Below are positions 1 to 36,307 of a stretch of DNA of 36,307 bases, one piece after another (within the stretch, counting starts at the first letter, position 1; each line of letters opens with the position of its first letter). The position numbers and the translations under genes were made by a program. The stretch is from Oerskovia enterophila (GTDB lineage: Bacteria > Actinomycetota > Actinomycetes > Actinomycetales > Cellulomonadaceae), in NCBI RefSeq assembly GCF_001692445.1, contig NZ_MAQA01000049.1, positions 1-36,307 on the forward strand, written 5' to 3'. The notes below the pieces were generated by a model. That model made no database searches. It was not told the DNA's origin and was given only the letters and a program-made list of their open reading frames with translations.

Positions 1-82
1 CCATTCCGAACCCGGAAGCTAAGCCTCTCTGCGCCGATGGTACTGCCCTGGAGACGGGGTGGGAGAGTAGGTCGCCGCCGGA
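1..82 (+). rRNA. rrf: 5S ribosomal RNA, 3' part (5' end outside window)
   Basis: The first ~82 bases match the 3' two thirds of an actinobacterial 5S rRNA. They contain the conserved CCGAACCCGGAAGCTAAGC block, then CGCCGATGGTACTG and the closing GGGAGAGTAGG segment. The 5' strand of helix I lies outside the window, so the exact 3' end is approximate. A strong hairpin follows about 10 nt later, as expected at the end of an rrn operon. No tRNA gene follows it. Confidence 0.95.
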
Positions 83-92
83 CAACCATTCA

Positions 93-126
93 CCAAAGGC
101 CCACCCCACACGGGGTGGGCCTTTGG
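93..126 (+). terminator. rrn operon terminator hairpin
   Basis: A 15-bp perfect inverted repeat pairs CCAAAGGCCCACCCC (93-107) with its complement at 112-126 around a 4-nt loop (ACAC). It starts about 10 nt after the 5S rRNA, which fits termination of the ribosomal RNA operon. Confidence 0.9.
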
Positions 127-259
127 CATACCCCCACACAATCCGGCCACGCCGGCACCACAAGGCCCACTGCACCGCCGGCCCGCCAATGCAGTCGGCC
201 ATGAACACCCAGCCCCGAGCACCCCGTGCCCGGGGCACTTCTGTACCCAGAGATCGGTC

Positions 260-548
260 GTCAGAACTGCGCCGGCCCATACCCCGCTCACGTTCTGACA
301 ACACCACCACCCCGACCACGTGTCAGAACCACACCGGGCCATACCCCACCCACCTTCTGACAACACCACCACCCGATCCAGGTGTCAGAACTGCACCGGG
401 CCATACCCCGCCCACCTTCTGACAACACCACCACCCCGACCACGTGTCAGAACCACACCGGGCCATACCCCGCTCACCTTCTGACAACACCGCCTCCCCG
501 ATCCAGGTGTCAGAACTGCACCGGGCCATACCCCGCCCACCTTCTGAC
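260..548. repeat. Five-copy 62-bp tandem repeat with internal dyads
   Basis: Copies begin at GTCAGAAC at 260, 322, 384, 446 and 509, giving periods of 62, 62, 62 and 63 bp. Each copy starts with GTCAGAAC and carries TTCTGAC about 25 bp later, so it holds an inverted repeat. Inside that is a smaller CGGG/CCCG pair around CCATAC. Copies alternate: 260, 384 and 509 read AACTGC, while 322 and 446 read AACCAC. The linkers between the first four copies show the same alternation, so the higher-order unit is about 124 bp. The block lies between the rrn terminator and the gatC promoter. The rest of 127-655 shows no convincing gene. Confidence 0.95.
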
Positions 549-655
549 AACTCCCCGAGAGAGTGGGTGCGCGCGGTGAGGCGCGGCGGTGGGGCGCGGT
601 GCGTCATCTCACCCACGCCGGTCCGGACGCCCCCGTAGGCGCGGTCGCCGGGCAC

Positions 656-668
656 TAGACTGGCGACC
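656..668 (+). promoter_or_regulatory. gatC promoter -10 box, leaderless type
   Basis: TAGACT at 656-661 fits the actinobacterial TANNNT -10 consensus. It lies 7 nt before the gatC ATG, so transcription would begin at or next to the start codon. No Shine-Dalgarno sequence is present. The -35 region is not recognisable. Confidence 0.65.
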
Positions 669-965
669 ATGTCCACCATCTCCCGTGATGAGGTCGCGCG
701 CGTCGCCGTGCTGGCCCGCATCGACCTCCGGCCCGAGGAGCTCGACCGCCTCGCCGGCGAGCTCGACGTCATCGTCGATGCGATCGCCCAGGTGAGCGAG
801 GTCGCCACTCCTGACGTCCCCGCCACGAGCCACCCGCTCCCGCTGACCAACGTGTTTCGAGACGACGTCCCCGTGCCGCCCCTGCCCGTCGAGGACGTCC
901 TCGCCGCAGCACCGGCCAGCGAAGACGGACGCTTCAGCGTCCCGCAGATCCTCGGGGAGGAATGA
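669..965 (+). CDS. gatC: Asp-tRNA(Asn)/Glu-tRNA(Gln) amidotransferase subunit C
   Basis: GatC is the small scaffold subunit of the cytoplasmic GatCAB complex, which converts misacylated Glu-tRNA(Gln) and Asp-tRNA(Asn) to the correct aminoacyl-tRNAs. The 98-residue product has the family layout: an N-terminal helical pair ([17 protein letters not shown], then [15 protein letters not shown]) and an extended C-terminal stretch with the typical [10 protein letters not shown] segment (about residues 58-67) that wraps around GatA. Length is normal for the family. The ATG at 669 is chosen because a leaderless-type -10 box sits 7 nt before it. The gene overlaps gatA by 4 nt, so translation is probably coupled. 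Function is known from the family and the operon context is decisive. Confidence 0.95.
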
Positions 966-2482
966 TGACGAACGACCTGACGCGGCTGAGTGCCGCGGAC
1001 CTCGCCGCGCACCTGGTCTCTGGCGAGGTGAGCAGCGTCGAGGCGACGCAGGCGCACCTCGACCGCATCGGTGACGTCGACACGGCGGTCCACGCGTTCC
1101 TGCACGTGAGCACCGAGGACGCCCTCGCGACGGCTCGCGACATCGACTCGCGCCGCGCCGCCGGCGAGGACCTGCACCCCCTCGCGGGCGTGCCGATCGC
1201 GGTCAAGGACGTCGTGGTGACCAAGGGTCTCCCGACGACGGCCGGCTCCAAGATCCTCAAGGACTGGATCCCTCCGTACGACGCGACGCTCGTCGAGCGC
1301 ATCCGCGCCGCGGGCTTGCCGATCCTCGGCAAGACCAACATGGACGAGTTCGCGATGGGCTCCTCCACGGAGCACTCGGCGTACGGCAACACCCACAACC
1401 CGTGGGACCTCGACCGCATCCCCGGCGGCTCGGGCGGTGGCTCGGCGGCGGCCGTCGCCGCCTACGAGGCCCCGCTCGCGATCGGCACGGACACCGGCGG
1501 CTCGATCCGTCAGCCGGGCGCCGTGACCGGCACGGTCGGCGTCAAGCCCACCTACGGTGGCGTGTCCCGCTACGGCCTCATCGCCATGGCGTCCTCGCTC
1601 GACCAGGCGGGCCCCGTCACACGAACCGTCCTCGACTCGGCGCTCCTGCACGAGCTCATCGGCGGACACGACCCCCGCGACTCGACCTCGATCAACGAGG
1701 ACCTCCCGCTGCTCGTCGACGCGGCCCGCCAGGGCGCGATCGGTGACCTGCGCGGCCTGCGGGTCGGCGTCGTCTCCGAGCTCTCCGGCGAGGGCTACCA
1801 GGAGGGCGTGAGCGCTCGCTTCGCCGAGTCGCTCGACCTGCTGCGGTCGCTCGGCGCAGAGATCATCGAGGTCTCGTGCCCGCACTTCAAGTACGCGCTC
1901 GGCGCCTACTACCTGATCATGCCGAGCGAGGCGTCCAGCAACCTCGCCAAGTTCGACGGCATGCGCTTCGGCCTGCGCGTCGAGCCCGAGGACGGCCCCA
2001 TCACGGCCGAGCGCGTCATGTCCGCGACCCGCGGCCAGGGTTTCGGCGACGAGGTCAAGCGCCGCATCATCCTCGGCACGTACGCACTGTCGGCGGGCTA
2101 CTACGACGCCTACTACGGCAGCGCGCAGAAGGTCCGCACGCTCATCCAGCGCGACTTCGACGCAGCGTTCGCCCAGGCGGACGTCCTGGTCTCCCCGACG
2201 GCCCCCACCACGGCGTTCAAGTTCGGCGAGAAGCTCGACGACCCGCTCGCGATGTACCTCAACGACGTCGCGACGATCCCCGCCAACCTCGCGGGCGTCC
2301 CGGGCATGTCGCTGCCGAACGGTCTCTCGGACGACGGCCTGCCCGTCGGCTTCCAGATCCTCGCGCCTGCCAAGGCCGACGACCGTCTGTACCGCGTGGG
2401 CGCCGCTCTCGAGGCCGCCCTGGAGAACACGTGGGGCGGGCCGCTGCTGGCCAAGGCCCCGGAGCTGGAGGTCGCGCGATGA
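962..2482 (+). CDS. gatA: Asp-tRNA(Asn)/Glu-tRNA(Gln) amidotransferase subunit A
   Basis: GatA is the glutaminase/amidase subunit that releases ammonia from glutamine and channels it to GatB. The 506-residue protein has the amidase-signature catalytic set: Lys82 in PIAVKD, the cis-Ser Ser157 in [13 protein letters not shown], and the nucleophile Ser181 in [10 protein letters not shown]. All three are offset by 3 from the usual GatA numbering. A purine-rich GGGGAGGA lies directly before two adjacent ATG codons (962 and 965), so either could be the start; the first overlaps the gatC stop. The stop overlaps the gatB start in an ATGA. Middle gene of the gatCAB operon. Confidence 0.97.
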
Positions 2483-3987
2483 GCGCACACGCAACCGTGG
2501 ACCTGGTCGACTACGACGAGGCCGTCCGCCGCTACGACCCGGTCATCGGCATCGAGGTGCACGTCGAGCTCGGCACCAGGACCAAGATGTTCTGCGCGGC
2601 CGAGGTCGAGTTCGGTGGCGAGCCCAACACGCAGGTGACCCCGGTGAGCCTCGGCCTGCCCGGTGCGCTGCCCGTGGTCAACGGCAAGGCCGTCGAGTAC
2701 GCGATCAAGATCGGGCTCGCGCTCAACTGCCAGATCGCCGAGTCCTGCCGCTTCGCCCGGAAGAACTACTTCTACCCGGACGTGCCCAAGAACTTCCAGA
2801 CGTCGCAGTACGACGAGCCCATCGCGTTCGACGGCTACCTCGACGTCGAGCTCGAGGACGGCACGATCTTCCGCGTCGACATCGAGCGCGCGCACATGGA
2901 GGAGGACGCCGGCAAGAACACCCACGTGGGTGGTGCGACCGGTCGTATCCACGGTGCCGAGTACTCGCTCGTCGACTACAACCGTGCGGGCATCCCGCTC
3001 GTGGAGATCGTCACGCGCCCCATCACGGGCGCGGGCGAGCGCGCCCCGGAGGTCGCCCGCGCGTACGTCCAGACGCTGCGCGACATCTTCCGTGCGCTCG
3101 ACGTCTCGGAGGCACGCATGGAGCGCGGCAACGTCCGTGCCGACGTGAACCTGTCCCTGCGCGCGACCCCCGAGTCGCCTCTCGGCACGCGCACCGAGAC
3201 CAAGAACGTGAACTCGTTCCGCTCGATCGAGCGCGCGGTCCGCTACGAGGTCTCGCGCCAGGCCGCCGTCCTCGACGAGGGCGGCACGGTCATCCAGGAG
3301 ACGCGCCACTGGCACGAGGACACCTCGATCACGACGGCCGGTCGCGTGAAGTCCGACGCCGAGGACTACCGCTACTTCCCGGAGCCGGACCTGGTGCCCG
3401 TCGCGCCGAGCCGTGACTGGGTCGAGCAGATCCGCGCCACGCTGCCCGAGCTCCCGGTCGCTCGCCGCAACCGCCTGCAGGGCGAGTGGGGCTACGCCGA
3501 CGCCGAGATGCGCGACGTGGTCAACGCCGGTGCGCTCGACCTCATCGAGGCGACCGTCGCGGCCGGCACGAGCCCCGCGGCCGCACGCAAGTGGTGGATG
3601 GGCGAGCTCGCCCGCTACGCCAAGACGAGCGAGACCGAGCTCGCCGAGATCGCGGTCACGCCCGCGCAGATCGCCCAGCTCCAGGCGCTCGTCGACTCGG
3701 GCCGCATCAACGACAAGCTGGCCCGCCAGGTCCTCGAGGGTGTCCTCGCGGGAGAGGGCGACCCGGAGGCCGTGGTCGTCGCCCGCGGGCTCGAGGTCGT
3801 CTCCGACGACGGCGCGCTCCTCGAGGCGATCGACGCAGCCCTCGCGGCCCAGCCCGACATCGTCGAGAAGGTTCGCTCGGGCAACATGGGTCCCATCGGT
3901 GCGATCATCGGAGCGGTCATGAAGGCCACCAAGGGCCAGGCCGACGCCGGGCGCGTCCGCGAGCTGGTCATCGAGCGGATCGGTTGA
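2479..3987 (+). CDS. gatB: Asp-tRNA(Asn)/Glu-tRNA(Gln) amidotransferase subunit B
   Basis: GatB binds the misacylated tRNA, phosphorylates the Glu/Asp side chain with ATP and transfers ammonia from GatA. The 502-residue product begins the cradle domain with [21 protein letters not shown] and carries the family landmarks [18 protein letters not shown] (about residue 95), [10 protein letters not shown] and [12 protein letters not shown] YqeY-like C-terminal tail domain that contacts the tRNA follows (about residues 355-502, ending in [18 protein letters not shown]). The ATG overlaps the gatA TGA by 4 nt. Length and motifs are normal. The tail domain is related to the separate YqeY protein at 23394-23858. 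Confidence 0.97.
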
Positions 3988-4019
3988 TCCGTGCCCCGAG
4001 GCACCACGGAGGTGGTCGC

Positions 4020-4592
4020 GTGACACGCGGACCGGAGCTCTACGGCGAGATGATGCGCCTGCGACCCATCGAGGCGCGCGACGCCGAGCGCATGTGGGAG
4101 TCCGTGCAGGACCCGGAGTCGAACCGGCTCACGGGGACCACGGCCGAGTTCACGCGCGAGCAGATCGAGCAGTGGGCGGCCACGGTCAGCGACCGGGACG
4201 GTCGCTACGACTGGGCCGTCACCTCGCCGGCCAAGCGGGACGGCCAGCTCGTGAGCGACGAGATGTTCGGCGAGATCGTGCTCAACGACATCGACGAGCA
4301 CGCGCTCTCGGCCAACCTCCGCCTGGCTCTGCTCCCCAACTACCGGGGACGGGGCTACGGGCGCGAGGCGATCTTCGAGGTCCTGCGCTTCGCGTTCGAC
4401 CACCCCGAGGGGCCGCACCTGCACCGCGTGAGCCTCGACGTGCTCAGCATCAACCCTCGGGCTCGCATGCTGTACGAGTCGCTGGGCTTCCGCGAGGAGG
4501 GCCGCCTCCGGGACGCGTTCCGGGACGGCGACGGCTGGGCCGACGCGATCGTCATGAGCATCCTCGAGGACGAGTTCCGCGCGGGGCTCTGA
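4020..4592 (+). CDS. GNAT-family N-acetyltransferase (RimJ/RimL-like)
   Basis: A 190-residue protein of the GCN5-related acetyltransferase fold. The acetyl-CoA-binding motif A is visible as NYRGRGYGREA (about residues 105-115), followed by the typical RVSLDVLSINPRARMLYESLGFREEG segment around residues 140-165, as in RimJ/RimL-type enzymes. The GTG start at 4020 is chosen because GGAGG (4008-4012) lies 7 nt upstream and the opening LYGEMMRLRPIEARDAERMW is standard for the family. The gene begins 32 nt after gatB and may be read with it. The substrate cannot be told; RimJ/L relatives modify ribosomal proteins, but many members act on small molecules. Confidence 0.88.
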   Translation: MTRGPELYGEMMRLRPIEARDAERMWESVQDPESNRLTGTTAEFTREQIEQWAATVSDRDGRYDWAVTSPAKRDGQLVSDEMFGEIVLNDIDEHALSANLRLALLPNYRGRGYGREAIFEVLRFAFDHPEGPHLHRVSLDVLSINPRARMLYESLGFREEGRLRDAFRDGDGWADAIVMSILEDEFRAGL

Positions 4593-4621
4593 GCACCAGC
4601 ACCCGCCCGGGCACGGGCCGT

Positions 4622-4657
4622 CAGGACGAGCGCGACCTCCGGGTCGTGCTCGTCCTG
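4622..4657. terminator. Bidirectional terminator hairpin between convergent genes
   Basis: CAGGACGAGCGCGACC (4622-4637) pairs with 4642-4657 through 16 bp including one G-T wobble, with a TCCG loop. It sits between the ends of the acetyltransferase gene (+) and the photolyase gene (-). There is no T-tract on either side. Confidence 0.7.
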
Positions 4658-4670
4658 GCGTCTCCGGGCG

Positions 4671-6071
4671 TCATCGCCGGCCCCGCTCGAAGTCCGCGAG
4701 CGACACCTTGCGTTCGACCGCGTGGTCCACGACCCGTTCGGGATACCCGGGAGCGGCCCCGGCGATCTTCCACGGCTCGTGCACGGCCTTGCCGGTGATG
4801 CCGCGCAGCTCGGGCACCCACTCGCGCACGTAGGCGCCGTCGGGGTCGAACGTCAGGCCCTGCGTGACCGGGTTGAAGATCCGGAAGTAGGGCGCGGCAT
4901 CGCGCCCGGTCCCCGCGACCCACTGCCAGTTGAGCTGGTTCTGCGACACGTCGCCGTCGACGAGGTGCGCCATGAAGTGCTCGGCCCCGCGCTGCCAGCG
5001 CACGTGCAGGTCCTTGACGAGGAACGACGCGACGAGCATCCGGACGCGGTTGTGCATCCACCCCGTGCCGAGGAGCTGGCGCATCCCGGCGTCGACCATC
5101 GGGTAGCCCGTGCGGCCCTCGCACCACGCGGCGAGCAGCGCGTCCTCCGTGGCGCCCGTGGCCCACGCGTCCTCGGGGACCACGGTGCGCAGCGACCGCC
5201 GCACCGCCCCGGGGTGGTGGAACAGCACGTCCGCGTGGAACTCGCGCCACGCGAGCTCCGAGCGGTAGGTCGCAGCGGAGTCCTCGGGCACCGACCCCGA
5301 GCGCACCGCCGACGCGAGGTCCGCGAGCAGCGTCCGGGGGTGGATCTCGCCCCACTTGAGCGCGGGCGAGAGGTACGAGGTCCCGGTGAGGTCGGGCCGG
5401 TCACGATCGGTCGGGTAGTCGGCGAGGCCGTCGGCCAGGAACGCGTGCCAGCGGTCGAGGGCCGCGGCCTCGCCCGCAGCGGGCAGCCGCGCCCCCGCCT
5501 CGGGCGCGCCCGGGAGACCGTCCGAGGCGAGCGTTGCCCACGCGACGTCGTCGGGCAGGGGAGCGGGGGCCCGCCAGCCGTGCTCGAGCCACGCCGACCG
5601 GAACGGCGTGAAGACCTGGAAGGGCGTCCCGCCGCGCGTCCCGCCGCGCGTCCGGACGCGCCCCGGCGCGACCGCGTAGGGCGAACCCGTGCGGCGCAGG
5701 CTCACGTCGCGCTCCGCGAGGAGCGCCTCGACCGCGTCGTCCCGGCGACGCCCGTAGGGCTCGTAGCTCGCGGCGACGTGGACCGAGCGCGCGCCGACCT
5801 CGGCGCAGAGCGCGGGCACGACCTCCCGCGGGTCGCCGTGGCGCACCACGAGCCGGCCTCCGGTCGAGGCGTCGAGCTCGCGCAGGCTGCGGGCGAGGTA
5901 GGCCTGGCGCACGGGCCCGGCCGACGCCCAGAGCGCGGGGTCCAGGACGTAGAGCCCGACGACGTCGCTCCCCGCCGCGCGCGCCTCGCCCACGGCCTGG
6001 CCCAGGGCCGGGTTGTCGGCCAGGCGCAGGTCGCGGCGGAACCACAGGACGGTCGGTGCAGGGGAGGGCAT
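4671..6071 (-). CDS. phrB: Deoxyribodipyrimidine photolyase, class I
   Basis: A blue-light flavoenzyme that splits UV-induced pyrimidine dimers in DNA. The 466-residue protein has the N-terminal alpha/beta antenna-binding domain, starting TVLWFRRDLRLADNPAL, and the C-terminal FAD-binding helical domain. The latter carries TSYLSPALKWGEIHPR, WCEGRTGYPMVDAGMRQL, GWMHNRVRM, the SQNQLNWQWVAGTG signature and APYFRIFNPVTQ (about residues 230-420). These are class I CPD photolyase features. A (6-4) photolyase or cryptochrome is less likely from the same segments but not excluded. The ATG at 6071 is supported by a leaderless-type -10 box 6 nt upstream. It is divergent from the peptide transporter at 6156. 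Confidence 0.93.
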   Translation of the reverse strand: MPSPAPTVLWFRRDLRLADNPALGQAVGEARAAGSDVVGLYVLDPALWASAGPVRQAYLARSLRELDASTGGRLVVRHGDPREVVPALCAEVGARSVHVAASYEPYGRRRDDAVEALLAERDVSLRRTGSPYAVAPGRVRTRGGTRGGTPFQVFTPFRSAWLEHGWRAPAPLPDDVAWATLASDGLPGAPEAGARLPAAGEAAALDRWHAFLADGLADYPTDRDRPDLTGTSYLSPALKWGEIHPRTLLADLASAVRSGSVPEDSAATYRSELAWREFHADVLFHHPGAVRRSLRTVVPEDAWATGATEDALLAAWCEGRTGYPMVDAGMRQLLGTGWMHNRVRMLVASFLVKDLHVRWQRGAEHFMAHLVDGDVSQNQLNWQWVAGTGRDAAPYFRIFNPVTQGLTFDPDGAYVREWVPELRGITGKAVHEPWKIAGAAPGYPERVVDHAVERKVSLADFERGRR

Positions 6072-6083
6072 CCGCCCACGCTA
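6072..6083 (-). promoter_or_regulatory. Photolyase promoter -10 box, leaderless type
   Basis: On the minus strand TAGCGT (6083-6078) is followed by 6 nt and then the photolyase ATG at 6071. The same hexamer at the same approximate distance precedes leuB. No ribosome-binding site is seen between box and start. Confidence 0.6.
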
Positions 6084-6155
6084 GCCGGGGTCGCTCCTCG
6101 CGCGCACGGGCCGCCACCAGTCGCCACGGCCACGGGCCGGTGGCAGCATCGATCC

Positions 6156-7718
6156 ATGAGCGGCAACGACGAGCGGCCCGTCCAGCCCGACCTCCCGGAC
6201 CCCCGGCTCGAGGCCGAGGCGGCCCCCGCCGCCGGCCGGGTCCCGCGCGACCACGCGTTCTTCGGTCACCCGATCGGGCTGATGACGCTGTTCACCACCG
6301 AGCTGTGGGAACGGTTCAGCTACTACGGGATGCGCGCGATCCTGCTCTTCTACCTGACGGACTCGATCGCCGACGGCGGGCTGGCCCTCGACGAGGTCAC
6401 GGGGCTCGCGCTGGTCTCGATCTACGGCACGGGCGTGTACCTGCTGTCGGTCGTCGGAGGCTGGCTCGCGGACCGGGTCATCGGCTCGCGGCGCTCGGTC
6501 CTGTACGGGGGCATCGTCATCGCGGCGGGCCACGTCTCGCTGACGATCCCGGGCGCAGGGTTCTCGATGTTCGGGATCGCGCTCGTGGCGCTCGGCACCG
6601 GGCTGCTCAAGCCCAACGTGTCCTCGATGGTGGGCGAGCTGTACTCGCGCGACGACCCGCGCCGCGACTCGGCGTTCTCGATCTTCTACATGGGCATCAA
6701 CCTGGGCTCGCTCCTCTCGCCGATCATCGTCGGGTTCGTCAACCGGCAGTGGGGGTACCACGCGGGCTTCGCGGTCGCGGCGGTCGGCATGGCGATCGCA
6801 CTCGTGTTCTTCGTCGCGGGGCGCAAGTACCTGGGCGGTGCGGGGGACTCGGTGCCCAACCCGCTCACGCGCGAGGAGTACCCGAAGCTCGTCCGGATCG
6901 GCCTCTTCATCCTCGCGGGGCTCGTCGTCGCGACGCTCATCGCCTGGGCCGTGTCGGGGGCGTTCGGCATCTCGACGTTCATCGACACGCTGTCCTACGT
7001 CGCGTTCGCGGCGCCCATCGCCTACTTCCTGGTGATGTTCCGCTCTCCCAAGGTCACGGCCCCCGAGCGCTCGCGGCTCACGGCGTACATCCCGCTCTTC
7101 GTCGCGGCCATGCTGTTCTTCATGATCTTCGAGCAGGCGGCCACGACGCTGTCGAGCTTCGCGAAGAACCGCACAGAGCTCTCGTTCTTCGGCATCGCGA
7201 TCGAGCCCGCGTTCTTCCAGTCCGTGAACCCGTTCTCGATCGTGGTCCTGGCGCCGGTGTTCGCGTGGATCTGGGTCAAGACCAAGGACCGCCCGCCGAC
7301 GGCCGTGAAGTTCGCGATGGGCCTGACGCTCGCGGCGCTCTCGTTCGTGTGGCTCTCGGCCGCGTCGGCGATCTTCGCGGACGAGAAGGCCCCTGCCTGG
7401 GTCCTGGTCTCGGTGTACGTCATCCAGACGCTCGGCGAGCTGTGCCTGTCCCCGGTGGGGCTGGCGGCGACGACGCTGCTCGCACCCAAGGCGTTCCGCA
7501 GCCAGGCCATGGCGCTCTGGTTCCTGGCCCCCGCGGCTGGGCAGGCCATCACGGCCCAGATCGTCCAGGTCACGCAGGGTGCGTCGGACACCGCCTACTT
7601 CGGGATCGTCGGCGCGATCACCATGGCGTTCGCGCTGGTCCTGTTCGCGCTCGCCCCGTGGGTCACGCGCCACATCCGCCACGCGGACGCGCAGGAGGCG
7701 GCAGCGCCCGCGCACTAG
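6156..7718 (+). CDS. POT/PTR-family proton-dependent oligopeptide transporter
   Basis: A 520-residue inner-membrane transporter of the major facilitator superfamily that takes up di- and tripeptides with protons. The N-terminal helix carries the ExxERF motif needed for proton coupling (ELWERFSYYG, about residues 49-58). The PTR2 signature FSIFYMGINLGSLLSP is near residue 180. About 12-14 hydrophobic segments are evident. The first ~35 residues are a hydrophilic Pro/Ala/Glu-rich cytoplasmic extension. The ATG at 6156 has no clear Shine-Dalgarno, so a leaderless start is possible. The 3' end overlaps the convergent DoxX-like gene by 56 bp. Substrate range cannot be read from the sequence; some POT members carry nitrate or other solutes. 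Confidence 0.92.
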   Translation: MSGNDERPVQPDLPDPRLEAEAAPAAGRVPRDHAFFGHPIGLMTLFTTELWERFSYYGMRAILLFYLTDSIADGGLALDEVTGLALVSIYGTGVYLLSVVGGWLADRVIGSRRSVLYGGIVIAAGHVSLTIPGAGFSMFGIALVALGTGLLKPNVSSMVGELYSRDDPRRDSAFSIFYMGINLGSLLSPIIVGFVNRQWGYHAGFAVAAVGMAIALVFFVAGRKYLGGAGDSVPNPLTREEYPKLVRIGLFILAGLVVATLIAWAVSGAFGISTFIDTLSYVAFAAPIAYFLVMFRSPKVTAPERSRLTAYIPLFVAAMLFFMIFEQAATTLSSFAKNRTELSFFGIAIEPAFFQSVNPFSIVVLAPVFAWIWVKTKDRPPTAVKFAMGLTLAALSFVWLSAASAIFADEKAPAWVLVSVYVIQTLGELCLSPVGLAATTLLAPKAFRSQAMALWFLAPAAGQAITAQIVQVTQGASDTAYFGIVGAITMAFALVLFALAPWVTRHIRHADAQEAAAPAH

Positions 7719-8298
7719 CGGTGGACGGTAGCCGGCGGTGCCACGCTGCGGGGACGCCCCGGCGGAACGGACCGAGCCGCACGCCCGACGGCGCCACGAC
7801 GATCACGACGAGCGCGGTCACGACGTGGTCCTCGACGACCGGGTTGGTGGAGCCCGCGGCCACGGGCCACGTCGTGGCCCACAGCAGCGCCATGAGGAGC
7901 GTGCCCGAGACCGCGGCGACGCGCGTCCCGACGCCCAGCAGGAGCGCGAGGCCCGTCGCGCCCATGCCGAGCACGAAGAGCCAGTCGGTCACAGGGCCCG
8001 CCAGGGCGCCGAACGTGTCGGCGAACGGACCCGAGAGTGAGGACAGGTAGCCCTGGGTCGGGGAGCCGCCGTTGAGCCACGCTCGCTCGGTAGGCGTCGC
8101 GTAGCCCAGGCCGAAGGTCTTGTCGAGCACGGGCCACAGGAACACGAGCGAGATCGCGACGCGCAGGACGGCCAGCGCGCGGCGGGCCGCTGCGAGCGTG
8201 ACGACAGGGCTCGGGGTGGTGCCCGGGTCGGTCGACGAGTCGGTCGGGGCGGGCGTGGAGCGGGGGTTCCGGGTCGGTGCAGCGGTGGCCTGGCTCAT
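7663..8298 (-). CDS. DoxX-family integral membrane protein
   Basis: A 211-residue predicted membrane protein. A Pro/Thr/Ser-rich N-terminus of about 45 residues is followed by four likely membrane segments. These include ALAVLRVAISLVFLWPVLDK, GPVTDWLFVLGMGATGLALLLG, a third Ala/Leu-rich helix, and a last helix following NPVVEDHVV, a stretch seen in many DoxX/DoxD-like proteins. Relatives are linked to thiosulfate:quinone oxidoreductase subunits or oxidative-stress complexes, but most are uncharacterised, so no reaction is assigned. The ATG at 8298 is preceded on its strand by GGGAG about 10 nt upstream; longer in-frame starts run into Arg/Pro-rich sequence that looks non-coding. The 3' end runs 56 bp into the convergent transporter gene. 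Confidence 0.75.
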   Translation of the reverse strand: MSQATAAPTRNPRSTPAPTDSSTDPGTTPSPVVTLAAARRALAVLRVAISLVFLWPVLDKTFGLGYATPTERAWLNGGSPTQGYLSSLSGPFADTFGALAGPVTDWLFVLGMGATGLALLLGVGTRVAAVSGTLLMALLWATTWPVAAGSTNPVVEDHVVTALVVIVVAPSGVRLGPFRRGVPAAWHRRLPSTASARALPPPARPRGGCGA

Positions 8299-8678
8299 GG
8301 GGCTGGTCTCCCTGGTCGATGGGTCGTCCGTCGGAAGGCGCGGGGCGCCGGGGTGCGGGACGAGGTGCTGCCGGCGGGGACCGCGGTCCCCTCGTGGTCG
8401 AGGGGATCGGCCTCGGCAGGCCAGTGGCGGTGGGGCCCGAGCAGCCCTGTCAACTAACCACCCGGGTGAAGTTCCCTGCAACCTTTTGGGCAGATTGACG
8501 GGTTTTCCCGTATCGGTGGTGCTACGTAGGGGGATCGCACATCCGGGCCGTCGTGGAAGCGCTGCCCCTGGTGTGGACCACGAGCCGGACGCCCCGACCT
8601 GCGGGGTCCAGGGCGGGCGTAGTGTGTCCGAGCGGTCACCTCCCAGGCCGCAGCACCACGTGAAGGAGCTGAACCGCC
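8299..8678. promoter_or_regulatory. Divergent intergenic region with ilvD promoter
   Basis: 380 bp lie between the DoxX-like gene (-) and ilvD (+). On the plus strand TAGTGT at 8620-8625 matches the -10 consensus and is identical to the box before the ilvB leader peptide, including the flanking GGGCG-GTAGTGTG-type context (GGCGTAGTGTG). AAGGAG at 8660-8665 is the ribosome-binding site for the ilvD ATG at 8679. A TTGACG at 8495-8500 has no well-placed -10 box. No gene is seen in the gap. Confidence 0.6.
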
Positions 8679-10541
8679 ATGAGTCGCCCCCTGCGCTCCC
8701 GGACGTCCACCCACGGCCGCAACATGTCCGGAGCCCGCGCGCTCTGGCGCGCCACCGGCATGGGCTCCGAGGACTTCGGCAAGCCGATCATCGCGATCGC
8801 GAACTCGTACACGCAGTTCGTACCGGGCCACGTCCACCTCAAGGACATGGGCGACCTGGTCGCGTCCGCGATCCGCGAGGCCGGCGGCGTCTCCAAGGAG
8901 TTCAACACCATCGCGGTCGACGACGGCATCGCGATGGGGCACGCGGGCATGCTCTACTCGCTGCCCAGCCGCGACCTCATCGCGGACTCGGTCGAGTACA
9001 TGGTCAACGCGCACTGCGCCGACGCCATCGTGTGCATCTCCAACTGCGACAAGATCACGCCCGGCATGCTCAACGCCGCGCTGCGCCTCAACATCCCGGT
9101 CATCTTCGTGTCGGGCGGCCCCATGGAGGCGGGCAAGGTCGTCGTCGCCGACGGTGTGGCCTCGACGCGCCTGAACCTCGTCAACGCGATCAACTACGCC
9201 GCGGACGACAACGTCAGCGACGAGGCCCTCGCGCAGGTCGAGGAGGCCGCGTGCCCCACGTGCGGCTCGTGCTCGGGCATGTTCACCGCGAACTCGATGA
9301 ACTGCCTCACCGAGGCCCTGGGCCTGTCCCTGCCCGGCAACGGCTCGACCCTCGCGACGCACTCGGCCCGCCGTGAGCTGTTCCTCGAGGCCGGCCGCAC
9401 GATCGTCGACCTCGCGCGCCGGTACTACGACGAGGAGGACGACTCGGCCGCGCCCCGCAACATCGCGACCAAGGCCGCGTTCGCCAACGCCATGACGCTC
9501 GACGTCGCGATGGGCGGCTCGACCAACACGGTCCTGCACATCCTCGCCGCTGCGCAGGAGGGCGAGATCGACTTCGACCTGACCGACATCGAGCGCATCA
9601 GCCGCCAGGTCCCGTGCCTGTCCAAGGTCGCGCCGAACCACCCGAACTTCCACATGGAGGACGTGCACCGCGCGGGCGGCATCCCTGCGCTCCTGGGCGA
9701 GCTCGACCGCGCCGGGCTCCTGGACCACGACGTGACGTCGGTGCACACCCCGACGCTGCGCGAGTGGCTCGACGACTGGGACGTCCGAGGAGGCAAGGCG
9801 ACCGAGCAGGCCGTCGAGCTGTTCCACGCGGCCCCCGGCGGGGTCCGCACCACGCAGGCGTTCTCGACGTCGAACCGGTGGGACCGCCTGGACACCGACG
9901 CGGCCGACGGCTGCATCCGCGACCTCGAGCACGCGTACACGGTCGAGGGCGGCCTGGCCGTGCTCCGCGGCAACCTCGCCGAGGACGGCGCGGTGTTCAA
10001 GACCGCGGGCGTCGACCCGGACGTGTTCCACTTCGTCGGCAAGGCGCTCGTCTGCGAGTCGCAGGACGAGGCCGTCGAGAAGATTCTCACCAAGCAGGTC
10101 GAGCCCGGCCACGTGGTCGTCGTGCGCTACGAGGGCCCCGCAGGTGGTCCCGGCATGCAGGAGATGCTCTACCCCACGTCCTTCATCAAGGGCCGTGGCC
10201 TGGGCAAGGTCTGCGCGCTCATCACCGACGGCCGCTTCTCGGGCGGGTCGAGCGGCATCTCGGTGGGCCACGTCTCGCCCGAGGCCGCGGCCGGTGGCGT
10301 GATCGGCCTGGTCGAGGACGGCGACGAGATCGAGATCGACGTCGACACGCGCCTCATCCGCGTCAACGTGCCCGACGAGGTCCTCGCCGAGCGTCGCGCC
10401 AAGATGGAGGCGCGCGAGAACCCCTGGCAGCCCGTCGACCGCGACCGCTACGTCTCGCCCGCGCTGCAGGCCTACGCCGCGATGGCGACGTCGGCCGACC
10501 GCGGCGCGGTGCGCGACGTGTCGCTGCTCAAGCGCCGCTGA
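8679..10541 (+). CDS. ilvD: Dihydroxyacid dehydratase, long E. coli-type form
   Basis: Converts 2,3-dihydroxyisovalerate and 2,3-dihydroxy-3-methylvalerate to the 2-keto acids in valine, isoleucine and leucine synthesis. The 620-residue protein is nearly collinear with E. coli IlvD: it opens [23 protein letters not shown], has Cys123 in [10 protein letters not shown], then [19 protein letters not shown] and the C-terminal [22 protein letters not shown]. At the position where 2Fe-2S enzymes have a Cys (PCN) it reads FVPGH, so by family knowledge it should bind an oxygen-sensitive 4Fe-4S cluster. AAGGAG lies 13 nt before the ATG. A second, different dehydratase gene lies at 11305-13005. The gene is monocistronic, ending in a 19-bp hairpin. 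Confidence 0.95.
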
Positions 10542-10555
10542 GCCGCCCGCCCGCA

Positions 10556-10597
10556 CGACGACGGGCCCGCCCCCAGGAGGGGGCGGGCCCGTCGTCG
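10556..10597. terminator. Strong hairpin terminator between convergent genes
   Basis: A 19-bp perfect stem pairs CGACGACGGGCCCGCCCCC (10556-10574) with 10579-10597 around an AGGA loop. It sits 14 nt after the ilvD stop and 16 nt before the end of the convergent lipoprotein gene, so it probably serves both. No T-tract. Confidence 0.85.
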
Positions 10598-10613
10598 CGT
10601 CAGGGGCAACCCG

Positions 10614-11219
10614 TCAGCACTGCTCCTCGGACTGCTCGGTGATGATCCACCTCGCGCCCTCGGGAACCATGACGGCCGACCCGCAGTCGCCGCTCGCGTA
10701 GGCGACGGACAGCACGGTCGCGTCGGGGCGCTCCTCGCGGACCGTGATCTCGACCTCCGCGACGTCGCCGACCGCGGCGAAGAGCTCGGCCGTGGTCGTG
10801 ATCATCGACGCGCAGTCCGTGATGCCGGGCCACCCCTGCGCGGTCATCTCCGCGACCATCCGGTCGACGAGCGCGGGGGACATGTACCCGCAGGCGGTCT
10901 CGACCGCGGGTGCACGGCTCGCGGCGAGCCAGGCGCGGAAGCTCGCCTCGGGGGACTCGCCGGCGTCGTCGGGCTCCGGCGCGGCCTCGGGGGCCGCCGG
11001 GGCGGTACCGGCTGTCGCCTCCGGTGAGACGTCGGCGGTCACCTCCGGCACGGTCGGTGTCGCCGGCGCGGTCGGCGGCTCGGTCGAGCCCGAGCACGCG
11101 GCCGTGGAGACCAGGACGAGCGCGACGGCCGGGGCCAGCGCGGCGCCGCGCCAGGAGGCCAGGAGCGATCCGCTCCGGGACGGACCGGGGCGGCGTGGGG
11201 CGGGGTGCGTCGTGATCAT
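10614..11219 (-). CDS. Putative secreted lipoprotein of unknown function
   Basis: A 201-residue product with a bacterial lipoprotein signal. A basic N-terminus ([11 protein letters not shown]) is followed by a hydrophobic stretch (about residues 26-40) and a lipobox-like STAAC with Cys near residue 42. A low-complexity Pro/Ala/Thr/Glu linker follows (about 43-92), typical of surface lipoproteins held away from the membrane. The C-terminal domain (about 93-201) has several Cys residues (in ETACGYM, ITDCASM, SGDCGSA and the terminal EEQC), which suggests disulfides outside the cell. I do not recognise the domain. The ATG at 11219 is chosen because the signal peptide begins there. A CAGGAT 6 nt upstream could be a weak leaderless -10 box. 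It is flanked by the two ilvD genes without obvious functional link. Confidence 0.75.
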
Positions 11220-11304
11220 CGCGGCATCCTGCCGCACGGAGCCCACCGACGCGAGGCGCCACGCGCGCTGTGGCCGCACCTCACCCGCGAGGAGATACTC
11301 GGGT

Positions 11305-13005
11305 ATGGCCAGCGACGACATCGACATCAAGCCCCGCTCCCGGACCGTGACCGACGGCATCGAGGCCACGGCCTCGCGCGGCATGCTCCGCGCCGTCGGG
11401 ATGGGCGACGACGACTGGGTCAAGCCCCAGATCGGCATCGCGAGCTCCTGGAACGAGATCACCCCGTGCAACCTGTCGCTCGACCGGCTCGCGCAGGGGG
11501 CCAAGGAGGGCGTGCACGCGGGAGGGGGCTACCCGCTGCAGTTCGGCACCATCTCGGTGTCCGACGGCATCTCGATGGGTCACGAGGGCATGCACTTCTC
11601 GCTCGTGTCGCGCGACGTGATCGCCGACTCGGTCGAGACCGTCATGCAGGCCGAGCGGCTCGACGGGTCGGTGCTGCTCGCGGGCTGCGACAAGTCGCTG
11701 CCGGGCATGCTCATGGCCGCCGCGCGCCTCGACCTCGCGAGCGTGTTCCTCTACGCGGGCTCGATCATGCCCGGCTGGGTCAAGCTCGAGGACGGCACCG
11801 AGAAGGACGTCACGCTTATCGACGCGTTCGAGGCCGTGGGCGCGTGCTCGCGCGGACTCATGAGCAAGGGGGACCTGGACCGCATCGAGCGGGCCATCTG
11901 CCCGGGCGAGGGCGCGTGCGGCGGCATGTACACCGCGAACACCATGGCCTCGGTCGCCGAGGCCATGGGCATGTCGCTGCCCGGCTCGGCCGCGCCGCCC
12001 TCGGCGGACCGCCGCCGCGACAACTTCGCGCACCGCTCGGGCGAGGCCGTCGTGGAGCTGCTGCGCCGCGGGATCACGGCGCGCGACATCATAACCAAGG
12101 AGGCGTTCGAGAACGCGATCGCCGTGGTCATGGCGTTCGGCGGCTCGACCAACGCGGTCCTGCACCTGCTGGCGATCGCGCACGAGGCCGAGGTCGAGCT
12201 GACGCTCGATGACTTCGACCGCGTCGCCGCCAAGGTCCCGCACCTGGGCGACCTCAAGCCGTTCGGCCGGTACGTCATGAACGACGTCGACCGCATCGGC
12301 GGCGTGCCCGTCGTCATGAAGGCGCTGCTCGACGCCGGGCTGATCCACGGCGACGCGCTCACGGTCACGGGCCGGACGGTCGCCGAGAACCTGGCGGAGA
12401 TCGACCCCCCGGACCCCGACGGCAAGATCCTGCGCGCGCTCGACAACCCGATCCACCACACGGGCGGCATCACCATCCTGGGCGGCTCGCTCGCGCCCGA
12501 GGGGGCCGTGGTCAAGTCAGCGGGCTTCGACTCGGACGTGTTCGAGGGCACGGCCCGTGTGTTCGAGCGCGAGCGCGCGGCGCTCGACGCCCTCGAGGAC
12601 GGGACCATCACGGACGGCGACGTCGTCGTGATCCGTTACGAAGGGCCCAAGGGAGGGCCGGGTATGCGCGAGATGCTCGCGATCACGGGAGCCATCAAGG
12701 GAGCGGGCCTCGGCAAGACCGTGCTGCTCCTGACGGACGGACGGTTCTCGGGCGGGACGACCGGGCTGTGCGTGGGCCACGTCGCGCCCGAGGCGGTCGA
12801 CGGCGGACCGATCGCGTTCGTGCGCGACGGCGACCGGATCCGGCTCGACGTCGCACGCAAGACGCTCGACCTGCTGGTCGAGGAGGCCGAGATCGAGGCC
12901 CGCAAGGAGGGCTGGGCGCCGCTCGCCCCGAAGTTCACGCGCGGGGTCCTGGCCAAGTACGCCAAGCTCGTCCAGTCGGCCTCGCGCGGCGCGATCCTCG
13001 AGTAG
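11305..13005 (+). CDS. ilvD: Dihydroxyacid dehydratase, short 2Fe-2S-type form
   Basis: A second dihydroxyacid dehydratase, 566 residues, from the other IlvD subfamily (mycobacterial/plant-like). It opens with [22 protein letters not shown] and carries the three Cys expected for a 2Fe-2S cluster: Cys55 in TPCNLS, Cys128 in GCDKSLPGM, and Cys205 in [12 protein letters not shown]. The C-terminal [21 protein letters not shown] holds the proposed catalytic Ser. By family knowledge 2Fe-2S forms are more oxygen-tolerant. A homologous sugar-acid dehydratase is possible, but the close match to anabolic IlvD argues against it. The ATG at 11305 has GAGGAG about 10 nt upstream. It is divergent from the lipoprotein gene, with 85 bp between the starts. 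Confidence 0.93.
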
Positions 13006-13186
13006 GCGACGCGCTCGGTGCGCTGGTCGCGCGTGCTGGCGACGCGCCCCGGGCTGCGGGATAGTTGGACGAGGAACGCTCGCCTCGGGACGTCGCTGGT
13101 CCGACCAGCGGGGGCCCGAGGCGCCCGGCTCGCCCCGACGTTCCGCAGGGTCCCCGTCCGCGCGACACCGCACCGGAGCAGCAGCC

Positions 13187-13849
13187 ATGAGCGACGAGAT
13201 CACCGCCAGACAGTTCCACGACAGCGACGGGGTGGAGGACTGGCGCGTGCTGCTCGGCACGGCGCAGACCCGGTTCCGGACGGGCTCGTTCACCGCGGGC
13301 GTCGAGCTGGTCGACGCGATCGGCGAGCTGGCCGAGGGCATGAACCACCATCCGGACGTCGACCTGCGCTACGCGACCGTGACCGTCCGGACGTCGTCGC
13401 ACGACGTGGGTGGCCTGAGCAAGCGGGACCTCACGCTGGCCCGCCGCATCTCGTTGGCGGCCAAGGAGCTCGACCTCCCCGCCGAGACCGACGGCCTGAT
13501 CGAGGTCGAGGTCGCGATCGACGCGCTGGACAGGCCTGCGGTGCGCCCGTTCTGGAAGGCCGTCCTGGGCTACGTCGACGGGCCCGAGGAGGACGAGGGG
13601 CTGGGTCTGGGGGACGCGGCCGGGTACGGGCCACCGGTCTGGTTCCAGCAGATGGATGCGCCGCGCCCCCAGCGCAACCGCATCCACCTCGACGTCACGG
13701 TCCCGCACGACCAGGTCGAGGCACGCGTGACCGCGGCCATCGCCGCGGGCGGGCACCTCGTCTCCGACCGGCGGGCGCCGGCGTTCTGGGTCCTCGCGGA
13801 CGTCGAGGGCAACGAGGCGTGCCTGTGCACCTGGCGCGGGCGCGACTGA
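13187..13849 (+). CDS. Pterin-4a-carbinolamine dehydratase fused to a VOC-like domain
   Basis: A 220-residue two-domain protein. Residues ~1-97 match the PCD/DCoH fold: EGMNHHPDVDLRYATVTVRT followed by SHDVGGLSKRDLTLARRI, with the His-His-Pro and downstream His of the active site. This domain dehydrates 4a-hydroxytetrahydropterin. Residues ~105-220 look like a glyoxalase/VOC-type domain: RPFWKAVLGYVDG, PPVWFQQMDAPRPQRNRIHLDVTVPHDQV, then a closing strand. Metal ligands are incomplete by eye, so it may bind a ligand rather than catalyse. GGAG (13175-13178) lies 8 nt before the ATG. No aromatic amino acid hydroxylase is nearby, so the pterin partner is unknown. The domain pairing recurs in actinobacteria; its role is not established. 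Confidence 0.8.
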   Translation: MSDEITARQFHDSDGVEDWRVLLGTAQTRFRTGSFTAGVELVDAIGELAEGMNHHPDVDLRYATVTVRTSSHDVGGLSKRDLTLARRISLAAKELDLPAETDGLIEVEVAIDALDRPAVRPFWKAVLGYVDGPEEDEGLGLGDAAGYGPPVWFQQMDAPRPQRNRIHLDVTVPHDQVEARVTAAIAAGGHLVSDRRAPAFWVLADVEGNEACLCTWRGRD

Positions 13850-13940
13850 GCGATCGTCCGGCGCGAGAGTCGTCCGACGCGCAACGGGGGAGCATGACCT
13901 CAGGCCGCCTCCCGCTCGGGCGCGCCGCGGTGCGGTGACC

Positions 13941-15209
13941 TCACGCCCGGGCCACGACCAAGGTCCGGTAGGAGGGGATGAGGACCTCGCGCTGCGCGCT
14001 GCGCGAGACGATCCGCAGGCTCTCGCCGTCTCCCCACAGCGTGCGCAGCAGCGCACCGATCTCCGCGCGGGCCAGGGCCGCGCCCAGGCACAGGTGGCGG
14101 CCCGCCCCGAACCACAGCTGGCGGCTCTCGCGCACGTAGGGGCGGTCGGCGCGGAACGGGCCGGCACCGATGTTCGCGCTCCACACGAGCATCATGATGC
14201 GCTCGCCCTCGGCGAGCCGGCGGCCTGCCACCTCGACGTCGGCCGCGACGCCCCGACCGATGACCGACGCGGGGCTCGTGACCCGCAGCCCTTCGCGCAC
14301 GGCGTTCTCGACCGCGTCGGGCTCCCCGGGGCCTCGGACCTGTCCCGCGGCCTCGTGCTCGGCGTCGGCGCGCATCAGGTCCAGGAGCCGGTGCTGCTCG
14401 CCCGTGTCGACGAGCAGAGCGGTGGTCCGGGCCATCGCGGAGGCCGAGGTCTCGGTGCCCGCGACCATGAGCAGGCACGCGAGCCCCGTGGTCTCCTCGA
14501 GGCCGAGCCCCAGCTCGCGACACCGGCCGAGGAGCGTGTCGCCCGGGGCGTCGCGCCACCCTGCGGGCACCCCTCGCGTGAGCTCGGCCACGATCTCGCG
14601 GGCCGCGACGACCTGGCCGGGGGACAGGTGGGTCGAGCCCGCGCTGCCCAGGGCGATCGTCGCGAGGCGTTCGCCCGTCTCGAAGACCGCGAGCGCGTCG
14701 TCGTCGGTGGGCCAGGCCTCCGTGCCCGGCGCGCGGTCCACGGGGGCCGGCACGCCGAGGAGCGAGATCATCATGCGGCCCACGAGCACGCGGGCCAGCC
14801 GTGCGACGTCGACCGTCGCTCCCTCCCGCAGCGCGGTCCGGGCGTCGGCGAGCGGCCCCGACCACGCCCCGTCGACGAGCTCGGCCGAGCTGCCCTCGGT
14901 GAACAGCTCGCGCGAGCGCGAGCGCAGGTCGTGGTGGCCCGGGCCGTCGAAGAGGTCGAGCACCCAGTCGCCGAGGATCTGCGCCCACAGGTGCCCGACC
15001 CCGCCCTCGCCCACGATCGTGAACGAGCGGTGGTCGCCCAGGACCGTGCGGGCGACGACCGGGTCCGCCGTGACCCAGCCGAGCCCGGGCACCTTGCGCA
15101 GGGGCGGGCCGGGCAGCCGGCGCGCGAGGTGACCGCCGAGCAGCACGGCGGCCATGCCTGGTCGGGCACGGCGCAGGAGGTCCACCTCGTGGCGGGTCGT
15201 GGGAAGCAT
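13941..15209 (-). CDS. Cytochrome P450, divergent to the OleA-like operon
   Basis: A 422-residue soluble P450 monooxygenase. The oxygen-activating helix I motif AGTETSA, the ExxR pair in AVREGLR and the haem-binding FGAGRHLCLG with Cys374 are all intact, so it should be catalytically competent. There is no membrane anchor; electrons must come from a ferredoxin and reductase not encoded here. The C-terminus VLIPSYRTL matches that of the second P450 (17262-18545), suggesting the two are related paralogues. It is transcribed away from the OleA-like gene from a 98-bp shared region, which places it in the same inferred pathway. The ATG at 15209 is preceded by CAGACT at a 7-nt spacing, a possible weak leaderless promoter. 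Substrate unknown. Confidence 0.92.
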   Translation of the reverse strand: MLPTTRHEVDLLRRARPGMAAVLLGGHLARRLPGPPLRKVPGLGWVTADPVVARTVLGDHRSFTIVGEGGVGHLWAQILGDWVLDLFDGPGHHDLRSRSRELFTEGSSAELVDGAWSGPLADARTALREGATVDVARLARVLVGRMMISLLGVPAPVDRAPGTEAWPTDDDALAVFETGERLATIALGSAGSTHLSPGQVVAAREIVAELTRGVPAGWRDAPGDTLLGRCRELGLGLEETTGLACLLMVAGTETSASAMARTTALLVDTGEQHRLLDLMRADAEHEAAGQVRGPGEPDAVENAVREGLRVTSPASVIGRGVAADVEVAGRRLAEGERIMMLVWSANIGAGPFRADRPYVRESRQLWFGAGRHLCLGAALARAEIGALLRTLWGDGESLRIVSRSAQREVLIPSYRTLVVARA

Positions 15210-15307
15210 GCCCGACAGTCTGACGCATCCGGGCCGCCCGCGGGATGGGGAGTTCTCACCCGTGGAAAACCCCCGACGACGACCGTTCCGTGGCTACGCT
15301 GTCGCGG
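15210..15307. promoter_or_regulatory. Divergent promoter region of the P450 and OleA-like operon
   Basis: In 98 bp between the start codons, the plus strand has TACGCT at 15295-15300, 7 nt before the GTG at 15308. The minus strand has CAGACT (15222-15217), 7 nt before the ATG at 15209. Both spacings fit leaderless transcripts. The plus-strand box is the better match. No clear operator palindrome is seen, so the regulator is unknown. Confidence 0.5.
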
Positions 15308-16459
15308 GTGCCGATCCTCGCCGACCCCTCCGTACGCTCCTTCAGTGCCCGACCGACCACCACCTCGGCTCCGGCTGCCGTCCTGGCCGGGGTGAGCGTC
15401 CACCTGCCCGAGCGCACGGTCCAGGTGGCCGACGCCGAGCGTGCGCTCGCCCGGTCGAGCCGACCGGGTGCGGTGCCGCGCCTGCCGATGGTCTCGCGCC
15501 TGACCGGGGTGCAGCAGGTCCACGTCCTGCCGGACGACTGGAACGCCTCGGACCTCGCGGTCGCCGCGTCGGCCACGCTGCTCGCGGCCCAGGGCCTGGA
15601 CGTGGCGGACGTCGACCTGCTGATCTTCGCCTCGGCGAGCCAGGACATGGTCGAGCCCGCCACGAGCCACATCGTCGCGGCCAAGCTGGGCGTCCGCGCC
15701 CCGGTCATGGACGTCAAGAACGCGTGCAACTCGGTCCTCAACGCGATCGAGGTCGCGGAGGCCCTCGTCGCGACGGGCCGGTACGCGACGGTCCTGGTCG
15801 CGTGCGGCGAGGCGCCCTCGCGTGCTGTCCGGTGGGACGTCCCGGACCGGGCGACCTACCTGCTGTCGGCCCCGGGCTACACGATGTCCGACGCCGGAGC
15901 GGCGGTCCTGGTCCAGCGCGCCCCGGGGCGCGGCGAGGGGTCGGGGCCGGCGGCCGGGGCCGCGGACCGGCTCGGGTCCGCGCACGGGAGCGGTGCGTGC
16001 GGCGACAGGCCGCGCGGCATCCTGGCGAGCGCGTTCGGCGCCGAGTCGAGCCACTGGGACGTCGGCATGCTCCCCGGTGGGGGCACGGCGTTCCCGCGCG
16101 ACCTCGACCGCACCTACTTCGAGATCGACGGGTCCCGTCTGCGCGACGCCTTCCTCGCGCTGGGCCCCGGCGTGATCCTCGACGCGCTGGTGCGCGCGGG
16201 CCTCACGTGGGACGACGTGGCCCTCGTGGCCGTGCACCAGGTCGCGGTCGCCTACCTGGCCGACGTCCACGAAGCCCTCGGGCTGCCCGAGGACCGCACG
16301 ATCGTCACGGTCGCCGAGCACGGCAACGTCGCCTCCGCGACGCTTCCGCTCCAGCTCGTGACCGCGCTCGAGAGCGGCCGCGTGGGACCGGGGGACGTGG
16401 TGCTCCTGGTCGGTCTCGCGGGCGGGATCAGCATCGGCGCCATGGCGGTCCGGCTGTGA
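15308..16459 (+). CDS. OleA-like condensing enzyme (3-oxoacyl-ACP synthase III family)
   Basis: A thiolase-fold ketosynthase of 383 residues. The Cys140-His310-Asn340 triad is intact in KNACNSVLNA, VAVHQVA and AEHGNVASATLP. Glu116 in DMVEPATSH sits where OleA has its essential Glu (DYLEPSTA); FabH enzymes lack it. OleA joins two acyl-CoAs head to head into a 2-alkyl-3-ketoacid, so that reaction is inferred here. A Gly/Ala/Arg-rich insert of about 30 residues (about 205-236) interrupts the body and is atypical. The GTG at 15308 is chosen because a leaderless -10 box lies 7 nt upstream; an ATG at 15245 would add 21 residues unlike the family and would place the -10 box inside the gene. The stop overlaps the next gene in a GTGA. 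A FabH-like role with an unusual primer is the main alternative. Confidence 0.85.
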   Translation: MPILADPSVRSFSARPTTTSAPAAVLAGVSVHLPERTVQVADAERALARSSRPGAVPRLPMVSRLTGVQQVHVLPDDWNASDLAVAASATLLAAQGLDVADVDLLIFASASQDMVEPATSHIVAAKLGVRAPVMDVKNACNSVLNAIEVAEALVATGRYATVLVACGEAPSRAVRWDVPDRATYLLSAPGYTMSDAGAAVLVQRAPGRGEGSGPAAGAADRLGSAHGSGACGDRPRGILASAFGAESSHWDVGMLPGGGTAFPRDLDRTYFEIDGSRLRDAFLALGPGVILDALVRAGLTWDDVALVAVHQVAVAYLADVHEALGLPEDRTIVTVAEHGNVASATLPLQLVTALESGRVGPGDVVLLVGLAGGISIGAMAVRL

Positions 16460-17265
16460 GCGCGCACGCGCCCGGGGCGGACGGTGCGCCCCACGAGGCG
16501 CCCCCGGTCCGGCTCGCGGTCGTCGTCCCCGCCCTCGACGAGGCGCACGAGCACGGGATCCTCACGACCCTGCGTGCCCTGCGCGCCCAGGAGGACCGTG
16601 ACTTCGACCTGGTCGTGGTCGACAACGGCTCGACCGACGGCACCCCGGACCTCGTCCGGACGACCATCGCCGACTGGGACGAGCCGCGCTGGCGCCTCGT
16701 GACCGAGGACCAGAAGGGCACGGGCGCCGCGGCGGACACGGGCATGCGCGCGGCGATCGCCGCGGGGGCGACCCACCTCGCGCGCACCGACGCGGACTGC
16801 GTCCCCCCGCCGGACTGGACGGTCCGCGTGAAGGCGGCGTTCGCCGTCGGGCACGACCTCGTGGCCGGGCGCATCGTGGCGCGTACCGACGACCTGCCCG
16901 TCTCGCGCGTCCGCCAGGCCGTCCTCTCGGGGGCCGTGAGCCTCGCGAGCACGTTCGGGAGGTTCCGCCCGGGCAACCAGGACCCGTCCTACCTCGGCCC
17001 CTACGTCATGGCGCCCGGGTGCAACATGGCGATCACCGCCGACCTCTACGAGCGTGCGGGCGGCTTCCCGCGGACCGCGATCGAGGACCTCCACGAGGAC
17101 CGTGCCCTGGTCAACCAGGTGCGGCGCCTCACGTCGGCCTACGGGCCGCACCCCGAGGTCGTGGTGCGGGCCTCGACGCGTCGTGCGCACGCCTGGGGGC
17201 TCGTGCGGACCCTGGGCTGGTACGCCGACCACCGCTACAAGCCCGAGGTCGTGGACATCCGATGA
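16456..17265 (+). CDS. Family 2-type glycosyltransferase
   Basis: A 269-residue GT-A fold glycosyltransferase, cytosolic, with no membrane segment. After an Ala/Pro-rich N-terminus it shows the nucleotide-sugar site VVVPALDEAHEHG, the VVVDNGSTDGTPDLV segment (about residues 52-66), the metal-binding Asp112-Ala-Asp114 in RTDADC, GCNMAI (about residues 191-196), and an acidic IEDLHEDRAL (about residues 211-220) where GT2 enzymes have the catalytic base. It would move a sugar from a UDP- or GDP-sugar to an acceptor. The GTG start overlaps the upstream stop by 4 nt, and the stop overlaps the P450 ATG by 4 nt. Being locked between an OleA-like enzyme and a P450, it probably glycosylates the product, or a hydroxyl made by a P450; this is inference. 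OleABCD pathways have no such gene. Confidence 0.85.
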   Translation: MSAHAPGADGAPHEAPPVRLAVVVPALDEAHEHGILTTLRALRAQEDRDFDLVVVDNGSTDGTPDLVRTTIADWDEPRWRLVTEDQKGTGAAADTGMRAAIAAGATHLARTDADCVPPPDWTVRVKAAFAVGHDLVAGRIVARTDDLPVSRVRQAVLSGAVSLASTFGRFRPGNQDPSYLGPYVMAPGCNMAITADLYERAGGFPRTAIEDLHEDRALVNQVRRLTSAYGPHPEVVVRASTRRAHAWGLVRTLGWYADHRYKPEVVDIR

Positions 17266-18545
17266 CGGCGTCGTCGACGGTGCGGAGGGGCCGCCCGGCC
17301 GTGGCCGAGGATGCCGCGGCCCGCGCCGCCCACCGCTGGGAGGAGCGCGTCCAGCGCGGCGCGCACCCGCTCGTCTACCCGGCGTTCCGCGCGCTCGCCC
17401 GGCGCGGACCGGTCGTGCGCGTCCCGGGGCTCGGGGTCGTGGTGAACGACGCCGCGACGGCCCGCGAGGTGCTGCTCGACACCGAGCACTTCTCCAAGGT
17501 CGGCCCGGGAGCGCCCTCGGACCTGTGGACCCCCGTGCTGGGCCCGTCGGTCCTGCTCAACATGGAGGGCGAGGACCACGCGACGCTGCGGCGGGCGCTC
17601 TCGGGGCTCTTCACCCCGCGCTCGGTCGCGCAGCTCACGGCCACCGAGGCCGGGGCCTCGCTGGGGACGCTGGCGCCGCGCCTGCTCGCGGGCGAGACCG
17701 TGGACCTGGTGAGCGAGGTCGGGGCGCTCGCGGGCACCGTGATCTGCCGCATGACCGGGCTGCCGCCCACGGACGCCGCGGTGCGCGACGCGATGGTCGC
17801 GGCCCAGTCCGTCGTCGGGCTCGTGCGCCTACACCGGCGCCGCCTCACCCCGACCCAGGTCCGCTACGCGCGCGAGGTCCTCGACCGGCTGAGCGAGCCC
17901 GCCCGCGAGGCGTACCGCGACGGCGACCCCTCGACGGTCCCCGGGCGCATGCGCGGCCTGGGCCTGAGTGAGCGCGAGGCGCTCGGAGCCGTCGGGGCGT
18001 TCGTCATGACGGGCACCGAGACCATCCAGTCGTTCACGCCGCGCCTGGTCGCGCTCGCGACCGACACGGGCTGGACGGACCGCCTGCTGCGGGCCGAGCC
18101 GAGCGACCCGCTGCGCGGACGGGTCGTCGAGGAGGCGCTGCGCGTCACGGTCCCGACGCCCGCGATGCTGCGGTCGGTCCGCTCGGCGCACCGCGTGGGC
18201 GCCGTGCCCGTGCGGGCCGGGGAGCGGGTGGTGATCGCGACCGTGACCTGCTGCCGGGCGGGTGGGCCGTTCGCGCCCGACCATGACGCGGACCCCGTCC
18301 TGCGCAACCTGTGGTTCGGCGCGGGCCCGCACTTCTGCCTGGGCATGCCGCTCGCCATGGCCCAGGTGGGCGCGGTCCTGGACGCGCTGCGCCCGCTCGC
18401 GGCGGCGGGTCGCACGCTCGCGGTCACCGACCGCGAGGTCGCGCGGGGAGTCCTCATCCCGTCCTACCGGCGCCTCGAGATCGAGGCGCGCCCGGTGGAT
18501 GGCGAGCAGCCAGCAGCACGCGGAACAGGGGAAGAGACGGCATGA
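17262..18545 (+). CDS. Cytochrome P450 within the OleA-like operon
   Basis: A 427-residue soluble P450. It has helix I as MTGTETIQSF (Gly in place of the usual first Ala), ExxR in EEALRVTVPTP, and the haem loop FGAGPHFCLG with Cys359, so it appears intact. It shares VLIPSYRxL near its C-terminus with the P450 at 13941-15209 and is of similar length. A 20-residue polar tail follows. The ATG overlaps the glycosyltransferase TGA by 4 nt and the TGA overlaps the next ATG by 4 nt, so it is translated as part of the operon. The likely job is hydroxylation or other oxidation of a long acyl chain or lactone. No ferredoxin gene is in the window. Confidence 0.92.
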   Translation: MTASSTVRRGRPAVAEDAAARAAHRWEERVQRGAHPLVYPAFRALARRGPVVRVPGLGVVVNDAATAREVLLDTEHFSKVGPGAPSDLWTPVLGPSVLLNMEGEDHATLRRALSGLFTPRSVAQLTATEAGASLGTLAPRLLAGETVDLVSEVGALAGTVICRMTGLPPTDAAVRDAMVAAQSVVGLVRLHRRRLTPTQVRYAREVLDRLSEPAREAYRDGDPSTVPGRMRGLGLSEREALGAVGAFVMTGTETIQSFTPRLVALATDTGWTDRLLRAEPSDPLRGRVVEEALRVTVPTPAMLRSVRSAHRVGAVPVRAGERVVIATVTCCRAGGPFAPDHDADPVLRNLWFGAGPHFCLGMPLAMAQVGAVLDALRPLAAAGRTLAVTDREVARGVLIPSYRRLEIEARPVDGEQPAARGTGEETA

Positions 18546-20473
18546 ACGGCCCGACGACGGAGCACCTGATCGAGACCATCGGCACGCACGCGCGGGGAGG
18601 GCTCGGCGACGCGGTGGCGCTGCGCTGGTGGTCGCGACCCATCCACCGGGTGCGTGCGGACCGCGTCCCGCACGACCACGTGCGCGAGGAGCTGACGTAC
18701 AGGGAGCTGCTGCGCCGGGTCGAGGCCACGGCCGACGCCCTGCACCGCGAGGGGCTGCGCGCGGGGGACCGCGTGCTGTTCTCGGTCCGGCCCCGGCCCG
18801 AGGGGATCGTCCTGGCGCTCGCGGTCGTGCGGCTCGGGGGCGTCATCGTGTTCGTCGACCCGGGCTCGACCCCCGAGCTGTTCGGGGCGCGCGTGACCGC
18901 GGCCGACCCTCGCTGGGCCATGACCGAGGCGCTGCTCTACGCGATCTCGCGCGGTCCGCTGCGGCACGTGGCCAGGTCGCGTGGCCTCCTGCTGCCGGAC
19001 TACGCGAGCCTGCCGCTGCGCCATGTCCACTCGGGCAGGCGCCTGCCTGGGGTCCCGGGCCACTCGCTGTCCGCGCGCTCGCTCGCGACGGGGCGTCACC
19101 GAGGCGGGCGTCGCCGGTTCGTCGCCGGCGCGCCCCCCGTCACGGACCTGCCGCTCGACGCCGAGGCGCTCGTGGTCTTCACGTCCGGCACGACCTCCGA
19201 CCCCAAGGCCGTGGTCCACTCGGTGGGCTCGCTGGGTTCCGGGTGCGCGCTGCTGGCCGGGGCGTTCTCCCTCGAGCCGGGCGGGGTCGTGCACACCGAC
19301 CAGATGCTGCTCGGGATCCCGGCCCTCCTCGCGGGCGGCACGTGGTCCGTCCCGCCGGGCACCCCGGGGCAGGACGTCGTGACGTTCGCCCGGCACGCAG
19401 CCGGGGAGGCCGGGACGTACCTCGTGCCCGCCGACCTCACGCTCCTGCTCGACGCGGTCGAGTCGGGACGGGCCCCCGCGCGTGGCCCGCAGGTCGCGCT
19501 CGTCGGGGGCGCCCCGGTGACGCGCCCCCTGCTCGACCGCGCGCGCCGCCTCCTCCCGGGCACGCGGTGGATCGGGGTCTACGGCACGACCGAGATCCTC
19601 CCGGTCGCGGTCGTCGAGGCCGACGACAAGCTCGCGCACGCGGGCGACGGGGACCTGGTCGGGCTCCCGCTGGCAGGGATCGAAGCGACCATCGACACGA
19701 GCGCCGTGGAACCGGACGAGGACGGCTCCGCCCCCGGGAGAGCGCCGGTCCCGGCTCTGCACCCTCCCGTGGGAGAGCTGGTGCTGCGCGGTCCCTCGCT
19801 CATGACGGGATACCTGTCGCACCTCGACGGCGGGCAGCCACCCGTGACCGAGCACCGCACCGGAGACCTCGCCTACCTCGACGAGCGGGGACGGATCGTG
19901 CTCGTCGGGCGCACGCGCGACATGATCATCCGCGGCACCGTGAACATCTACCCCGGACTCTTCGAGCCGCGCCTGGCTGCGCTGCCCGGGGTCGGCGAGG
20001 CCTCGCTCGTGGGGGTCCTCCAGGACGACGGGGACGAGAAGGTGGTGCTCGTCGTGACGTCGAGCACCGAGGGCGGGCCCGGCACGGGGGACCCTCGCCG
20101 AGCCGGCGACCCTGACGGTGACGGTGACGGTTCGGGTGGTGTCGACGCCGAAGGAGCGCAGGTTCCGCGCACGTCCTCGGCAGCCGCGGCACCGGCGACC
20201 CCCGCGACGGGCGCAGCCCTCGCGCCTGCGGTGAGCGCCGCCGTCGGGCAGGGGGAGGGGCCCGTCCTGACGGGCGACCACCCGCTCGTCCGTACCGTGC
20301 GCGCGGCCCTGCCGGGCGTGCTCGACCACGGCGCGCTGCCGGACCACGTGCTGCACGCCGACCGCCTGCCCCTCGCGGGGCGCAGCCGCAAGCCCGACCG
20401 CGCGGCCCTGTCCCGTGCGGCCGCCCATCACCTCGCAGGCGCGGCGCCCGGGGCGAGCGCGAGCACCAGGTGA
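18542..20473 (+). CDS. OleC-like AMP-dependent synthetase
   Basis: A 643-residue member of the ANL adenylating superfamily. Core motifs are visible: A3 FTSGTTSDPKAVVHS (about residues 213-227, with Ser-Asp where Gly-x is usual), A5 YGTTEILPVA, A7 HRTGDLAYLDERG, A8 GRTRDMIIRGTVNIYPGLFE, and the A10 Lys617 in RSRKPDR. The LPV after the A5 Glu resembles OleC, the enzyme that adenylates a 2-alkyl-3-hydroxyacid and closes it to a beta-lactone. A Gly/Asp- then Ala/Pro-rich insert (about residues 505-578) splits the C-terminal subdomain and probably is a flexible loop. It overlaps the P450 stop and the dehydrogenase start by 4 nt each. An ordinary fatty acyl-CoA/AMP ligase is possible; context with OleA- and OleD-like genes favours the beta-lactone role. 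Confidence 0.82.
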   Translation: MNGPTTEHLIETIGTHARGGLGDAVALRWWSRPIHRVRADRVPHDHVREELTYRELLRRVEATADALHREGLRAGDRVLFSVRPRPEGIVLALAVVRLGGVIVFVDPGSTPELFGARVTAADPRWAMTEALLYAISRGPLRHVARSRGLLLPDYASLPLRHVHSGRRLPGVPGHSLSARSLATGRHRGGRRRFVAGAPPVTDLPLDAEALVVFTSGTTSDPKAVVHSVGSLGSGCALLAGAFSLEPGGVVHTDQMLLGIPALLAGGTWSVPPGTPGQDVVTFARHAAGEAGTYLVPADLTLLLDAVESGRAPARGPQVALVGGAPVTRPLLDRARRLLPGTRWIGVYGTTEILPVAVVEADDKLAHAGDGDLVGLPLAGIEATIDTSAVEPDEDGSAPGRAPVPALHPPVGELVLRGPSLMTGYLSHLDGGQPPVTEHRTGDLAYLDERGRIVLVGRTRDMIIRGTVNIYPGLFEPRLAALPGVGEASLVGVLQDDGDEKVVLVVTSSTEGGPGTGDPRRAGDPDGDGDGSGGVDAEGAQVPRTSSAAAAPATPATGAALAPAVSAAVGQGEGPVLTGDHPLVRTVRAALPGVLDHGALPDHVLHADRLPLAGRSRKPDRAALSRAAAHHLAGAAPGASASTR

Positions 20474-21423
20474 GCCTGCGGATCGGGGTCACGGGGGCCT
20501 CGGGATTCGTCGGGGGAGCGGTCGCCCGCCGCGCGGTGGCCGACGGGCACCGTGTCTGGACCTTCTCGCGACGCGACGCGCACGTCGACGGGGCCGAGCA
20601 CCGGACGTGGGACCTGGCCGCGGGGCCGCTCGCCGACCCGCCCGCGCTCGACGTGGTCGTGCACGCGGGGGCCGCGGTCTCCGACTGGGCCGCGACCGAC
20701 GTCGCGTGGGCGACCAATGTCGAGGGCACGCGTGCCGTGCGCGACACGTTCCCCGCGGCCCGGTGCGTGCACGTGTCCTCGGGCAGCGTCTACGACCCGT
20801 ACACGCCCACGGTCCGCGGGAAGGAGGACGAGGCCCCCGTCGACCGCTACCTCAACGCCTACGGCCGCACCAAGGCGGCGGGCGAGCGCGTGCTCGCCGC
20901 CGACGCCCGGACCCCCGGTCGTGGACCGGTCGTGATCCTGCGTCCGCACGCCGTCTACGGTCCCGGCGACACCACGCTGCTCCCGCGCATCGAGGCAGCG
21001 GTCCGAGGGCGACGGCTCGTCCTGGTCGGCGACGGGACAGCGCCCCAGTCGCTCACGCACGTCGACAACCTGGTCGACGCGGCGCTCGCGGCCTCGACGG
21101 TCGACCTGCCGGGCGGCGGGGCGCTCGTCGTCAACGTCGCCGACGCCGAGCCCGTGGTCCTGGGCGAGGTCCTGGTCGAGCTCCTGCGCCGCAGAGGGCA
21201 CGACGACGTCACGCTCGCCGGGATCCCGGCGCGCGCCGGGTGGGTGCTCGCCGCGTGCGCCGAGGCTCTCTCGCGCTGGACACGACGGACCGAGCCCCCG
21301 CGGCTCACGCGGTACGCGGTCAGCCACCTCGCGGTCGAGCGGACCTACGACCTGACGGTGCTGCGCGAGGTCCTGGGGGTCGAGCCGCGGGCCACGTCGC
21401 TCGTGGGCGCGGAGGTGTGGTGA
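20470..21423 (+). CDS. OleD-like NAD(P)-dependent dehydrogenase/epimerase
   Basis: A 317-residue extended short-chain dehydrogenase. The Rossmann motif GVTGASGFVGGAVARRAV opens the protein, the catalytic Ser lies in HVSSGSVYDP, and Tyr131/Lys135 are in YGRTK. RPHAVYGPGDTTLLPRI (about residue 157 onward) resembles OleD and 3-beta-hydroxysteroid dehydrogenase relatives. OleD reduces the 2-alkyl-3-ketoacid made by OleA to the 3-hydroxyacid that OleC activates, so all steps to a beta-lactone are present in one operon. The alternative, a nucleotide-sugar epimerase serving the glycosyltransferase, is less favoured because of that motif but cannot be excluded. The GTG start overlaps the upstream stop by 4 nt. 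It is the last gene; no clear terminator follows before the convergent TetR gene. Confidence 0.82.
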   Translation: MSLRIGVTGASGFVGGAVARRAVADGHRVWTFSRRDAHVDGAEHRTWDLAAGPLADPPALDVVVHAGAAVSDWAATDVAWATNVEGTRAVRDTFPAARCVHVSSGSVYDPYTPTVRGKEDEAPVDRYLNAYGRTKAAGERVLAADARTPGRGPVVILRPHAVYGPGDTTLLPRIEAAVRGRRLVLVGDGTAPQSLTHVDNLVDAALAASTVDLPGGGALVVNVADAEPVVLGEVLVELLRRRGHDDVTLAGIPARAGWVLAACAEALSRWTRRTEPPRLTRYAVSHLAVERTYDLTVLREVLGVEPRATSLVGAEVW

Positions 21424-21537
21424 GGGCGAGGGCCTGGGGCTCAGCCCGTCCACGCCTGCCCGCGAACGGCGGCAGCGAGTGGCGTGTTCTCGCAGCGCTT
21501 CCCGTCGTGCTCCGCGCGAGGAGGCGAGAGGTCGGGG

Positions 21538-22137
21538 TCAGCGAGCTTCTGGGCTGAGCAGACCCGATACGAGAAGCTGCACGAGGACGGTGGCGTCGTA
21601 GCGGGCGTCGTTCGCGGCACCGATGCAGAGGTTGCCGATGCCTTTGAGCACGTTGTACGCATCAACCGGCTGAGCTCTGCCTGCGGACTCGAGCGCTGCC
21701 TCGAGGAGGATGCCGCACACCGGCACGAGGCGTCCGACGAAGTAGGCATGCAGAGCGTCGGACCCAGCGCCGTCTCCCTGCAGTGCGCCAGCGAGCCCGT
21801 GCTTGGTGACGAGAAACTCCACGAACAAGGCAACCCATGCCCGCAGTGCCGCCTCGGGTGTCGCGCTCTCCGCGAGCAGTCGTGGGCCTGCATCGGCACA
21901 TGCCTCGACCTGGTGCCGGTACACAGCCACCACCAGCTCGGGACGCGTCGGAAAGTGACGGTAGATCGTCCCCACACCGACGCCAGCCTTCGCCGCGATC
22001 TCCCGCACCGGAGCGTCGACGCCGGAGGTCACGAACACTGCTGCAGCTGCGTCGAGCAGCACCTGCTGATCTCGACGCGGACGGCCCGCTTGCTGGGGTC
22101 GCGCACCGTGCGACTGCTCCCTCTCGGCGTCAACCAT
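21538..22137 (-). CDS. TetR-family transcriptional regulator
   Basis: A 199-residue one-component regulator. The N-terminal helix-turn-helix is clear: QVLLDAAAAVFVTSGVDAPVREIAAKAGVGVGTIYRHFPTR-type sequence covers about residues 24-65, with the GTIYRHF recognition helix. The C-terminal ~130 residues form the ligand/dimerisation region, probably binding a small hydrophobic molecule. The ATG at 22137 has GAGGA about 8 nt upstream; an in-frame ATG at 22161 with AAGGA upstream would give 207 residues and is equally possible. It is divergent from a hydrolase gene across a 38-bp palindrome, the classic arrangement for a repressor of its neighbour. Codon choice is less GC3-biased than in the surrounding genes. 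Confidence 0.9.
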   Translation of the reverse strand: MVDAEREQSHGARPQQAGRPRRDQQVLLDAAAAVFVTSGVDAPVREIAAKAGVGVGTIYRHFPTRPELVVAVYRHQVEACADAGPRLLAESATPEAALRAWVALFVEFLVTKHGLAGALQGDGAGSDALHAYFVGRLVPVCGILLEAALESAGRAQPVDAYNVLKGIGNLCIGAANDARYDATVLVQLLVSGLLSPEAR

Positions 22138-22178
22138 GGCTTCGTCCTCACACCTTCCCATCGCACGTCCTTGCATTA

Positions 22179-22216
22179 CGGAGCGATGTTCCGTAACGTT
22201 GCGGAACGTTGCTCCG
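22179..22216. promoter_or_regulatory. Probable TetR operator
   Basis: Nested inverted repeats share one centre at 22197.5: CGGAGC (22179) with GCTCCG (22211), GTTCCG (22188) with CGGAAC (22202), and a central AACGTT. The 38-bp element lies between the divergent TetR and hydrolase starts and is the natural operator for TetR dimers. If the longer TetR start is used it lies only 18 nt upstream of it. Confidence 0.75.
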
Positions 22217-22261
22217 ATAACCAAGTATCGCAGAGCGCAGCTCCTCGGAGAGGTACTTCTC

Positions 22262-23206
22262 ATGACTTCATCAATCGTCAGCACGCTGGACGGCATCATC
22301 GGTGCCGGGAGGCCGGTCGTGTCGGTCGCTCCGATCGCACTGTCTGCGCCGGGCAGACCGGTCCCGCTGGAGGTGCGTGTCTCGGCACCAGCGACCGGCA
22401 CAGACCTACCCGTGGTGCTGTTCTCCCACGGCAACGGATGGAACCTCGACGGGTACGCGCCGCTCACCGCGTTCTGGGCCTCTCGAGGGTTCGTCGTGAT
22501 CCAGCCCACGCACCTGGACTCTCGCCGGAACGGCTTCGGGTTCGACCACCCCGTCTTTCCGAGAATCTGGACCGAGCGGATCGCGGATCTCGCACGCATC
22601 CTCGACCAGATCGACACCATCGAGGCCGCCGTGCCAGGGCTCGCCGGCCGTATCGATCGCAGCCAGGTTGCCGCTACCGGTCACTCCTGGGGTGGACAGA
22701 CCGCGCAGGCGCTCCTCGGTGCACGGATCTTCGACGAAACGGGCCAGGTCGGCGAAGACATGTCCGACGAGCGTGTCGCCGCGGGCATTCTCTTCGCCGC
22801 GACCGGCGTCGGCGGCGATGACCTGCACCCGTTCGCACAGGCGAACTTCCCGTTCATGCGCCCCTCGTTCCAGGAGCTGACCACGCCGACCCTCGTCATC
22901 GCCGGCGACCACGACCAGTCCACGATGTCCAGCCGCGGACCCGACTGGTTCACCGACGCCTATACCTGCAGCCCCGGCGCCACCGACCTCCTCACCTTCC
23001 ACGGAGCCGAGCACTCGCTGGGAGGGATCGTCGGGCACGAAGTCGCCGAGACCACCGACGAGAACCCGGAGAGGGTCGCCATCATTCAGCGGATGAGCAC
23101 TGCGTACCTTCGGACCGCCCTGAACGTCGACGAGACCAGCTGGCCTGCGGTCCGCACTGCATTCATTGAGAGCAACGATCCGGTCGCTCACGTCGACAGC
23201 AAGTAG
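22262..23206 (+). CDS. Alpha/beta hydrolase (dienelactone hydrolase/PAF-acetylhydrolase-like)
   Basis: A 314-residue cytosolic serine hydrolase. An oxyanion-hole strand VVLFSHGNGWNLDGY (about residues 52-66) is followed by the nucleophile elbow GHSWGGQ, the likely acid in IAGDHDQST and the catalytic His in HGAEHSLGG. The order and the HGNGW segment recall the dienelactone-hydrolase/PAF-acetylhydrolase group. The Ser nucleophile rules out OleB, which has Asp. GGAGAGG (22247-22253) lies 8 nt before the ATG at 22262. It is divergent from a TetR gene with an operator between, so it is probably induced by a ligand sensed by TetR. Codon use is visibly less GC3-extreme than in neighbours, consistent with transfer of the pair. 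Substrate unknown, likely an ester or lactone. Confidence 0.85.
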   Translation: MTSSIVSTLDGIIGAGRPVVSVAPIALSAPGRPVPLEVRVSAPATGTDLPVVLFSHGNGWNLDGYAPLTAFWASRGFVVIQPTHLDSRRNGFGFDHPVFPRIWTERIADLARILDQIDTIEAAVPGLAGRIDRSQVAATGHSWGGQTAQALLGARIFDETGQVGEDMSDERVAAGILFAATGVGGDDLHPFAQANFPFMRPSFQELTTPTLVIAGDHDQSTMSSRGPDWFTDAYTCSPGATDLLTFHGAEHSLGGIVGHEVAETTDENPERVAIIQRMSTAYLRTALNVDETSWPAVRTAFIESNDPVAHVDSK

Positions 23207-23213
23207 TGCATGA

Positions 23214-23263
23214 CGGCAAGACCCCCGCCGTTCGCCATCAGGCGGTCTCGAGGGGTCTTGCCG
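23214..23263. terminator. Terminator-like inverted repeat after the hydrolase
   Basis: CGGCAAGACCCC (23214-23225) pairs perfectly over 12 bp with 23252-23263, enclosing 26 nt that can form an inner GCC/GGC hairpin. It starts 8 nt after the hydrolase stop. The remaining 23264-23393, up to the end of the convergent YqeY-like gene, shows no gene. Confidence 0.65.
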
Positions 23264-23393
23264 CCGACTCCGCAGGTCCCTCCGCGGATCGCGTCGTCGT
23301 CCGGAACGGTCGTGCGTACGCGCACTTCGCGGCCTGCTCCTGCCAGCCCAGGGTGGTCGTCGCCCGGTCGACCGAGCCGGAGCGGGCCGGCAC

Positions 23394-23858
23394 TCAGAGC
23401 GCGGCGAGCGCCTGACGCACGGCCTGCGAGAGCGCCTTGCCGTCGACCCGGCCGATGCCGCTCGCGGCGGCCGTCGCGGTCTTCATGACGTTGCCCATGT
23501 CCTTCATGGACGAGGCGCCGGTCGAGGCGATCGCGTCGGCCACGAGCGCGTCGAGCTGGGCAGGCGTGAGGCTCGCGGGCAGGTACTTCTCGATGAAGTC
23601 CGCCTCCGCGGTCTCGTTCTCGGCGCGCTCGGGCGCGTCGGCGTCGAGGTAGATCTGCGCGCTCTCGCGGCGCTTCTTGACCTCGGCGGCCAGGACGGTC
23701 TGGACCTCGGCGTCGCTGAGCTCGTGCGCCGCGGAGCCGGACTTCTCCGCGGTGCGGACGGCGCCGATGACCTGGCGGAGGGTGTTCTTGGCGAAGTCGT
23801 CGCGGGCCTTCATGGCGGTGGTGAGGTCGGCGGTCAGCCGCTCGATGGTGGTGGTCAT
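23394..23858 (-). CDS. GatB/YqeY domain-containing protein
   Basis: A 154-residue stand-alone YqeY protein, of the same all-helical fold as the tail domain of GatB. It reads MTTTIERLTADLTTAMKARD, then DFAKNTLRQVIGAVRTAEK, EKYLPASLTPAQLDALV and a closing SMKDMGNVMKTATAAASGIGRVDGKALSQ-type segment, all standard for the family. Length is normal. In GatB this domain contacts tRNA; the role of free YqeY is not firmly established, and a tRNA-related function is only inferred. It is divergent from the GH13 glucosidase, with 131 bp between starts. No clear ribosome-binding site or -10 box is seen for the ATG at 23858. Confidence 0.92.
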   Translation of the reverse strand: MTTTIERLTADLTTAMKARDDFAKNTLRQVIGAVRTAEKSGSAAHELSDAEVQTVLAAEVKKRRESAQIYLDADAPERAENETAEADFIEKYLPASLTPAQLDALVADAIASTGASSMKDMGNVMKTATAAASGIGRVDGKALSQAVRQALAAL

Positions 23859-23989
23859 GGGTCAATGGTGCCTGGTGCGGGGCCTCCGGTCCTACGCCAT
23901 TGCGGTTCTCGCCGCCGCCCGGGGCGGCAAGAGCCCGCCCGGCGCGTCCCGGCGCGCACCCCACCGGCAGCGGTGAGAGGCTCGACGAC

Positions 23990-25807
23990 GTGAGTGCATC
24001 GACGGAACCGGCCACTGCCCCTGCCCCGCGACCGGTCGGCGGCTGGTCCGCAGGAGAGCCGCCCTGGTGGACGAGCGCGGTGGTCTACCAGGTCTACCCG
24101 CGGTCCTTCCAGGACTCGGACGGCGACGGGATCGGCGACCTGCCCGGGATCGAGCAACGGCTCGACCACCTCGTGGCCCTGGGCGTCGACGTCGTGTGGC
24201 TCTCGCCCGTGTACCGCTCGCCGCAGGACGACAACGGGTACGACATCAGCGACTACCAGGACATCGACCCGATGTTCGGGACGCTCGAGGACTTCGACCG
24301 CCTGCTGGCCGCGGCGCACGACCGGGGCCTGCGGGTCGTCATGGACCTGGTGGTGAACCACTCCTCGGACGAGCACGCCTGGTTCCGGGAGTCGCGCGCC
24401 TCGCGCACCGACGCCCGGCGCGACTGGTACTGGTGGCGCCCGGCCCGCGAGGGCATGGAGCCCGGCACGCCCGGGGCGGAGCCCAACAACTGGCGGTCGT
24501 TCTTCGGAGGCCCCGCCTGGGAGTACGACGAGGCGACGGGCGAGTACTACCTGCACCTGTTCTCGCGCAAGCAGCCGGACCTGAACTGGGAGAACCCGGA
24601 CGTGCGCCGGGCTGTCCACGACATGATGACGTGGTGGCTCGACCGCGGCGTCGACGGGTTCCGCATGGACGTCATCAACCTCATCAGCAAGGTCCCGGGC
24701 CTGCCCGACGGCGAGGTCCACTACGGCGCGTACGGCGACGGCAGCCCGTACTACACGAGCGGTCCGCGGGTGCACGAGTTCCTGCAGGAGATGCACCGCG
24801 AGGTCTTCGCGGGGCGGCCCGAGAAGCTCCTGACGGTGGGGGAGACCCCGGGCGTCACGATCGAGGACGGCGTGCTCTTCACGGATCCCGAGCGCCACGA
24901 GGTCGACATGGTGTTCCAGTTCGAGCACGTGGGGATCGACCACGGATCGAGCAAGTGGGACGTCAAGCCCCTGCGCCTGACCGACCTCAAGGCGACGTTC
25001 GGACGCTGGCAGGTGGGGCTCGCGGAGCGCGGCTGGAACTCGCTCTACTGGAACAACCACGACCAGCCGCGCATCGTGTCGCGGTTCGGGGACGACGGCG
25101 AGCACCGCGTCGCCTCGGCCAAGGCACTCGCGCTGCTCCTGCACCTGCACCGCGGAACGCCGTACGTCTACCAGGGCGAGGAGCTCGGGATGACGAACGC
25201 GGGCTTCACGTCGATCGACCAGTACCAGGACATCGAGTCCCTGGGGCACTTCCACGAGCTGGTCGACGCGGGCGTCGCGACCGAGGAGCAGATGCTCGTC
25301 GCGCTGCGCGCCATGAGCCGCGACAACGCCCGCACGCCCGTGCAGTGGGACGCGTCGGAGCACGCGGGCTTCACGACGGGCACACCCTGGCTCGCGGTCA
25401 ACCCCAACCACGTCACGATCAACGCGGAGGCCGAGCGCGCCGACGACGGCTCGGTCTTCCACTTCTACCGCCGCCTGGTCGCGCTGCGCCACGACGTCCC
25501 GGTCGTGGCCCTGGGTGACTTCCACATGCTGGCGCCCGACCACGAGGCCGTCTACGCGTTCACGCGCACGCTCGACCTGCCCGCGCCCACCGAGGGGCCC
25601 GACGGCGTCGCGTCCGCCGCGAGCACGGCGTCGCGCGACGAGCTGCTCGTCCTGGTCAACGTGGGCGGCGCCGAGCAGGAGGTTCCCCCGGAGGTCCTGG
25701 CCGGCTGGGAGGGCGCCGAGGTGCTGATCGCGACGCACGACGACGCGGCCGCGCGCCGAGCCGGTGTGCTGCGCGCCTGGGAAGGCGTGGTCCTCAGGAG
25801 GTCGTGA
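23990..25807 (+). CDS. GH13 alpha-glucosidase, probably oligo-1,6-glucosidase type
   Basis: A 605-residue glycoside hydrolase family 13 enzyme. It has the (beta/alpha)8 barrel from VVYQVYPRSFQDSDGDGIGD on, the VNHSSDEH segment, nucleophile Asp227 in GFRMDVIN, acid/base Glu285 in VGETPG, and transition-state Asp358 in NNHDQPR; a small C-terminal beta domain ends the protein. The residue after the nucleophile is Val, which in characterised relatives goes with alpha-1,6 (isomaltose-type) specificity, while Thr goes with alpha-1,4. No signal peptide, so it acts on imported oligosaccharides. The GTG at 23990 is chosen because the conserved barrel starts about 28 residues later; GAGAGG lies about 10 nt upstream. 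No transporter or sugar regulator is adjacent; the nearest ROK repressor is 6 kb away. Confidence 0.9.
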   Translation: MSASTEPATAPAPRPVGGWSAGEPPWWTSAVVYQVYPRSFQDSDGDGIGDLPGIEQRLDHLVALGVDVVWLSPVYRSPQDDNGYDISDYQDIDPMFGTLEDFDRLLAAAHDRGLRVVMDLVVNHSSDEHAWFRESRASRTDARRDWYWWRPAREGMEPGTPGAEPNNWRSFFGGPAWEYDEATGEYYLHLFSRKQPDLNWENPDVRRAVHDMMTWWLDRGVDGFRMDVINLISKVPGLPDGEVHYGAYGDGSPYYTSGPRVHEFLQEMHREVFAGRPEKLLTVGETPGVTIEDGVLFTDPERHEVDMVFQFEHVGIDHGSSKWDVKPLRLTDLKATFGRWQVGLAERGWNSLYWNNHDQPRIVSRFGDDGEHRVASAKALALLLHLHRGTPYVYQGEELGMTNAGFTSIDQYQDIESLGHFHELVDAGVATEEQMLVALRAMSRDNARTPVQWDASEHAGFTTGTPWLAVNPNHVTINAEAERADDGSVFHFYRRLVALRHDVPVVALGDFHMLAPDHEAVYAFTRTLDLPAPTEGPDGVASAASTASRDELLVLVNVGGAEQEVPPEVLAGWEGAEVLIATHDDAAARRAGVLRAWEGVVLRRS

Positions 25808-25926
25808 GCCCGTCCCGGACCGCCGGGAGGAGCCCCGTCGCACCCGGGCGGGCCACCGCCGTCGGGCCGGACGTCCCATTCCCTGAGACGTCCGGCTCGA
25901 CGCATGACATCCCTCGGGCAAGGGCG

Positions 25927-25932
25927 TAGTGT
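25927..25932 (+). promoter_or_regulatory. ilvBNC promoter -10 box
   Basis: TAGTGT at 25927-25932, in the context GGGCGTAGTGTGC, lies 7 nt before the GTG of the leader peptide, so the transcript should start at or beside that codon. The same hexamer is found before ilvD at 8620-8625. No convincing -35 hexamer. Confidence 0.65.
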
Positions 25933-25939
25933 GCACAAC

Positions 25940-25984
25940 GTGCAGACGATCCTTCTCGTAGTACTTCCTGAGCGCGCCGGCTGA
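25940..25984 (+). CDS. Branched-chain amino acid leader peptide (attenuator)
   Basis: A 14-codon reading frame, GTG to TGA, encodes MQTILLVVLPERAG. Six consecutive codons specify Ile, Leu, Leu, Val, Val, Leu: every product of the pathway. It lies upstream of ilvB between a -10 box (7 nt before the GTG) and a terminator hairpin. This is the organisation of ilvBNC attenuators known in corynebacteria and streptomycetes, where slow translation at these codons under amino acid shortage prevents termination. The peptide itself probably has no function after synthesis. Translation would be leaderless. Too short for ordinary gene calling; the codon run makes chance very unlikely. Confidence 0.9.
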   Translation: MQTILLVVLPERAG

Positions 25985-26054
25985 GGCCAAGCAACCAGGT
26001 CTCGTCAGCGCGCTCACCCCTCGAAGAGCCCTCACCGGGTACGAGGGGTTTTTT
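25969..26054 (+). promoter_or_regulatory. ilvB transcription attenuator with intrinsic terminator
   Basis: TGAGCGCGC (25969-25977, inside the leader peptide's last codons) pairs perfectly with 26008-26016. Immediately after it, CCCCTCG (26017-26023) pairs with CGAGGGG (26042-26048), followed by six T (26049-26054): a textbook intrinsic terminator, the only one in the window with a good T-tract. A ribosome stalled on the Ile/Leu/Val codons would cover 25969-25977 and free the 26008 segment to change downstream folding. The exact antiterminator helix cannot be settled by eye; CCCTC at 26029-26033 is an alternative partner for the 3' terminator arm. Confidence 0.85.
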
Positions 26055-26247
26055 CATGTCACGACCACGACTGTCACGGCCCCTCCCTCCGGGCACACCC
26101 CGCCCCGGAAGCGGCCACCTCGTCGCACCACACCGCGACCGCACAGCACGGAGAGCAGCACCAGCAGCAAGAGCAGTACCAGCACCACCACGGTGAGCTC
26201 GATCCAGCCGGTGGCAGCCAGCCGCCACCGAGAAACAGGAGATACCG
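26055..26247 (+). other. ilvB 5' untranslated region after the attenuator
   Basis: 193 nt between the attenuator T-tract and the ilvB start. It includes a CAG/CAC-rich low-complexity stretch at about 26153-26192. AGGAG at 26237-26241 is the ilvB ribosome-binding site. A 46-codon frame from 26056 is not considered a gene. Confidence 0.6.
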
Positions 26248-28167
26248 ATGGTCCAGGGTCCCCACCCGGCACCGCCGACGCAGGGCGCGCCCGCGCCCGC
26301 CGGCGAGGCCGCGGCGCCGAAGCCAGCCCCGTCCCCCGCGAGCGTCGCAGCCCGCCCCGAGAGCCGAGCCCGCGCTGCGGTGCCCGGCGAGCGTGCGGTG
26401 AGCTCCGTCGTCGGGCCCGAGGAGGTCACGGGCGCGCAGTCGATCGTCCGCTCCCTCGAGGAAGCCGGTGTCGACGTCGTCTTCGGCATCCCCGGCGGCG
26501 CGATCCTGCCCACGTACGACCCGCTCATGGACTCCAAGAAGCTCCGCCACATCCTCGTGCGCCACGAGCAGGGCGGCGGCCACGCGGCCTCGGGCTACGC
26601 CCACGCGACCGGTCGCGTCGGCGTGACCATGGCGACGTCCGGCCCCGGCGCGACGAACCTCGTCACGCCCATCGCCGACGCCAACATGGACTCGATCCCG
26701 CTCGTGGCGATCACGGGCCAGGTCGGCGCGTCCCTGATCGGGACCGATGCCTTCCAGGAAGCGGACATCGTCGGGATCACCCTGCCGATCACCAAGCACA
26801 ACTTCCTCGTGACCGACCCGGACGAGATCCCGCGCGTCATCGCCGAGGCCTTCCACATCGCCCAGACCGGGCGTCCCGGGCCGGTCCTCGTGGACATCGC
26901 GAAGTCGGCCATGCAGGCCCGCACCACGTTCTCGTGGCCCCAGGAGCTCCAGCTGCCCGGGTACCACCCCGTGACCAAGCCGCACTCCAAGCAGATCCGC
27001 GAGGCCGCGCGCCTGCTCGCGACGGCCAAGCGCCCCGTGCTGTACGTGGGTGGCGGCGCGATCCGCTCGGGCGCCTCGGCCGAGCTGCGCCGCCTCGTGG
27101 ACCTGTCCGGCGCCCCCGTGGTGACCACGCTCATGGCTCGCGGCGCGCTGCCCGACTCGCACCCCCAGAACCTCGGCATGCCCGGCATGCACGGCACCGT
27201 CCCCGCGGTCGCGGCGCTCCAGAAGGCCGACCTCATCGTCGCCCTCGGCGCACGCTTCGACGACCGCGTGACCGGCGTGCTGTCGAGCTTCGCTCCGAAC
27301 GCCACGACCGTGCACGCGGACATCGACCCGGCAGAGATCGGCAAGAACCGCGAGGTCGACGTCCCGATCGTGGGCGACCTGCGCGAGGTGCTCACGGACC
27401 TCGTGCCCGAGCTCGAGCGCGAGCACGCGGTCAAGGGCAAGCCGGACCTGGGTGCCTGGTGGCACCAGATCGACGACTGGCGCGAGACCTACCCGCTCGG
27501 CTACTCCGAGCCCGAGGACGGTCACCTCGCGCCCCAGCACGTCATCCAGCGCCTGGGCGAGATCTCCGGCCCCGACTCGATCTACGTCGCGGGCGTCGGC
27601 CAGCACCAGATGTGGGCCGCGCAGTTCATCCGCTACGAGCACCCCAAGACGTGGCTCAACTCGGGCGGCCTCGGCACCATGGGCTACTCGATCCCGGCCG
27701 CGATGGGCGCCAAGGTCGGCCAGCCCGACAAGACCGTCTGGGCGATCGACGGCGACGGCTGCTTCCAGATGACCAACCAGGAGCTCGCGACCTGCACGAT
27801 CAACGAGATCCCCATCAAGGTCGCGCTGATCAACAACTCCTCGCTCGGCATGGTCCGCCAGTGGCAGACCCTGTTCTACGAGTCCCGCTACTCCAACACC
27901 GACCTCCACACGGGCCGCGGTACCCAGCGCGTGCCGGACTTCGTGAAGCTCGCCGACGCCTACGGCTGCGAGGGCATCCGGGTCGAGTCCAAGAGCGAGG
28001 TCGACGCGGCCATCAAGCGCGCCATGGAGATCGACGACCGTCCCGTCGTCGTCGACTTCAACGTCTCGCGCGACGCGATGGTGTGGCCCATGGTCGCCTC
28101 GGGCGTCAGCAACGACAACATCCAGTACGCACGCGGCATCTCGCCCGCGTGGGACCGCGAAGACTGA
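26248..28167 (+). CDS. ilvB: Acetolactate synthase, large catalytic subunit
   Basis: The thiamine diphosphate enzyme that commits pyruvate (or pyruvate plus 2-ketobutyrate) to branched-chain amino acid synthesis. The 639-residue protein has an unusual Ala/Pro-rich N-terminal extension (about residues 1-57), then the Pyr domain with the catalytic Glu in [14 protein letters not shown] and [13 protein letters not shown]. The central FAD-binding domain follows, then the PP domain with the ThDP/Mg motif [16 protein letters not shown] and [12 protein letters not shown]. The anabolic FAD-dependent type is supported by adjacent ilvN. AGGAG lies 6 nt before the ATG. It is controlled by the upstream attenuator. 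First gene of ilvBNC. Confidence 0.97.
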
Positions 28168-28187
28168 GACCGGGGAGAGCCGCAACC

Positions 28188-28712
28188 ATGTCCCGTCACA
28201 CCCTCTCCGTGCTCGTGGAGAACAAGCCCGGCGTGCTCACGCGCGTCGCGGGCCTGTTCGCCCGGCGCGCGTTCAACATCCACTCGCTCGCCGTGGGCCC
28301 CACGGAGCACGAGGAGATCTCGCGCATCACCGTGGTCGTCGACGTCGACCAGAACCCGCTCGAGCAGGTCACCAAGCAGCTCAACAAGCTCGTCAACGTG
28401 ATCAAGATCGTCGAGCTCGACCAGGCCTCGTCGGTCCAGCGCGAGCTGCTGCTCGTCAAGGTCCGCGCCGACGGCGCCAACCGCACGGGCGTCCTCGAGG
28501 TCGTCGAGCTGTTCCGTGCCAAGGTCGTCGACGTCGTCCCCGACGCCGTGACGATCGAGGCCACGGGTACCCCCGAGAAGCTGAGCGCCCTCCTCGGGGC
28601 GCTCGAGCCCTACGGCGTCCGAGAGATCGTCAAGTCCGGCACCGTGGCCGTCGGCCGCGGCGCCCGCTCCATCACCGACCGAGCGCTCGACCGCGCCCAC
28701 CGGTCCGCCTGA
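28188..28712 (+). CDS. ilvN: Acetolactate synthase, small regulatory subunit
   Basis: The ACT-domain subunit that activates IlvB and confers feedback inhibition by valine. The 174-residue protein starts with the ACT domain, HTLSVLVENKPGVLTRVAGLFARRAFNIHSL (about residues 4-34), and includes the Asn-Lys-Pro-Gly-Val region where the valine site is formed. The second half (about residues 80-165), with SVQRELLLVKVRADGANRTGVLEVVELFRAKVVDV, is the C-terminal domain of full-length actinobacterial IlvN. The ATG is 20 nt after the ilvB stop with GGGGAGAG in between. Length is typical. Confidence 0.97.
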   Translation: MSRHTLSVLVENKPGVLTRVAGLFARRAFNIHSLAVGPTEHEEISRITVVVDVDQNPLEQVTKQLNKLVNVIKIVELDQASSVQRELLLVKVRADGANRTGVLEVVELFRAKVVDVVPDAVTIEATGTPEKLSALLGALEPYGVREIVKSGTVAVGRGARSITDRALDRAHRSA

Positions 28713-29831
<1,119 letters not shown>

Positions 29832-29835
29832 CCTT

Positions 29836-29876
29836 CGCCTCGCTTCACGCGGGGTGAGTGGCTCACCTTCGAGGCG
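29836..29876 (+). terminator. Stem-loop after ilvC
   Basis: CGCCTCG (29836-29842) pairs with CGAGGCG (29870-29876), and inside it GGTGAG (29853-29858) pairs with CTCACC (29862-29867). It begins 4 nt after the ilvC stop. There is no T-tract, so termination efficiency is uncertain. Confidence 0.55.
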
Positions 29877-30250
29877 GGCGGCACCTACCGCGCGATCTTC
29901 CATCCGGCCTGGCGGCCTCCCGCCAGACCCGACCACGATCGCGCGGCAGGCGCCGCCCGCCTCTGTGCTGTCGGGTCGCCCGTGCGCGCGCGGGTGCCCG
30001 ACGGCGGTGCCTCCTCGGGAGCTCGGGTCGCGGCTCCGTCCGTGGTCGTGCGGGGGGCGGCGGGGCTCGGTTGAGGGTGACGGGTCGGTCCGCCAGGACG
30101 ACAGGTGCTCGCGCCGGGGGTGCCGTGCCGGTTCGCCAAGGGGACGTACTGGTCGGGCGAGACGGTCGGCCGGGTGGAATCTGTGCGACATCCGCCGGTG
30201 AAAGTGCGACAAGACGGGCAGTCCGGCGTTCCGTGGTCCACCATGGACGC
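29877..30250. other. Intergenic region before the ASCH-PIG-L pair
   Basis: About 370 bp without a convincing gene. The only notable feature is a direct repeat GTGCGACA at 30183-30190 and 30204-30211, 21 bp (two helical turns) apart and 40-68 bp upstream of the ASCH start. It could bind a regulator. Confidence 0.4.
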
Positions 30251-30799
30251 ATGAGCGACGACATCGACCGCAGGGCAGACGGCACGAGCGCCGGCACGAG
30301 CGAGGACCCGCGAGCAGCAGAGCTCCTGGAGTTCTGGGAGACCGCGCGGGTGCGCGCCGGCGAGGGCAAGGTGGGCGTGGTGACCGGGTTCGGGGTCTCC
30401 GCGACCGTGCCGCCCCCCGCGTGGTCGTTCGGCGACAACCCGGAGCTCGCCGACGGGCTGCTCCACGCGGTGCTCTCGGGCGAGAAGACCGCGACCTCGT
30501 CCTCGCACTGGGAGTACGACGAGGAGACCCCGGTCCCGGCCGTCGGCGAGCTGTCCATCATCCTGGACGGCGACGGCCACCCACGTGCGCTGATCCGCAC
30601 CACGTCCGTCGAGATCGTGCCGTTCGACCAGGTCGACGCGGACTTCGCGGCGGCCGAGGGCGAGGACGACCGGTCGCTCGAGGCATGGCGTGCCGGACAT
30701 CGCGACTACTTCACGAGGGTCCTGGTCGGCCACGAGTTCCGCGAGGACATGCCCGTGGTCTGCGAGCGCTTCGAGCTCCGGTTCCCGCGTCCGCGATGA
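30251..30799 (+). CDS. ASCH-domain protein
   Basis: A 182-residue protein whose segment from about residue 55 to the end matches the ASCH fold. It reads PPPAWSFGDNPELADGLLHAVLSGEKTATSS (the GEKT after a helix is a family hallmark), GELSIILDGDGHPRALIRTTSVEIVPFDQV, and the closing FYRED-like HEFREDMPVVCERFEL. ASCH proteins are RNA-binding-like beta-barrels related to PUA; some hydrolyse N4-acetylcytidine, most are uncharacterised. The first ~50 residues are a polar plus helical lead. The ATG at 30251 is the first good start in frame; upstream frame is GC-rich non-coding sequence. It overlaps the PIG-L gene by 4 nt, implying coupled expression. Confidence 0.82.
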   Translation: MSDDIDRRADGTSAGTSEDPRAAELLEFWETARVRAGEGKVGVVTGFGVSATVPPPAWSFGDNPELADGLLHAVLSGEKTATSSSHWEYDEETPVPAVGELSIILDGDGHPRALIRTTSVEIVPFDQVDADFAAAEGEDDRSLEAWRAGHRDYFTRVLVGHEFREDMPVVCERFELRFPRPR

Positions 30800-31641
30800 C
30801 CCCGGTCGAACCGCATGCGGTCCCGAGCCTGTTCGCAGACCGCCTGCGTGTCCTGGTCGTCGCGGCGCACCCTGACGAGCCCGACGAGTACGCAGGTGGC
30901 ATCGCCGCACGACTCGCCCTGGCCGGCCACGGCGTGAAGTTCCTGTCGCTGACGAACGGCGACGCCGGGCACTGGTCGACTCCGCGCAAGGCCCTCGCGC
31001 GACGGCGAGCGGCCGAGGCGTTCGCCGCGGCGCGCGAGCTCGGCGTGCAGGAGTACGAGATCCTCGACGAGCACGACGGCGAGCTCGTGCCGAGCATCGC
31101 GCTCCGTCGTGAGGTCGTCGCCAGGATCCGCCGCTGGCAGGCGGACCTGGTCGTCACGTTCCACGACGAGTGCCCCGGCCACCTCGACAACCGCGCGGCC
31201 GGACGCCTCGTGCGCGAGGCGGTCTCGGTCGTCGGGCTGGCGAACGTCGTGCCGCGCGTCCCTGCGCTGGAGACCCCACCCGTGTGCCTGCTCATGCCGG
31301 ACCACGACGCGCTCGCGCACCACCGGCACGACGTGGTGGTGGACGTGAGCAGCACGATCGAGGCCAAGCTGCGGGCCTGCCTGGCTCACGCCTCGCAGTT
31401 CCTGGAGTTCGCGCCCTGGCAGCGCGGGCTGCTCGACCAGGTGCCGCCCGCGAGCGACCCCGTGGGGCAGCGGGAGTTCGTGCTCGAGCACTGGGCGCCG
31501 TACCTGTGCACCCAGCCCGAGGTGCGCGCGGCGGTCGCCGCAGCGGGCCTCGACCCCGTGGGGGAGTACGCCGAGTCGTTCCAGCTCGCCGACTACGGGC
31601 GGGCGACCACGGCCGCCGAGGTGCGCGCACTGCTGGGGTGA
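30796..31641 (+). CDS. PIG-L family deacetylase
   Basis: A 281-residue zinc-dependent deacetylase of the LmbE/PIG-L family, which removes acetyl groups from N-acetyl-glucosamine-type substrates (as MshB and Mca do in mycothiol metabolism). The N-terminal metal motif is VVAAHPDEPDEYAGG (about residues 21-35), a variant of the AHPDDPE form with Glu for the second Asp. The second metal motif is GHLDNRAAGRL (about residues 131-141) in place of HPDHRAAG. The core signature DLVVTFHDECPGHLDN fits the family. It overlaps the ASCH gene by an ATGA. Substrate unknown; not obviously MshB. It ends before a 13-bp hairpin. Confidence 0.85.
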   Translation: MTPVEPHAVPSLFADRLRVLVVAAHPDEPDEYAGGIAARLALAGHGVKFLSLTNGDAGHWSTPRKALARRRAAEAFAAARELGVQEYEILDEHDGELVPSIALRREVVARIRRWQADLVVTFHDECPGHLDNRAAGRLVREAVSVVGLANVVPRVPALETPPVCLLMPDHDALAHHRHDVVVDVSSTIEAKLRACLAHASQFLEFAPWQRGLLDQVPPASDPVGQREFVLEHWAPYLCTQPEVRAAVAAAGLDPVGEYAESFQLADYGRATTAAEVRALLG

Positions 31642-31716
31642 GCCGAGACCGCGGCGACCGGACGGCGCGAGGTGCGCTCCGCCGTCGGGCCAGGACGGCG
31701 ACGGCTGCGTGAGGGT

Positions 31717-31753
31717 GGGTGGTGGTCGCCGTCCCAGGCCGCGACCACCACCC
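31717..31753. terminator. Hairpin between convergent PIG-L and ROK genes
   Basis: GGGTGGTGGTCGC (31717-31729) pairs perfectly with 31741-31753 over 13 bp around an 11-nt loop. It lies between the ends of two convergent genes, with no T-tract. Probably a bidirectional terminator. Confidence 0.7.
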
Positions 31754-31773
31754 GTCGGGGCAGGTGAGAGGAA

Positions 31774-33036
31774 CTACCCCGAGTGCGAGGGCGCGAGGGC
31801 GCCGGTCGTCGTGCTGGGACGGACCGCCGAAGACGTGACGGGCGGTGCGCCGTGGTCCGCGAGGTGCAGCGAGACCCGGTCGAGCAGGAGGGAGCGGACG
31901 TCGGCCGCGACGACGGCCTCGGCCCCGCGCAGCACGGGGGCGACCGGCACCAGCGTCGGAGCGATGGGCGCCACGCCCTGCTCGGTGTCGAGAAGGTGGC
32001 TGCGCGTCGCGTCCGCGAGCCGCTGCCCACCCGCGATGCACGTGGGGCCGCCGAGCACCAGCAGGTGCGGCTCGACGACCGCGACGACCGGCTGCACCAC
32101 GGCGGCCACGCGCCGTCCGAAGTCCTCGACGAGCGCCACGACCGCGGGGCTGTCGGGCTCGGCGGCCATGGCCGTGAGGACCTCGGCGTACGTCGTGCCC
32201 GGCACGCCGTACCGTGCGGCGAGCTCCTCGAAGCGGCGACCGCCCACGAGGTCCTGCAGGTTCATCGAGTGGTCGTCGTACTCGCGGACCGTCACGGGGA
32301 CCGGCAGGTAGCCGAGCTCGCCCGCAGCCCCGGTCGCGCCGTGGTGGAGCGATCCGTCGATCAGCGTGCCGAGGCCGATGCCCCCACCGAGCCACAGCAA
32401 CGAGAAGCTCTTCTCGGTGCGGCGGCCCGCGTCGCGCTCGGCGATCGTGGCGAGGTTGACGTCGTTCTCGATCCGGACGGGGACGCCGAACTCCTCCTCG
32501 AGGAGGGTGCGGACGCCGAGCAGGGGCCACCCCGGCAGGTCGCCCACGAGCCAGAGGTCGCCGCTGACCGGGTCGGCCGCGGCCTGGACCCCGGCGACGA
32601 TCGTGCCGACGCGCTCGACCGGCACGCCCGCGTCCGCACAGGCCGCGTCCCACGCGGCGCGGACGTCGCGGACCGCGGTGCGCTCCGCGGACGTGGGGAC
32701 GTCGGCGGAGCCGAGGACGTTCCCGCGGGCATCGACGACGCTCGCCCGCACGCCGGTCGGGAGGACGTCGAGAGCCAGGCCGACGACGACGTCCGTGCGG
32801 GCGGCGTACATGACGGCCTGCGGACCCCGCGCGCCCTGGACCGCTCCCGTCGCCTCGATCAGCCCAGCGGCCTCGAGGCGGGCGACGATCTGGGAGGATG
32901 TAGGGCGGGAGACGCCGGTGAGGTCGCCGATCTGGGACCGCGTCATGGGGCCGGTGTCGAGCAGGAGCTCGAGCGCCGCGCGGTCGTTGATCGTGCGGAG
33001 CAGTCCCGGTGTCCCCGGGATGTGCGTGCGGGACAC
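31774..33036 (-). CDS. ROK-family transcriptional regulator
   Basis: A 420-residue repressor with an N-terminal winged helix (about residues 15-65, GPMTRSQIGDLTGVSRPTSSQIVARLEAAGLI) joined to a sugar-kinase-like ROK domain. The latter shows GLALDVLPTGVRASVVD, IENDVNLATIAE, and LLWLGGGIGLGTLIDGSLHHGATGAAGELGYLP. The usual CxCGxxGC zinc cluster after GELG is missing and replaced by VREYDDHSMNLQDLVGG, so the ligand site is atypical, as in several NagC/XylR-type actinobacterial regulators. The GTG at 33036 is chosen because it precedes a normal ROK lead; a 21-bp operator palindrome lies 24 nt upstream, implying autoregulation. No sugar transporter or hydrolase is next to it, so its ligand and targets are unknown. 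Confidence 0.9.
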   Translation of the reverse strand: MSRTHIPGTPGLLRTINDRAALELLLDTGPMTRSQIGDLTGVSRPTSSQIVARLEAAGLIEATGAVQGARGPQAVMYAARTDVVVGLALDVLPTGVRASVVDARGNVLGSADVPTSAERTAVRDVRAAWDAACADAGVPVERVGTIVAGVQAAADPVSGDLWLVGDLPGWPLLGVRTLLEEEFGVPVRIENDVNLATIAERDAGRRTEKSFSLLWLGGGIGLGTLIDGSLHHGATGAAGELGYLPVPVTVREYDDHSMNLQDLVGGRRFEELAARYGVPGTTYAEVLTAMAAEPDSPAVVALVEDFGRRVAAVVQPVVAVVEPHLLVLGGPTCIAGGQRLADATRSHLLDTEQGVAPIAPTLVPVAPVLRGAEAVVAADVRSLLLDRVSLHLADHGAPPVTSSAVRPSTTTGALAPSHSG

Positions 33037-33059
33037 GTCTTTCGGCCTCTCTGCCGGCG

Positions 33060-33080
33060 TCTTAGGAAAGTTTCCTAAGA
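33060..33080. promoter_or_regulatory. ROK operator palindrome
   Basis: TCTTAGGAAA (33060-33069), one G, then TTTCCTAAGA (33071-33080): a perfect 10-bp inverted repeat, strikingly AT-rich for this genome. It is 24 nt upstream of the ROK start. The TTAGGAAA-TTTCCTAA form fits operators of actinobacterial ROK repressors. On the minus strand a TTGCAC box lies upstream, so the operator would overlap the start of transcription. Confidence 0.85.
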
Positions 33081-33301
33081 GTTACCTACTCTGGCGATTT
33101 GTGCAAGTTGAGACGTGGGGGCGGCTGCGAGGCCCCGTGCGGACCTCTTGTACACCATCGTCGAGCCGCAGGGCCTCGGCGCTCGTCGAGGAGAGCGCGT
33201 CCAGGCGCGCCGCCTTGCTGCGAGGCGCGGAAGTCCGCGGATCGCGCGGTTCGGAGCGTTCGAGGCGTGAGATGGGCGTCCCGAGGACTGGCGCCCGGGC
33301 G

Positions 33302-33307
33302 TAGCGT
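33302..33307 (+). promoter_or_regulatory. leuB promoter -10 box, leaderless type
   Basis: TAGCGT lies 7 nt before the leuB ATG at 33315, with no ribosome-binding site. The same hexamer precedes the photolyase gene. The 33081-33301 stretch upstream holds no gene that I can support. Confidence 0.65.
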
Positions 33308-33314
33308 TCATCGC

Positions 33315-34358
33315 ATGACGCGCAACATCGAACTGGCAGTGGTGGCCGGAGACGGCATCGGCATCGAGGTCGTCGAGCAGGGCCTCGCGGTCCTCGAGGC
33401 GGCTCTCACGGGCTCCGACGTCAAGGTCTCCACGACCCCCTTCGACCTGGGTGCGCGCCGCTGGCACGCGACCGGCGAGACCCTCACCGACGAGGACCTC
33501 GCGGCGATCCGCACCCACGACGCGATCCTCCTGGGCGCGATCGGCGACCCCACGGTGCCGTCGGGCGTCCTCGAGCGCGGCCTGCTGCTCAAGCTGCGCT
33601 TCGCGCTGGACCACTACGTCAACCTCCGCCCGGGCAAGCTGTACCCCGGTGTGAAGTCCCCGCTGGCGGACCCGGGCGAGATCGACTTCGTCGTCGTCCG
33701 CGAGGGCACCGAGGGCCCGTACGTCGGCAACGGCGGCGCACTGCGCGTCGGCACGCCGCACGAGATCGCGACCGAGGTCTCCGTGAACACCGCGTTCGGC
33801 GTCGAGCGCGTCGTGCGCGACGCTTTCGCCCGCGCCCAGGCACGCCCCCGCAAGCACCTGACGCTCGTGCACAAGCACAACGTCCTGGTCCACGCCGGTC
33901 ACCTGTGGCGTCGCACGGTCGAGGCCGTCAACGCCGAGTTCCCGGACGTCACCACGGACTACCTGCACGTGGACGCCGCCACGATCTTCCTCACGACGAA
34001 CCCGTCGCGATTCGACGTCATCGTCACCGACAACCTGTTCGGCGACATCCTGACGGACCAGGCCGCCGCGATCACCGGCGGCATCGGCCTCGCAGCCTCG
34101 GCCAACATCAACCCGGACCGCACGGCCCCCTCCATGTTCGAGCCGGTGCACGGCTCGGCCCCCGACATCGCGGGCCAGGGCAAGGCGGACCCCACCGCCA
34201 CGGTCCTGTCCGTCGCGATGCTGCTCGACCACCTCGGCCTGACCGAGCAGTCGCAGCGCGTCGAGGCCGCGGTCGCCGCGGACCTCGCCGAGCGGGGGAG
34301 CCGAGTACGGTCGACGGCCGAGGTAGGGCGCGAGCTCGCTGCCCGCGTCGCCGGCTGA
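33315..34358 (+). CDS. leuB: 3-isopropylmalate dehydrogenase
   Basis: Oxidises and decarboxylates 3-isopropylmalate to 2-ketoisocaproate in leucine synthesis, using NAD+. The 347-residue protein is of the compact actinobacterial type. It opens with [19 protein letters not shown], has the substrate-binding arginines in [20 protein letters not shown] (about residues 87-106) and the dehydrogenase signature [23 protein letters not shown] (about residues 239-261), followed by [19 protein letters not shown]. The ATG is supported by a leaderless-type -10 box. A GC hairpin follows the stop. No leuA, leuC or leuD in the window, so it is a detached leucine gene, next to ilvE. Confidence 0.95.
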
Positions 34359-34390
34359 TCGGTCCCCGACACGCCGTCGCGTCGCCGTCC

Positions 34391-34408
34391 GCCCCCTCTT
34401 GCGGGGGC
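34391..34408 (+). terminator. Short GC hairpin after leuB
   Basis: GCCCCC (34391-34396) pairs with GGGGGC (34403-34408) around a TCTTGC loop, 33 nt after the leuB stop. It is short, without a T-tract, and only a plausible terminator. The rest of 34409-34563 is the ilvE upstream region, with a weak TAGGCG at 34520-34525. Confidence 0.45.
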
Positions 34409-34563
34409 CGGGCGGCGGCGCACACCCTCTGCCGTCCTCACCGCTCCCACGTCCTCTTCGAAGACCCGGGAGTTCTCGCCCGCCCTGCGGGCGCCACGAG
34501 GCGCTCCGTCATGGAAAACTAGGCGAGGAACCCACCCGGGTCGCCAGGTGAAAGGCCCATGAC

Positions 34564-35694
34564 ATGACTTCCCCCCTCACAGCGCAGCCCGCTTCCTCGG
34601 CCGAGGACCTCGTCGCGCTCTTCGACATCCGCCCCTCGGACACCCCCACCTCTCCCGAGGCGAGGGCCGCAGCGATCGCCGCCCCGAAGTTCGGCACCGT
34701 GTTCTCGGACCACATGGCCCGGATCAGCTGGAACGCGACCGACGGCTGGATCGACCGCCGCATCGAGAAGTACGGTCCGCTCCAGCTTGACCCTGCCACC
34801 GCGGTCCTGCACTACGCCCAGGAGATCTTCGAGGGTCTCAAGGCGTACCGGCACCAGGACGGGTCCGTGTGGACCTTCCGTCCCGAGGCCAACGCAGCCC
34901 GCTTCGCCCGCTCCGCCCACCGTCTCGCGCTCCCGGCGCTCTCGGTCGACGACTTCATCGGCTCGATCACCGCGCTCGTGCGCACCGACATCGAGTGGGT
35001 CCCGGACGGCGAGGAGGCGAGCCTCTACCTGCGTCCGTTCATGTACGCCTCGGAGTCGTTCCTGGGCGTGCGCGCCTCGCTCGAGGCCGAGTACCTCGTG
35101 ATCGCCTCGCCCGTGGGCCCGTACTTCTCGGGGGGCGTCAAGCCCGTCTCGATCTGGGTCGACCGCGAGTACAGCCGCGCCGGCGCGGGAGGCACGGGGG
35201 ACGCCAAGTGCGGCGGCAACTACGCCTCGAGCCTCCTGCCGCAGACGCTCGCCCAGGAGAAGGGCTTCGAGCAGGTCTGCTTCCTCGACTCGTCGACGAA
35301 CACCTTCCTCGAGGAGCTCGGCGGCATGAACGTGTTCGTCGTCAAGGCGGACGGCTCGGTCGAGACGCCCGAGCTCACGGGCTCGATCCTCGAGGGCGTG
35401 ACACGCTCGTCGATCATCCAGCTCCTCACCGACCGCGGGCACGACGTGAACGAGCGTCGCATCCCGCTCGAGGAGCTCCTCGCCGACATCCGGTCGGGGG
35501 CCGTGACCGAGGTGTTCGCGTGCGGCACCGCGGCGGTCGTCACCCCGATCGGTCGCCTGGGCGGGTCGAACTTCGACCACACGATCGCCGACGGCGGCGC
35601 GGGTGAGCTCACGCTCGCGATCCGTGGCGAGCTCACGGACATCCAGAACGGCCGTGCGGCCGACCGTCACGGCTGGATGACGCGCCTGGCCTGA
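34564..35694 (+). CDS. ilvE: Branched-chain amino acid aminotransferase
   Basis: The PLP enzyme that performs the last step to valine, leucine and isoleucine with glutamate as amino donor. The 376-residue product belongs to the longer BCAT group (mycobacterial/eukaryotic-like, fold type IV). It has HYAQEIFEGLKAYRHQDGSVWTFRPEANAARF (about residues 81-112), YLRPFMYASESFLGVR, the PLP Lys215 in DAKCGGNYASSLLPQ, then VFVVKADGSVETPELTGSILEGVTR and EVFACGTAAVVTPIGRL. The ATG at 34564 has GTGAAAGG about 10 nt upstream. It probably forms its own unit after leuB and ends before a 54-bp palindrome. Confidence 0.96.
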   Translation: MTSPLTAQPASSAEDLVALFDIRPSDTPTSPEARAAAIAAPKFGTVFSDHMARISWNATDGWIDRRIEKYGPLQLDPATAVLHYAQEIFEGLKAYRHQDGSVWTFRPEANAARFARSAHRLALPALSVDDFIGSITALVRTDIEWVPDGEEASLYLRPFMYASESFLGVRASLEAEYLVIASPVGPYFSGGVKPVSIWVDREYSRAGAGGTGDAKCGGNYASSLLPQTLAQEKGFEQVCFLDSSTNTFLEELGGMNVFVVKADGSVETPELTGSILEGVTRSSIIQLLTDRGHDVNERRIPLEELLADIRSGAVTEVFACGTAAVVTPIGRLGGSNFDHTIADGGAGELTLAIRGELTDIQNGRAADRHGWMTRLA

Positions 35695-35712
35695 GGTTCG
35701 TCGCCGACGTCC

Positions 35713-35766
35713 CGCCGCGTGCGGGGCAGCTCTCGCCGATCGGCGAGAGCTGCCCCGCACGCGGCG
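35713..35766. terminator. 54-bp perfect palindrome, bidirectional terminator
   Basis: 27 bases from 35713 (CGCCGCGTGCGGGGCAGC...) are exactly complementary to the next 27, ending at 35766, with no spacer; the centre is GA|TC. It sits 18 bp after the ilvE stop and 10 bp before the end of a convergent gene. As RNA it gives a very stable hairpin on both strands with a GAUC loop and no U-tract. Confidence 0.85.
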
Positions 35767-35776
35767 TATCGGGGGC

Positions 35777-36307
35777 TCAGACCGCCCGGCGCACGATCGT
35801 CCTGCCCGCGACCCCCGCGAGCAGCGACCAGACCGCGACCCCGATCAGCAGGTTCACGAGCCCGGAAAGCGCGGCGGACGTGGTGTCCGACGTCCAGGCG
35901 AACGGCAGCGCCGTGATGACGACGATCACGAGGGCCATGATCCAGCCGAAGAACGCCCGCGGCCGGGGCGTCGTGAGGATCAGCAGGTGCAGCAGGCCTG
36001 CCGCGAGCAGTGCCAGGATCGCCCCGTCGATCGCGAACGCCGCCTGGTGCGAGCCGGTCGTGAAGATGTCCGGTGGCGGCACGAGCGTGAACGAGAAGAT
36101 GCGCTCGAGGATGATGACCGCCACGAGGCCGATGAGAGCAGCGACCAGGGCCGTGGCGGCTGCACCGGCCCAGAAGCGGCCCACCTCGACCGCGAGACGC
36201 GGGTCGGCGGGGTTGACCGGCTCGTGCGGCGGGGGGAAGTCGGCGCGCGGGTCGGGCGGCACCACGGGCGGGATCGCCGGCGGCACGCCCTGGGGATGGC
36301 CGGGGGA
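35777..36307 (-). CDS. Multi-pass membrane protein of unknown function (5' end outside window)
   Basis: The reading frame is open to the window edge. A GTG at 36286 would give 169 residues, but the frame continues upstream as Pro/Gly-rich sequence, so the true start may be outside. A Pro-rich hydrophilic N-terminus (VPPAIPPVVPPDPRADFPPP) is followed by four predicted membrane helices: AGAAATALVAALIGLVAVII, AFAIDGAILALLAAGLLHLLIL, FFGWIMALVIVVITALPFA, and LSGLVNLLIGVAVWSLLAGVAG. No catalytic motif is seen and I do not recognise the family. It converges on ilvE. Confidence 0.75.
   Translation of the reverse strand, partial: SPGHPQGVPPAIPPVVPPDPRADFPPPHEPVNPADPRLAVEVGRFWAGAAATALVAALIGLVAVIILERIFSFTLVPPPDIFTTGSHQAAFAIDGAILALLAAGLLHLLILTTPRPRAFFGWIMALVIVVITALPFAWTSDTTSAALSGLVNLLIGVAVWSLLAGVAGRTIVRRAV

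Follow-up and report, generated by a model that had tools for sequence, protein, structure and literature searches.

A stretch of 36,307 nucleotides from Oerskovia enterophila, here called the window, carries a six-gene unit that, with slightly better than an even chance, makes a lipid of the OleACD type that is oxidised and probably glycosylated. Five genes on the plus strand encode an OleA-like ketosynthase (KS), a family 2 glycosyltransferase (GT2), a cytochrome P450, an OleC-like ligase and an OleD-like SDR, and a second P450 is divergent from them. Direct observations are the gene content, order and overlaps, the kinship of the KS to OleA, of the ligase to OleC and of the SDR to OleD, the intact catalytic motifs, and the joint presence or absence of the six genes. 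The unit is a conserved operon of a type already in print, with a different inner order and a second P450 added. A preliminary description had taken it for a probable undescribed cluster; the same five protein types are already found in the passages of Smith et al. 2020 (PMC7064751) on one organism. The features are as follows.

13941..15209, minus strand: CYPdiv, divergent cytochrome P450, 422 aa (PF00067, 31.9 bits; heme motif FGAGRHLCLG; I-helix AGTET)
15210..15307, no strand: intergenic region of 98 bp between divergent P450 and operon, presumed from coordinates to be the promoter region, with putative promoter function
15308..16459, plus strand: OleA-like KAS III ketosynthase, 383 aa (Pfam, invariant columns, tree, residue counts, structure comparison)
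16456..16459, plus strand: KS/GT2 start/stop overlap, GTGA (sequence; -4 gap conserved)
16456..17265, plus strand: GT2, 269 aa (Pfam; alignments; RTDADC and GGFPRTAIEDLHEDR motifs; GT2-type fold matches)
17262..17265, plus strand: GT2/P450 start/stop overlap, ATGA (sequence; -4 gap conserved)
17262..18545, plus strand: CYPin, in-operon cytochrome P450, 427 aa (Pfam; FGAGPHFCLG, TGTET)
18542..18545, plus strand: P450/ligase start/stop overlap, ATGA (sequence; -4 gap conserved)
18542..20473, plus strand: OleC-like AMP-forming ligase, 643 aa (PF00501, 143.4 bits; tree with OleC halves of OleBC)
20470..20473, plus strand: ligase/SDR start/stop overlap, GTGA (sequence; -4 gap conserved)
20470..21423, plus strand: OleD-like NAD(P)-dependent SDR, 317 aa (best NCBIfam model NF042422; OleD-only matches at 1e-8)

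The six genes and four 4-nt overlaps given in the preliminary description agree exactly with coordinates and sequence. In 80 named loci, with start codons picked by a simple gene caller, -4 is the commonest gap at every junction: KS to GT2 in 54 of 74 adjacent pairs, GT2 to P450 in 54 of 79, P450 to ligase in 49 of 77 and ligase to SDR in 48 of 76. Thus the overlaps are not chance. The KS gene has in-frame starts at 15245, 15290 and 15308, so that its exact start is uncertain, and residues 1–17 of the predicted KS structure show pLDDT <50. Pfam identifies KAS III, GT2, P450, AMP-binding, epimerase-type SDR and second P450 domains. None of the NCBIfam models listed for the six genes scores above its own cutoff (for the ligase, the best 25 of 93 models).

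The KS of the window type groups with OleA against FabH with support 100/99 (45 vs 18 rows). This tree omits a KS pair at locus L080 and nine other rows, which are near-duplicates or, in L069 and L072, have over-extended starts. Window residues C140, H310, N340 and E116 correspond to C143, H285, N315 and E117 of X. campestris OleA. The Cys-His-Asn triad is present in 36/36 window-type rows but does not discriminate, as FabH/KAS III sequences have Cys in 18/18, His in 17/18 and Asn in 18/18. Glu117 (OleA numbering) does discriminate within the examined set, being found in 36/36 window-type and 18/18 OleA rows and in 0/18 FabH/KAS III rows. The nine rows omitted from the tree are kept in these counts and the L080 pair is left out; the FabH/KAS III rows come from 20 matches, with repeats of own-genome rows or of the L154 OleA dropped. 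From these sequence comparisons the window-type KS appears to form a separate OleA clade, newly added here, and OleA-type enzymes can hide under FabH-looking annotation.

Profile scores of the window KS lean towards FabH, with 155 bits vs 126 bits for the OleA-type model, both under their cutoffs. The latter, the NCBIfam equivalog PRK09258, fits the L144 OleA and has a cutoff of 285 bits. The best PDB match by sequence (phmmer) is an entry titled 3-oxoacyl-ACP synthase 3, not OleA, and the identity to X. campestris OleA is 22% (28–29% for five measured relatives). The profile and phmmer scores favor an explanation with the KS as a FabH-like enzyme that primes a fatty acid or polyketide pathway and the ligase as a fatty acyl ligase of the ordinary kind. 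However, the OleA of L154, which is situated in an oleA-oleBC-oleD cluster, shows the same profile behavior and likewise falls below the PRK09258 cutoff (186 bits), and acyl carrier protein and a second ketosynthase domain are absent from the six genes. With the tree and the Glu117 count also against it, a FabH-like role is very improbable, and the FabH/ordinary-ligase pair was rejected on the KS and ligase trees together with Glu117. As a separate observation, the OleA proteins of L154 and L158, both from oleA-oleBC-oleD clusters, have the active-site motif NACNS in common with the window KS.

The ligase is the weakest of the Ole assignments. By tree it is likely kin to OleC: set against 26 diverse ligases, chosen without deliberate sampling of MenE or non-Ole PRK09274 proteins, it falls with the OleC half of OleBC at support 100/99; the support is 100/100 when five other ligases are used, and 97 in a quick tree with 28. 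Rows omitted from the ligase tree are L219 and L224 for their length, L208 by a motif filter, L220 as an OleBC, and near-duplicates. The window ligase gives 94 bits with NF045786 (olefin beta-lactone synthetase, Xanthomonas type), well under the cutoff of 900; among 149 genomes of the order, 69 match this model at 1e-40 and 0 above cutoff. In a profile scan of four other family ligases, PRK09274 is the best model for L080 and L094, as it is for OleBC proteins, and the best models for L082 and the GT2-fused L091 are MenE and a general acyl-CoA ligase model, respectively.

The best NCBIfam model for the SDR is NF042422, with 124 bits and thus under the cutoff of 580. A search with the SDR at 1e-8 in two ole-carrying genomes (G672, G679) finds OleDs as the sole matches; the median identity to 17 OleDs is 33%, and YxxxK is present in 31/33 window-type SDRs. 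The preliminary assignment to the OleA/OleC/OleD type is therefore upheld by both trees, by Glu117 and by the OleD-only matches, and the outcome that it had named as contrary, KS with FabH and ligase with ordinary acyl ligases, did not occur in the trees. OleBC is absent from the window's own genome at 1e-40, and a search there for an OleB ortholog found none, the best OleB-like match giving 40.9 bits vs 300–384.

In the pathway that we infer, reactions, step order, sugar and lactone alike, the OleA-like KS would join two fatty acyl-CoAs head to head by non-decarboxylative Claisen condensation to a 2-alkyl-3-keto acid, which the OleD-like SDR would reduce to the 2-alkyl-3-hydroxy acid. The OleC-like ligase would adenylate this acid and might then close the beta-lactone. 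One or both P450s may hydroxylate a chain, and the GT2 may place a sugar onto a hydroxyl. Because OleB is missing, no decarboxylation to an olefin is expected. The preliminary description had an oxidised, possibly glycosylated long-chain beta-lactone as product; the OleA/C/D kinship stands, and a glycosylated, oxidised beta-lactone itself is the leading guess.

Condensation and reduction could also proceed with no beta-lactone formed, the ligase re-activating the hydroxy acid as a CoA or AMP ester towards an open, mycolate-like glycolipid. OleA and OleD chemistry by itself leads to a corynomycolate-like acid, two of the four other family ligases (L082, L091) have MenE or a general CoA-ligase model as their best match, and GT2-ligase fusions suggest coupled activation and glycosylation. 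Against this, the ligase groups with OleC and not with the 26 other ligases, and Pfam shows no acyltransferase among the six genes. An open product is unlikely, though it carries appreciable weight beside the OleACD-type lipid favored here.

The GT2 matches GT2-type transferases in a fold search, which shows the fold only and indicates no donor. By title, its fold neighbors are mostly saccharide-chain transferases (WrtF, chondroitin polymerase, RmlT, TarS). These neighbors, together with the position of the unit within a branched-chain amino acid biosynthesis region, would agree with P450s and GT2 acting on separate substrates, e.g. a cell-envelope glycolipid, and an operon that merely co-regulates them with an OleACD pathway. 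This is quite improbable, however, since gene order and overlaps are conserved in several actinobacterial families, relatives carry fusions of the GT2 with P450 or ligase, and all six genes are absent together in two congeners. The GT2-P450 fusion is found in L077 (Pfam-supported) and the GT2-ligase fusion in L089 and L091 (Pfam for L091). Both genomes with the ligase fusion have a second locus (L088, L090) consisting of P450, SDR and divergent P450, with no KS or ligase in the fetched stretch.

Steps of the favored OleACD-type pathway may vary across the family: the one Streptomyces-type GT2 aligned (L094) is without the ED motif, and Streptomyces-type P450s are distant from the window P450s (46–88 bits). 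All listed cluster P450s display the heme Cys pattern; the single exception in the list, a 40-bit match in L081, lies outside the cluster. The divergent P450 was also considered as a P450-derived glycosyltransferase activator (TIGR04515) and rejected, with 48.7 bits vs a cutoff of 343 and the heme Cys pattern kept in cluster P450s. The variant cluster L092 shows two GT2-type genes, of 249 and 518 aa, flanking the ligase on either side.

With the GT2 as marker (E<=1e-20), 49 of 200 family genomes (own included), from 10 of 25 genera, carry the gene, as do 24 of 394 class genomes. In one of the 24 (G495) the fetched stretch (L079) shows a GT2-like gene by itself, and this locus is left out of neighborhood statements. 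A scan of named genomes, with at least 400 pattern matches, gave at least 262 relatives, of which the best 80 were kept; several of these loci are genomes already among the other loci. They include Streptosporangium, Planobispora, Planomonospora, Sphaerisporangium, Actinomadura, Pseudonocardia, Catellatospora, one Streptomyces and others, a list that leans to one family because the query is centred on that family. The layout, for which the preliminary description had proposed a neighborhood search, recurs in exact order, KS-GT2-P450-ligase-SDR on one strand, in 69 of these best 80 of at least 262. Thus the gene set is widespread, not rare. Among the 69 loci a second P450 lies divergent directly upstream in 28, downstream in three and upstream on the same strand in one; in the other 37 none adjoins the operon, and a second P450 is therefore not essential to this cluster type.

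The order KS-GT2-ligase-P450-SDR is displayed by Streptomyces viridifaciens plasmid pKVP2 and by loci L093–L099 (f26), taken by inference as Streptomyces-type. Catellatospora, a member of the Micromonosporaceae as is Actinoplanes atraurantiacus, has the window order in L294 and L301.

Two genomes of the same genus (G059, G073), without GT2 at 1e-20, keep the flanks and lack all six genes. The flank order, ilvD, second ilvD, pterin dehydratase-like, YqeY-like, GH13-like, acetolactate synthase large and small, ilvC (YqeY-like and GH13-like named by eye), is as in the window save for one or two additional genes. At the empty sites 90 and 207 bp separate the pterin dehydratase-like from the YqeY-like gene, vs 9,544 bp in the window. 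Since the divergent P450 is gone together with the operon at both sites, it goes with the operon, as the preliminary description had it, and the six genes behave as one unit. The gap in G073 (L309) contains a 45-nt piece 84% identical to window positions 21379–21423, the 3′ end of the SDR gene (E = 8e-9), which is probably a deletion scar; a second match (E = 5e-5) is probably chance.

At 21538–23206, on the way from the unit to the YqeY-like gene, there are overlapping opposite-strand open reading frames, by eye regulator-like (minus) and hydrolase-like (plus). No NCBIfam match at 1e-10 was found for them. They are missing from both empty sites as well, so that the unit is less sharply bounded on the right than on the left. 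None of the 22 commonest neighbor families listed spans all lineages as a conserved extra cluster gene; neighbor families are lineage-specific and comprise branched-chain amino acid genes and, by eye, LCP-like proteins, MBL-fold and thiolase.

By description, the closest known system is the A. atraurantiacus region. The passages of Smith et al. 2020 on it list OleA, glycosyltransferase, OleC, P450 and OleD, with no oleB, and propose a hydroxylated, glycosylated beta-lactone; the OleA is active in an ester assay and 29% identical to X. campestris OleA (PMC7064751). The window likewise has these five protein types together and no oleB, with the same proposed product class. It differs in that those passages list OleC before P450, the order of pKVP2, and mention no second P450 (PMC7064751). 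The gene set is thus pointed out once there, in one organism, and the open-access matches listed hold no other description of it or of a product; PMC7158056, in the part that bears on this, treats oleABCD. New beyond Smith et al. 2020 are the second P450, the putative separate OleA clade, the GT2 fusions to P450 and ligase, and a possible LstAB-like pair in one relative.

The oleA-oleBC-oleD olefin clusters of Micrococcales-type genomes share OleA, OleC and OleD relatives and tight overlaps with the window. They differ in an OleBC fusion of 840–920 aa, and the window, with no OleB or OleBC in its own genome, falls outside the oleABCD olefin clusters. KS-OleBC-SDR is found in 17 of 18 fetched ole loci (L143 gave no gene calls), and no GT2 or P450 of the window kind was detected in these 17. 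In one measured case (L144) the olefin-cluster KS shares 25% identity with the window KS. One genome of the window's own family (G021; L076, L151) carries both an OleBC gene and a window-type cluster, in which the GT2 match covers residues 76–269 only with one TGA stop inside.

To our knowledge the nocardiolactone nlt cluster has no GT2 or P450 insertion. PMC7064751 describes it as a beta-lactone-producing oleACD cluster that has no oleB, and by this description it resembles the window in lacking oleB.

L080 shows two adjacent KAS III genes followed by GT2 and ligase; the in-operon P450 and OleD-like SDR were not seen at this locus. One of the pair has Cys, His, Asn and Glu. The other is without His and Asn, its Cys is shifted one column and its Glu is residue 58 of the called open reading frame. 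In lipstatin an amino acid is added through an NRPS. Its LstAB is described, in the relevant section of PMC12141560, as a KAS III heterodimer for non-decarboxylative condensation of two acyl-CoAs, in which LstA carries C-H-N and E60 of LstB is essential. The L080 pair may be LstAB-like by residue pattern, replacing the single ketosynthase found in the window.

In a wider and tentative reading, to which we give somewhat less than an even chance, the clusters represent a large, old actinobacterial lipid family of glycosylated, P450-oxidised 2-alkyl-3-hydroxy acids or beta-lactones, with a separate OleA clade and the GT2 as an integral partner. If true, the glycosyltransferase would belong integrally with the condensing, oxidising and lactonising enzymes rather than being a tailoring enzyme added late. 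Inhibitors of lipases and proteases are found among the beta-lactones. The spread, empty sites and fusions provide ready comparisons (carrier vs non-carrier congeners) by which the product is directly findable.

A branched-chain amino acid biosynthesis region (8679–13005 and 26248–35694) encloses the six-gene unit, with two dihydroxy-acid dehydratases on one side and acetolactate synthase large and small, ilvC, leuB and ilvE on the other. Of five branched-chain genes, one or more is found in the fetched stretch of 17/17 family loci (window included) and of L078, from another family. This neighborhood may reflect synteny of long standing or a connection with branched-chain acyl precursors. The tandem dihydroxy-acid dehydratases at 8679–10541 and 10744–13005 are of different subfamilies, the PRK12448 and PRK00911 types, and as the latter carries about 190 extra N-terminal residues as called, its start is probably further in.
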